From assembly GCA_032622095.1 (NCBI GenBank), contig CP136068.1, forward strand, positions 123,447,989 to 123,511,988: a stretch of DNA of 64,000 bases, given 5' to 3'. The stretch is from Siphonodentalium dalli (Eukaryota; Mollusca; Scaphopoda; Gadilida; Siphonodentaliidae). Each line of letters begins with the position of its first letter. Position 1 is the first letter of the stretch. Of the stretch, positions 1 through 64,000 are shown piece by piece. Position numbers and translations under genes: made by a program. The notes under the pieces were generated by a model. The model was not told the DNA's origin. It was given only the letters and a program-made list of their open reading frames with translations, and did no database searches.

Positions 1-337
1 AATAGCCTTGTGTGCTTTTCACATAAAAAAATCATCACACCTCTTCCCTATGATTTCCCATAGGTAAAATAACCATTGGCACAGGAATTAACCCTTTGTA
101 GTGAAGTTTGAATTTTTTGGTGTGGTCTAAAATATGACTGTATTTTTTTATGCGGTTCTGACACTAGTTACGAAAACATAAGATTTAAAGGCGAATTCCC
201 TGCTAGACAGACATGATTTTTTTGTGTAAAAAGTTTCCCAAAATGTCAATTTTTCAGATTTAAAGAAAACTTTGGACCCAACATTTATATTGCCAACACT
301 ATACGCTAAAACGTTAGCACTGAGGCCTATGGAAAAC

Positions 338-1275
338 ATTTACACCAGTGTAACCTAAAGGGAAAAAATAGCTTTTTATCATTTTTGATTCCTGGGAGTC
401 ACTTTAAAGCATTTTAATGCATTTTACAGAGCCTGGTCTTTCAGTCCAATGAATATCTCATGCTCGATGTGGCTATTCTTGCTGCTGATGCCTTCTTTCA
501 CTTACATCAGCCAAAAAAATAGTAAGATTTTTCATAAAAAATGCCAATTTTTCAAGGTATTTTCAAAAAATTTCAAGGTGGTAATAGTCACATGATAATG
601 CAAATGACCCATAACATGGGCATGTCAACGACACATATATCAATTGTTATAAGAACCTAATTTAACAAGTATTTTGGATTTTATAGCCAGTGATATACAG
701 ATATATATCATAAAAGTGTGTCATTTCCACTGGTGGGTATGGTCATTTGAAGGTTAATAGCACTAAAACTTGGACACATTTAAGAAAATGCTTCAGCAAT
801 TCAAAGAGAGCATATCTTTATTCAACTAATTCAATATACACCCACATCCAGTTATCTTGGATCACCCTTGCAGACCTGAAAATGTCATATTTTATTCTTC
901 AATGTGCTGATAAAGTCATGCGCTTGATGCTCAGCTGATCAGATCTGGACTCAATGACCTCACATCACCAGAAGTTCTCTCATGGAAAGAATATTGAACA
1001 GTCTTCCATAGCTGATCCAAGTTTGCAACACCAGACCCCTAAAACTGAGTGAAAATGGGGCCTGAACATGACTGGTGGTGGAAAATTGTGCTTTTTTGAT
1101 GAATAATTTGTTAAAGGGGGTGGGGTTAAATTGTGTGTGATAAATAAAGAACCACAGACGTGATATTGTTTTTGAACACATTTTTTCCATGGATGGGCAA
1201 TTCTGAAGAAATGTAGGGAGTTACAATTATTCCGCGAAAAAGCGGGCTATCGCTTTAGGTTACACTGGTGTAAAT
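338..1275. mobile_element. Inverted-repeat-bounded block inside each satellite unit
   Basis: A 23-bp sequence starting ATTTACACCAGTGTAACC (338-360) returns exactly inverted at 1253-1275, so each unit is a ~938-bp block with terminal inverted repeats plus a ~415-bp spacer. The inverted repeat itself contains a near-palindrome, TTACACCAGTGTAA. No target duplication is evident and no transposase is encoded. The block repeats at 1353-base steps. A non-autonomous element amplified together with flanking DNA is the likeliest reading. Confidence 0.6.
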
Positions 1276-1283
1276 AAGGTTCC

Positions 1284-1352
1284 GAGTGACATCTAGCGGA
1301 TGCGGGAGGAATATATAGGAGAGAATAAAATAGACACTGGGCCCTGATTGGT
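1284..1352 (-). promoter_or_regulatory. Promoter-like CCAAT/TATA cluster in satellite unit
   Basis: Read on the minus strand, a CCAAT box (1351-1347) is followed about 33 bases later by CCTATATATTCC (around 1319-1309), and about 27 bases after that by an initiator-like TCACTC near 1288. The 76-codon minus-strand ORF of each unit begins about 100 bases downstream (1190), and AATAAA lies at about 816-811 on the same strand. Spacing resembles a Pol II core promoter; activity is inferred only. Confidence 0.35.
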
Positions 1353-4300
1353 CAATAGCCTTGTGTGCTTTTCACATAAAAAAATCATCACACCTCTTCC
1401 CTATGATTTCCCATAGGTAAAATAACCATTGGCACAGGAATTAACCCTTTGTAGTGAAGTTTGAATTTTTTGGTGTGGTCTAAAATATGACTGTATTTTT
1501 TTATGCGGTTCTGACACTAGTTACGAAAACATAAGATTTAAAGGCGAATTCCCTGCTAGACAGACATGATTTTTTTGTGTAAAAAGTTTCCCAAAATGTC
1601 AATTTTTCAGATTTAAAGAAAACTTTGGACCCAACATTTATATTGCCAACACTATACGCTAAAACGTTAGCACTGAGGCCTATGGAAAACATTTACACCA
1701 GTGTAACCTAAAGGGAAAAAATAGCTTTTTATCATTTTTGATTCCTGGGAGTCACTTTAAAGCATTTTAATGCATTTTACAGAGCCTGGTCTTTCAGTCC
1801 AATGAATATCTCATGCTCGATGTGGCTATTCTTGCTGCTGATGCCTTCTTTCACTTACATCAGCCAAAAAAATAGTAAGATTTTTCATAAAAAATGCCAA
1901 TTTTTCAAGGTATTTTCAAAAAATTTCAAGGTGGTAATAGTCACATGATAATGCAAATGACCCATAACATGGGCATGTCAACGACACATATATCAATTGT
2001 TATAAGAACCTAATTTAACAAGTATTTTGGATTTTATAGCCAGTGATATACAGATATATATCATAAAAGTGTGTCATTTCCACTGGTGGGTATGGTCATT
2101 TGAAGGTTAATAGCACTAAAACTTGGACACATTTAAGAAAATGCTTCAGCAATTCAAAGAGAGCATATCTTTATTCAACTAATTCAATATACACCCACAT
2201 CCAGTTATCTTGGATCACCCTTGCAGACCTGAAAATGTCATATTTTATTCTTCAATGTGCTGATAAAGTCATGCGCTTGATGCTCAGCTGATCAGATCTG
2301 GACTCAATGACCTCACATCACCAGAAGTTCTCTCATGGAAAGAATATTGAACAGTCTTCCATAGCTGATCCAAGTTTGCAACACCAGACCCCTAAAACTG
2401 AGTGAAAATGGGGCCTGAACATGACTGGTGGTGGAAAATTGTGCTTTTTTGATGAATAATTTGTTAAAGGGGGTGGGGTTAAATTGTGTGTGATAAATAA
2501 AGAACCACAGACGTGATATTGTTTTTGAACACATTTTTTCCATGGATGGGCAATTCTGAAGAAATGTAGGGAGTTACAATTATTCCGCGAAAAAGCGGGC
2601 TATCGCTTTAGGTTACACTGGTGTAAATAAGGTTCCGAGTGACATCTAGCGGATGCGGGAGGAATATATAGGAGAGAATAAAATAGACACTGGGCCCTGA
2701 TTGGTCAATAGCCTTGTGTGCTTTTCACATAAAAAAATCATCACACCTCTTCCCTATGATTTCCCATAGGTAAAATAACCATTGGCACAGGAATTAACCC
2801 TTTGTAGTGAAGTTTGAATTTTTTGGTGTGGTCTAAAATATGACTGTATTTTTTTATGCGGTTCTGACACTAGTTACGAAAACATAAGATTTAAAGGCGA
2901 ATTCCCTGCTAGACAGACATGATTTTTTTGTGTAAAAAGTTTCCCAAAATGTCAATTTTTCAGATTTAAAGAAAACTTTGGACCCAACATTTATATTGCC
3001 AACACTATACGCTAAAACGTTAGCACTGAGGCCTATGGAAAACATTTACACCAGTGTAACCTAAAGGGAAAAAATAGCTTTTTATCATTTTTGATTCCTG
3101 GGAGTCACTTTAAAGCATTTTAATGCATTTTACAGAGCCTGGTCTTTCAGTCCAATGAATATCTCATGCTCGATGTGGCTATTCTTGCTGCTGATGCCTT
3201 CTTTCACTTACATCAGCCAAAAAAATAGTAAGATTTTTCATAAAAAATGCCAATTTTTCAAGGTATTTTCAAAAAATTTCAAGGTGGTAATAGTCACATG
3301 ATAATGCAAATGACCCATAACATGGGCATGTCAACGACACATATATCAATTGTTATAAGAACCTAATTTAACAAGTATTTTGGATTTTATAGCCAGTGAT
3401 ATACAGATATATATCATAAAAGTGTGTCATTTCCACTGGTGGGTATGGTCATTTGAAGGTTAATAGCACTAAAACTTGGACACATTTAAGAAAATGCTTC
3501 AGCAATTCAAAGAGAGCATATCTTTATTCAACTAATTCAATATACACCCACATCCAGTTATCTTGGATCACCCTTGCAGACCTGAAAATGTCATATTTTA
3601 TTCTTCAATGTGCTGATAAAGTCATGCGCTTGATGCTCAGCTGATCAGATCTGGACTCAATGACCTCACATCACCAGAAGTTCTCTCATGGAAAGAATAT
3701 TGAACAGTCTTCCATAGCTGATCCAAGTTTACAACACCAGACCCCTAAAACTGAGTGAAAATGGGGCCTGAACATGACTGGTGGTGGAAAATTGTGCTTT
3801 TTTGATGAATAATTTGTTAAAGGGGGTGGGGTTAAATTGTGTGTGATAAATAAAGAACCACAGACGTGATATTGTTTTTGAACACATTTTTTCCATGGAT
3901 GGGCAATTCTGAAGAAATGTAGGGAGTTACAATTATTCCGCGAAAAAGCGGGCTATCGCTTTAGGTTACACTGGTGTAAATAAGGTTCCGAGTGACATCT
4001 AGCGGATGCGGGAGGAATATATAGGAGAGAATAAAATAGACACTGGGCCCTGATTGGTCAATAGCCTTGTGTGCTTTTCACATAAAAAAATCATCACACC
4101 TCTTCCCTATGATTTCCCATAGGTAAAATAACCATTGGCACAGGAATTAACCCTTTGTAGTGAAGTTTGAATTTTTTGGTGTGGTCTAAAATATGACTGT
4201 ATTTTTTTATGCGGTTCTGACACTAGTTACGAAAACATAAGATTTAAAGGCGAATTCCCTGCTAGACAGACATGATTTTTTTGTGTAAAAAGTTTCCCAA

Positions 4301-7300
4301 AATGTCAATTTTTCAGATTTAAAGAAAACTTTGGACCCAACATTTATATTGCCAACACTATACGCTAAAACGTTAGCACTGAGGCCTATGGAAAACATTT
4401 ACACCAGTGTAACCTAAAGGGAAAAAATAGCTTTTTATCATTTTTGATTCCTGGGAGTCACTTTAAAGCATTTTAATGCATTTTACAGAGCCTGGTCTTT
4501 CAGTCCAATGAATATCTCATGCTCGATGTGGCTATTCTTGCTGCTGATGCCTTCTTTCACTTACATCAGCCAAAAAAATAGTAAGATTTTTCATAAAAAA
4601 TGCCAATTTTTCAAGGTATTTTCAAAAAATTTCAAGGTGGTAATAGTCACATGATAATGCAAATGACCCATAACATGGGCATGTCAACGACACATATATC
4701 AATTGTTATAAGAACCTAATTTAACAAGTATTTTGGATTTTATAGCCAGTGATATACAGATATATATCATAAAAGTGTGTCATTTCCACTGGTGGGTATG
4801 GTCATTTGAAGGTTAATAGCACTAAAACTTGGACACATTTAAGAAAATGCTTCAGCAATTCAAAGAGAGCATATCTTTATTCAACTAATTCAATATACAC
4901 CCACATCCAGTTATCTTGGATCACCCTTGCAGACCTGAAAATGTCATATTTTATTCTTCAATGTGCTGATAAAGTCATGCGCTTGATGCTCAGCTGATCA
5001 GATCTGGACTCAATGACCTCACATCACCAGAAGTTCTCTCATGGAAAGAATATTGAACAGTCTTCCATAGCTGATCCAAGTTTGCAACACCAGACCCCTA
5101 AAACTGAGTGAAAATGGGGCCTGAACATGACTGGTGGTGGAAAATTGTGCTTTTTTGATGAATAATTTGTTAAAGGGGGTGGGGTTAAATTGTGTGTGAT
5201 AAATAAAGAACCACAGACGTGATATTGTTTTTGAACACATTTTTTCCATGGATGGGCAATTCTGAAGAAATGTAGGGAGTTACAATTATTCCGCGAAAAA
5301 GCGGGCTATCGCTTTAGGTTACACTGGTGTAAATAAGGTTCCGAGTGACATCTAGCGGATGCGGGAGGAATATATAGGAGAGAATAAAATAGACACTGGG
5401 CCCTGATTGGTCAATAGCCTTGTGTGCTTTTCACATAAAAAAATCATCACACCTCTTCCCTATGATTTCCCATAGGTAAAATAACCATTGGCACAGGAAT
5501 TAACCCTTTGTAGTGAAGTTTGAATTTTTTGGTGTGGTCTAAAATATGACTGTATTTTTTTATGCGGTTCTGACACTAGTTACGAAAACATAAGATTTAA
5601 AGGCGAATTCCCTGCTAGACAGACATGATTTTTTTGTGTAAAAAGTTTCCCAAAATGTCAATTTTTCAGATTTAAAGAAAACTTTGGACCCAACATTTAT
5701 ATTGCCAACACTATACGCTAAAACGTTAGCACTGAGGCCTATGGAAAACATTTACACCAGTGTAACCTAAAGGGAAAAAATAGCTTTTTATCATTTTTGA
5801 TTCCTGGGAGTCACTTTAAAGCATTTTAATGCATTTTACAGAGCCTGGTCTTTCAGTCCAATGAATATCTCATGCTCGATGTGGCTATTCTTGCTGCTGA
5901 TGCCTTCTTTCACTTACATCAGCCAAAAAAATAGTAAGATTTTTCATAAAAAATGCCAATTTTTCAAGGTATTTTCAAAAAATTTCAAGGTGGTAATAGT
6001 CACATGATAATGCAAATGACCCATAACATGGGCATGTCAACGACACATATATCAATTGTTATAAGAACCTAATTTAACAAGTATTTTGGATTTTATAGCC
6101 AGTGATATACAGATATATATCATAAAAGTGTGTCATTTCCACTGGTGGGTATGGTCATTTGAAGGTTAATAGCACTAAAACTTGGACACATTTAAGAAAA
6201 TGCTTCAGCAATTCAAAGAGAGCATATCTTTATTCAACTAATTCAATATACACCCACATCCAGTTATCTTGGATCACCCTTGCAGACCTGAAAATGTCAT
6301 ATTTTATTCTTCAATGTGCTGATAAAGTCATGCGCTTGATGCTCAGCTGATCAGATCTGGACTCAATGACCTCACATCAGCAGAAGTTCTCTCATGGAAA
6401 GAATATTGAACAGTCTTCCATAGCTGATCCAAGTTTGCAACACCAGACCCCTAAAACTGAGTGAAAATGGGGCCTGAACATGACTGGTGGTGGAAAATTG
6501 TGCTTTTTTGATGAATAATTTGTTAAAGGGGGTGGGGTTAAATTGTGTGTGATAAATAAAGAACCACAGACGTGATATTGTTTTTGAACACATTTTTTCC
6601 ATGGATGGGCAATTCTGAAGAAATGTAGGGAGTTACAATTATTCCGCGAAAAAGCGGGCTATCGCTTTAGGTTACACTGGTGTAAATAAGGTTCCGAGTG
6701 ACATCTAGCGGATGCGGGAGGAATATATAGGAGAGAATAAAATAGACACTGGGCCCTGATTGGTCAATAGCCTTGTGTGCTTTTCACATAAAAAAATCAT
6801 CACACCTCTTCCCTATGATTTCCCATAGGTAAAATAACCATTGGCACAGGAATTAACCCTTTGTAGTGAAGTTTGAATTTTTTGGTGTGGTCTAAAATAT
6901 GACTGTATTTTTTTATGCGGTTCTGACACTAGTTACGAAAACATAAGATTTAAAGGCGAATTCCCTGCTAGACAGACATGATTTTTTTGTGTAAAAAGTT
7001 TCCCAAAATGTCAATTTTTCAGATTTAAAGAAAACTTTGGACCCAACATTTATATTGCCAACACTATACGCTAAAACGTTAGCACTGAGGCCTATGGAAA
7101 ACATTTACACCAGTGTAACCTAAAGGGAAAAAATAGCTTTTTATCATTTTTGATTCCTGGGAGTCACTTTAAAGCATTTTAATGCATTTTACAGAGCCTG
7201 GTCTTTCAGTCCAATGAATATCTCATGCTCGATGTGGCTATTCTTGCTGCTGATGCCTTCTTTCACTTACATCAGCCAAAAAAATAGTAAGATTTTTCAT

Positions 7301-9826
7301 AAAAAATGCCAATTTTTCAAGGTATTTTCAAAAAATTTCAAGGTGGTAATAGTCACATGATAATGCAAATGACCCATAACATGGGCATGTCAACGACACA
7401 TATATCAATTGTTATAAGAACCTAATTTAACAAGTATTTTGGATTTTATAGCCAGTGATATACAGATATATATCATAAAAGTGTGTCATTTCCACTGGTG
7501 GGTATGGTCATTTGAAGGTTAATAGCACTAAAACTTGGACACATTTAAGAAAATGCTTCAGCAATTCAAAGAGAGCATATCTTTATTCAACTAATTCAAT
7601 ATACACCCACATCCAGTTATCTTGGATCACCCTTGCAGACCTGAAAATGTCATATTTTATTCTTCAATGTGCTGATAAAGTCATGCGCTTGATGCTCAGC
7701 TGATCAGATCTGGACTCAATGACCTCACATCACCAGAAGTTCTCTCATGGAAAGAATATTGAACAGTCTTCCATAGCTGATCCAAGTTTGCAACACCAGA
7801 CCCCTAAAACTGAGTGAAAATGGGGCCTGAACATGACTGGTGGTGGAAAATTGTGCTTTTTTGATGAATAATTTGTTAAAGGGGGTGGGGTTAAATTGTG
7901 TGTGATAAATAAAGAACCACAGACGTGATATTGTTTTTGAACACATTTTTTCCATGGATGGGCAATTCTGAAGAAATGTAGGGAGTTACAATTATTCCGC
8001 GAAAAAGCGGGCTATCGCTTTAGGTTACACTGGTGTAAATAAGGTTCCGAGTGACATCTAGCGGATGCGGGAGGAATATATAGGAGAGAATAAAATAGAC
8101 ACTGGGCCCTGATTGGTCAATAGCCTTGTGTGCTTTTCACATAAAAAAATCATCACACCTCTTCCCTATGATTTCCCATAGGTAAAATAACCATTGGCAC
8201 AGGAATTAACCCTTTGTAGTGAAGTTTGAATTTTTTGGTGTGGTCTAAAATATGACTGTATTTTTTTATGCGGTTCTGACACTAGTTACGAAAACATAAG
8301 ATTTAAAGGCGAATTCCCTGCTAGACAGACATGATTTTTTTGTGTAAAAAGTTTCCCAAAATGTCAATTTTTCAGATTTAAAGAAAACTTTGGACCCAAC
8401 ATTTATATTGCCAACACTATACGCTAAAACGTTAGCACTGAGGCCTATGGAAAACATTTACACCAGTGTAACCTAAAGGGAAAAAATAGCTTTTTATCAT
8501 TTTTGATTCCTGGGAGTCACTTTAAAGCATTTTAATGCATTTTACAGAGCCTGGTCTTTCAGTCCAATGAATATCTCATGCTCGATGTGGCTATTCTTGC
8601 TGCTGATGCCTTCTTTCACTTACATCAGCCAAAAAAATAGTAAGATTTTTCATAAAAAATGCCAATTTTTCAAGGTATTTTCAAAAAATTTCAAGGTGGT
8701 AATAGTCACATGATAATGCAAATGACCCATAACATGGGCATGTCAACGACACATATATCAATTGTTATAAGAACCTAATTTAACAAGTATTTTGGATTTT
8801 ATAGCCAGTGATATACAGATATATATCATAAAAGTGTGTCATTTCCACTGGTGGGTATGGTCATTTGAAGGTTAATAGCACTAAAACTTGGACACATTTA
8901 AGAAAATGCTTCAGCAATTCAAAGAGAGCATATCTTTATTCAACTAATTCAATATACACCCACATCCAGTTATCTTGGATCACCCTTGCAGACCTGAAAA
9001 TGTCATATTTTATTCTTCAATGTGCTGATAAAGTCATGCGCTTGATGCTCAGCTGATCAGATCTGGACTCAATGACCTCACATCACCAGAAGTTCTCTCA
9101 TGGAAAGAATATTGAACAGTCTTCCATAGCTGATCCAAGTTTGCAACACCAGACCCCTAAAACTGAGTGAAAATGGGGCCTGAACATGACTGGTGGTGGA
9201 AAATTGTGCTTTTTTGATGAATAATTTGTTAAAGGGGGTGGGGTTAAATTGTGTGTGATAAATAAAGAACCACAGACGTGATATTGTTTTTGAACACATT
9301 TTTTCCATGGATGGGCAATTCTGAAGAAATGTAGGGAGTTACAATTATTCCGCGAAAAAGCGGGCTATCGCTTTAGGTTACACTGGTGTAAATAAGGTTC
9401 CGAGTGACATCTAGCGGATGCGGGAGGAATATATAGGAGAGAATAAAATAGACACTGGGCCCTGATTGGTCAATAGCCTTGTGTGCTTTTCACATAAAAA
9501 AATCATCACACCTCTTCCCTATGATTTCCCATAGGTAAAATAACCATTGGCACAGGAATTAACCCTTTGTAGTGAAGTTTGAATTTTTTGGTGTGGTCTA
9601 AAATATGACTGTATTTTTTTATGCGGTTCTGACACTAGTTACGAAAACATAAGATTTAAAGGCGAATTCCCTGCTAGACAGACATGATTTTTTTGTGTAA
9701 AAAGTTTCCCAAAATGTCAATTTTTCAGATTTAAAGAAAACTTTGGACCCAACATTTATATTGCCAACACTATACGCTAAAACGTTAGCACTGAGGCCTA
9801 TGGAAAACATTTACACCAGTGTAACC

Positions 9827-10796
9827 CTAAGAAACGGGAACACAATCTACAATCTAGAGTTCTCATCTTGCTGCAACAAATCCACACGGTGTTTTAAACT
9901 GTACTCGAGGATTACCTTATTTTCGATTTATTTCTACGACTTGCTTACGATTTTCCAATATTTTCGGTTATTTGCACTGTGGTGCCTTTGCTCAAACGAC
10001 ATCTTCTTGCACTAGATTATCATATGTGCTAGCTAACCGTCCTTTTAGTTGATGGCTAAATAAAAGGTTTAAAACAAATATCCAATAAAAGTGGGCATTT
10101 GAAATAGGTTTCAAAGATATTCCCCATTTATTTGGCAAAATTGATTCCAACGGAGGATAAAATGTGATCTTGGGAAGTCCCCTTAAATGTATGCTGTACA
10201 ATTTTAATACAATTCAGTATGGGAACATTAGTTTAATTGAGAGAAGTCCGTGCGAATACATACTCTAAATGACCTGTGGTTCAGATAATAGATGTTTTAG
10301 ATGTACTCGTCTGTATCATATTCTGATATTCGTCGATCACATAGAACAATCTGTAACCTTTGCGTCGATTAAATGTAATTTTCGTCGACATCAAACATTG
10401 TTTTACATCATTATTGTGTTTCAATTCGATCAAATAACACACTATATATTAGGGACATGTTATGAACAGGATATTTGCGGATAAGTTTGGATTCTTACAA
10501 ACACCTCCCCGTTTACAATCAATGGCTGAATTGGTCACGTCTGCATGTTTCCGTTTACTAACGTATATCCACTATCCAGGATCTCCTAAATGAGGATGTT
10601 GGTGCACCAAGTACAATTAAATATTTGTTGGTCCCATGATATCTGAATCTCGATAATGATGTCATTGGGAAAGTCCGGGGATGTGCTGTGTACCCAACTA
10701 CAATATCCGTGTTTCTCGGTCCCTGACCCATATACTTCACAATTAACCACGCATCATAAGCACGAAAAACTTTGAACTGCGTGCTATTGCAACTAG
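9827..10796. other. No gene recognised
   Basis: Unique-looking, AT-rich sequence right of the satellite edge. Short ORFs here have no recognisable motif and the one at the left starts inside the satellite. Confidence 0.6.
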
Positions 10797-11284
10797 TTAA
10801 AGGTACTCAACCCGATAAAACTCCTCTCAATTACTATTTCAATGGCTTCGGGGGTCAAAAATATTTGATTCGAGTCGAGGAAGTCACCCATCAAAGCTCA
10901 GATTTGTTAGATATCGATTTTAGAAATCTATTATTTTTCATTATCGGGAATTCTTTCTGGCCCAGAAGATAGTAAAAAATTCGTTATTATTACCCACTTG
11001 ATTATAGAGTTATCCATCCTTGTCTGTTTGAATAGAATTTTGGCGTAAAATCTCGAGCATGTTACCAAATTGACGGCAGTTATAAGTACTCATCTCGAGA
11101 ACATAAGAATTTTCAAAAATCAATATCTAATGACTCTGAGCTTTGTTTGATGGGTTCCTCGACTCGAATCAAATATTTTTTACCCCCAAAGCCAAAGAAA
11201 TAGTAATATAGGACCCTCTGATCGGATTGTTGTTGTTGGAATCTGTTGAGATGGGGACCCTCTTTACGGGTTGAGTACCTTTAA
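10797..11284. mobile_element. TTAA-flanked MITE (AGGTACTCAACCCG ends)
   Basis: The element begins TTAA-AGGTACTCAACCCG and ends with the same sequence inverted followed by TTAA. Longer internal parts are also inverted, for example the 'gactcgaatcaaata' stretch near 11162 against its complement near 10866. Related copies are at about 36.5-36.7, 51.6-52.0, 54.3-54.5 and 61.8-62.2 kb, showing a dispersed non-autonomous family. No transposase. Confidence 0.75.
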
Positions 11285-11714
11285 TATAAAGTTGTCACCA
11301 ATTATGAAATCTTATAATCGTTGTACGAGTTTCTATATAATATACTATAATAGGTGTCAGCACTAGATAGTGGCATCTTTACTCAATTAACTCAGGGGGG
11401 GGGATTCCGACACGTATGCTGAGGGTGGTGGGTGTCAAAATAAGCCCAAAGCAATTTATTCCGTGACAAACACTGATTGAGTAACATATAATATATAACG
11501 GAAATCTCGTTTAACTCTATATGACTTTATTACGCCACCGTAGTGTGGTGTTTATTGCTTTTGGTTTTTTTGTATCGCATGGTCGATGGGTGATTGTACA
11601 TTCGGCAAACCTCGTCAGATTCCGTCACCGTTTCATCGTACCGATAATTACGAGAGTACAACTAAGATTGGCACATGTGTTTACGTCACCGGTGTAATTG
11701 TGGGGACATGCTTC
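11285..11714. repeat. Dispersed repeat starting TTATTACGCCACC
   Basis: From about 11528 the sequence TTATTACGCCACC..GTGTGGTGT begins a repeat shared with 13776, 16072 and, in its later part, 14125. Nothing gene-like was seen; the rest of the interval is unassigned. Confidence 0.5.
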
Positions 11715-12480
11715 TATTATGAAGGTTTGCTATCCCGAAGGTCCGCTATTCCGAAGGTTCTCTATTCCGAAGGTTTTTGTTATTTTTAGGTTAATTCTAT
11801 ATTTTAAAGTATTGAGACTAATTTGAGAGGGTTCATTTTCACAAAGATTCTTTATATGGAGTGTGCGCTCACATCCGAACTGATCATGCGCGCGCACCGA
11901 TACAGATACAGGAGGAAATAACTTAACTTAGAACATTAAATGTGATTTTGTTTTGTTTTCGCTGGTTTTCTTGAGATTTTATGTCATTACGTGGGCCCAT
12001 ACCTTTGAATTCTTGGCATATACTATGAATGTTGTGGTATATATGGACCCTCCCGCATTGGGACATGACATAGGTTCAGTTGACTTAAGTGGTGTTCTGT
12101 GTGTGCTCCAATTTGGAGTTCATTATTTTAAGGGCCAAGTTTTGAATTTTATGGGTCCATACCTTTGAACTCTGGGCATATAATATGAATATTGGGGGGC
12201 ATGGCTCTATTCCGAAGGTTCACTATCCCGAAGGTCCACTATTCCGAAATTTCTCTGAATGTTCGCTATTCCGAAGGTTCACCAATCCGAAGGTTCGTTA
12301 TTCCGAAGGTTCTGTGTTCCAAAGATTTTTTTTATTTTAAGGTTAATTCTATATTCTAAAGTAACGAGAGGGTTCATTATCACGAAGATTCTTTTTATGA
12401 AGGAAATAACGTAAAACATTAAATGTGATTTTGTTTTGTTTTCGAGGGTTTTCTTGAGTTTAATGTCATTACGTATGACC
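11715..12480. repeat. Duplicated block with ATTCCGAAGGTTC minisatellite
   Basis: Clusters of a 14-16 base motif, CTATTCCGAAGGTTC with variants, lie at 11728-11780 and 12208-12325. Each cluster is followed by the same ~200-base sequence (ggttaattctatatt... aacattaaatgtgattttg), so the whole block is directly duplicated about 480 bases apart. Confidence 0.75.
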
Positions 12481-12946
12481 TTATTTCTCATTACATATTC
12501 ACGCCAAGGAGCCCACACAATTGCTATGTTACGATGCGATTTAATGTGATTATGTGTGACATAATATCTCAATAATCTGAGGCAAGAGTACGCCTGCTAA
12601 AGGCAAATTATAACAGTTGGGGGTATAACGCTCAATAAATACTGGAGGCTATAACAAACTGCGCAGTAGAATATCGCTGAATGGACGAGTATGAGATGAG
12701 CCTAAATGCAATTGTGACTTTGTTTAAAGGCCCACTTAATTTTCGAGTCATTAATTTTTTATAGTATATACGGTTTTAATAACAATTTATGCCATAAAAT
12801 TTGAATAAACTACTATAATTCATCACCATTTGAAAGGCAGAATACTTCTATCTCCTAGTTTGAAACACCTTCAAAATACCGCGTCGTATATCTAGCAATT
12901 AGCAACCAACATGTCCTCCTCGGCTTTCCATAGATTTCAACGTAAT
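12481..12946. other. No gene recognised
   Basis: AT-rich sequence without repeats I could assign or any plausible coding exon. Confidence 0.5.
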
Positions 12947-13447
12947 TTGATACCTATGGGTATTTGTGTCCGGGAAGTGTTTTGAACGGGTCAAATCGTG
13001 ACCCCGACCTGACCTTGACCTTTAAAACTGTCAATGCAAGGTCAATTTGGGTAAAACGGACAAATTTCGGCGAAATTTGATACCTAGGGATACTTTGGTC
13101 CGAGGAGAGTTTTGAACGGGTCAAATCGTGACCTCGGCCTGACCTTGACCTTCAATATGGCCAATCAAAGGTCAACTCGGATAAAACGGATAGATTTCGA
13201 CGAAATTTGATACCTATGGGTACTTTTGTCGGGGGGGGGGGGGTGTTTTGGACTGGTCAAATCATGACTCTGACCTTACCTTGACCTTCAAAATTGTTAA
13301 TTAAAGGTCAAGTTGGGTAAAACGGACGGATTTAGACGAAATTTGATACCTATGGGTAGTTTTCTACGGGTGGGGGTGTTTTGGACTGGACAAATCATGA
13401 CCCTGACCTGACCTTGACTTTCGAAATAGTCAATTGAAGGTCAAATC
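12947..13447. repeat. ~130-bp tandem repeat, four copies, with TGACCTTGA motifs
   Basis: The phrase 'tgatacctatgggta' recurs near 12951, 13081, 13211 and 13348. Every copy carries TGACCTTGACC or a one-base variant, the reverse of TCAAGGTCA, which is the extended half-site of ERR/NR5A-type nuclear receptors. A G-run interrupts copy three. Confidence 0.8.
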
Positions 13448-13633
13448 GCACCTTTCACCGGAAAGCAGATGGGAAACAGCCCGGGTGAAGTCGGGCCTAT
13501 CAGCTTGTGTAATAAAGAAGACAGTTTGATGAAAGTAATGTATGCCACGAGAAACGGGAAAACTTGAAATATGGAAGTACGCAAATTTCCCGCATAAAAT
13601 TTGAAAGCTAGTTTATAGAATAATTGTATTATT

Positions 13634-13699
13634 ATTTATATTTATGGCTAATAATACGATCTTGGTGGCGTTACCATTTCTGACTATGGTTTTCTTGTG
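13634..13699 (+). repeat. 66-bp direct repeat, copy 1
   Basis: The stretch 'atttatatttatggctaata...cttgtg' recurs almost unchanged at 17571-17636, 3937 bases away, where it follows another dispersed repeat (ttaacggaattctgag). Confidence 0.8.
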
Positions 13700-13775
13700 T
13701 TTATCTGTATCGCTGACTGCTTCTATGTGAAAATCCCTCTGGCGCGACGCCCATTATAATTATGACGAGTCATTG

Positions 13776-14330
13776 TTTATTACGCCACCTAGTGTGGTGT
13801 TACTTGCATTTGGTTTTTTTATATCGCATGGAGTACAGGGCGAATGTATTCTTGGAGATTGTTTGTACCTTACTCAATCGTACCGATATAATCACGTAGA
13901 TGCCGAAATTGTAAAGTTAACGCCAGCGGTGTATAATACGTTTATGAAAATATGATAAATCCTATCGATAGAGTCAGGACAGGCTCAAATTGTAAACTTA
14001 AAGTCACCGGTGTAATAATATGTTGTTGAAAATATAAATAATCTGATAGCCTGAAAATATTGTATAACCTATTGGGAGCCCATAATAAATGGGAATAACC
14101 TATTGGGAGCCCCTTCTGTATTTTATGGAGATTGTTTGTACCTTACTGAATCGTACCGATATAATCACGTAGATGCCGAAGTTGTAAAGTTAACGCCACT
14201 GGTGTATAATATGTTTATGATAAATCGTATCGATAGAGTGAGGACAGGCTCAAATTGTAAACTTAAAGTCGAAAATATAAATAATCTGATAGCCTGAAAA
14301 CATTGTATAACCTGTTGGGAGCCCCCTGGT
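13776..14330 (+). repeat. Direct duplication of the TTATTACGCCACC repeat
   Basis: The sequence 'ggagattgtttgtaccttac...' through 'ctcaaattgtaaacttaaagtc' occurs at about 13854-14003 and again at 14127-14270 with a few changes. Open frames across both copies resemble secreted peptides, but neither has a convincing ATG start: the first would begin at TTG. Confidence 0.75.
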
Positions 14331-14640
14331 GTAGTGAACTGAATTATGGGTAATTTTAATTGGAGTGCGCATGTCTGTTTTTTTTGTAGTAACGGCCATC
14401 TTTTATTTTCTGCATGCGCAGTCTATATGCGTTCTTTTGGGGAAATTCGCTATTTTGGTTAAGTGAAACAATGGTATGAGTTCAATGTTTGTTTGTATAT
14501 AAGAAAGTATATTGAATTTTGGAGGCCGACAATTGTATCTATTTGAAGATTAAAAGTTGCTTGTGTGTATTTAGCTGTGCATGGTTCGTTAATTAGGCCA
14601 GCCTATTGTCATATTAGAACGTCTCCAATAACATACAACC

Positions 14641-14725
14641 TCTCTGCAGTTAACATTGTGAATTTGGCAACAGTCCAAGCAGGCCCTCTAATGGAGCACT
14701 GTGAATTTGGCAACAGTCCAAGACA
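14641..14725 (+). repeat. Short direct repeat pair
   Basis: 'gtgaatttggcaacagtcca' occurs twice, about 40 bases apart, immediately left of a hairpin element. Confidence 0.7.
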
Positions 14726-14742
14726 CGTGGGGTATATATAGA

Positions 14743-14882
14743 ATACACACGTAGTGTTTCTGAATACCAAATTTACACCACGAGTGGGATTGATGGTTTA
14801 CCACACGAGCTTTAGCGAGTGTGGTAAATCATCAATCCCACGAGTGGTGTAAATTTGGTATTCAGAAACACTACGTGTGTAT
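14743..14882. repeat. 140-bp hairpin (near-perfect palindrome)
   Basis: ATACACACGTAGTGTTTCTG at the left returns inverted at the right end. Arms of about 63 bases differ at only a few positions and enclose a ~14-base loop around 'gagctttagcga'. This is a foldback MITE or other hairpin-forming element. Confidence 0.85.
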
Positions 14883-14886
14883 TTTG

Positions 14887-15661
14887 TTTATACCATGACC
14901 AGTACAGGAGCAACAACTGCTATGAAATCGAAATAAACCCACTTAAATTAAGATGATTCTGTCGCACCATTCACAATCATCCCCGTTGTGTTCCCCACAC
15001 TTGGCCGTACATCGACGTACACTATCACAGCTGATCAGGCGTATTGATACATTGAATTAGGTCAACATTCAATTGTACGAATATGGTATCATTGTAGCCA
15101 ATTCACAATAAACTGTAATCATGATGAAACCGCCATAAATAAACAACATGAATATATATATGGGAATACGAATTTAATGAATATAAATATAACACATTGC
15201 GGGAACTTTTTTTTCTCCGCCGTACAGTGAACAGGAAACCACGAAAGTCATTTTGAAATCCACCGTTTGTTGTTCGAGTTTTTTACGTCTATTTCTTGAA
15301 ATATATGTTCAATTTGTTGATCTGGATGTGATTTCCACGGAAATAACTGTTCGTTTTTATCGCATTAGTGAGTATAATATTCAATTGAATCGAAAGTATC
15401 AAATTGTTTTCATCGCGAGGCGCTACATTTTAAAAATAGAGTGATTTTGATCGAGGTCATGGAAGGTTAATGAAAGGTCAACTCGGATGTAGTTCTACTA
15501 TGGGTATAAACTTTAACCATTGAAATGCCATTAAAACGTGTTACCCACAGTAGAAACGTGTTACCCACGGTCGGACTCCTGTTCACACACAGTAGGGTGT
15601 ACAGCACAAATATATTATATAGCATGTTTGTACACAGTACAATAGGGAGTCATGGTATAAA
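14887..15661. mobile_element. Possible element bounded by TTTATACCATGAC
   Basis: TTTATACCATGAC at 14887-14899 is repeated inverted at 15649-15661. The ends are short, no target duplication is clear, and the interior has no coding potential I recognise. It may be an older DNA element. Confidence 0.3.
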
Positions 15662-16416
15662 ATAACTGAACACCTGTGGCCAACTTGATCTCCAGAATGT
15701 TTTTAAGTGGAAGGGACAGTGTAGTGGGGTGGGGGTGGAAGTTAGATTTTGAGTGTGTATGATTCACAACTTTTGTAAAAAAAAGTTAATGCACATGTAG
15801 TTGGAAATTTCATACATTATTACACTACAACATAAAGGTTAAAATACATGGTTACCATTGCCTGGTATCCCAACTAGTAATTATTGTCCCCATTATGATG
15901 GGGACGGGGATCGAATGATGGAGGTATTTTGAGGGGGTGGGAGTCACAACTGTTATAAAGAATTTTAACAGTTGGAAATTTCATACATGATTACACTAAC
16001 TTTTTGTCCCCATTTATTTTACTGCTGTCTTGTTTGTTACTGTATTCCTGATATGGAAATAATAAAGAGCATTTATTACGCCACCTGTGGTGTATCTAGC
16101 TGCTGAGATTTTGATATTGCGTGGTGGACAGGGCGAATGCATTGTGGGGCTTTTATTTATAGAGTTGGAAATTCCGTTTATTTAAAAGTCGGAACTACGC
16201 GACCAGTAGCCCAAGTCCAGTAAAACGGTTCGTTATAGGTGCTGGTTGTTATTGTTATTTTAACGGAATTCTGAGTTGGTCATTCGCGAAACCAATATAT
16301 TTTATATTCTATAATTAAAACCGTGGGTATATAATATATGATCCTCTTTATGGATATTGTAGGAAGGTAAATTTAGCTAAAGCGGTGGGATATCTTGCAA
16401 GACAACACATTTCGGT
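15662..16416. other. No gene; diverged direct repeats
   Basis: Two diverged copies of 'gttggaaatttcatacat.attacacta' lie at about 15803 and 15971. A further TTATTACGCCACC repeat starts near 16072. At about 16259 is 'ttaacggaattctgag', which recurs at 17517. No exon was recognised. Confidence 0.5.
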
Positions 16417-17126
16417 TTGCGCTATAACTGCTCAATGTTTTAAGGTGTTACACAACGTCTGATAAAAAGAGTTCTATCGGGAATATTCACACTATTTTTT
16501 CAGAGAACATGCATAGAGTAAACATAGTCCTATCGGACTATCGTAAAGTAGTTCCGTTTAATTCGGGATTAATTAACCCTCAGACTGCCGAAACTGCCGA
16601 CAATAAATTCGCTTGTTCGTGTCCGCCGAAAATCAAACTTGCCTGTTTAGAGGTCCCATTTTCGTGGCTAATGGTGATAGAATCACAATTTTTCAGTCAA
16701 ATTCATGGATAAATTACATTACACTTAATCGGCTTATGTCCGCGGCCATAAACCTGCGTTTTGATAACAATTTATTTGAGACAAACTGTTGCGCGGGTAT
16801 CAGTCGGCGCTTATCGGTTGAAGTTATTATGATCGTGCAGCCTGCGCGTGCAACAAGTGTTCAAATACAACAGAAGAAAAAAATACTATGTCAAATAAAT
16901 AACGTCATCAATGGACAGACAAGTTTCATTTCCGCGGGACACGAAAAAGCGAATTTAATGTCGTCAGTTTCGGCAGTCTGAGGGGTTTAATTAATCTCCT
17001 TTACGATATCCCGATAGGACTATATTTACACTATGTTCTCTGAAAAAAAATGGTGTGAATATTCCCGATAGAACTATTTTTATCAGACGTTTTGTAACAC
17101 ATTAAAACATTGAGCAGTTAGCGCAA
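16417..17126. mobile_element. ~710-bp element with ~235-bp inverted termini
   Basis: The left end TGCGCTATAACTGCTCAATG and the following ~235 bases return inverted up to about 17126, with scattered mismatches and small gaps. The ~250-base centre is unique. Direct copies of 'ttaacggaattctgag...ccaatatattttatatt' flank it at 16259 and 17517. It looks like a foldback or MITE-type insertion; ORFs through the arms are by-products. Confidence 0.75.
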
Positions 17127-17570
17127 TTTTCTGGAATATCGGACTATTTCGTCTATAAAAATACGATGAGCAACTGAAAATGTTTTTCAACATTCTGGAA
17201 GGGGTAGATGTCCAGGTATATATGTTTAAAATTTCACGCATAAACTATGACAGATAACAAAGTTATAATTAGTTTTATAGGCCCACCATAAATCCCCTAT
17301 AATAAACGCATGCCCCCGTAAGCACATGGCTTTGCTGTGGATGCTTTCGTTCCCAGCATGCATCATTCTCGCTATCTGTAAAATGTCTATGAACAATGGC
17401 TGTGCCACGCACTCTTAGCTTTGATCCGCATTTAGAAGCATTCTGGTGTGGCGAATGAGAAACCTGCAGTAATTTATAAGCCGTAGTTCATTGTAATAAT
17501 TTGAAGAATTACTTATCTTAACGGAATTCTGAGGCGGTCCATTCATGTAACCAATATATTTTATATTATG

Positions 17571-17636
17571 ATTTATATTTATGGCTAATAATACGATCTT
17601 GGTGGCGTTACCATTTCTGACTATGGTTTTCTTGTG
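17571..17636 (+). repeat. 66-bp direct repeat, copy 2
   Basis: Second copy of the sequence at 13634-13699. Confidence 0.8.
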
Positions 17637-17746
17637 CCTATAGATTAACTGGCTAACTCAGTGTGAGGGTTCGTACCTGGTCTAATACCTTGTGTCGTAT
17701 ATATGCTTATTTTCTTCCTGTACAGATTTGTTTTTCAATTTCAAAT

Positions 17747-18004
17747 ATGCCTATCACACAGCCCTGTTATGTGTGTTCGCAAGTGAATAATCAATGCAAT
17801 TTTGATTGCAATGTTGCAACTGAGCTTTCGATTATGGAATCCAGCAGGCTGTCAATGGACAACATTCAGCAACCTCCTGATTTGCCCGCTAAGCGTTTTT
17901 TGTCGACAACGTCAGGTGTATACACCATCCGATTACGACCGAGTTCGGCGACATCGCCCCAACCAAGAAAACAAAAATATAAACCAGCTTCATCAAATTA
18001 TTGA
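17747..18004 (+). CDS. Possible exon, 85 codons, cysteine cluster, function unknown
   Basis: The ORF starts at ATG 17747, about 22 bases after a good acceptor-like site (tattttcttcctgtacag). Its N-terminus has CYVCSQVNNQCNFDC, a C-x2-C-x6-C-x3-C arrangement that could bind zinc; the rest is rich in S, P, K and R with no fold I recognise. It lies in transposon-rich DNA upstream of the retrotransposon and could be a remnant of a mobile-element protein. No donor or partner exon was identified. Confidence 0.2.
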   Translation: MPITQPCYVCSQVNNQCNFDCNVATELSIMESSRLSMDNIQQPPDLPAKRFLSTTSGVYTIRLRPSSATSPQPRKQKYKPASSNY

Positions 18005-18394
18005 TGAGCCGGTCCAAAGCCCGGGTAAATGGTGATGGGAGTTTTGTAATCAAGAGATGGGTCGCGCACTGTGCATACACCGGTACTTAATTGTGACTGA
18101 CATAATAGGTCATAATTTAGATTTTACACATGTCAAAAGCGGGTAAAGCCAAAAGACACTGTAGCACATGGATGTATTCCCACGAATAATATACGAATAA
18201 CACTGTAAAGCTCGAGATATCATTTTTTTTTAATTTCCACACAATGGGTGCGGGGTGCGAATTAAATTTCCCAAATATGGAATTTCGGAAATTCCAAGTT
18301 GGAGATACCCCTTTCCACAACGACTCACTGAGTTGTCCCGGTCGAAAGCCCCCATTCTCCAAACGGAGACACTATAGTATGGATGGATCAGGGC
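18005..18394. other. No gene recognised
   Basis: Unassigned sequence left of an inverted-repeat arm. Confidence 0.4.
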
Positions 18395-18615
18395 CAGCTC
18401 GTCCCAGGGCCCACTCGGTCCAAACAGTTTTTGGGACGAGCTGACCCGGCTTTTGTGGCCGAGTGGGCCCGGTAATTCGCAGTCATTTACTGGCAAATAT
18501 GAGCCGGTCCAGTTGCTACCACGGCCAGGTAACTTTATAACATGGTGACTCCAGTAGCGTTCTTTAACGTGCACACGCCGATGCGTGTACGGGTGATTCT
18601 CCCTTAAATGAACAA
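18395..18615 (+). repeat. Left arm of an imperfect inverted pair around the retrotransposon
   Basis: GGCCCACTCGGTCCAA near 18406 and a ~37-base segment ending 'ttctcccttaaatgaacaaatt' near 18613 both return inverted at 24073-24092 and 23816-23856, in mirrored order. The DNA between these anchors is poorly conserved. The arm also contains its own short foldback around 'ggccgagtgggcccgg'. Confidence 0.45.
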
Positions 18616-19027
18616 ATTCGTCCAGAAAATTCTGAAAAAATGAAATATGTCACATGCCGATGAATTTTATGTGAGTATGTAGCACAGATATTGGTGACCA
18701 CGAAATTGACATTTGGCAAATTTATAGGGCAAGGCCAAGGTCAATCAAGGTCGTTCATTACAGCATGTGCTAATGACGTTTTTGGGTTGAATCAGGGCGA
18801 CGTCATTGTCAAATTCGCTCTTTCTCCAAAACGTGTGTTTAATTCGAATATCATGATTAATGGAAACCAACCAAACTTTTGCCACTTGTTTGCCATTTGC
18901 CCTTTAATAGTTGAATTATCAACACGTACACCACGGAGTAGCCGAGTATGTACCTGTCCAAACGACGTATCGGACAGCTCCGCACGTTGAGACGTCTATG
19001 AGATACGGCCATTTGAATATAGTGGTG

Positions 19028-19292
19028 GAAATTTGTGTGTTTTGTGGGCGTGACTTAGAGTTCAAACTCTCTAAGAGGTCAACGAATACAGGGTACAGAT
19101 CTGATAATTGGAAACAGATTTTGATCGCATAAATGGTGAGTCCTATCAAGTCTGGCATGCCCTGGTCCATCGTACACTTGGTTTGACGCCAAACGATGGA
19201 GGAACTCTGGTGTAGACAACGTGAACATACGTCAATCAAACTCTGTTCCTCAAGGGGTTCGCCAAATTGCAAAGAGAATTTACAATAGAAAA
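19028..19292 (+). repeat. 265-bp direct repeat, copy 1
   Basis: Nearly identical to 20154-20418; I saw two differences (gagtcc/gattcc and gtctggc/gtcgggc). It contains an open stretch starting ICVFCGRDLEFKLSKRSTNT with a CxxC, which ends at a stop before any clear splice site. Confidence 0.9.
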
Positions 19293-19659
19293 CAATGTCG
19301 ATGGATTTCTCTTACATGTTTCAAGATATCGAACTGAAATTTGGTATTTAGGGGTTTTTCGATGAGCTAAATCAGATAGAATTGTCAGTGAGATATTGCG
19401 ATGGCCCAAAATGTGTCATTGACGCCTTTGCTATACCACACGAGCCGGAAATCGTCCCACAGGCAGAACGATTGTTGAAAAGTTCCGAAACAGTTGATTT
19501 TCAAATTGTCAGCTGCTTCTCTCTGAGCACACCCCCCCCCCCCACTCACTCACTCACTCACACCCCACGATCCAATAGGAACTATATGTGTATGTACATC
19601 GTGTTGACCCTTTTACAACAGAACCACCCAAATATTCTAATCGTGAAATGTGTCTGTGG

Positions 19660-20060
19660 CTGGCTGTAACGTTATTCTGCGTCGCGATGTGGACATGTCG
19701 CGGTGTGGACAATTTTTATATTTTCTTCATTTTTTGTCATTTTCTGTTTATGTCAGGCGTCCATTCGTTTTTATTCACGATTCTTCACCCCATGTGTACT
19801 ATTTGAGCAATTTTGGTAGTCTCCCGACATATTTTCTAGTTCCTTTGATAGCGTCGCGGTGTGGACATTAATTAAGGTGCGCTGGAGGGTACACTTATTT
19901 TCGTCTCATTTTTCATGTGTTTCGATTCTTTATATTGTCCAAAATCTTCAAAACAAAAATTCAAAAGGCAAAACTTTCTTATGCATATGGTAGGTTGTTG
20001 CCCTTAGTTAAAATGAAACCGGGATGGCCTATAAATAATGTCGCGGTGTGGACATTTCTT
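19660..20060 (+). repeat. Dispersed TCGCGGTGTGGACA motif, four occurrences
   Basis: GTCGCGATGTGGACATGTCGC near 19680 contains two variants back to back. Exact TCGCGGTGTGGACAT recurs near 19854 and 20041. Intervening DNA is not repeated. An ORF of up to 95 codons near 19382-19669 overlaps a C-run and CACT microsatellite and is not taken as coding. Confidence 0.6.
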
Positions 20061-20153
20061 GAGACAGGCGGTTTTCGATGTTTCAGAGTCAATATTTACA
20101 TCAAACCACGAAAAACGTGCATCATAAATGATATTCATAGATAAACAGTCCAA

Positions 20154-20418
20154 GAAATTTGTGTGTTTTGTGGGCGTGACTTAGAGTTCAAACTCTCTAA
20201 GAGGTCAACGAATACAGGGTACAGATCTGATAATTGGAAACAGATTTTGATCGCATAAATGGTGATTCCTATCAAGTCGGGCATGCCCTGGTCCATCGTA
20301 CACTTGGTTTGACGCCAAACGATGGAGGAACTCTGGTGTAGACAACGTGAACATACGTCAATCAAACTCTGTTCCTCAAGGGGTTCGCCAAATTGCAAAG
20401 AGAATTTACAATAGAAAA
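20154..20418 (+). repeat. 265-bp direct repeat, copy 2, abutting the retrotransposon
   Basis: Second copy of 19028-19292. Similarity ends exactly where retrotransposon-type sequence begins (20419). Confidence 0.9.
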
Positions 20419-23400
20419 GCATAAATCTTGACAGCTTCACCTTCCACTCATATGAAGCTGACCCCAACATATATGAATGCCTCAACCTGGACTCAACCAT
20501 CGACTCAGTTTCATCAGAGTCTGTCTTCAACCCAATGGAGGCAAGTACACCAGTACCACGAAATAGACCGAATAGCACACGGAACACCACCGGATCAACA
20601 TCATTTCGTACTGGACCGTACAAATTACCACCCAAGAGAAATATGAGGATAATGACAGTTAACTGCCGCAGCATAAGAGACAAACACGCCGAACTAGCTG
20701 CATCACTGGAATACACCAAGCCAGATATCGTAATAGGCACTGAATCATGGCTACAGGGAGTCAAACCTGGGGAAAACCCAACACCTGAGCACATCAAGTC
20801 AAGCGAAATTTTCCCAGAGAACTATGCGTGCTACCGAAATGACAGAGTATCCACTGGAGGGGGCGTCTTCATCCTTGTCCACAAGAACTTAATATCAACG
20901 GAGCAACCACAACTGGTGACAGACAGCGAAATAAACTGGGTCAAGGTCAGATCAACATCCAGCAAGGACATATTGATAGGGGCTTACTATATGCCACACA
21001 GAGAGAACCACCACATCGCAGAGCTAGAGAAGTCCATCAACCTAGCGACATCTGGAAAGCAAAAACACATGATCATCTGTGGGGACTTTAATTGCCCGGA
21101 TATAGAGTGGAACAGCTCAGTAGTAAACAGAGGAGCCCAAGACAAAGATATACAAACTCACCTACTAGAAATCATGTCAGAAAAAGGGCTAAAACAAATC
21201 CACGAACAACCAACGCGGGGAAAGAACTTGCTAGACCTGGTCTTCACCAACAATGCATCACTGGTAAAATCATCAACCAGCATACCAGGCATCTCTGACC
21301 ACGCCATAGTCATTACTGACATCGACATGAAGCCCAGATACCAACATTCAAAACCAAGGAAGTGCTATCTATATAAAAAAGCAGACTGGACACAACTTGG
21401 ACTGGATCTGCAAATACTGGGAGAAGGCCTACGTACACTAAATAGTGCAACCGTGGAGGATATGTGGAAACATCTGAAGGAGGGCATACATAGATCTATG
21501 GACCAACACATACCCTCTAAGCTGATATCACCAAAGCAGAACACTCCATGGGTAAACTATAAGATCAAGAAATTGCTACGAAAGAAACAGCGCCTATATA
21601 CACAGGCAAAGAAGAACAACAACTGGACCAACTATCGAGCCATGCAGAAAGAATGTAAAAGGGAAATGAGGAAGGCTGAGTGGGATTACATCAACGCTAA
21701 GATTAAAGAAGGTTTAGAACAAAAGTCGACAAAACCATTCTGGAGATACATCAAGAGCAGAAAACAAGATAACATCGGAGTGTCGCCGTTGAAATCGCAA
21801 GGCAAGCTGGTTGACGACCCAAAAGGCAAAGCAGAAATTCTGGTAAAGCAGTTCCAGTCAGTATTCACCAAGAACCAACCACCACTTCCTGACCTTCCAC
21901 CCAAATGCGAAAACATCGGCAAACTGACAGTGACAGTGAATGGCGTCGAAGCCCTGCTGAAGAGGTTAAACCCAACCAAAGCCTCTGGCCCAGACGGTAT
22001 CCCAAACTCCATCCTAAAGAAGTACGCAAAACAACTGGCACCTGCCTTCAGGCTCATATTCCAACTATCATTAGACACAGGCACATTGCCAAGGGACTGG
22101 CGCAGCGCCAACATAGCCTCAGTCTACAAAAAAGGAGACCGACATCAAGCGGAAAACTATCGTCCTGTGTCCCTAACATCAGTACCGTGCAAGCTACTAG
22201 AGCACCTCATATGCCGCCATATCCATGAACATCTGGAGAAGCACAACATACTAACAAAGCTAAACCATGGCTTTCGAAGGGGATATTCCTGCGAAACACA
22301 ACTAGCAGTGACAACACAAGACATCCTACAATCATTTGACAACAAGAAGCAGATCGACGTGGCCATCCTTGATTTCTCCAAAGCTTTCGACACTGTGCCA
22401 CACGACAGCCTATTGACCAAACTAAATCACTACGGTATCACAGGCCCGGTCAACAGATGGCTAGCATCCTTTCTGAAAGAAAGAAAGATGAGAGTTGCAC
22501 TCGAGGGATACTACTCAGAAGAAGTTGACGTGTTATCAGGAGTACCACAGGGAAAAGTATTGGGACCGCTGCTCTTTCTCTGTCACATAAATGACCTACC
22601 GGACACAGTAACATCACAAGTCCGCCTATTCGCAGATGACTGCCTCCTGTACCGCCAGATAAACACCTACAAAGACCACGAAATATTGCAACAAGACCTA
22701 CGCAAACTGGAACAATGGGCCACCAAATGGGGGATGCGCTTTAATCCAACTAAGTGCTACATTATGAGCCTAAAGCAGAAGACACAAAGATTTTACCAAC
22801 TGGCAGGGCAGATACTCCAAGAAGTCACAAACAACCCGTACCTTGGCGTCCAATTCTCCAATGACATGCAGTGGCATCACCACATCGAGTCCACCACGAA
22901 GAAGGCAAACTCCACCCTCGGCTTCCTTCGGCGTAATCTCAGGTACTGCCAAATGGATCTTAGAAAAACGGCATACATAGCATTAGTCCGCCCTCAGCTA
23001 GAGTATGCAGCAACAATCTGGGATCCTCACTATGAAAAGGACAAGACAAAGCTGGAGAAGGTGCAACGCAAAGGAGCAAGATTTATAAAACAGGACTACC
23101 GAACGAGAGAGAAAGGCTGTGTAACATCAATGCTAAGTGAACTTCAACTACCATCCCTAGAAGCAAGAAGAAAGGAACAGAGACTGACACTATTTTACAA
23201 AGTGGTAAAGGGATCAGCCCCGGGTATCAACCCCGAACACTACCTAAGAAACTACCGCCCAAAGAGGAAAAAGAAACCCACAAAATTCAAGGATTTTGTT
23301 AGTGACAACATCGTGGAGAAACTAACCACAAATAACGAAAGTGCCTACGAACCAATTCATACAAACACAGACCAATACAGATATTCCTTCTTCCCGAGGA

Positions 23401-23560
23401 CTGTACTTGACTGGAACAAACTGGACAACAGCACAGTCAATGCCGCCGACCTAGAAACATTCAAGGCGGCTCTGGGAGAACAAAAATAGCGCTCCTCACA
23501 CCGTCCTGTAAAAGCCAGCTTTGGTCACTAGGACGTAACAACTACAGATACAGATAACAG
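20419..23560 (+). mobile_element. Non-LTR (LINE) retrotransposon, 5'-truncated
   Basis: One long ORF encodes endonuclease plus reverse transcriptase. The frame remains open upstream of its first ATG to about 20418, where a TAG lies in the adjoining 265-bp repeat, so the 5' end looks cut off, without ORF1. The 3' untranslated region is short and ends near 'actacagatacagataacag', a short tandem tail of the type found at CR1/L2-like termini. I found no target-site duplication. Confidence 0.85.
20535..23489 (+). CDS. LINE ORF2: AP-like endonuclease and reverse transcriptase
   Basis: This 984-residue protein would nick target DNA and copy the element RNA there (target-primed reverse transcription). 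The endonuclease-exonuclease-phosphatase domain spans about residues 37-260 with the expected residues: N43 (VNCRS), E70 (GTESWL), GDFNCPD from 183, and S254-D255-H256. The reverse transcriptase covers about 480-760 with motif A DFSKAFD (D613), SGVPQG (668-673) and the catalytic FADD (699-702). K674 follows SGVPQG where S is usual. The C-terminus (DWNKLDNSTVN...TFKAAL) resembles CR1/L2/Crack-type proteins; exact clade not determined. ATG 20535 is the first methionine in an open frame that may begin earlier. There is no stop or frameshift within it, so insertion may be recent. Confidence 0.93.
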   Translation: MEASTPVPRNRPNSTRNTTGSTSFRTGPYKLPPKRNMRIMTVNCRSIRDKHAELAASLEYTKPDIVIGTESWLQGVKPGENPTPEHIKSSEIFPENYACYRNDRVSTGGGVFILVHKNLISTEQPQLVTDSEINWVKVRSTSSKDILIGAYYMPHRENHHIAELEKSINLATSGKQKHMIICGDFNCPDIEWNSSVVNRGAQDKDIQTHLLEIMSEKGLKQIHEQPTRGKNLLDLVFTNNASLVKSSTSIPGISDHAIVITDIDMKPRYQHSKPRKCYLYKKADWTQLGLDLQILGEGLRTLNSATVEDMWKHLKEGIHRSMDQHIPSKLISPKQNTPWVNYKIKKLLRKKQRLYTQAKKNNNWTNYRAMQKECKREMRKAEWDYINAKIKEGLEQKSTKPFWRYIKSRKQDNIGVSPLKSQGKLVDDPKGKAEILVKQFQSVFTKNQPPLPDLPPKCENIGKLTVTVNGVEALLKRLNPTKASGPDGIPNSILKKYAKQLAPAFRLIFQLSLDTGTLPRDWRSANIASVYKKGDRHQAENYRPVSLTSVPCKLLEHLICRHIHEHLEKHNILTKLNHGFRRGYSCETQLAVTTQDILQSFDNKKQIDVAILDFSKAFDTVPHDSLLTKLNHYGITGPVNRWLASFLKERKMRVALEGYYSEEVDVLSGVPQGKVLGPLLFLCHINDLPDTVTSQVRLFADDCLLYRQINTYKDHEILQQDLRKLEQWATKWGMRFNPTKCYIMSLKQKTQRFYQLAGQILQEVTNNPYLGVQFSNDMQWHHHIESTTKKANSTLGFLRRNLRYCQMDLRKTAYIALVRPQLEYAATIWDPHYEKDKTKLEKVQRKGARFIKQDYRTREKGCVTSMLSELQLPSLEARRKEQRLTLFYKVVKGSAPGINPEHYLRNYRPKRKKKPTKFKDFVSDNIVEKLTTNNESAYEPIHTNTDQYRYSFFPRTVLDWNKLDNSTVNAADLETFKAALGEQK

Positions 23561-23815
23561 TGCACGTTCTCTGTCAATTAGATGTAAGATAACTTAATAG
23601 GAATAAAATGAAATTTCGCAGTTAGGCGATGAGACAGTGCGATTTTCGTGTTTTCTCGTTGTTTTTATCATGTAACTAAAGGCATGTGTTAATATATTAC
23701 AATACTGTTATATCATAACGTTGTGCCACATGCTCCTCATTGAAATGGAACGCCACAATAGGTCTTGTTTGTGGCACAATCATATTTTTATGGAACAATG
23801 GTACACGAGACATCA
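23561..23815. other. Retrotransposon right flank, no gene
   Basis: Contains a small inverted pair TTGTGCCACA/TGTGGCACAA around 23721-23782. Nothing else assigned. Confidence 0.4.
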
Positions 23816-24095
23816 ATTTGCTCGTTTAAGGGAGAACCACCCGTACGTGTACGGGTCAGCCATTAATGTCCGCGCCCGATTGTGGATATGAATTTCTTAA
23901 GTTGAGATTATAATATATTTCAGGGTTTTGTCCATCAATTTTGATTACTTTAGGCATGTTTGTCAAGATTACAAACTATAAGCGTTTCAGTGTGACGATT
24001 GCCTCTGGAGAGAAATCCCTTGGACCGAACCAGCGCGGTGCGAGCTGGCTCGGGACGAGTTGGCCCAGGTCGATTGGACCGAGTGGGCCATCGGA
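23816..24095 (-). repeat. Right arm of the imperfect inverted pair
   Basis: Carries the inverse of the 18395-18615 anchors: 'gctcgtttaagggagaaccacccgta' and 'ttggaccgagtgggcc'. Confidence 0.45.
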
Positions 24096-24911
24096 CGACC
24101 TCCTTCATTTGTATATAAAGGTTCGTTTTAAGCTAAATAAAATTAATTAATGAGATCTAAAGATATTTTTCATTTTTAGAGTAATTTATATGCGTTTAGA
24201 TAATTCACTCGAAAAAGTCATATTGTTCGTACAGTTTTATCCAAGGAAGTTGTTCAAAAAACTGCTCAAGATGATAGTCCCGCAGTGAATAGTTTGTTTA
24301 CAAAAAAAATCGGTTGCAAGTCTGTGCAGTGACCAGCGGGAAGAGAAAATTGTTGCTTCTAAAGCCAGATATCAAAGTCGTAAATCAAAGGAAAATGATA
24401 CGAAGAACAAAGAATCCTTTATTTTTGGCATTTTGAATGAATAAAGGTGATTTTGGTTTTCGTATACCGGTATTTTGTAATTTACCGACAATTGAATTTG
24501 AGATCTGAGTCTGACTCTGAGTCTGAGTGAGAATCCGTCTGAAAGTGAATTTGAAATGAATTTAATAAAACTCTTGACTACTTGAGTCTTCATCTTGTTT
24601 GAAATTTGCAATTGAAATTGAAGTGATTTGGAATCTATAGTATGCGACTATGTGAGTCACTGAGTGTGTCCGCAGTCTGGCGCAGTGCTTTATTTATATA
24701 AATTATAATTAATAGTTTATTTTCCACACAAATCACTGAATCAACTCCCGATGCGTAAAGATTCGCGTGACAAACACTGTTGAGAATTAAAATTGATTTG
24801 CGCCATTGGCAACATCTGATTTGTGAAATTATGTGGCCAACTCTTTTTCGTGGAAAAATATTATCAGTAATTTGGCTGAAACGATGATACCGGTACTGAT
24901 ACTGATAGTGA
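24096..24911. other. No gene recognised
   Basis: AT-rich; an ORF at 24372-24611 is low-complexity (tgagtctgagtctga) and has no recognisable protein feature. Confidence 0.5.
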
Positions 24912-26415
24912 TACTAGCACAGAAATTGGAATCACTAACTTTTAAGTTTTATGCAATTTTTTTAGATTTTTTTTTAGTTATAGGCATTAGGTTTCAGAAG
25001 AATGGCAACTCCCATTCTCGAGGTACCTCCACAACCATTCACTTCGACCCGTGAATTTTAACAACAAAAGCATAAATCTCAGGGTTTTCGGCATATTTAG
25101 TTAGAAAAATCATTGATCTACAATCTTACCGCGAGCATAGCATCTATTCGTTGATTTATTCCAGGTTTTATCGCACGTTAACAAATTTTTTTCACCTGTT
25201 AGCTCGGTGGTACCGCCGAAGTTTGCCGGACCTCCTCGTGTGTCTTCGGCAAATCGGGTAGTACGAAAACTGGTATTCGGAGCCGGAACATTGTTATCGG
25301 TCAAAACAATCAGCCCACAGCAAAGGTCTATTAAAAGTATCAGGTTCTGCCTTCCCAGCTGGTCCATTAAGCGTTGTTTCATTGTGTAATATGGTCATTT
25401 GAGTGTTAAACAGAATAAAATGTCAAGAAAGGGATTTTGTTGTCATTAGACGCAGAATAACACATCCAAACTATCCAGAAATTCAAGTTGGCGTTCAACA
25501 TAGCCACCGAAACTAATAAATAGCTAGGGCAAATTACTCACAAAGTCAAATTGACCAAACACGAATACAGTCTCGATATGGACATCTGATTGTAAACATA
25601 TGCTTTGGGTGTGCATGGCTGAGAATGTGTCGACATTTCAAGATGGCTACCAAAATGGTCTAAAATTGTCAAAATTTGAGTGATATCAATATCAGTATGA
25701 TTAAATAATTAGCCAGTACAATTTTCCAACGTATTGATTCCCATTTATCGGGACAACAATTTTTCTAACAAAGCAGTATCTTCGTTAGATTCAAACCTGA
25801 TAGTCACACACTAAGAGGGCATTTTGCAATTATGGCGAGCGATGAGCTTAATTGTTTTCAAATATGTACGAAAAAACAGATGTCAATAGCTACGTGCAGA
25901 CATGATTATCGATGAACGATTGCCAGTAAACATATGGTCCCGGTGGTTCATTCAGCAAATTGTGTAGCGCAAAAAATGCGTGATATGACATACCAGCTGG
26001 CATGATGCTACGCTGAAACCAGGTAACATATTCTGATATATAATCACGCATAAGAGCGAATATTTCCCATTACAATTCACACAAGAGTCACACAACACCC
26101 ACGTGCGCTTATATACTTTGAATTCTAGCTGGTTTATTTGCATCATATGCGGCACTTCACCCATAAGTGTATTGTAAACGTAGCTGTGGATATAAAATCG
26201 ATCTGACTATATACCTATCGTGTTCCCGGCCATTCAAGTGTACCCTCACAAGAGAACACTGTTTATTCGAGCGGGGATTATGTCCGTCTTTCCTGACAAT
26301 GTATGATAATTACAACTCACATGGTCCCAATGAGGGAGTATTCACTCTTATTTGATGATTGATCTATATAAATCGCCTATAAATACGAATATTCCCCTCC
26401 GCTCACCGCAACTTA
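24912..26415 (+). repeat. Left 1.5-kb arm of a large palindrome
   Basis: The arm is the inverse of 29804-31312 with about 1-2% visible differences. The outer edge is near 'agcacagaaattggaatcac' and the inner edge near 'gctcaccgcaacttat'. It carries an exon-like ORF on its minus strand and a 70-codon ORF at 25952-26164 that is conserved between arms only as part of the duplication. Confidence 0.93.
25130..25382 (-). CDS. Exon-like ORF, left palindrome copy (truncated gene)
   Basis: ATG at 25382, 84 codons, then a good donor (CGCG|GTAAGA) at 25129. A hydrophobic stretch NLILLIDLCCGLIVLT at residues 13-28 could be a signal anchor, and TCDKTWNKSTNRCYAR is at the end. It differs from the right copy at two residues (C/R and N/K). 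The probable second exon lies beyond the arm boundary here and is lost, so this copy looks broken. Protein family unknown. Confidence 0.3.
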
Positions 26416-27186
26416 TATGCTATCTGCATTCGTGCACGAAGCATATGTTATTCTGTGTGAACCAGCACATGTTTGTATTACCCTGTATTATATTTTTAAG
26501 TACTAACAATTTCAGCAACGTTTTAAAGGTGAAAAGTCCACCACGGCTATATCTGAAACGTTTATTTCGTATTTACACTGTGGGGTAATTCGATTGTTCG
26601 CTGGTGATTTTCAGACAACCACTTTTTAGTTTATGTGTATCCGATGACCCTTTCAATAATAGTTAATCGTCTCAATATGTTCCGTAAACATCAAGGCTAT
26701 TAATTTCTCATTCGATTGCTGAAATGATGAAAACGTTGACGGTCCGCTAGCCCATTTAAAACAATAAATGTCTCCAAATAAATGGTATTTGGTGTAGTTC
26801 CGCAGAGTTCATCTTTTCGAAGTATTTTCCATATGTAGTCAACATTAGTTGTTGTGTTGCATACAGACCGGGCTATAATTTGGACCAGATCACGCTTTTC
26901 CAGATTTTGATCCACACTGTCATGCCATGTGTGCTCCTGAATAGAAATAACTATCTGCTATGCTTTTATTTCTATAGTGCAACAGGCGGATAAAACAATT
27001 TGAATCATGTGCATGCAACAATAAGGTATATCCGCATGCACCATCCGAACTGCAAACTTGAGGAAATACTTTGTAAACATGTTTATAAATATTACGGTCA
27101 TTATTGGATACTCTGTCTTTAGTTATTTGTTGAATATGCCTGGTAGGCAAATTTCTTCGGCACACGTTTTAAGTATCTAGTTCGGT
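26416..27186. other. Palindrome spacer, no gene
   Basis: Unassigned DNA between the left arm and a reverse-transcriptase fragment; short ORFs here show no recognisable motifs. Confidence 0.4.
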
Positions 27187-27402
27187 TTATATGAGACCAG
27201 GACACATGGCCTTATGGGGTTTGATGTTTCGTAGCAATGCAGTTACATCGACGATACTGATCTCAGGTTTGACCATTGCGTCGACTGGTTTTGTTTGGTC
27301 TAGTTCGGGCAGTGAGGTGTTATTTTCCGTGAAGGCTGATTGGAATTGGTCCAACAAGCGAGACCACTGAGTCGCGGCCGTATTGGATTCACCCAGTCCC
27401 AT
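27187..27402 (-). pseudogene. Reverse-transcriptase fragment of a second LINE
   Basis: The peptide contains LLDQFQSAFTENNTSLPEL and later VTALLRNIKPHKAMCPGLI. These align with the LINE ORF2 of this window at VKQFQSVFTKNQPPLPDLPP and LLKRLNPTKASGPDGI. The frame stops just where the conserved A-x-GPDG motif should be, so it is a truncated, decayed fragment. A stop codon also lies just upstream of its first methionine. Confidence 0.75.
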
Positions 27403-27435
27403 TCCATGTTTTCAGAGATTCATCCAGCCCAGGTT

Positions 27436-28235
27436 CAGACCTCTTAACCTCACAAAATATTTTCCGGGAGATTGGTCACGACTTTCCGTGAGATTGTGGT
27501 CATTATCCGGGAGATTTAAAAAAAATTTATTCCTTCAGATTCCTTTTGCATTTTCATAATTTTTACAACAAAAATAAAAAAATATATGATCAGCTATCAC
27601 ACAGAAACATGCAAGTTTTATGGCAAATTAACAAGTATTCTTAAGGAAAACATTTACTGTGTAGATTTTACTTTTATTGTCTCATTAAAAGAGAAAATAT
27701 CGTAGGCTACCGGGGAACGTATATTCAACTGTAAACTACTTTAGATTTTATTTAATTCTCGCGAGATTTCAAATGTCACATTAAAAAGTACAACTCCTAA
27801 AGTTTAAAAGCTAGAACATGTGCTTCTTTTGAATTTTATCAGACCAATAAACTTTAATGGTAGTTTCCTCAGGGCTTATCTCTAGTGGGTTGCTAATTGG
27901 GTTAATTGAGAACAGGTCACCTTTGTTCAGTCTGGTGATCCCGTTCAATAGAACTTAGAAGGTGTTTGTTGTTTTATTGTCTGGTGCCCCTGCTGTGAGA
28001 ACAATGTTGATATTACGACACCAGATTAATCATGGGTGTTAATTGCCGAAATGATGTCGCAGTCGGATACCAGGGATGTGTTGATAGCCTGTCTACTGGT
28101 CAAATATATCAAATAAAGAGATTATTATTTGTGACTTTCTACAGCAGCTGAATCCGGGAGATTGTCATGCCTGTGCGGGAGATCGTGCTCAAATCCGGGA
28201 GTCTCCCGCACAATCCGGGAGGGTTAACAGGTCTG
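27436..28235. mobile_element. Non-autonomous hAT-like element, 800 bp
   Basis: Ends CAGACCTCTTAACC and, inverted, CAGACCTGTTAACC. A perfect 8-bp target duplication CCCAGGTT flanks it (27428-27435, 28236-28243), the size expected for hAT. Subterminal 'ccgggaga' repeats are present; no transposase ORF. Confidence 0.85.
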
Positions 28236-28243
28236 CCCAGGTT

Positions 28244-28384
28244 CTGTGGTTTTAGTGATACAGGTCAAAGTTCTTGAGTAGCATTTCCATATATGGCGCT
28301 TTTGAATATTCATGACTTTCATATATGGAAATGCTACTCCAGAACTTTGACCTGTAGCACTAAAACCACATAACCGGGTCTGGT
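28244..28384. repeat. Hairpin with ~60-bp arms
   Basis: 'ctgtggttttagtg.tacaggtcaaagttct.gagtagcatttccatatatg' is present in both orientations around a ~20-base centre. It abuts the right target duplication of the preceding hAT element. Confidence 0.8.
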
Positions 28385-28493
28385 GGATCCAATATGGCCG
28401 TGAGTTAGGCTGAATAGACACTCTCATCGGTTTTCTGTGACAAAGTTACCCAGGTTCCTGAAATTGTTATAAAGTTACCCAGGTTATAAGTTG

Positions 28494-29803
28494 TAGAGCT
28501 GAAACGGTTAGACGGTTAACCGGTTAGCATCCGGTTAGCGACGTAACCGGTTAGAAAAAAATGAACCGGACGTAACCGCATCCCGTTGTCAGTTGAATGT
28601 GAACGTGAATAATCCTCAAAATATTAGGTTAAATGATGCAAAACTAAAACTAAATCTCCTGTGTCACCGATAGTACAGTGCAATGCAAGCATTAATTGGT
28701 ACACGCGGTAGTATCAGATATTTAGTAGCAATTCTCGAACTGTCTGGAAGTGTCGGCGATCTTCAATCAATTCCGACCCTTTGAAGTTTTCTTCCGACAA
28801 AAGCACGTGTGCAGTCACTGTGTATCAAGCCTGAATGCGCACAAGGAAGTGACAACGTAAAAGTGGCGTTGTGTGGCATACTGCACGAAAGCAACATGGA
28901 TTCAAATTGGAACCACACCACGACATACTATATATAAAACTGTTTTACAGTGGGGTTTATAAAAACTATGTAAGTCGACAAAGTTTGAAGATTGAGATCA
29001 GCTGCACAATGTCTTCACTCTTCCCGTTCTTCCTCCCTGTTGTGATTTAATATGATCAATTCAATTGAGTGACCAAACAGACATCGTAGTTGAAGCAACC
29101 CAACACTTCTTCAATAATCTTCCCTTTTATCAAGGAAATTGATGCTCCATGCTACTCTGTAACTGGTTGTGCCTGTGGGACTAATTAACACTCAATTTGG
29201 CAGTAATTGCTATATGTTAAGTGATTGCATACTGAAACCGAAACGTAAATTATATAACCTCCCAACACTAGTGTCCGCTATCATGATACCGACGAATAGC
29301 TCGAATACTGAATAGGACTGCGAGTCTGACCTAACTGACCTTCCTTTTTGTTCTCTAGTTATTACTTTCTTGTCTGTATATATAATGCATTGGAGGATAT
29401 ACCAATGATGATAGTGATATATTACAGATCTTTAATATATAGTTTTGTTACTCGTTTTACCAATACCCATACTATTTTACTCGTTTTGCAAATGCCCAAA
29501 CATATGCTGATCACGGCAAATAAGCGATCTCTCCTGCCATTCTCAAATTTTACTTGCTCATTCCCCATCACGAGAGCCAGCAAAAGAACAATGAATGCGT
29601 GTTTTTGAATATCGTTAAATGCCGTGAATAAGGTCTTTATTTCAGCTACTACTTCACACCTAGGTTTGTCCCTGGAGCATGGCATAATGTCGACATAATT
29701 AGTGTGAGAGAAGTCCGCTAGAAATTTAGCGGTTAACCGGTTGAAATCCGGTTAACCCCGATGGTTAACGGGTTAGAAGAATGGATCAACCGTTTCAGCT
29801 CTA
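28494..29803. mobile_element. Non-autonomous hAT-like element, 1310 bp
   Basis: Ends TAGAGCTGAAACGGTT and its inverse, with repeated AACCGGTTA motifs just inside both ends. A perfect 8-bp target duplication ATAAGTTG flanks it (28486-28493, 29804-29811). Internal ORFs do not resemble a hAT transposase. Confidence 0.9.
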
Positions 29804-31312
29804 ATAAGTTGCGGTGAGCGGAGGGGAATATTCGTATTTATAGGCGATTTATATAGATCAATCATCAAATAAGAGTGAATACTCCCTCATTGGGACCATG
29901 TGAGTTGTAATTATCATACATCGTCAGGAAAGACGGACATAATCCCCGCTCGAATAAACAGTGTTCTCTTGTTGTGAGGGTACACTTGAATGGCCGGGAA
30001 CACGATAGGTATATAGTCAGATCGATTTTATATCCACAGCTACGTTTACAATACACTTATGGGTGAAGTGCCGCGTATGATGCAAATAAACCAGCTAGAA
30101 TTCAAAGTATATAAGCGCACGTGGGTGTTGTGTGACTCGTGTGTGAATTGTAATGGGAAATATTCGCTCTTATGCGTGATTATATATCAGAATATGTTAC
30201 CTGGTTTCAGCGTAGCATCATGCCAGCTGGTATGTCATATCACGCATTTTTTGCGCTACACAATTTGCTGAATGAACCACCGGGACCATATGTTTACTGG
30301 CAATCGTTCATCGATAATCATGTCTGCACGTAGCTATTGTCAGACATCTGTTTTTTTCGTACATATTTGAAAACAATTAAGCTCATCGCTCGCCATAATT
30401 GCAAAATGCCCTCTTAGTGTGTGACTATCAGGTTTGAATCTAACGAAGATACTGCTTTGTTAGAAAAATTGTTGTCCCGATAAATGGGAATCAATACGTT
30501 GGAAAATTGTACTGGCTAATTATTTAATCATACTGATATTGATATCACTCAAATTTTGACAATTTTCGACGACCATTTTGGTAGCCATCTTGAAATGTCG
30601 ACACATTCTCAGCCATGCACACCCAAAGCATATTGTTTACAATCAGATGTCCATATCGAGACTGTATTCGTGTTTGGTCAATTTGACTTTGTGAGTAATT
30701 TGCCCTAGCTATTTATTAGTTTCGGTGGCTATGTTGAACGCCAACTTGAATTTCTGGATAGTTTGGATGTGTTATTCTGCGTCTAATGACACCAAACTCC
30801 CTTTCTTGACATTTTATTCTGTTTAACACTCAAATGACCATATTACACAATGAAACAACGCTTAATGGACCAGCTGGGAAGGCAGAACCTGATACTTTTA
30901 ATAGACCTTTGCCGTGGGCTGATTGTTTTGACCGATAACAATGTTCCGGCTCCGAATACCAGTTTTCGTACTACCCGATTTGCCGAAGACACACGAGGAG
31001 GTCCGGCAAACTTTGGCGGTACCACCGAGCTAACAGGTGAAAAAAAATTGTTAACGTGCGATAAAACCTGGAATAAATCAACGAATAGATGCTATGCTCG
31101 CGGTAAGATTGTAGATCAATGATTTTTCTAACTAAATATGCCGAAAACCCTGAGATTTATGCTTTTGTTGTTAAAATTCACGGGTCGAAGTGAATGGTTG
31201 TGGAGGTACCTCGAGAATGGGAGTTGCCATTCTTCTGAAACCTAATGCCTATAACTAAAAAAAAATCTTAAAAAATTGCATAAAAGTCAGTGATTCCAAT
31301 TTCTGTGGATAC
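29804..31312 (-). repeat. Right 1.5-kb arm of the large palindrome
   Basis: Inverse copy of 24912-26415. Its inner edge coincides with the target duplication of the 1310-bp hAT element. Confidence 0.93.
30850..31102 (+). CDS. Exon 1 of a possible two-exon gene, function unknown
   Basis: The ATG is preceded by an in-frame TGA 15 bases upstream, so this start is real if the ORF is translated. It runs 84 codons plus one base to the donor CGCG|GTAAGA. A hydrophobic segment at residues 13-28 (interrupted by D and R) and a C-terminal TCDKTWNKSTNRCYAR are the only notable features. Joined to 31291-31472 the phases agree and give a 144-residue protein. No family recognised. Confidence 0.35.
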
Positions 31313-31472
31313 TAGTGATAGATGTCAGTTGAAGGAAGTCATTATGTTTATGATTGCGAAAAACATTTTTGACTTTTCGTTGCCAGAATTTGTGGAAATG
31401 GAAGAGCAGCACCCACCCACGTATTTTGGTATACCGATTTTTTTTCATAATCGCCAAATCGGTAAACCTTGA
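31291..31472 (+). CDS. Exon 2 of the possible two-exon gene
   Basis: Begins after 'ataaaagtcag' with two bases completing a codon from exon 1, then an open stretch including DFSLPEFVEMEEQHPPTYFG to a TGA. The 188-base intron is short and its acceptor lacks a good pyrimidine tract, which weakens the model. The palindrome arm ends about 20 bases into this exon, so only the right copy has it whole. Confidence 0.3.
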
Positions 31473-33130
31473 TTGAAGACAGTATTATCGATGTTACATC
31501 CTACACGTCATATAATATGTGTTGTATATAATAATTTCTACTACTAGAATAACGTCTATACCAGTACCAGATTGATTGAGTTATTGACTTTAGTAGTATG
31601 AGCTGGTATATCTACACGTCATGACGGTATCAGATTTATAGAGGTAGTGTCTTACAGACTTAGTGAGCTGGTATTTATACTCTGTTGTTTGAACTTTTAT
31701 TAATTAGTTCATTATTGACATTAAGTTTTAAACATCTTATTGTTTAAATTCTTTTGATAGTTTCATTATTTCAATTCAAAAATTCCCAATAGATACCCCA
31801 CTAGCACTACGGTATCTATTTTTCCCAATTGCATGGGCCCTGGACCGTTTCCCAAAAATACCCAAGATTATCCCTGCCAGATCTTGTAGAGCAGGCATAC
31901 TATGATTCTGGTATGGGCGAAGCTTATTTTTGTGTCCAATGTGGGGAAGGTTTACTGAGCTTTACTCCCCACTCCCTACCCTAATATTTTGATCTCGGTT
32001 ACTGGAAATGAAGGTATATATTATTTGATTTGGCCTTATCATTTATTGAAAATGCCGCCCATTATTATATTGCAATTTACCGTCCTCATAATTGGATTTC
32101 TGTTTGCATCTGCGCTATTAATATTTAGTCTACTGAACATGTGAGACAGCTCATTATTTTCCGGGGCATTATTGAGTGGGAATGATTCATCATGTTCATA
32201 AATGTGGATTTAAATACATGTATGATTTATAATAATTCAACCGGTTTTAGATAGAGATTTCTCTGCCTCCCCGACAAGCATACTACAAATGAGCAGAAAT
32301 AGGATAACAGAGGGTGAGATAATTGTCCCCCAGGCTATCGCCAGCGTTGGAATCGACATGAGACCGCTTTGAAAAATGACCATCAACGCCATCAAATTAA
32401 TGTTACTTTAACGCGGTTGCAATATTCCTCAACACGGTTGAAATAACCAGCAATGCAACATAATGTGGTGAAGGCGACCGTTAACGAGACAGAACGATGC
32501 CTTAGGTTTCACCAGCAATACATCGTGACATCTTTGTAACAGGCCTATTTTGGATGACGATGTGCCTACCGGTCAATATGATGTGACACAGGCAAGCAAT
32601 TAATGAGTACAACTTGAGGTTCCAAACGGCCATGTGTCTTCAAATGTTTCTGTCCCCTAAATGTACCTGTATATGTATTCAGAGATCGGTGACTTGTTGA
32701 CGTTGCACTAAATACCATAACCCATTGTTAGCCCTTTCTCATTGGCAGTCGTCCTCTCTACAATCAGTATAATGTATTGTTGTTTGAAGTCAAAGGTCAT
32801 TCCGCATTAGTAGTTTTGTGATGTGGATTAGTAAAATGTACCGGTGGCAATCAAAGAATTGGATGAAGATGGCTCCTCCTATCAGCCTGTCATCTATATT
32901 GATTGCCAGCATGGTCAGGTCGAGTGACGGGTTGAAATGCAATTGCACACATTGTATCACACATGTCTCATTCTTTGGTAAGGTGTCAAGGCATTTAATC
33001 AAAGCGGATTATCTGTATGTGTAAAGTGCCAGTATAAGTAGTTTATTAATCCTCGGATACATGTAGGTACCGTATTACAATGCTTCCTCATAACTATCAA
33101 CCGAGGCACTTGTTTGTATTATCACAGCAT
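31473..33130. other. No gene recognised
   Basis: No exon, tRNA or transposon end recognised. A 29-codon open stretch near 32838 (VPVAIKELDEDGSSYQPVI) is preceded and followed by stops and lacks convincing splice sites. Confidence 0.5.
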
Positions 33131-33335
33131 GTCCAAGCCTTGAAATAGTGTGCCTGTCATTTGCAGAATGAGGTCCCCAGAGGGTGAATTTAGTGATGCT
33201 ACCCCGCATAGTGGGCTAGCATCACCAAATTCACCCTCTGGGAACCTCATTCTGCTTACACCTCAGCAGAATGAGGTTCCCAGAGGGTGAATTTGGTGAT
33301 GATAGCCCGCTATGCGGGGGTAGCATCACTAAATT
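33131..33335. mobile_element. Double-hairpin MITE, partial
   Basis: Starts 'aagccttgaaatagtgtg' then 'gcagaatgaggtccccagag' and folds through 'gggtgaatttagtgatgct' with its inverse; a second hairpin follows at once. Same family as 34.3-35.5, 40.0-40.4, 45.5-45.9 and 50.1-50.5 kb. Confidence 0.75.
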
Positions 33336-33344
33336 CACCATGGA

Positions 33345-33845
33345 GCTATAGTCATCATTCCTCGTCCGTCGTCTGTCCGTCTGTCAAGAATTATCTTCTC
33401 CGCCAAAACTGTAAGACGGAACGGGTTCATATTTGGTGTGGATGTTCCCTGGGTGAATCACATTCAGATTTGTTCAAATGAGGTCATCAGGTCAATTAGT
33501 TGAGAAAGCAGGGCCACAACTCTATTCCTTCATAGTAATTCTTAGAACAACTTTTTTCCAGAACTATAAGGCCGAATGGGTTCATATTTGGTGTGGATGT
33601 TCCCTAGGTGACTCACATTCAGATTTGTTCACATGAGGTCACCAGGTTGATTAGTTGAGAAACCAGGGCCATAACTCTTTCCCTCCATAGTAATTCTTTT
33701 AAACATCTTCTCAAATACCATCAGGCCAAATGGGTTCATATTTGGTATGAAGGATCCTTGGTTGACTGGGGTTCAGATTTGTTCAAATGAGGTCACTGGG
33801 TCAAATGTGGGTGGGGCCAGGGACATGACTCAAAAAAAAAAAAAA
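33345..33845 (+). repeat. ~155-bp tandem repeat, about three copies
   Basis: 'gggttcatatttggt.tgga' recurs near 33424, 33579 and 33732 with 'cagatttgttcaaatgaggtca' inside each. It is preceded by 'gtccgtcgtctgtccgtctgtc'. Related divergent copies resume at 35.47-35.96 kb. Confidence 0.75.
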
Positions 33846-34285
33846 AATTAAGATTAAACACTTTAACCAAAAAAGCAAAGAATAGAAAAGAAATGATATA
33901 TTAAAAAATAAAATAATATTTAAAAAAACTGGAATTGTTTTTTTTATTCAAATATTTTTAAAAAAAATTAAAAAATTGTATTTAACTCCATGGTCAATTA
34001 TATATATATATTGTTTAACATTTTTTGAAAATTGAAAAACTAATGCCATTACATTTCACTCAAGTGCACTGCTTCTGCCACCCTGGCCTGGTCCCAAAAA
34101 TAAAATTTACTCAAATTCTTGACAGAATCATTAATAAGAAGCATTTACTTTGGCTGTAACTGTATATATGCTGGGTATGCATACACAATCATGTCAAATG
34201 AAATCTTGACATTTTTATAAACATTCCTTGCAGATCTGCTAGAAGTCATTAATTCCCAATCTATCATGTGTTGTTCAAATCAGTA
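33846..34285. other. A/T-rich low-complexity DNA
   Basis: A-runs, T-runs and TATATA tracts; no gene. Confidence 0.6.
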
Positions 34286-35465
34286 CAAATAGCATGTCTG
34301 TCATTTGCAGAATGAGGTCCCCAGAGGGTGAATTAGTGATGCTATCCCGCACAGCGGCCTAGCATCACCAAATTTACCCTCTGGAGACCTCATTCTGCTT
34401 AGGCCTCATCTTCTGGGAAGTATCTATAGTATCAAATTGACATTGTTGTTAGTTACATTTCCCTTCTAGGAAGTTTCTATATCCCCTAATTTGCAGAAGA
34501 TAAATTCATAATTGAGGTGCCCAATGTGTGAACCTGGGGAACTTCAATCTTATCCTAGGTCTACCATAGCAGTTGAGGGCCTTACCAGAATGAGGTCCCC
34601 AGAGGGTGAATTTAGTGATGCTATCCTGATGTGCGGGAAAGAGTCACTAAATTCACCCTCTGAGGACCTCAGTCATTCTGCAAATGACAGACACAATATC
34701 ACACTATTTCAAGGCTTGATTGTATAATACATTGTGTTGCTTGAGGCCAGGCATGCACAATGTAGGAACATACATGCTTTTAGTGATGCTATCTCACACA
34801 GCGGGCTAGCATCACCACATTCACCATCTGGATACCTCATTCTGCTTAGTCCTCATCTTCTGGGAAGTATCTATAGTATCAAACTTACATTGTTGTTAGT
34901 TAAATTTCCCTTCTAAGAAGTTTCTATATGCCCTAATTTGCAGAAGATAAAATTCATAATTGAGGTGCCCAATGGGTGAACATCACCAACTTAAACTGGA
35001 GAACTTCAATCTTATCCTAGGTCTTCCATGGCAGTTGAGGGCTTTAGCAGAATGAGGTCCCCAGAGGGTGAATTTAGTGATGCTAGCCCACTGTGCAGGA
35101 TAGCGTCACTAAATTCACCCTCTGGGGACCTCATTCTGCAAATGACAGACACACTATCACACTATTTCAAGGCTTGATTGTATAATACATTGTGTTGATT
35201 GAGGCCAGGCATGCACAATGTAGGAACAGACACGCTTTTTGTGATGCTATCCCGCACAGTGGGCTAGCATCACCAAATTCACCCTCTGGAGACCTCATTC
35301 TGCTTAGGCCTCATCTTCTGGGAAGTATCTATAGTATCAAATTACATTGTTGTTAGTTAAATTTCCCTTCTATATCCCCTAATTTGCAGAAGATAAAATT
35401 CATAAATGAGGTGCCCAATGGGTGAATATCACCAACTTCAACTGGGGAACTTAAATCTTATCCTT
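34286..35465. mobile_element. Cluster of three double-hairpin MITEs
   Basis: Each unit (about 34286-34718, 34765-35184, 35232-35465) has a terminal sequence 'agtgtg.ctgtcatttgcagaatgagg' leading into a hairpin and an inner ~230-base segment (ctcatcttctgggaagtat). Where complete, a second hairpin ends in the inverse terminal sequence. The third lacks its right end. Linkers repeat 'attgtataatacattgtgttg.ttgaggccaggcatg', so the cluster grew partly by tandem duplication. Confidence 0.8.
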
Positions 35466-35960
35466 ATCAGATTTGTGAAAATGGGATCACAAAGTCAAAT
35501 AAGGGCAGAGCCAGAGACTTAACTATTTCACTACATAGTAATTCTTAAAATATGTTTGCAAGAACTAGTTGGCTTATATAGCATGGAATGTTCTTCCTTG
35601 ACTGCAATTCAGATTTTTTTAAATGGGGTCACCTGGTCAAATAGGGGCCAAGCGAAGGACAGTTTCCCTCTTAATATGCTTCCTTCACAAGGACCATCAG
35701 GTCTATTTTACTGATATTTATGATATGTATGAAGGGATTCAAATTTATTCAGATGGGGTCACCAGGTTAAATAGGGTGGGACCAGGGACATAACTACATG
35801 TATATGTCTCTATAGTAATTCTTAAAATGTCTTCTCAAGAGAGTTTGGACTATTTAGCTTACATATAGTATTGAGGAATCAGGAGGATCCTTTAGTGACT
35901 GAGATTCAGATTTGTTAAAATGAGGTCAACCTGTCAAGAAATGGCGGGCTATGGGGAGTT
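35466..35960 (+). repeat. Divergent ~155-bp tandem repeats
   Basis: Continues the 33.4-kb type: 'cagatttgtt.aaatgaggtca' recurs with drift near 35469, 35610, 35747 and 35906. Confidence 0.6.
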
Positions 35961-36479
35961 AACACTTTTGTGTCTAATATAATCATTGAAATACCAAATT
36001 CATTAAAACATCTACCTTGGAACCACCTGACTGATTAGTCTGACATACATGTTTTGTGTTTTGGATCCATGGTTAATTGGGCTTCAAACATGTCTAAATG
36101 TTTTTAGAAAAAGGCGCTTGTGAGATTTGAAATTCCAACAATTGAGAAAGTTTGAGGTGTCGGTTGTGAAATTCCAACCTAAGACTTGGGAGTCTGGAGC
36201 CTGGTCGGGAGGGGACTTGTTGAGTTGGAGGAGGGGGTGATCAGTAGTGTACAGTTGGCAATTTCAAGGTGGATTTTCACCAATCCACACACTGTACTTG
36301 AAGTCTCTCTAGCCACATATCCTGTTTAAATCTACTTCTTTTAAAGTGATTATGAAAAGTGCTGACTGTTGTGGTCTCCAGATTCCCAGTCTTATCAGTC
36401 TTTGCAGTCTGGTGAGCGACCCCACAGTCATTGACTGTTTTGTTTAAATCTATTATTTATCACCACTTGGAATATTTGG
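35961..36479. other. No gene recognised
   Basis: No recognisable repeat or exon. Confidence 0.5.
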
Positions 36480-36709
36480 CGGCCTGGCACATATTCGACG
36501 AATGCCGACCAGCATACTCTTGATACAAAATTGCATCGAAAAAAATGTTGATATATTACAATTTTGGGCAATTTTATACTATTGTTGACAGTGGTTAGCA
36601 TTATTATTTGTCAACTAATCAATTCTGATAACTGAAGCGTCATTTCAAGAAATGTTGTTGTTGGAATCTGATGATACGGGGACCATCGAAACGGATTGTG
36701 TACCTTTAA
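36480..36709. mobile_element. Fragment of the AGGTAC..TTAA MITE family
   Basis: Ends 'acggattgtgtacctttaa' as in the 10.8-kb element. The body from 'tcgacgaatg' to 'ttgttgttggaatctgatg' is the inverse of about 51645-51840. Left edge uncertain. Confidence 0.55.
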
Positions 36710-37083
36710 ATTTCCATGCGACTGGTTCACGTGAATGGTTCATATGACATATCAGATTTTAGACCAGGACTTGGACAATGAATTACATGAAAGCACCAAT
36801 GCTCGCATAATTACTAGTAGGGAAACTAATTTTATATCTGAACTTAAAATATATGTTTTCCTTGGGTTGAATAGGAAGGACTTCTATTTAACTCCCTTAT
36901 GACAAAAATGTCACAGTACTATTAGTTGCCGGTTACTGCTCCATGTGATGCTTAACAATATGATAAACTTTATCTGGCAGCGAATCATCATGTGTTTAAC
37001 ACAGTTTATTTTTAATTAATCGCGGATGTACTATTAGTTTATACCACATATTTGCTTTGCTAAATATAATTCATTCATTTCAG
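36710..37083. other. Likely 5' intron or upstream region of the CCDC34 gene
   Basis: No exon recognised; ends in the acceptor 'attcatttcag'. The first exon is probably non-coding and further left, but I could not place it. Confidence 0.4.
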
Positions 37084-37358
37084 GTGTTAAGGATGAGTTT
37101 ACGACCAAGGCCAGTGACTGCCACAGTCACAAAGCCCAAGTGGATGACGGATCCACCTGAATATATGCGACCTTCCATTGACCTTGATTCATCAGGTTCA
37201 ACAGAGTCTCTGGTGTCCATTCTAGACCATGACAGCTACGAAAGTGACGGAAGTGAGGACACCCAAACAAAGCCTGACAAAGACCGAAAGAATATAAAAA
37301 AGAAGAGGACGAAACACATACTAGAAAAAGAAAAAGTCATAGACGGTGTAATAGAGAG
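37084..37358 (+). CDS. CCDC34: CCDC34-like, first coding exon
   Basis: Acceptor ATTTCAG|GTG, ATG at 37093, 88 codons plus two bases, donor GAGAG|GTATGT. Includes MTDPPEYMRP and an S/D-rich stretch, then a KK-rich tail. Confidence 0.8.
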
Positions 37359-40300
37359 GTATGTTGTACAGTAATGCCCTAAGTAATCGACTCTTTAACC
37401 ACAGCAGAATTATGGGTAACTTTTCAGGATTTAGTCGGAAATATGGCTTGTTGCCATTCATCAGAAAGCTACTGGTTCGTTATAAGGAGACTGGAATTTA
37501 GACCTTACTTTGTTCCGTCGGGTCATTTTGTAACCGCAAATTGTATAGCCATACATGGACACCACCGCTCATGCAGTAACCAATGTGAACAAATAATACT
37601 GTCTTTGAATTTAAACTAAAACATATCTATGAATTTTCAATTTTACAAAAGTAGTTTGTGTCGGACTCTGTTTCCCAATCCAACCTTTTTACTTTTTGGA
37701 ATTGCATATTTAATATGTTTACAAACAAGAACACATGCTTGCTTACTATTAAACACAGATGTTTGAATGTGCATTGGAAGTACTTTTAATGGTCTTAGTT
37801 AAATCAAACATCTACATAATAAACTATTACTATCCAAACTCATTTAAAAGGATTAATTTGTGTTTGCAAATTACAATAATATTGTTGTCAATCTATCGCT
37901 CAGGCCACGTGCGCAATATACGTCTGTCAACGGTTGCAAATTAATTGCATGTAGGCCTACTTTGTTACAATGCAGGTATTTAAATAACCTAATGGTGTAT
38001 ATTATAAGCTCAACTGGTCTCTGTTAAGAACACATTACTAGTAATCAATACCTTTTGTGACACAGCTATCAAACTCGTCAAGTTTATTGCTTTAATCGGA
38101 TTATCATCAGACATCACTGATGGCATACGGTCCTGATGATGCTACTCAACAATAAACTCGTTCGAAACAAAATTAAAAGCTTTTACACCTCCTTAATTAG
38201 TCCTTATTGTTATTTTAACGGACACCCACATTACAGCAGTGGCCAAAAGCCATTTCCAAAAAATTCAAATTTATAATAACAATTCAGATATTAAAAGTTA
38301 TGAAGTCAACAATTAATTTCTTCAGATAAAGTCAACACTGACAACAGTTTAAAAAAAATTAAAGTTATAAATTTCAGATTATCAATCTATACAGGTGCTA
38401 TACTTGTGTTGTATCTTGCAAAATATGTTTTATCTTGTTGTTTTATCTTATTTATTAATGTCATAAATAAAGCAAATTTTGAAAATTTCTCCCTGAAGTC
38501 TCCCTAAATTTCCTGAAGTCTCCCTAAATTTCCTGGAGGGAGACTTCAAGTCTCCCTGTTCTGAATCCCTAGCCTGAGGACTGTCAGTAGATGTTCTATT
38601 GTGTTAGATGTCTTAATACAGCTGGTGATGATGCGTAATATACTTTACACAGTACTAGTTTTCACTCAGTTTTTAATTCGCCAATTTGACAATACTATTT
38701 CCGTTAATGTCTTGTATCTGATGGTAGTTTGAGTTCATAATCGTTCATGAAGGTACATGTGTAGATTAAATACCATAATGACCAAAATCAAGGATAACAT
38801 ACATGTATATAATAATAAATGTTCATCATTTGGTGTAAAGATGGATATTTATAATGTTCCAGATAATCATTCTATTTGTTAGAAATTTAAATAGTTACAT
38901 GGACACCATTGATATAATTACCCAGTAGTCGCATATTAAATGTAACTGTAGACCATTGGAAGAAAATCTGGAGCTGTTGTTCTGAAACGTTTATGGTACT
39001 ACATAATTTTGATGATTAAAACGAAGAGAAAGCAGTGCGTGAAGTTTTGAAAAAAGTTTCATGTTAAGATGCAACATACCTTTTCCAGACATTCCGATGA
39101 CAAAATTCTGACGAATACAAAATGGCACATTTTTTATTTGGAGCATGAACATCATCTTCAAAGTTATATTTTTTATGACTTCAATGCATCTTTCTTGGAC
39201 ATAATATATATTTAATCAAAGTTATATCTATTATGACTTCAGTGCATCTTTCTTGGACATAATATATCAATAATGCTTGTAGAAAGGTAGTTCAGGTATT
39301 TATCAAACAATTTTGATACCGGAAAATATTCAAAGGCGAATATCAGTAGATGTATTTTTTAGCGCAAACCAACATGTGGCTTTAAATAGGAGTAGGGTAA
39401 TCCATTCTGATTGAATGAGGTCGTCGCTGTTTATGGTAACCAACTAATGATTCGCAGATGGGTGATGTTACCAACAATTGCCATAAGTCAATGGTATATT
39501 AACCCTTTCTGTACTAAATAGATTCTCCCATTCAGTAAACGTATACATTGGAATTATCTATTATTCATTTGGAGGGGTGTTCAGGTAATACAAGTAGATG
39601 ACAGATAGAAACAATAGATAATACAAGAGCAGAATGATTCATATTCATTGGTGGGAAATGCTCAAATAGTTCGCAAGAGGACTACTCATCAATGAGTATT
39701 TAGTATAGAAAGGGTTATACATGAAACAACACATGCTGTTATATATTCAGGTTAGGTTCTGCGAACCAACCCGCAAAGCTTCATTTCAACTGAAGATGTT
39801 GAATACTTTCTCTGGATTCATTATTAATCAATTATATTTCATTACTAGTACCTTTTAGATACATGTATGTAGAATTCATGCATGTGTTCCATATTGTGCT
39901 AAAACATCACACAATAAATAACAAAGTTAGAAATGGCATACTCAATTTCAAATCTTTGGCCCTCATACGGTATACAAGCCTGGATATAGTGTGTCTGACA
40001 TTTGCAGAATAAGATCCCCAGAGGGTGAATTTAGTGACGCTATCCCGCATAGTGGGCTAGCATCACCAAATTCGCACTCTGGGAACCTCATCCTGCTTAG
40101 GCCTCAACTGCTATGGGAGACCTGGGATCAGATTCAAGTTCCTCAGTTGAAGTTGGTGATGTTCACTCATTAATCACCTGGATTATGCAATTTATCTTCT
40201 GCACATAGAACAATGTTAATTTGAGACTAGATACTTCCCAGAAAATGAGGCCTATGCAGAATGAGGTCCCCAGAGGGTAAGTTTGGTGATGATAGCCTGC

Positions 40301-43300
40301 TGTGCGGGATAGTGTCACTAAATTTATCCTCTGGGGACCTCATTCTGCAAACACTATTTACAGGCTTGCTTAGATATACAATGTAAGCAAAACCACATTC
40401 ACAGAGTTGAGCTTTAAAACTTGGAACTTTCCAACTGTGTTGGTATCTCTTTTTAGATTCATCTATTATCCATCCATAAAGAGTTATATCTCTTACCGGT
40501 ATGTGTTTTCCCATTTTTAGCTCAACTTACTTTTGTAAGTTTGAGCTATTGCCATGGTTTGGCGTCCGTCATACGTGTGTCTGTGTGTGCGTGTGTCCGT
40601 CAACAATTTCCTTTGGCGCGGGCTACAGGTTGTACCTTTGGTCTGATCTTCATGAAATTTGTCATGAATGTTGAACGAGTGATTTTGGGGTCGTTCGGCC
40701 AAAAAACATGGCTGCCAGCAGCCATCTTGGATTTTACTCTTTGCATGACTAAATCCTTTGGCGCGGGCTACAGGTCGTTGTTTTGGTCGGAAGTTTATGA
40801 AATTTGTCATGGATGTTAACACTGTCATGTAGATGGGAACGAGTGATTTTGGAGTTGTTCGGCCAAAAATCATGGCCGCCAGCAGCCATCTTGGATTTTA
40901 CTCTTTGCATGACTAAATCCTTTGGCGCGGGCTACAGGTTGTACCTTTGGTCTAATCTTTATGAAATTTGTCATGAATGTTGACATTGACATGTAGATGG
41001 GAACGAATCATTGTGGGGTCATTCTGCCAAAAAACATGGCCGCTGGCGGCCATCTTAGATTTCAAAATTCAATCCATTGGCGCGGGCTACAGGTCGTACT
41101 GTTCGTCTGATCATCATGAAATTTGTCATGGATGTTAATATTGACATGTAGATGGGAACGAGTCATTTTGGGGTTGTTCGGCCAAAAAACATGTCCGCCA
41201 GCAGCCATCTTGGATTTTACTCTTTGCATGACTAAATCCTTTGGCCCGGGCTACAGGTCGTACCTTTGGTCTGATCTTTATGAAATTTGTCATGAATGTT
41301 GACATTGACATGTAGATGGGAACGAGTCATTTTGGGGTCATTCGGCCAAAAAACATGGCCACTGGCAGCCATCTTGGATTTCAAGATTCAATCCATTGGC
41401 GGGGGCTACAGATCGTACTGTTCGCCTGATCATCATGAAATTTGTCATTGATGTTAATAATGACATGTAGATGGGAACGAGTGATTTTGGGGTCGTTCGG
41501 CCAAAAAACATGGCCGCCAGCAGCCATCTTGGATTTTACTCTTTGCATGACTAATTCCTTTGGCGCGGGCTACAGGTTGTACCTTTGGTCTAATCTTTAT
41601 GAAATTTGTCATGAAAGTTGACATTGACATGTAGATGGGAACGAATCATTGTGGGGTCATTCGGCCAAAAAACATGGCCGCTGGCGGCCATCTTAGATTT
41701 CAAAATTCAATCCATTGGCGCGGGCTACAGGTCGTACTGTTCGTCTGATCATCATGTAATTTGTCATGGATGTTAATATTGACATGTAGATGGGAACGAG
41801 TCATTTTGGGGTCGTTCGGCCAATAAACATGGCCGCCAGCAGCCATCTTGGATTTTACTCTTTGCATGACTAAATCCTTTGGCGCGGGCTATAGGTCGTA
41901 GCTTTGATCAGAACATCATGAAATTTGTCATGGATGTTAACAATGACATGTAGATGGGAACGAGTGATTTTGGGGTCGTTCGGCTGAAAAACATGGCCGC
42001 CAGCAGCCATCTTGGATTTTACTATTTGCATGACTAAATCCTTTGGCGCAGGCTAGAGGTCGTACCTTTGGTCTGATCTTTATGAAATTTGTCATGAATG
42101 TTGACATTGACATGTAGATGGGAACGAGTCATTTTGTGGTCATTCGGCCAAAAAACATGGCCGCTGGCAGCCATCTTGGATTTCAAGATTCAATCCATTG
42201 GCGCAGGCTACAGGTCGTACTGTTCGTCTGATCATCATGAAATTTGTCATTGATGTTAATAATGACATGTAGATGGGAACGAGTCATTTTGGGGTCATTC
42301 GGCCAAAAAACATGGCCGCTGGCAGCCATCTTGGATTTCAAGATTCAATCCATTGGCGCGGTCTACAGGTCGTACTGTTCGTCTGATCATCATGAAATTT
42401 GTAGGTCGTAGCTTTGGTCAGATCTTCATAAAATTTGTCATGGATGTTAACAATTATACGTAGATGGGAACGAGTCCTTTTGGGGTCAATTGGCCAAAAA
42501 AAATGGCCACCAGCAGCCATCTTGTATTTTACTCTTTGCATCACTAAATCCTTTGGCGCAGGTTAGACATTTCAATTAGCACCTTTCCTATTCCTCCATT
42601 TACTGTCAACCATTAAATTATTCCCCTACCTAAGTTGAGCTACAGTGTCATTGACACTTTCATTATTATTGTTTCATCATTGGCTTCGCTATGAGTCTGA
42701 AGGAACTAAGGATATTTATATCTGAATGTTTTGTTTTTTTTGCTTGAATAATGATATCATTTCATCAGCGGAACTTGTTTTAAAATAGGGCTTCACGGTA
42801 TCCATCTCCACAATACCGACTTCGGTATTAAATGAAATACCATGGTATGACTAAATACCGTCAAGAATAATTTCCAAACATTTTGCTAGTCAAGATCCTA
42901 TCGAACATGCAGTACGCAATTCAATATTCGCGCGTGAATGCAGTGTCACGCGGACACACACAAATAGGACAACGCAATGATTGTCGCCTGTGATCGTAAC
43001 AATGTCCTAATGACGTCGCTTATGCAGAAATAACAGGTATTTAATTTACAATTTTTAATTCACAACAGAGCAAATTATTATCGAGAATCAAATTAATATG
43101 GCTCCTGGTTCGTTTTATAAAGAAGTTATACCATGAGGGGATTTAAGTCCAGATTATACTAAAAGGGTTAGGGCGTCTCCAACCAGTACCTATTTATCTG
43201 TGGTATCTCGATGATGGATAAACATTAGCAATTGGAAACAATTGTGAGAGTAACGTTTAAATTTCGTAATTGTATGGATGTCGATCATGGTCTAATTATT

Positions 43301-45039
43301 GCATTGTGTACACTAATTTAAGCTTCATATGAGACAACTATAAACACACATCCATCAGCGTACAACGTGTTGGCACTGCCTTTGTTAAAATTGCTTTTCG
43401 CACTTTGCTGCAGTTATGCACTGGGCATCTGGCTGGTTATCGTCTTGTCTCACTGGTTCTCGTTCAGTCTTGCTGGTTCTCGTTCATTACTTACAATACA
43501 ATATGACTAAATACTGAAAAACCGTGAAGCCCTATTTTTAAATTGAACAATTAGCACCAGTGCTGACCATTAAGACTGCCTCTAATCAGTTTAGGATTTC
43601 GTGGTTCAAGATTCGGTTTGATTGAAAACCATGGCACTTATTTGCTTCCAGATTCAATTAAACCCAAAATCAGATAATCGAAGGCCCCTAATTGAAATCA
43701 TGCCATGTTAAGCTATGACATACATGTATGGTATGGCACTTCATGTTCAGCTACATATATATAATTCCATTTAACATAACATAGGGGTAATTATTTTATT
43801 TTTATTGTAACCTTCTTTCTTTCTATAATGTCCAAATTATGACATTTGAGATTTATTGTGATATTCAATAAATTTTTTGTGTTCCTTCGATTAAATGTCT
43901 TGGACACTTTATGATGTCATGATTTGTTTCTGTTGAAATTTCGCAAAATATGATGTGGTTTTGGATTTGGTAACTTCATATTTGTGACCTGCCATATCAA
44001 ATCCAGTTGGAAGTCGGGATTTTTTTACCCTGTGCCAATGCATTCTCTTATATATGCGAGTCGACCATAGGTCGCCTCGCATATATAAGAGAATGCATTG
44101 GCCTAACAATTTTTTATCATGTTTTTTAAATAAATGTTTCTTACAATTTTTAGGACATAAAATAAAAAAAACATCCATTACCCTGCAGGGAGCCCCACAC
44201 ATATATAGAAGGTCACCTAGAAGAGTGTTGTCTGCTCATGTTTGTCTGGGGCTCTGTATGGGTGAAATTATAAAATTGTTAAAGAATACAAGAAAAAATT
44301 ATTAAAATTGTAAAAAATTGTTATGCCAATGCATTCTCTTATATATGCGAGGCAACCTATGGTCGACTCGCATATATAAGAGAATGCATTGGCACAGGGT
44401 AAAAAAATCCCGACTTCCGACTGGATTTGATATGGCGGGTCACATATTTTTAAAATGATGTGTAACAGGATTTCAATTTCTTTTTCAGCCATAAATTAAA
44501 CGAAACATTTGAAAAGTCTGACATTTCATCGGATGCTGAAAATGACTCCTCCAACCTGTCTCCATGGGAACTATGGCTAATAGAGAAAACAAAGGAAGAG
44601 AGGGTCAAACGGAAACAGAATACCGAGAAGAAAAAGGAAAATCGCATTAAGAAAAAGAATGAAGAACTGGAAAGTGATATCAAGTTAAAGAAAGCCTCAG
44701 ACAAGAGGAAAGAATGGTTGTCAATGAAAACCGATGAAGAAAAGATTAGAAAGAAAATGGTGAAAATGAGCATACAATCAGATACACAGATAAAAATATT
44801 GAAAGAGAAGGATGTTGAAGTGAAGTCTATTGAGAAATACAAAGAGTGGTTGATTCAAAAGAAGAAAGAAGAAAAGGAAAAGAAAAAACAAGGAAATGAA
44901 AAAAAGAAAAACGAAATGCTGAAGGCTAAGGACAAGCACGATAAAGCAGAAAAGTCATTCAAGAAGTGGGTGCGGAAAGCTGCAAAGAGACCAAAGACAG
45001 CACCGAGTAGCCTGGGGTATTGTGGCGGCAAACTTAAAG
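37084..45039 (+). CDS. CCDC34: CCDC34-like coiled-coil protein, C-terminal exon missing
   Basis: Two coding exons join in phase and give 272 residues plus one base. Residues 1-88 are polar and disordered-looking. From 113 comes SPWELW, followed by a highly charged K/E coiled coil with repeated KEWL units and the end signature SSLGYCGGKLKG; this order matches vertebrate CCDC34 (human protein about 370 residues). In mammals CCDC34 is needed for sperm flagella. The exon ends with a strong donor (AAAG|GTAAGT), so about 70-100 residues remain, probably between 45.1 and 49.9 kb; I did not find them. ATG 37093 is the first methionine but the frame is open back to the acceptor, so translation might start in an earlier exon. 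The 7.1-kb intron is full of MITEs. Confidence 0.85.
37367..37471. mobile_element. Half of a mariner-like palindromic MITE
   Basis: Starts TACAGTAATGCCCTAA eight bases after the CCDC34 donor GT and follows one arm of the palindrome found whole at 49.7, 52.6, 56.2 and 63.5 kb. The second arm is missing. Confidence 0.8.
37472..39498. other. CCDC34 intron, no further gene
   Basis: AT-rich intron. 'ctccctaaatttcctg..gtct' is repeated near 38495-38555, and 'cttcagtgcatctttcttggacataatatat' occurs twice near 39180-39265. No extra exon seen. Confidence 0.5.
39503..39714. mobile_element. PiggyBac-like MITE (CCCTTTCTGTACTAAAT ends)
   Basis: Flanked by TTAA on the left and TTAT on the right. Ends CCCTTTCTGTACTAAA and its inverse TTTAGTATAGAAAGGG. 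Same family at 46.1-47.1 and 52.35-52.82 kb. TTAA target plus CCC/GGG ends fits the piggyBac superfamily. Confidence 0.7.
39976..40376. mobile_element. Double-hairpin MITE
   Basis: Begins 'aagcctggatatagtgtgtctg', ends 'ctatttacaggctt', with a hairpin at each end built from 'gaggtccccagagggtga' and its inverse. Confidence 0.8.
40519..42640 (+). repeat. ~158-bp tandem array, about 12 units
   Basis: Starts with the foldback AGCTCAACTTAC..GTAAGTTTGAGCT and a 'gtccgtc' segment and ends 'taagttgagctacagtg'. Units carry 'ggcgcgggctacaggtcgta', 'catgaaatttgtcatg' and 'gccatcttgga'. Two unit types, ending '...ttttactctttgcatgactaaatcc' or '...tttcaagattcaatcc', partly alternate, suggesting a ~315-bp higher-order unit. 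Lies within the CCDC34 intron. Confidence 0.9.
42786..43534. mobile_element. Non-autonomous hAT-like element, 749 bp
   Basis: Ends TAGGGCTTCACGGTAT and, at the right, ACCGTGAAGCCCTA. Flanks TTTTAAAA and TTTTTAAAT could be an 8-bp duplication with one change. No transposase. Confidence 0.7.
43977..44451. mobile_element. MITE with TTGTGACCTGCCATATC ends and two palindromes
   Basis: A ~57-base inverted terminal repeat (ATATTTGTGACC.GCCATATC) continues into palindromes built from GCCAATGCATTCTCTTATAT at 44032-44104 and 44324-44397. The right end is about 37 bases before the CCDC34 coiled-coil exon. Confidence 0.8.
44489..45039 (+). CDS. CCDC34: CCDC34-like, coiled-coil exon
   Basis: Acceptor CTTTTTCAG|CC supplies the last base of the split serine codon; 183 full codons follow, ending in phase 1. 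It encodes the SPWELW motif and the charged coiled coil. Confidence 0.9.
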
Positions 45040-45170
45040 GTAAGTAGAGCCATAGCCTCACTATTTATATTTCTTTATTTCACATGCTCTAGTTACTGTT
45101 CTTACAAACATCGAACTGCACTTGTGTGTTACTGGCCATCAGTTTATGGCACGAGTGTGATTGCGTAAGG

Positions 45171-45354
45171 TTTTTATATGCGAGTCTCCCATCTAGGGAG
45201 CATCGCATATATAAGAGAATGCACTGGCTTACAAGGTCAAGGTAAATATTGTGAGGCCAATGTATTTTCTTATATCTGCAAGGCTCCCATATATAAGAGA
45301 ATGCATTGGCACAGGGTTTTCGCAAGATTTCAGGAATCTCCAGTCCTGGAAGGG
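45171..45354. mobile_element. Truncated piggyBac-like MITE with ATGCATTCTC palindromes
   Basis: The right end is intact: inverse of CCCTTCCAGGACTGGAG followed by TTAA (45355-45358), as at 58.7 and 63.1 kb. It contains two degraded palindromes; the left end is not evident. Confidence 0.6.
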
Positions 45355-45374
45355 TTAAATCCTTCTGCGATCGC

Positions 45375-45431
45375 TTGATTGATTGATTGGGGTTTAACGT
45401 CGTTTTAGCAATAAAGCCATATCACGACGAG
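45375..45431 (-). mobile_element. 57-bp truncated retroelement 3' end
   Basis: A perfect 12-bp target duplication TTCTGCGATCGC (45363-45374, 45432-45443) flanks 57 bases. On the minus strand the insert ends in a CAATCAATCAATCAA tail after 'gacgttaaacccc', as expected for the 3' end of a SINE or RTE-type LINE. Almost the entire element was lost at its 5' side. Confidence 0.75.
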
Positions 45432-45564
45432 TTCTGCGATCGCAAGCTTGTGCAATATTTAAGCTGTTAGCCAATAACAAACTTGTTCCGTTCTGCAATC
45501 CTTTCCATAAAGAAAACACAGCAAGTACAATTACATGTAGTTCAGAATAAGGGTGTAATTTGCG

Positions 45565-45930
45565 CTGGTGCATCACCAAATTCATCCTCTGGGTACCTCA
45601 TTCTGCTTAGGCCTCATCTTCTGGGAAGTATAGATTTACAGTCTCAAATTAATATTGTTTTAGATACTTTTTCCCTTCTGGGAAGTTTCTATATCCCTTA
45701 ATTTGCAGAAGATAAAATGCATAATCGAGGTGACTAATGGGTGAGCATCACCAACTCCAACTGGGGAACTTCAATCTGATCCTAGGTCTCCCATAGCAGT
45801 TGAGGGCTAAGTAGAATGAGTTCCCAGAGGGTGAATTTGGTGATGCTAGCCCACCATGCGGGATAGCGTCACTATATTCACCCTCTGGGGACCTCATTCT
45901 GCCAATGACAGACACATTATTTGCAGGCTT
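45565..45930. mobile_element. Double-hairpin MITE, left end truncated
   Basis: Left hairpin reduced to 'catcaccaaattcatcctct'; the right hairpin is complete and ends 'gacagacacattatttgcaggcttg'. Confidence 0.75.
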
Positions 45931-46084
45931 GCATGGGGGTATGCCAGCACCTGTGGTTCAACCTCTTGTTTTCTCCTAACAAGATTCAATGGATATTTTG
46001 TGCCTGATTGTTTTGCTTTTTCAAATGATATATAATTCTCATATCTTGATAATTTGAAGTTGAGAACACTAAGTGTTGATTTAA

Positions 46085-47122
46085 CCCTTTCTATACTAAA
46101 TGGATTCTCCCGCTCAGTTACAAAAATATACATTGGATTGGTCTATTGTTCATTTGCAGGGGTGTTCAGAATAATTCAATAGTTCATACAAAAAGATAAC
46201 ATAAGTGCTGAAGGATTCATATTCATTGGTGGGAAATATTCAGATAATAAGTTCAACAAATGACCTACTAGGGGGTGCCACGATTAATCGTATAATCGAT
46301 GAACCGTTGATAAAGCCGATAATCGATTACCATTTCCGTAGTCGATTAATCTCTGTTATTTATTTCGGACATCGGAAAGTGCTGGGTATTATTGAATACC
46401 GTGTTTGTTTTACAGTTTAATCTACAACCGAAGGTTTAACAACCTTTGATCATGCATCAGAGAGAGTCTGACAACATGAGTATACCGGTACTTAGATATT
46501 ACTAGTACAGTTTATCACTTATCGTTTGGTGACTGCTAAATGAAACTCACTATTACTATCAGAATTACTTAACTTGTTTTGAGTCCTGAAATTCCAGGGT
46601 GGCGGGGGTGGGCACCTTTGTGATTGTTATCCACTCTGGAAGTTTGCTGAAACTTATATAGTTTCTGTGACATTAGATTCCTTTTTAGGAATCGTCGGCG
46701 GTCCGTCATTCATTCCTATTCTTATATTGTTTGTATATTTGGCTATTCATAACACTGAAATTAATGGTTATGTTCGTTCTAATGAACTCACCATTATTAT
46801 AACCTTGACATTGCCGAGAAATGTGCTGGTATTGAATACATTGTGCTCATTAGTCATTACCGGTGGTTTATGGTGCACATTATTAGCGTAAAAATTACAT
46901 CAGCCGAGTTTTTTAACCAACACCCACCCAATAGGCCATATTACGGAATACGGTACTTCCACTGTTGATATTAGGTACGATTAATCAATTATTGACTTAT
47001 CGATTATCAAAATAAATAATCGTGGCACCTCTATGACCTACCAGTATGGTCCTTTGTTGAACTTATTATCTGAACATTTCCTAAGGGAACTACTCGTCAA
47101 TGAGTATTTTGTATAGAAAGTG
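46085..47122. mobile_element. PiggyBac-like MITE split by a hAT insertion
   Basis: Flanked by TTAA (46081-46084, 47123-47126). Ends CCCTTTCTATACTAAAT and its inverse. Without the 765-bp hAT and one target copy it would be about 265 bp, close to the 212-bp copy at 39.5 kb. Confidence 0.75.
46269..47033. mobile_element. Non-autonomous hAT-like element, 765 bp
   Basis: Ends TAGGGGGTGCCACGATTA and TAATCGTGGCACCTCTA; perfect 8-bp duplication TGACCTAC (46261-46268, 47034-47041). Inserted in the piggyBac-like MITE. No transposase. Confidence 0.92.
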
Positions 47123-47548
47123 TTAATACTAGGCTCCTGCGAATCATGATTTTTTCGTCGATTCTAACCTTGGATCAAATGGGGGGAATATTTCACATCA
47201 AATCGAATAATCGAAAGTTCAGGGACATTAACAATTTGTTTTCATCGCCGGCGATTATAGAAACGTACATTGATCACTTCATCATGGCCCTACACTGTCA
47301 TATTTCGGCTGATTATACCTTATTTATTATACTGGAAAATTGAATGGATAAATGAAATCGGTACATTTGTACCTTAAAAGGGTACATTTGTACCCTAATG
47401 ATTGATACATAGGTGGTTATCTCCTTCTGTTAAACGAGATCAATGTTTTAAGGTCTTTTTCCTTTATATATATTTTAGACAGTCACACGAGACTTGCCTA
47501 TTTATTGTATGATTTCACATCAATTCAAATCTCTAACATTCCCAGGAC

Positions 47549-48569
47549 TACAGTAATGCCCTAAATAATCGACTCCTTAACCACAGCAGAATTATGGGTA
47601 ATTTTTCAGGATTTAGTCTGGATTTAGTCGGAAATATGGTTTGTTGCCATTCATTGGAAAGCTCTCAGTGAGAGCTTTCCGATTAATGGCAACACGCCAT
47701 ATTTCTAGTGTTGAAACGATTAATCGACTAGTCGAAGTCGACAAGATTATTAAATTAGTCGATCCCGAAATCTGTTGTCGATTAGCCGGGAAAAAGCACT
47801 ACCTATGTGCTATCATGACAGCATTGCCATTGCACGGCCATATTATCACGTAATCTGTAACAGTTAACACATATTAACTTCTTAAAGCCTTTATATTACA
47901 TTGTTCCTTTCACGATACCACTGCCATCAGTCATGCACAGACGGTGAACTCCATGACCTGAACTGAACCCAATGTATGCACGGTTTCTTTTATGTTGATC
48001 ATCAAAGACATGAAGTGTCGCTGCCGACTGAACACTGTCCAGTTCGATGTGACGCAATTGACCAGTGATAACTTCTCACTAATACCCATACTCCCCCCCC
48101 CCCCTCGTGACATGAGGCGCCTATTCAGAGAGACAATAGAACACACCCAACATCTCATTAGCGAGACTTACGAACGAGACTTGCCTATTTATTTCCTAGT
48201 TAATGGGGACAATTTTGTTTAAATAAAATGGAGGTTGCAGGAGAGCCGGGTTTAAAACATCAAATTGGTTGACTCACAGGAAAAACGGGAGATTATATAG
48301 TTCATATGCTTTCTGTTTGAACGTTCTGAAACGAAGAGTTGGATACTCAAAACTGCGGTGCCACATGGCCCATTTTATACATCATATGGGCATAGAAACG
48401 GGAACTCTTAGAAGGGGTCCGACTAGTAGACTAGTAGTCGATTACCTCTGGCGACCAGTCGATTCCTTAAAATCGCTAATCGTTTCAACACTACATATTT
48501 CCGACTAAATCCTGAAAAATTACCCATAATTCTGCTTTGGTTAAGGAGTCGATTATTTATGGCATTATG
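47549..48569. mobile_element. Mariner-like palindromic MITE split by a hAT insertion
   Basis: Left arm TACAGTAATGCCCTAAATAA to 'gccatatttc'; right arm resumes after the hAT and ends 'tttatggcatta'. A small internal repeat (tcaggatttagtctggatttagtc) is private to this copy. Confidence 0.85.
47706..48493. mobile_element. Non-autonomous hAT-like element, 788 bp
   Basis: Ends TAGTGTTGAAACGATTAATC and inverse; perfect 8-bp duplication CATATTTC (47698-47705, 48494-48501). An internal 76-codon plus-strand ORF (47992-48222) has no recognised homologue. Confidence 0.93.
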
Positions 48570-49079
48570 AATGTTCAGTCTTTTGATGACTGAATACTCG
48601 TTGATCATTAAAACAACTGGGCAGTGAAGCTACAGGCTAACCCATCATTGTTTGAGAAAGAAAAATGCTCAAATTTGTTTCCTCTATTTTATTGTGTATT
48701 TAATATGAGTTTCCAATTCTATTGGAATATGTATATAGAAACAGATAGAAAGATATATATAAAATCCTAGAAAAATAACTAGATATCACAAGACTTAAAG
48801 AGATATATCTAAATTTAATTGTAGAAATTATCATTTACGGAAGAGTTCCACTTGATATCAAGATATAAGATATCAATGAACAATGTAATGCAAGATAGGA
48901 ATGTCATGATCATCATATTACAATATTCACATCACTTGTAGATTATCCCCCCTTCGTTAAAACAGCTCATATTTTCAAACAATCAGATGGTTACATACTT
49001 ATAACAGTATTGATAAATGATTTTGGAAGTTTTTATCTAAACAGTTATGTCTTCAGAAAAAGTTTCCCCTACTCTATTT
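48570..49079. other. No gene recognised
   Basis: AT-rich sequence between the convergent genes. The missing CCDC34 3' exon was sought here and not found. Confidence 0.5.
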
Positions 49080-49523
49080 TAGTGATGTGTGGTTTTGAAA
49101 TTTAATTTCGGTTTTAGATTTGGTATGGTTTTTGTAGAAAAAACAGGTTTTGGTTTCAGTTATGGTTTTACTCAATACACCAATGATTTATGCATAGAGC
49201 AGATGGTATCATATTTGACATATTATTTCCAGCCATTTTCTTTTTTCAAGTGATTACCATAGTCTATATGGCAGTATGTGCCATTATCGCTCATATGACA
49301 CCCAAATGTTCCAAATTGAAACTACTACTCGTGATGGTGACAAATAGCAGCTGACAAAAGCGTGGGCTAACCATAAGTCTTGTAAAAGTGACATTCAGCG
49401 ACCAGCGGCGTTGGTTAATTGAAACAGGAAGAATAGGTTTTTATAGAATATATTGGTTGCACTTTGGTTTTGAAAGAAAACCGAAAGAAAACCGAGAAAA
49501 AACGTACAACCACCACATCACTA
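49080..49523. mobile_element. hAT-like element, 444 bp, old
   Basis: Ends TAGTGATGTGTGGTTTT and inverse 'aaccaccacatcacta', with repeated 'cggttt' inside. The flanks (ctctattt / atcttttt) match at six of eight positions. Confidence 0.6.
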
Positions 49524-49665
49524 ATCTTTTTGTTTTCACATCTTCCAGTCTAGCATCATCAATTCCTTTTCGAAGGGAGTTACATTCTAATATTGTCGAC
49601 ATTTCTTTGGCTATTTGTCACCCTGATCTTGAGCCATTGTCTTCATGCATTCTCTCACTCTATTA

Positions 49666-49880
49666 TAGTAATGCCCTAAATAATCGATTCCTTAACCACA
49701 GAAGAATTATTGGTAATTTTTCAGGATTTAGTCGGAAATATGGCTTTTTGCCATTCAATGGAAAGCTCTCAGTGAGAACTCTCCGATGAATGGCAACAAG
49801 CCATATTTCCGACTAAATCCTGAAAAATTACCCATAATTCTGCTGTGGTTAAGGAGTCGATTATTTAGGGCATTACTGTA
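49666..49880. mobile_element. Mariner-like palindromic MITE, complete
   Basis: A ~215-bp near-perfect palindrome, TAGTAATGCCCTAAATAATC to its inverse, centred on 'gctctcagtgag'. TA flanks and CAGT-type ends suggest Tc1/mariner mobilisation. It lies just past the stop codon of the minus-strand ankyrin gene, perhaps in its 3' UTR. Confidence 0.85.
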
Positions 49881-49920
49881 TATGTTTAGTGATCTGTGGC
49901 TATTTGTCGTTGCGATCTCA

Positions 49921-50016
49921 CTAATCTGAGCCGTGATCTTCATTCTCTCCTTGACTACTAACCATCTGTAGAATCTCTGATTTGTTATCACGATAATAAC
50001 TTGGAACCCTGTCTTT
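49921..50016 (-). CDS. Ankyrin/Dpy-30 gene, last coding exon
   Basis: Acceptor CATGTCGTTTCAG|AAAGAC; 31 codons [20 protein letters not shown].. to TAG. The start resembles exon 4 after its phase-0 boundary, which supports it as the true end. Confidence 0.85.
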   Translation of the reverse strand, partial: KDRVPSYYRDNKSEILQMVSSQGENEDHGSD

Positions 50017-53000
50017 CTGAAACGACATGAAGATAAGTTGTTTTGATGAAAGCAAGCCTACAAATAGTGTGTTTTTCATTTGCAGAATGAGGTCTCCAGA
50101 GGGTGAATTTAGTGATGCTACCATCACCAAATTCGCCCTCTGGTACCTCATTCTGCTTAGGCCTCATATTCTGTGAAGTATCTATATAGTCTTAAATTAG
50201 CATTGTTTTTCGATACTTTTTCCCTTCTGGGAAGTTTCTATATCTCCTAATTTGCAGAGTATAAAATGCATAATCGAGGTGGCTAATGGGTGAACATCAC
50301 CAACTTCAACTGGGGAACTTCAATCTGATCCTAGGTCTCCCATAGCAGTTGAGGCCAAAGCAGAATGAGGTTCATAGAAGGTGAATTTGGTGATGCTAGC
50401 CAACTGTGCGGGATAGTGTCATTAAATTCACCCTCTGGGGACCTCATTCTGCACATGTCAGTCAGATTATTAATAATTATTTCAAGGCTTGATAAGTATT
50501 GGTGTTTCATCAGTGGTACCATTTTTTGTGGTAAGTACTTTTTTTTTGCATTCATGAAAGCTATGGATTCCATTACATATTGATTGCTCCAGTATGAAAG
50601 TGCTTTTTTCATGAAAATTCATGTTCTAAAATATCATGCAAACCTCTCAAAGAATAATATTCCTCTGATTTGGCTGTTTCTGAGAGGCATGAACATGGTG
50701 TTTCCTCATCCTAAGTACAAGTAACACAGATGGTTATATTCCTGTCTCCAATTGAATCGGAAATTCTGAATCATGTTTTTTCCATTCATATGAATCATTG
50801 GTTTTTATGTCAATTTAATCAACAAAAAGTGTTGCATTCTATACCAAGAGAGTTAATACTACAGCCCTCATAATTGGCTACTGTAATCAGCAATGTTGAA
50901 GCCATTTGCTGAAGCAAACTGGGCCACGGCAAAAGGTTGCTGTGTGGATTGCTGATGCCAAACAATCTGATACTAGTACATTCCATACCATCTCGTCACT
51001 AGACTTACCACATCTTTAGCATTTTCATCAGCATTCTGCTCTGTAAGTAGTGATGACAACTCTTCGGACGTAGCCATGGCATAGTGTAGTGGAGTTCTGT
51101 TCAGCTGGAATTAAACAATTTTTTTTAAATGGTTACAAAATGTTGTATGATCCATTTAATAAAATATTTTGTTTGTATTACTAGTAAATATAACACGCAC
51201 CTGCAGTAATACTGAAATGGAATGATACATGTGTATAAGATTTCTAAAATTTAACCATATTCTCAATAGACTATTTAAATTTAATAGCCAGGTTCAGACA
51301 CACGTACTTGTAACTTGTAACATGTGTTGCCATTGCCAGTGAAAGTCACCTGAATCACATGACCATTTCGCATAAATGACATATAAGAATTTTTCATTGC
51401 TTACTTTTCAAATAAGAAAAGAATAGATAACCATATTTGTTTGTTGGAAATTTATTGCCAGTACCTGTTTTATGTAATATTTATATTCAAATATTGTACC
51501 AGTACATCTCAAGTAATAATGATATTGGTTGAGTTCACTCACGCTAACTTATGATAGATATGGTACATGTACTTCATTCAAATTTATGTATTAATTAATA
51601 TAAAATGGTTTAATTTAAATTATACACAATCTGATTCGATGGTCCACATATCATCAGATTCCAACAACAACAACATTTCTTTAAAAGACACTTTAGTTAT
51701 CAGAATCGATTTATTACCCAAAATTAATGCTAACCACCCTCAACTGTAGTATAAAATTTTCCAAAACGTGAAATATCAATGTTTTGTTCAACGCAATTTG
51801 GTATCTAGAGTATGTTAGTCACTCATCGAATATTTGTCAGGACACCAAATATTCCAATTGGTGAAAAATAACAGATTTTAAAAATCGATATCTGATAACT
51901 CTGAGCATTGATGGTTGGTTTCCTCAACTCGATTCAAACATTTTTTACCCACGAAGCCAAAGATTTAGTAATTTAGGAGCGTTAATTCGGATTATGCATC
52001 ATTCATTTCATTTCCATTATTTATAAGTATTACATACATGTATAATACAAATTGGTAATTGGATCAGATGACAAGTAAAATAATTATACAGTTGTCAGTT
52101 TTAGTTTGTAAAACTTACATTGTCTCGGCACTTGACTGTGTTTGGCACATGTGAAATGAGGAATTCTACCGCATCGGTCTTATCGTGCAATGCAGCTATA
52201 TGTAGTGGTGATCTCCCATACACATCTTTACAGAAAGCTATTTTCTTATTCTGTTGTATCATATTTTGCTGTGACTCGGTGATGATTCCGGATTGGACTG
52301 ATTTGAATAACTCTGCTACATTCTCCTGCAAAAGTCACATAGCCACATTTAACTATTTCTATTCTAAATGGATTCTCCCACTCAGTTATAAAATAATACA
52401 TTGGAATGGTCTATAATTCATTTGGAGGGGTATTCACGTAATAATATCAGACGACAGACAGATAATACATGAGCAGAATGATTCATATCAATTGATTAGT
52501 GGGAAATGTTCAGATAAATAAGTTCAACAAACAACCTATTACATGTATCTGAAAATTTCCTAAAGGAACTACATTAATGCCCTAAATAATCGACTCCTTA
52601 ACCACAGCAGAATATGGGTAATTTTTCAGGATTTAGTTGGAAATATGGCTTGTTGCCATTCATCGGAAAGCTCTCACTAAGAGCTTTCTGATGAATGGCA
52701 ACAAGCCATATTTCTAACTAAATCCTGAAAAATTTGCCATAATTCTGCTATGGTTAAGGAGTCGATTATTTTGGGCATTACTGTACTCATCAATGAGTAT
52801 TTACTATAGAAAGGGTTCATAAATTATTATTCAGAAAATCAGAACTATTTGAGTACCAAGGCAACCACCTATTTGTTGTTTGTAACAGAACAAACATTTA
52901 TAAAAGGCATAGTATGTGCTTATTTTAATGCTACAAACTTCTAATTTACTATTCAACAACAAGACCCACTTGCAGACTGTAAGATTCAGTTAGTATTGCC

Positions 53001-56000
53001 CCCTCACTTCAAAAACATAATTTGTCCTGATTCAATCACTCAATCACTTAACCCTTTACCCAACAGAAGGGCCCTGTGCCAATGCATTCTCTTATATATG
53101 CGAGTCGACCATAGGTCGCCTCGCATATATAAGAGAATGCATTGGCTTAACACATTAAAAATTATAAAATTGTTAAAGAATGTAAAAAATTGTTAAAGAA
53201 TGTAAGAAAAATGTTAAAAAGTGTTATTTTTTTTTTTTTTTTAGGCCAATGCATTCTCTTATATATGCGAGGCGACCTATGGTCGACTCGCATATATAAG
53301 AGAATGCATTGGCACAGGGCATAACTGTAACTATCACAATGTGGTCAAGGAGCCGGTTCCAATGATATCCATATTTGTATGGTTCTATTGAGACAGACCG
53401 AAGATATTTTAGGCTGTTGAAGCTTTATTTGGCCGGTTTTGGCCGGTTTGTTGGGTAAAGGGTTAACAAGTGGAATTATTTCTGCCAACAAGAGCAGCCT
53501 CGTATAATTCATATAAAAGAATGATGATATGTGCTGCCAACTTGAACTAGAAATACGTGCATGCCTGCTGATGAAAGATTATTAGCTAGGTGTATTCTGT
53601 ATACCCCATTGGGGTGATTCACTTGAGCATCTAAAAAGTTCTACCCAAGTTATAAACCAACATACCCATAGGGAGCCTCGTGTATACAAGAGAATACATT
53701 GGCCTAACAATATTTACCTTGACCTTGTAAGCCAGTGCATTCTCTTATATATGCAAAGCTCCTTATGGAAGACTTGCGTATATAAGAGATTGCACTGGCA
53801 CAGGATCTTTAATGCTGCACCAGCACCATTCCCATCATTAAAGGGTTGATGGATTATTAATTTGAACTTTTTACCTTGATTTGTGGTATAGACTGAATGA
53901 ATTTGTTGACTTCGTCGGGAAGGCCTTCTGTGCTGACTTGGTCGATGACTGTTGACAGTTTATCATAACTGTCAGACAGCAGTTGATGTAATGAATCGTA
54001 ATTCTCGTGTTCGATCATGTTACTGATGTAGTTGTCTGCAAAAAGAAAGGCAAAATTATGTTTATAGATGAACATTCAAAAGAATATCTCGACGCACTTT
54101 CCTTTCAGCAATTCAGCTACAATGTAGTTATAAATAAAACTTGAACAGGGTTGGCAGGGTACATACATGTAATGTAGTCAATACATGTGTTACAATCCTG
54201 GAAAGTTTAGTAATTGTTTATAACTGTTTTTAGCCTTATAAAATCTGGCCTTATTATCAACACAAAGCCTCTTGATTATAAAGTTATCCATCGTCATCCT
54301 CAATTAGGTCCGAGACCGTCAGCTCGTCGACTTTTTACTGGGCCACTAATCAGTCTCGATGGTGATAAATAGTAGATTTCAAAAATTTATATCTAATAAC
54401 TCTGAGCTTTGATAGGTGGGTTCCTCGACTCTAATCAAATATTTTTTACCCCCGAATCCAAATTATGCATCTTTAATTAATTTGAGGTCTTGGAAGAATG
54501 TGTAAATTATTAAAGTTTTGGAAAGAAGTTATTTAGCAAAAATGGAATTTGCAATTTTTAGTGGTTGTCTCAGGCATATAATTTCACCAAATTGTTTAAG
54601 GACAATTTATTGAATTAGATCGTTTTGTGGGGACAAGAGACTCTGAACTTTTTAATTAATGTACATGTATGCATTATTTTTCTGCACCTATGGCCTCTAT
54701 GTTCTCCTGTATTTTGTGTTCCTCGGCGATGTCTCTGGCAGTTTTGTTGTCTCCATCTCTGTCTGCTGGACTGAAGCCCGAGTTTATCACAGCAATAAGA
54801 TCAGCACCTGATAAATAGAAAATTTGAATTCCATAAAACCAATTCCTCTGTAGCTATAGTTGGAGATATACTCAAGGTTCCAGACCTCAAGTTTTAACAA
54901 CCACATTTTTCATAAACTATAATTTTACAGTACCATTGGCTAACAAGACCAAGGTAAATGTTGTTAGGCCAATGTATTCTCTTATATATGCGAGGATCCC
55001 TGTGGGAGACTCACATATATAACGGTTTTCACAAAATTTCAGAAGTCATGGAAGGGTTAACAACAACAGTAATATATAACTATAATTTTGCATTACCATT
55101 GACTTTGTTGAAAAAAAAAAAAACAACACACTGGAGACTTAATCTGTGCATAGAGCCATAGATGTCCCCCAAAATAGCCTTTAAATCATTTGAAGATACC
55201 GGTATACAAAATAAATTTACAGAAGATATCTCCCAGATGGTAATTCTTGTCTCAAACTTTTTATCTCACACAAATAATACCAAATAAAAAGGTAAAAAAA
55301 AACTTTGGCTGGAGCCCTAGATACATCTTTAAATCACAGAGAAAATGTGAATTTTTGAAGTCATTTAACAAACACCATTTCTCAGGTTTCTGTCTGGTTG
55401 CTCTTAAAGCAATGAGAAATACTCTGGCAGGGTGATCAAATAGAAATGGAGAATATTTGTGCTCAAAGTAGTTATTTTTGCAAATTTATATCCAAATTGA
55501 CAACACACGTCATTCTTATATTGTAATTAAAGGCAATGACTCTTGGTGGCGAAATCGTTTTGGTTAGTTTATCTTCGATTGTTGCATCCCAGATTGAGAA
55601 ATAAATATTTACAATTGAGCATAGTTTGGATGATGTTTTCTATGGAGTGGTGCGGCTGATTGGCTTGAGATTTTTGGCGATGTTAGTAGAAAGCTACATT
55701 CCAGTTGGCATACATGTACATGTAGCTCCTGAGCACTAATTTATTAATTACACGCATCCAAACAAGTCCATAATATGTCTTTAAAATAGTCATTTAAAAA
55801 ATTAATACTATTAGGGTTATTATCAGAATCAATGGATTGCTTGTGATATTTGATATATACCACAGTTACATGTACCATAGCTATAGTGTCATTGACATGT
55901 ACATTAAGACATACCATGTTGAGCTGCGAGTCTGTGTAGTTCTGTCCGACCCTGCTCGTCTCTCTCCCTCACGAGCGATATATCGTCCTCATTCTCTTCA

Positions 56001-59000
56001 CTCACTGTTGGCAGGTTTGGTGTCTTCAAAGAGGCAGCCTCTTTTGCCCTATACGAAGTAGAATTGTAATATCGGATAAAGTATCATTACACAATGATGT
56101 AGGAGGGAAGAGCTTGCTAGGAATGCTGGCTAATAGTGATCGTTGAAATTAATTGGAAATACAAGTACTAATAGTCATTTTGATCAGAGTTTTTTTTTAT
56201 TTTTTCAGTAAGCTGCACAGCCATTGTTAAATACAGTAATGCCCTAAATATATGACTCCTTAACCACAGAAGAATTATGGGTAATTTTTCAGGATTTAGT
56301 CGGAAATATGGCTTGTTGCCATTCATCGGAGTGAGAGCTTTCCGATGAAATTGCAACAAGCCATATTTCCGACTAAATCCTGAAAAATACCTATAATTCT
56401 GATGTGGTTAAGGAGTCGATTATTTAGGGCATTACTGTACATACGCAGCTCAGAGGATAAATTCCAACAAGAATCAGAATCATGCTTCTCATTTTGATTC
56501 TCACAAAATATCCGTATTTCCCGTATTTCTTCTTTATTTGATTCTAATGTAGATTTTTGCCACAAAAAATTATTAGTTTTAACCCTTTACCCAACAGAAC
56601 GGCCATGTGCCAATGCATTCTCTTATATATGCGAGTCGACCATAGGTCGCCTCACATATATAAGAGAATGCATTGGCTTAACACTTTAAAAATTATAAAA
56701 TTGTTAAAGAATGTAAGAAAAAATGGTAAAAAGTGTTAAAAAAGTGTTTTTTTAGGCCAATGCATTCTCTTATATATGCGAGGCGACCTATGGTCGACTC
56801 GCATATATAAGAGAATGCATTGGCACAGGGCATATTAAACTGTAACCATCACAATGTGGTCAATGAGCCGGTTCCAATGATACCCATATTTGTATGGTTC
56901 TATTGAGACAGACCAAAGATATTTTAGGCTGTTGAAGCTTTATTTGGCCGGTTTTGGCCGGTTTGTTGGGTAAAGGGTTAAGCCCAATCAAGCAATATTT
57001 TGTATTGACATACTTTCTCTGAAGCTCTTCTTGTTCCTTTCTCCTTCTTTCTTCTTCTGCTTCCTTCTCCAGCTTTATTCTTTCTTCTTCCTCTATCTTT
57101 CTCTGTTCTTGCAGGCGTTGTACACGATTCTCTTCTTCCAGTTCCGCCTCAGCTTCCTCAAGCTGGATTTGTTCGTACTCCTTCTCTTGCTGTGATGAAT
57201 GACAACAGAATTTTACGTAGCTTATTATCTTCAGGCCAAAGAAAAAATAGAAGTGATTGGGGTTTCCTTACCACCCTATTTTAAATCTCTTACCTTAATT
57301 TATTTATTTTTTTGGTGGTTTTCAATAAAATCTTTTGAATTTTTTTGAAAAATAATAATAAAAAAATACCGTTTTAATCTCTCAGAATGGGTTGATTTCT
57401 CTGTCAAAGCAATGCATCTATTATAGTTCATACAATGACAATCAAAATTAATCTTGAGCAGCTGAAATATACCACATGAAAAGCTATATAAAAATATGTC
57501 AACAAATTTTTGTAAATAAATACAATTTTTTTTAATTTAAGCCTGGCTACCAACTCTAATTGTCCCCGAAAAGAAATTGGGGGGGGGGTGGGTCCTATAG
57601 AAATCAGCAATGTCCTTGCGTGTGATTATACAAATGTTGTCAGAGAATACACGCTATAAATTCCCAGTTATTCACTTGCAGCGAAGTTCAATTAATAATC
57701 TGAAATAAAAAAATCCAAAACGGTTTAATCATAGCTGAAAATACCTTCAAGTGATTGAATTGTATTCACTATACTAAATACTACCCAGTTGATAAAGGGT
57801 TAACGGTGTATGATTTTTATGGTGTCTTTGATACTTACGTTCTTGATATGATCGACAGTTTCTTTATATTTGTACAGCCACTGAGCAAGATATTCTATAG
57901 GGTCCCATGGTCTCCTCTCAGCTATTTCCGCCAGGGCGACAGTTAGTGGCTTACCAATCGTGTCGGCAAGATACCTGCTGTCCATTCCATTCGGCACCTT
58001 AGCGTCGGGTCTGTTCTTATTGTCGTTGGGGATATATTGTCTCACTTTTTCTCGTTTCTTTGGCACCAAATCAGAATTGTCCACTTTACATCCTGAAAAT
58101 AGATGTTTTCTATTGTCTTGGTCATCCTCTTAAAGAGAACGAAAAAAAATTTAAGAGGATTGTTGCACTTGTAACTTTTCATAATTGTTGACAGTTTCTA
58201 AATGAACCAGTTCTATAAATCAAGAGTTTCTCATGGACATTTTAACTTTGCTGCTGTGAGATACATAACTATTATGGATGTATAATAGTGCACATTGAAT
58301 GGCATAACTTCAACAGCCTAGCAGATGACATTATGACCTCAGCGGTGAAGAGGTATAAGAATAAAAAAATAAAAACTACAAATATATTAAATAATTAAGT
58401 GGGGGACTTTGTCTAGAAATTATGATTAAGGATCTGAGTACCGAAACACACTGTTCACATCTGTCCGCTGTTAACTTTACCTTTGGTTGAGGAACTTGAT
58501 GAAGGTCGTGTCCATACTTTCTGTGGTCGTTGAAGAATTTCTTTGATTCTGTTTTGAAGATCGTCGTAACGAAGCATTGTTTTGTCAGATTCATTCTCGT
58601 GGTAATCTCTTGGTGTCTTCCCAAGCTGTGGAGAAGTTAGTTCAAGTTGTCTTATTTGCGTTACGAAATTTTAATGGTCTATTATGATGCAAGATGGGTA
58701 GAAACTGGTATTTAACCCTTCCATTACTGGAGCTTCCTGAAATTTGGCGAAAACCCTGTGCCAATGCATTTTCTTACATATGAGAGTCTCACATAGGGAG
58801 CCTCGCATAGAGAGAATACATTGTCCAAACAATATTTACCTTGACCTTGCAAGCCAGTGTATTCTCTTGTATATACAAGGCTCCCTATTTGAGACTAGTA
58901 TATATAAGAGAATGCACTGGCACATGATCTTTAATGACGCACCAGCACACCTCCCATCATGTAAGGGTTAATAATTGCAATCCCCCCATAGATAATTGCA

Positions 59001-61710
59001 GAGATCAGCAAATCAGAAATATATTAGGCATTAATTAAATTTATGCTTTGATTCATGGAGAAATTAAGGACATCAGTTACTCAATTGTTTAGGTTCATAG
59101 ATAAAGATACATGGATGTTTAAATCTATTTTTTGTTGCAGTCTACTGGTATTTTTAACAACACAGCTTGTCCCTGTACTTACCATGTCCTTGACTTCATC
59201 ATCTGCTCCTAGTGCCTTCAATCGCTCGTACAATTCACTGTTAGAAGCTCCCGCATAGTGTAGTGCAGTTCTACCGAACTGAAACAATTCAATGTTATCC
59301 ATGAAAATACTTATTTTTCTTAATGATCACAGAATACGTAATATAATAAATTTACCGAGATGTATAATTCTGAGTCAAGTTTGATACATGTAACCCTATA
59401 AACTTTTCTACTGGGTAAACTAAAAATAGAAGGATATCTAATTAAGACATTCCTGGTTTGTTGATTAACCCTTTACCCAACAGAACGGCCCTGTGCCAAT
59501 GCATTCTCTTATATATGCGAGTCGACCATAGGTCGCCTCGCATATATACGAGAATGCATTGGCTTAACACATATTAAAAATGATAAAATTGTCAAAGAAT
59601 GTAGAAAAATATTATAAATATTGTTAAAAAATGTAAGAAAAAATTATAAAATTGTTAAAGAATGTAAGAAAAAATGGTAAAAAGTGTTAAAAAAGATTTT
59701 TTTTAGGCCAATGCATTCTCTTATATATGCGAGGCGACCTATGGTCAACTCACATATATAACAGAATGCATTGGCACAGGGCATAACTGTAGCCATCACA
59801 ATGTGGTCAATGAACCGGTTCCAATGATATCCATATTTGTATGGTGTTATTGAGACAGACCGAAGATATTTTAGGCTGTTGAAGCTTTATTTGGGCATTT
59901 TTTGCCGTTTTGTTGGGTAAAAGGTTAACTTGAATCTGAATTGATAATAATTTTACCTTCAATCAAATCTGAAAAGTGAATTTCATGAATATCTCAATTT
60001 CTGAGGGAGGGGGGGGGGGGGGGGGGGGTGTTGACTAGGTTGGACTTCTCAAGTTTTTATTACTGAAAGTGAATGTCTTCCTAGTGATAAAAATATACTC
60101 ATATCTTAAAGTGGCACAGAGATTTGATTTATTTCTAAAAACTAAGTCTGCGATAATTTTAATGGATTCATTGAAAATGTTTAGTACAAGCATTAGATTA
60201 TTTAATAATAATAATAATAATAATCTTCTCTGGAGTTTTTTCTCGATTTTTTTGCATTAGATTATATATTCGCAATATATACTAATAGAGAAATTTAGCA
60301 CATATCTTTCTAAACGGCAATTTTAATTTCTTGTTGTGTGAAACTAATAATTCAACTGAAGACTGAAATGTTATTACGCATCAACCACCTTCGAAGGCCT
60401 TGAGTCCATTTAAATGTTTAACCCTTTGAGTGCCAGGTCGATTTTTGTATCAACCCATATACCCTGTGCCAATGCATTCTCTTATATATGCGAGTCGACC
60501 ATAGGTCGCCTCGCATATATAAGAGAATGCATTGGCCTAACATTTTTTTTTTTTTTTTTTTTTACAATTTTTTACAATTTTAATAATTTATTCTTTAACA
60601 GACTTATTTTGTAGGTTTAGGGCCGATGAGATTGGCCCCTGGCACTCAAAGGGTTAAGTCACAAGCACTATGTGTTCAATATATGTTTTGTATAGACCTA
60701 CATTGTCTTGATGTTTGAGTGTGGTGGGCACTTCTTTCATGATTTCATCAATGATCTCATCCCGTTCGTAGATAACTGCTTTCTGTAAAGGTAGGAGGCC
60801 TGTTCTGTCCTCAATTTTTGTGAATTTGTCAGAAAGCAGTGACGTGATGTCTTCTTTTGAACCAAAAACGATGGCATTCTGTAGATCTTGCGCTTTTTTC
60901 TGGTAAAAAGAATTTTAGGATGATGTACTAGGTGTCACAAATTAGTCCTTCTGATATAGTTTCTGTCTGTGATATACCGATAGCTATATATATATAGCTC
61001 TAGACTATGCTGAATTGTACATGTATATCTCCCAGTTTTTGGCTCAATAAAAATGTAACACAACATAAGAGTAATTTTATGACAGCTGTTATCGTAGATC
61101 AGAATCTAAGCCTATCCCCAAAATTTAATTTTACAAACGAATAATGGGCATATTCAATCTCGAATGGCAATCAAAACTGGGTTCATAAAAACCACTTGCT
61201 TCAATAAAATTTTATGACTCACTATTACGTGCTTTATATCCACATATTTGATATATAATTATTAATAAATAAAACTTCGCCTCTACAATAACATGTAATT
61301 ACCTGCCATTCCAAGATGTCTTCCAAATGGTCTGCATTTTCAATAGACTTGTGTCGAACGTCAACAACATCCGGCCAAAAATCCCACCCATTAATGATAA
61401 GCTCCTCGATTTCGGCAACATCGAGTTTGGATTCCAATAACTTTTCTATTTTCTTCTTCACCATCTCAGTTGCACCTGATCCAAGATCTAATGCTGTCTC
61501 TCCATTCATATTCCGCAGTGAAAAGTCAACTTTTTCCACTAACGCTTCGATAATCTCAGTTTTTGCATTATTTGCCACTGCTATATGAAGGATTGTTTCA
61601 CCCTCCTCATTTCGTAATTTTGCATCATCGGTGCTCTCCAACAGTTCTTTTACGTCGCTCACATTGTTGAACTTGACAGCTGAGTAAAGCTTTGAATTCA
61701 CAAATGCCAT
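49921..61710 (-). CDS. Ankyrin - Dpy-30 motif - coiled coil - ankyrin protein
   Basis: Twelve coding exons join with matching phases into 696 codons and a stop. Residues 1-282 hold degenerate ankyrin repeats ([34 protein letters not shown]). Residues about 322-360 are a Dpy-30 motif with [18 protein letters not shown], closest to DYDC1/DYDC2-type proteins. Residues 368-425 are an E/K/R coiled coil. Residues 455-696 hold a second ankyrin set ([39 protein letters not shown]). Dpy-30 motifs dimerise and bind an amphipathic helix; related proteins sit in flagellar radial spokes or in adenylate/nucleoside-diphosphate kinases, so an axonemal scaffold role is inferred. ATG 61710 lies five bases after an acceptor, so a non-coding exon precedes it. 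I know no standard name for this architecture. Confidence 0.88.
50057..50493. mobile_element. Double-hairpin MITE in the last intron
   Basis: Begins 'aagcctacaaatagtgtg' and ends 'attatttcaaggcttg'; hairpins at both ends. Confidence 0.8.
50494..51008. other. Intron, nothing assigned
   Basis: No exon or repeat recognised between the MITE and coding exon 11. Confidence 0.5.
51009..51104 (-). CDS. Ankyrin/Dpy-30 gene, coding exon 11
   Basis: Exactly 32 codons, [24 protein letters not shown], phase 0 at both ends. Confidence 0.92.
51640..51995. mobile_element. AGGTAC/TTAA-family MITE, diverged
   Basis: 'tcagattccaacaacaacaacatttctttaa' at the left inverts the 36.68-kb end; the right half follows the 11.2- and 62.1-kb copies and ends 'cgttaattcggattatgcat'. 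Confidence 0.6.
52119..52325 (-). CDS. Ankyrin/Dpy-30 gene, coding exon 10
   Basis: 69 codons, phase 0 at both ends, with the best ankyrin consensus of the protein ([20 protein letters not shown]). Confidence 0.93.
52353..52815. mobile_element. PiggyBac-like MITE with a nested mariner-like MITE
   Basis: Left TTAA then CTATTTCTATTCTAAATGG; the right end is 'tactatagaaaggg' with TTCA in place of TTAA. It starts about 24 bases upstream of coding exon 10. Confidence 0.65.
52570..52795. mobile_element. Mariner-like palindromic MITE
   Basis: Complete two-armed copy inserted in the piggyBac-like MITE; arms centred on 'gctctcactaagagc'. Confidence 0.8.
53052..53462. mobile_element. PiggyBac-like MITE (CCCTTTACCCAACA ends)
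   Basis: TTAA at both sides (53048-53051, 53463-53466). Ends CCCTTTACCCAACA and inverse. Carries two palindromes of GCCAATGCATTCTCTTATAT type separated by a T-run, then 'ggccggttttggccggtttg'. Close copies at 56.6 and 59.5 kb. Confidence 0.88.
53668..53845. mobile_element. Truncated ATGCATTCTC-palindrome MITE
   Basis: Two decayed palindromes and a right end 'cattaaaggg' before TTGA; left end lost. Confidence 0.5.
53875..54035 (-). CDS. Ankyrin/Dpy-30 gene, coding exon 9
   Basis: 53 codons after the split aspartate, mostly helical linker ([19 protein letters not shown]), phase 0 end; corresponds to the second half of exon 1. Confidence 0.88.
54265..54476. mobile_element. AGGTAC/TTAA-family MITE, partial
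   Basis: 'taactctgagctttgataggtgggttcctcgactc' and the end 'aattatgcatctttaa' match the family; the left edge is unclear. Confidence 0.6.
54688..54807 (-). CDS. Ankyrin/Dpy-30 gene, coding exon 8
   Basis: Ankyrin unit [20 protein letters not shown]. The donor ATAG|GTGCAG is chosen because it keeps phase and avoids a TAA a few codons further. Confidence 0.82.
54955..55056. mobile_element. Truncated piggyBac-like MITE
   Basis: One ATGCATTCTC-type palindrome, then 'gtcatggaaggg' and TTAA, the right end of the 63.1-kb family. Confidence 0.55.
55061..55914. other. Intron, nothing assigned
   Basis: AT-rich intron sequence with short ORFs that lack splice support. Confidence 0.5.
55915..56048 (-). 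CDS. Ankyrin/Dpy-30 gene, coding exon 7
   Basis: An acidic linker followed by the start of the second ankyrin set, [14 protein letters not shown]; phase 1 end. Confidence 0.88.
56232..56439. mobile_element. Mariner-like palindromic MITE
   Basis: Complete palindrome TACAGTAATGCCC...GGGCATTACTGTA; the centre has lost a few bases compared with 49.7 kb. Confidence 0.85.
56583..56977. mobile_element. PiggyBac-like MITE (CCCTTTACCCAACA ends)
   Basis: TTAA at both sides (56579-56582, 56978-56981); same layout as 53.1 kb. Confidence 0.88.
57014..57189 (-). CDS. Ankyrin/Dpy-30 gene, coding exon 6 (coiled coil)
   Basis: 58 codons plus two bases of E/Q/K/R-rich coiled coil; donor AAA|GTATGT. Confidence 0.88.
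57190..57838. other. Intron, nothing assigned
   Basis: Low-complexity A/T runs and a G-run near 57580. Confidence 0.5.
57839..58092 (-). CDS. Ankyrin/Dpy-30 gene, coding exon 5 (Dpy-30 motif)
   Basis: 84 codons after the split glycine; carries [20 protein letters not shown] followed by [13 protein letters not shown], the Dpy-30 dimerisation helices. Confidence 0.93.
58481..58625 (-). CDS. Ankyrin/Dpy-30 gene, coding exon 4
   Basis: 48 codons plus one base. Starts [15 protein letters not shown], then a basic S-rich linker; its start parallels exon 12. Confidence 0.9.
58716..58967. mobile_element. PiggyBac-like MITE (CCCTTCCATTACTGG ends)
   Basis: TTAA at both sides (58712-58715, 58968-58971). 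Different terminal sequence from the CCCAACA family but the same internal palindromes. Confidence 0.8.
59183..59278 (-). CDS. Ankyrin/Dpy-30 gene, coding exon 3
   Basis: Exactly 32 codons, phase 0 at both ends, starting [10 protein letters not shown]; counterpart of exon 11 (same length). Confidence 0.92.
59469..59924. mobile_element. PiggyBac-like MITE (CCCTTTACCCAACA ends)
   Basis: TTAA at both sides (59465-59468, 59925-59928). The spacer between palindromes is expanded by 'attgttaaagaatgtaagaaaaa' repeats. Confidence 0.85.
60007..60225. repeat. Simple repeats: G-run and (AAT)n
   Basis: A ~20-base G-run near 60009-60028 and an AAT tract near 60202-60222, inside an intron. Confidence 0.8.
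60422..60653. mobile_element. PiggyBac-like MITE (CCCTTTGAGTGCCAGG ends)
   Basis: TTAA at both sides (60418-60421, 60654-60657). Third terminal type, with one ATGCATTCTC palindrome inside. Confidence 0.85.
60702..60899 (-). CDS. Ankyrin/Dpy-30 gene, coding exon 2
   Basis: 66 codons, phase 0 at both ends. Ends [10 protein letters not shown], paralleling exon 10 ([10 protein letters not shown]). Confidence 0.92.
61303..61710 (-). CDS. Ankyrin/Dpy-30 gene, coding exon 1
   Basis: 136 codons, phase 0 end (GGCAG|GTAATT). Two ankyrin-like units start at residues 36 ([10 protein letters not shown]) and 69 ([10 protein letters not shown]); the exon ends LEDILEWQ. Confidence 0.92.
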
Positions 61711-61769
61711 TTTTTCTGCAAAATAATGAACATTTGAAAGGTTATTTACTTCAAATTAATTAATTCTAG

Positions 61770-62154
61770 TTAAAGATGCATAATCCGAATTAACGCTTGC
61801 AAATTACTATTTCTTTGGAAATCTATTAATTTTCGGAGATCTGTCCCAATAGTTAGCAGAAACACGTGATCAAAACAGACAAATTGCAGGTGTAAGATAG
61901 ATAACTCTAAAATCAAGTGCTTACTATTAACAATAATAACCACTTGATTTTAGAGTTATCCATCTTACACCCTCAATTTGTCTGTTTTGATCACGTGTTT
62001 CTGCTAACTATTGGGACAGATCTCCGAAAATTAATAGATTTCATTAATCGATATCTAATCACTCTGAGCTCCTCAACTCGAATAAAATATTTTTTACCCC
62101 CAAAGTCAAAGAAATAGTAATATAGGACCCTCTGATCGGATTGAGTACCTTTAA
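61770..62154. mobile_element. TTAA-flanked MITE with a perfect internal hairpin
   Basis: TTAA-AGATGCATAATCCG to CGGATTGAGTACCT-TTAA. Inside, about 95 bases from 'ttaattttcggagatctgtc' (61828) to 'cttgattttagagttatcc' form an almost exact inverted repeat around 61920. Sits just upstream of the first coding exon of the ankyrin gene. Confidence 0.8.
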
Positions 62155-62543
62155 CATGTTGACTGCCGACTACACTTTATCTCATACTTTTTACATATAA
62201 TTGAATGGGAGTTGTCAATCAACATGTTAATAGACATTTGGAAATTCAAACCAAGATTACACCTTTAAATCAACTCTATACTTCAGAAGGTCAGATAATT
62301 AAAGTTTGTGTCATATTGGAACATTTTAAATACTCCTTTTCACCTGTGGTCATTGAAAGTTTCGGAGTTATCTTCAAGAGTTCCCCTTTACTGCATCTGA
62401 ATTCAATTTTTATTTTCCACACATTCATCAATTACATACATGATATAACATGATAACAACAATCTGGAATGTCAAAGATACACTATTCACATACACATGT
62501 ACATGTACTATACTGTAGATGCCTCTATACATATATCACTCAC
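62155..62543. other. Putative 5' intron of the ankyrin gene
   Basis: No exon; AT-rich. Confidence 0.4.
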
Positions 62544-62665
62544 CTGTAAAAAAAATCCAGGAGAAAATAAATATAAAAAATTGAAATCCAAACTTTCAAT
62601 ACAAGAGCATGGCAAAGTACACTATGCCGATGTAAATATAGTAATTCAATCGACAATCAGAGCTT
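62544..62665 (-). other. Possible non-coding first exon of the ankyrin/Dpy-30 gene
   Basis: A strong donor (TTTACAG|GTGAGTGA) lies at 62543 on the minus strand, and the acceptor five bases before ATG 61710 has no other obvious partner. The left limit is the donor; the start is a guess from the X-box position. Confidence 0.35.
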
Positions 62666-62671
62666 CATTTT

Positions 62672-62685
62672 GTTGCTATGGAAGT
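62672..62685. promoter_or_regulatory. RFX X-box-like site
   Basis: GTTGCTATGGAAGT matches the X-box pattern GTTGCY-AT-RRNAAC except for the last two bases. It lies about 130 bases upstream of the candidate first-exon donor. RFX factors drive ciliary genes, which fits the predicted product. Confidence 0.35.
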
Positions 62686-62699
62686 TGTTTATCTTAGCG

Positions 62700-63135
62700 A
62701 CCATTGATCCCGTCGATAATGGCTTTTCTTTTTCAATTGCTATTTGCACACATAGCGGAATGGGACTGTATACAAGAGGCGACACAGCATTCATATGCTG
62801 TGGCATTGTCATTGAATGCATTATATGGTGGTAATTGAACGGGTGGGAAATAATGGGTATTGTGAGGGTACAGGAAAATCTTTGAATGTTATTCCATAAT
62901 AATTCCTTTGAGGGCGATATAGTAATCGAAACTAATGAAAGGACTAGGCTATAATGACACCTGTTTATCAGGTACACAGCTTCTAGAGGGTTTGAGCAAA
63001 CACAATTTATACATGCAGCATGTAGATAACATTGTCTATGATTTAGGCATTATTATTTCCAAACAAACTTAGCTTCCAATTCGAGTATTTAGTGCTTATT
63101 TTTTATCCCTACAGTATAGTCCAATAATGGTATAA
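62700..63135. other. No gene recognised
   Basis: Sequence upstream of the ankyrin gene; no exon or repeat assigned. Confidence 0.4.
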
Positions 63136-63139
63136 TTAA

Positions 63140-63403
63140 CCCTTCCATGACTGGAGCTTCCTGAAATTTTGTGAAAACCCTGCGCCAATGCATTCTCTTA
63201 TATATGCGAGTCTCCCATAGGGAGCTAGCATACCGTATATAAAAGAATACATTGGCCTAACAATATTTACCTTAAAGCCAGCTTGTAAGCCAGCTCATTC
63301 CCTTGTATATGCGAGGCTTTCTATGGGAGACTCGCATATGTAAGAGAATGCACTGGCACAGGAGCGTTAATGCTGCACCAGCTCCACTCCCAACATGAAA
63401 GGG
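63140..63403. mobile_element. PiggyBac-like MITE (CCCTTCCATGACTGGAGC ends)
   Basis: TTAA at both sides (63136-63139, 63404-63407). Two diverged ATGCATTCTC palindromes inside. Confidence 0.8.
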
Positions 63404-63511
63404 TTAACGTGTGGTGCATAGATAAGGATGTCACCCACCCTCCTGAATCATGAATGCCAATTAAAAGAGTAGGGTGAATCCTGCTTATCAGTCAAGAAAA
63501 TATGGAATAAA

Positions 63512-63706
63512 TACAGTAATGCCCTAAATAATCCTTAACCACAGCAGAATTATGGGTAATTTTTCAGGATTTAGTCGGAAATATGGCTTGTTGCCATTCA
63601 TCGGAAAGCTCTCAGTGAATGGCAACAAGCCATATTTCCGACTAAATCCTGAAAAATTACCCATAATTCTGCTGTTGTTAAGGAGTCAATTATTTATGGC
63701 ATTAGT
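63512..63706. mobile_element. Mariner-like palindromic MITE
   Basis: Two arms of the TACAGTAATGCCC palindrome; the centre is shortened (ctctcagtgaatgg). Confidence 0.85.
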
Positions 63707-63715
63707 CTAGTGAGT

Positions 63716-63894
63716 GATTTTACACTAATATCATAGTTATCACACATTTTACACTAATATCATAGTTATCACACATTTTACACTAATATCATAGTTATCA
63801 CACATTTTACACTAATATCATAGTTATCACACATTTTACACTAATATCATAGTTATCACACATTTCACACTAATATCATAGTTATCACACATTT
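63716..63894 (+). repeat. 29-bp minisatellite, six copies
   Basis: 'ttttacactaatatcatagttatcacaca' repeats every 29 bases with one visible change (tttcacac in the last unit). Confidence 0.95.
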
Positions 63895-64000
63895 GCTGAA
63901 GTAGTATCCATAACTTAAACATTTCAAGATGTATATTAGACTGAATTACATAAAAATATGTCATTTGGGCTGGAAAATAATAAAAATTTGTTTAATTTTA

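Follow-up and report, generated by a model that had tools for sequence, protein, structure and literature searches.

An animal-type gene in a 64,000-nucleotide stretch of the Siphonodentalium dalli genome (the window) encodes a 696-residue protein in which a DYDC-like middle lies between two ankyrin arms, portions of which resemble old duplicates of one another. The ankyrin–Dpy-30–helix–ankyrin order within one single gene is supported, and the gene itself is real, beyond chance. On balance we favour reading the product as a ciliary docking scaffold, for which we infer dimerization, docking, location at the cilium and clients. The scaffold resembles a known worm sensory-cilium scaffold, yet has a layout of its own.

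Gene structure and a second genomic copy

The ankyrin/Dpy-30 gene is formed by 12 minus-strand exons, running from 61710 to 49921 of the window, with GT–AG boundaries at 11 of 11 introns and agreement of splice phase at every junction. Exon 1 (61303–61710, residues 1–136) provides the start codon, an Ank_2 match (8–85) and a helical stretch up to residue 136. A single-sequence AlphaFold2 model of this exon contains helices only and is too poor for a fold search (mean pLDDT 63.1, pTM 0.42). Ankyrin sequence fills exon 2 (60702–60899, residues 137–202) and exon 3 (59183–59278, residues 203–234, one short repeat), followed by a helix and Ser-rich linker in exon 4 (58481–58625, residues 235–283).

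Exon 5 (57839–58092, residues 283–367) opens with linker and then reaches a DYDC-like start, MDSRYL at 319, with the Dpy-30 domain spanning 319–359. An E/K/R-rich helix occupies exon 6 (57014–57189, residues 368–426). Exon 7 (55915–56048, residues 426–471) holds a possible DYDC-like tail and also opens the C-terminal ankyrin arm, exon 8 (54688–54807, residues 471–511) contributing the remainder of the ankyrin unit begun there. The arm proceeds through a helical-looking linker in exon 9 (53875–54035, residues 511–564), ankyrin sequence in exon 10 (52119–52325, residues 565–633), a short repeat in exon 11 (51009–51104, residues 634–665) and, in exon 12 (49921–50016), residues 666–696 plus the stop codon. 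Searching solved structures with the exon 8–10 linker region was uninformative, the best match being a designed helical protein (E 0.0019). The gene model bears out two features claimed in the earlier, sequence-only reading: exons 3 and 11 are both exactly 96 nt long, and the boundaries within the exon sets 1–4 and 9–12 (junctions 1/2, 2/3, 3/4, 9/10, 10/11 and 11/12) are all in phase 0.

Genome comparison reveals an inverted second copy of the gene on the same contig (exon 1 at C8:123270829–123271236), in which all 12 exons, the splice sites and the frame are kept. The copies differ by no coding indels and by 16 synonymous versus 3 nonsynonymous codon changes (16:3 against 1652:436 sites, binomial P 6.6e-9); the reading frame is under purifying selection.

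A DYDC-like middle

A Pfam search, which the sequence-only reading had proposed, matches Ank_2 in both halves (67.3 bits in the N-terminal half and 49.9 in the C-terminal half, 108 for the whole protein; cut-off 27.3) and Dpy-30 at residues 319–359 (50.8 bits; cut-off 22). The middle of the protein, hereafter the hub, is DYDC-like. Its best solved matches are to DYDC1 (9fqr, E 3.3e-14, covering DYDC1 residues 1–111) and to DYDC2 (8wzb, E 2.4e-13; 8j07, E 9e-12). Flagellar radial spoke protein 2 (7jrj, presumably the Chlamydomonas protein) follows at 7.6e-5; it too is a ciliary protein of larger size with Dpy-30 close to its beginning, but its best match spans no more than the Dpy-30 region and a neighbouring helix. 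The Dpy-30 homologue of COMPASS belongs to the same motif family, but matches much more weakly (0.0033), and its chains (56–106 residues) have no arms.

The genome carries a separate DYDC-like gene, with which the hub aligns (score 211) and shares one intron position: the 3′ edge of exon 5 is in phase 0, nine residues past WLYKY, in both genes. Exon 6 ends in phase 2, and the corresponding exon of the DYDC-like gene in phase 0. As in DYDC1 and DYDC2, the Dpy-30 motif of the hub is directly followed by a charged helix. The placement differs, however. DYDC proteins are short (chains of 159–177 residues, too short for such ankyrin arms) and begin with the motif, at residue 1 in 9fqr and 8j07 and residue 20 in 8wzb, whereas here the core lies between arms with the motif 318 residues in, at 319 of 696. 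A DYDC-like tail in exon 7 is not significant as a match on its own (333 of 5,000 shuffles equal it).

The hub methionine at MDSRYL aligns with the starts of both DYDC1 and the genome's DYDC-like gene, as it would if the exons belonged to two genes or transcripts, one for an N-terminal ankyrin protein and one for a DYDC–ankyrin protein starting at that methionine. We consider such a split very improbable: exon 5 has 35 more in-frame residues upstream of the methionine, and the phases across the exon 4/5 junction agree (1 to 1), an agreement retained in the second copy.

The sequence-only reading had placed Dpy-30 and a coiled coil between the ankyrin sets. Dpy-30 stands; the coiled coil is not confirmed. 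The hub helix is 60% charged and has 33 opposite-charge i+3/i+4 pairs (shuffle mean 22; 10 of 5,000 shuffles have as many), and heptad enrichment is absent from it. It looks like a charged single helix rather than a coiled coil.

Origin of the two ankyrin arms

Exons 2–3 and 10–11 probably descend from one ancestral segment, as judged from sequence likeness. In a 9 × 9 segment matrix, exon 2 pairs with exon 10 (Smith–Waterman 68) and exon 3 with exon 11 (64), each pair being reciprocally best and in the same order. The sequence-only reading, which had mapped exons 1–4 one to one onto 9–12, is thus upheld for these two pairs and not supported for the outer ones. No counterpart of exon 1 was detected in exon 9, where the score is at background (24); exon 1 finds its best match in exon 2 (49), and its match to exons 7–8 (47) is weak and not reciprocal. 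Exons 4 and 12 score 27, neither being the other's best in the matrix, and 350 of 2,000 shuffles do as well (in a shuffle run whose exon 10–12 edges lay one residue off). Linkers 86–136 and 504–564 look alike by eye, a likeness that we rejected on finding 2,108 of 5,000 shuffles as good; we therefore do not claim duplication of a whole 250-residue module. The profile similarity between halves that the duplication idea predicted is present: hhalign aligns them colinearly (31–248 with 453–679) at a probability of 97.1% and E 5.2e-11, from profiles of two near-identical or identical rows each (Neff 1).

The alternative is that the arms are of separate origin, alike through generic ankyrin likeness and with edges at the usual place for ankyrin genes. 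Several observations are in keeping with it. The arm-versus-arm Smith–Waterman score of 184 is reached by 0 of 2,000 shuffles, yet at least 12 of the 105 pairings among other ankyrin frames exceed it (median 125). The ungapped arm block (91 residues, 30 identities) scores 148, which is not extreme because 14 of the 105 pairs score as much or more (median 120). These pairs come from 15 ankyrin frames of the same genome, chosen by a crude motif count; 12 are at their listed length and three (L008, L009 and L018) shorter, probably clipped at the locus edge, and the set is not independent because L011/L014 and L012/L013 are near-identical. Exon edges are also of little help. Candidate phase-0 acceptors precede xGxT(P/A)LHxA at 32 places in the genome (control 0), exon 3 and its counterpart in the second copy accounting for two of these, and phase-0 edges at ankyrin exons are common in genes of this genome; we rejected the edges as weak proof of duplication, just as we rejected the high absolute score. 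Whole-genome searches with each arm core (E up to 10) did not place the other arm's exons among the 23 and 80 candidates scored, and the outer exon pairs and linkers are, as described, dissimilar.

With the absolute score set aside by the other-frame control, the argument for duplication is that the arms are each other's best match. Neither matches any of the 15 frames as well as it matches its counterpart: against the 148 between arms, the best ungapped score to any frame is at most 87 for the whole N half and at most 62 for the whole C half, and blastp of one arm block against the other gives 62.4 bits where the next best are 35.8 and 41.2. Among the genome candidates scored, the best other matches of the arm cores reach 22.1 and 35.1 bits. 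Together with the reciprocal, same-order pairing of exons 2/10 and 3/11, these comparisons make separate origin improbable.

A candidate ciliary docking scaffold

We propose a working model in which the N-terminal ankyrin arm is followed by a Dpy-30 domain for dimerization and docking, a charged single α-helix and the C-terminal ankyrin arm, an LPTV–acidic tail perhaps being part of the DYDC-like middle. Two chains would pair via Dpy-30 into a homodimer, or one chain would form a heterodimer with a different DPY30 protein; the four-helix bundle could then grip an RSPH3- or CFAP91-type ciliary anchor by its amphipathic helix. Client proteins, signalling enzymes for example, may be held by the stiff charged helix together with the ankyrin arms. 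In the available part of a radial-spoke study, spoke-protein DPY30 domains form dimers and use an amphipathic helix as their docking site; heterodimers of AK7 with AK9 or EFCAB5 are seen (PMC11779644). The four-armed scaffold pictured in the sequence-only reading presumes a homodimer; radial-spoke DPY30 domains are seen also as heterodimers (PMC11779644).

Possible, if short of probable, is a purely structural role in the radial spoke, in which the protein would dock on RSPH3 and stand in for, or sit alongside, DYDC in motile-cilium RS1/RS2, its ankyrin arms serving structural packing with no signalling client. Radial_spoke_3 occurs in the genome (C1:132.86 Mb), and an exon of CCDC34, which we take to have a ciliary role, lies near the ankyrin/Dpy-30 gene on the opposite strand. 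The DYDC proteins that best match the hub point the same way, DYDC2 sitting in the RS1/RS2 heads beside RSPH1, PPIL6 and CAMK4 (PMC11779644, available part). The genome, however, already has its separate DYDC-like gene, and in the best 60 of 407 solved chains the top-matching stretches lie in either ankyrin or Dpy-30, the DYDC chains among them carrying one matching stretch each, so that no spoke subunit with both appeared among these 60.

Among named proteins that have both domains, C. elegans ARCP-1 (F34D10.6) comes closest, as compared by its description. As described in the accessible portion of its paper, ARCP-1 is a scaffold whose single chain carries ankyrin repeats as well as a DPY-30 domain; it binds PDE-1, localizes PDE-1 to cilia and is concentrated at sensory endings (PMC6953435). 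The sequence-only reading, which knew of no named family with such a layout, left out ARCP-1 as well as DYDC1 and DYDC2, which the hub resembles. In the same portion, ARCP-1 is described as homologous to ankyrins, with no mention of a DYDC-like core or duplicated arms. Across the open-access literature joining ankyrin with Dpy-30, as far as its text was accessible, only the ARCP-1 paper describes a protein with both; a Giardia atlas lists a DPY-30 protein of the flagellum, ankyrin repeats not being stated in the part available, other papers give ankyrin and Dpy-30 as distinct items of a list, and the word ankyrin does not occur in the main text of a D/D-domain superfamily paper (PMC8339350). 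That the mollusc protein is a sensory-cilium scaffold of the ARCP-1 type, keeping PDE1 as well as receptor cyclases at sensory endings, fits this description; we think it rather doubtful, as the likeness comes from ARCP-1's description and the hub's DYDC likeness favours spokes as much as sensory cilia.

Our preferred reading, the ciliary docking scaffold, would illustrate how a larger scaffold can incorporate a docking and dimerization domain, flanked by two arms that resemble each other. Nematodes lost motile cilia. We can imagine, as an unlikely conjecture, that an animal scaffold arose when two copies of an ankyrin segment came to enclose a whole captured DYDC radial-spoke gene, that ARCP-1 is its descendant, and that a spoke module became a sensory-cilium cGMP scaffold after that loss. 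If the protein is conserved, a single chain would combine a DYDC-like radial-spoke docking module with cargo arms of the ankyrin type, and would offer a testable path from axonemal docking to ARCP-1-style scaffolding in sensory cilia.

Gene model and coding constraint

The gene runs from window position 61710 to 49921 on the minus strand in 12 exons, with all 11 introns bounded by GT-AG. Joined, the exons give 2091 nt and 696 residues with no internal stop (junction phases, in order, 0,0,0,1,0,2,1,1,0,0,0), bearing out, as a predicted model, the single gene proposed in the sequence-only reading. Searching the surrounding genome (2.2 Gb, nine contigs) with the protein revealed all 12 exons a second time, in a near-identical, inverted copy of the whole gene on the same contig (G000:C8:123270829-123283806, plus strand), ~214 kb from the first by their coordinates. 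Long aligned blocks of exons and introns are 96.6–99.0% identical, apart from one at 84.6%. The coding exons differ at 19 codons, 16 of them synonymously, without indels, and every donor (11/11) and acceptor (11/11) dinucleotide is kept. Given 1652 nonsynonymous and 436 synonymous sites, the binomial probability of three or fewer nonsynonymous changes among 19 is 6.6e-9. The synonymous bias, intact frame and kept splice sites are thus strong evidence that the predicted model is coding and constrained.

The copy could be an unmerged second haplotype or a recent duplication; we consider the former at least as likely. Paired near-identical ankyrin exons lie hundreds of kilobases apart elsewhere in the assembly (for example, C5:172.44 / 172.84 Mb; also C9:190.14 and 190.88 Mb), and a single probe from window 37000, representing that point alone, has an inverted partner near the second copy (C8:123300936). 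The gene copy and these pairs suggest unmerged haplotypes or recent segmental duplications; the constraint test is valid under either origin.

A DYDC-like hub and a charged helix

Pfam Ank_2 matches across the whole protein (3.5e-31) and significantly in each half alone, flanking Dpy-30 at residues 319–359 (1.3e-13), in the profile search suggested earlier as a check. Solved chains gave 407 matches to the whole protein at E up to 1; among the 60 of these listed, the best stretch lies on the ankyrin arms or from residue 318 on, never both, and the radial-spoke proteins DYDC1 (9fqr) and DYDC2 (8wzb and 8j07) match from residue 318 on, in one stretch each. From residue 319 the hub aligns with DYDC1 starting at DYDC1 residue 1 (E 3.3e-14), with DYDC2 also matched. 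The same genome carries a separate DYDC-like gene, on contig C5, whose Dpy-30 exon has its 3' edge nine residues past WLYKY in phase 0, identical to exon 5; the next intron, however, differs in phase between the two genes. The two proteins align with a score of 211 including a short LPT-acidic tail; taken by itself, the tail match lacks significance (333 of 5000 shuffles as good). Exon 7 would join this possible DYDC-like tail to the ankyrin unit with which the C arm opens. Another Dpy-30 exon, at locus L019 (G000:C6:156552600-156554800), is presumably AK7-like.

The segment after Dpy-30, previously read as a coiled coil, has no heptad enrichment (3813 of 5000 shuffles reach the observed value). 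It is 60% charged, with 33 opposite-charge i+3/i+4 pairs against 22 on average in shuffles (10 of 5000 reach 33), and seems to fit a single alpha-helix better than a coiled coil. A preprint describes extended single-helix structure in DYDC1 (PMC13228466).

Similarity of the two ankyrin arms

The N and C halves are colinear, with a Smith-Waterman score of 184 (maximum over 2000 shuffles, 76). A profile-profile comparison, named in advance as a possible refutation, also found similarity (hhalign probability 97.1%). Since ankyrin repeats resemble one another, 15 other ankyrin frames from this genome served as control: against these the N half scores at most 106 and the C half at most 115. An ungapped block of 91 residues (158–248 versus 589–679; 30 identities) scores 148, against at most 87 (whole N half) and 62 (whole C half) with the other frames; blastp of the two blocks gives 62.4 bits, with runners-up at 35.8 (N) and 41.2 (C). 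As an absolute value the score clearly does not stand out: the 105 pairs formed among the control frames have an ungapped median of 120, with 14 pairs at 148 or more, and a Smith-Waterman median of 125, with no fewer than 12 pairs reaching 198; several of these pairs join near-copies, and the control frames are often longer. Genome searches with the N-core and C-core returned the exons of the query itself along with further ankyrins, the best of these at 22.1 and 35.1 bits; the short exons of the opposite arm were not among the 23 and 80 candidates scored at E up to 10.

Of the proposed one-to-one map of exons 1–4 onto 9–12, only the inner part is supported: pairs 2/10 (68) and 3/11 (64) are reciprocal best in the exon matrix, while 4/12 (27) and 1/9 (24) fall at background. 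Exon 1 matches exons 7–8 weakly and non-reciprocally (47), and the helical linkers of the arms, when compared, have no similarity. By sequence, exons 2–3 and 10–11 are each other's best fit, probably an old duplicate. Exon edges, also offered as a sign of duplication, contribute less. A candidate acceptor lies directly 5' of an in-frame xGxT(P/A)LHxA repeat start 32 times in the genome (including exon 3, its copy and several assembly pairs) and never in the control; such phase-0 edges are common and so carry little weight, the shared 96-nt length of exons 3 and 11 a little more.

Other features of the window and genome

Near the gene, on the opposite (plus) strand, a CCDC34 exon-like frame spans window 44466-45047 (Pfam CCDC34, 1.4e-22). 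One intron holds a near-perfect palindromic unit (CCAATGCATTCTCTTATATATGCGAG...; window 60460-60545) that folds with z = -14, and by eye similar intronic units occur near 53060-53310, 56590-56830 and 59485-59780; these are probably foldback or MITE-type elements. A plus-strand open frame of 1024 codons with endonuclease and reverse transcriptase domains (window 20415-23489) is probably a non-LTR retrotransposon, and at 40673-42402 lies a tandem array whose nested periods measure 164, 319 and 483 bases. Elsewhere, at least 28 Ank_2 matches of nearly equal score are spread over 6.5 Mb (G000:C7:19.06-25.61 Mb), with a 108-codon open frame in 26 of 28 among the matches listed; they form a family in which one ankyrin exon has become dispersed.

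Relation to known proteins and proposed action

Ankyrin repeats with DPY-30 are already known from ARCP-1, a C. elegans ciliary scaffold (PMC6953435), and the hub type from DYDC. In the available portions of the literature on ankyrin with Dpy-30 or ARCP-1, no protein was found that sets a DYDC-like core between two ankyrin arms resembling each other. Our comparison with animal proteins covered solved structures, so this may be an invertebrate protein that is widespread but has no name.

In spoke proteins, DPY30 and RIIa domains form dimers, heterodimers included, that dock onto RSPH3 or CFAP91 by way of an amphipathic helix in the latter two (PMC11779644). By analogy, the hub would pair and dock likewise; the four-armed scaffold envisaged earlier would follow only from a homodimer. 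A Radial_spoke_3 protein is encoded in this genome. The site of action may be the spoke of a motile cilium. It may instead be a sensory ending, the setting of ARCP-1, a protein that binds and places PDE-1 (PMC6953435). At either site, the ankyrin arms would hold clients.
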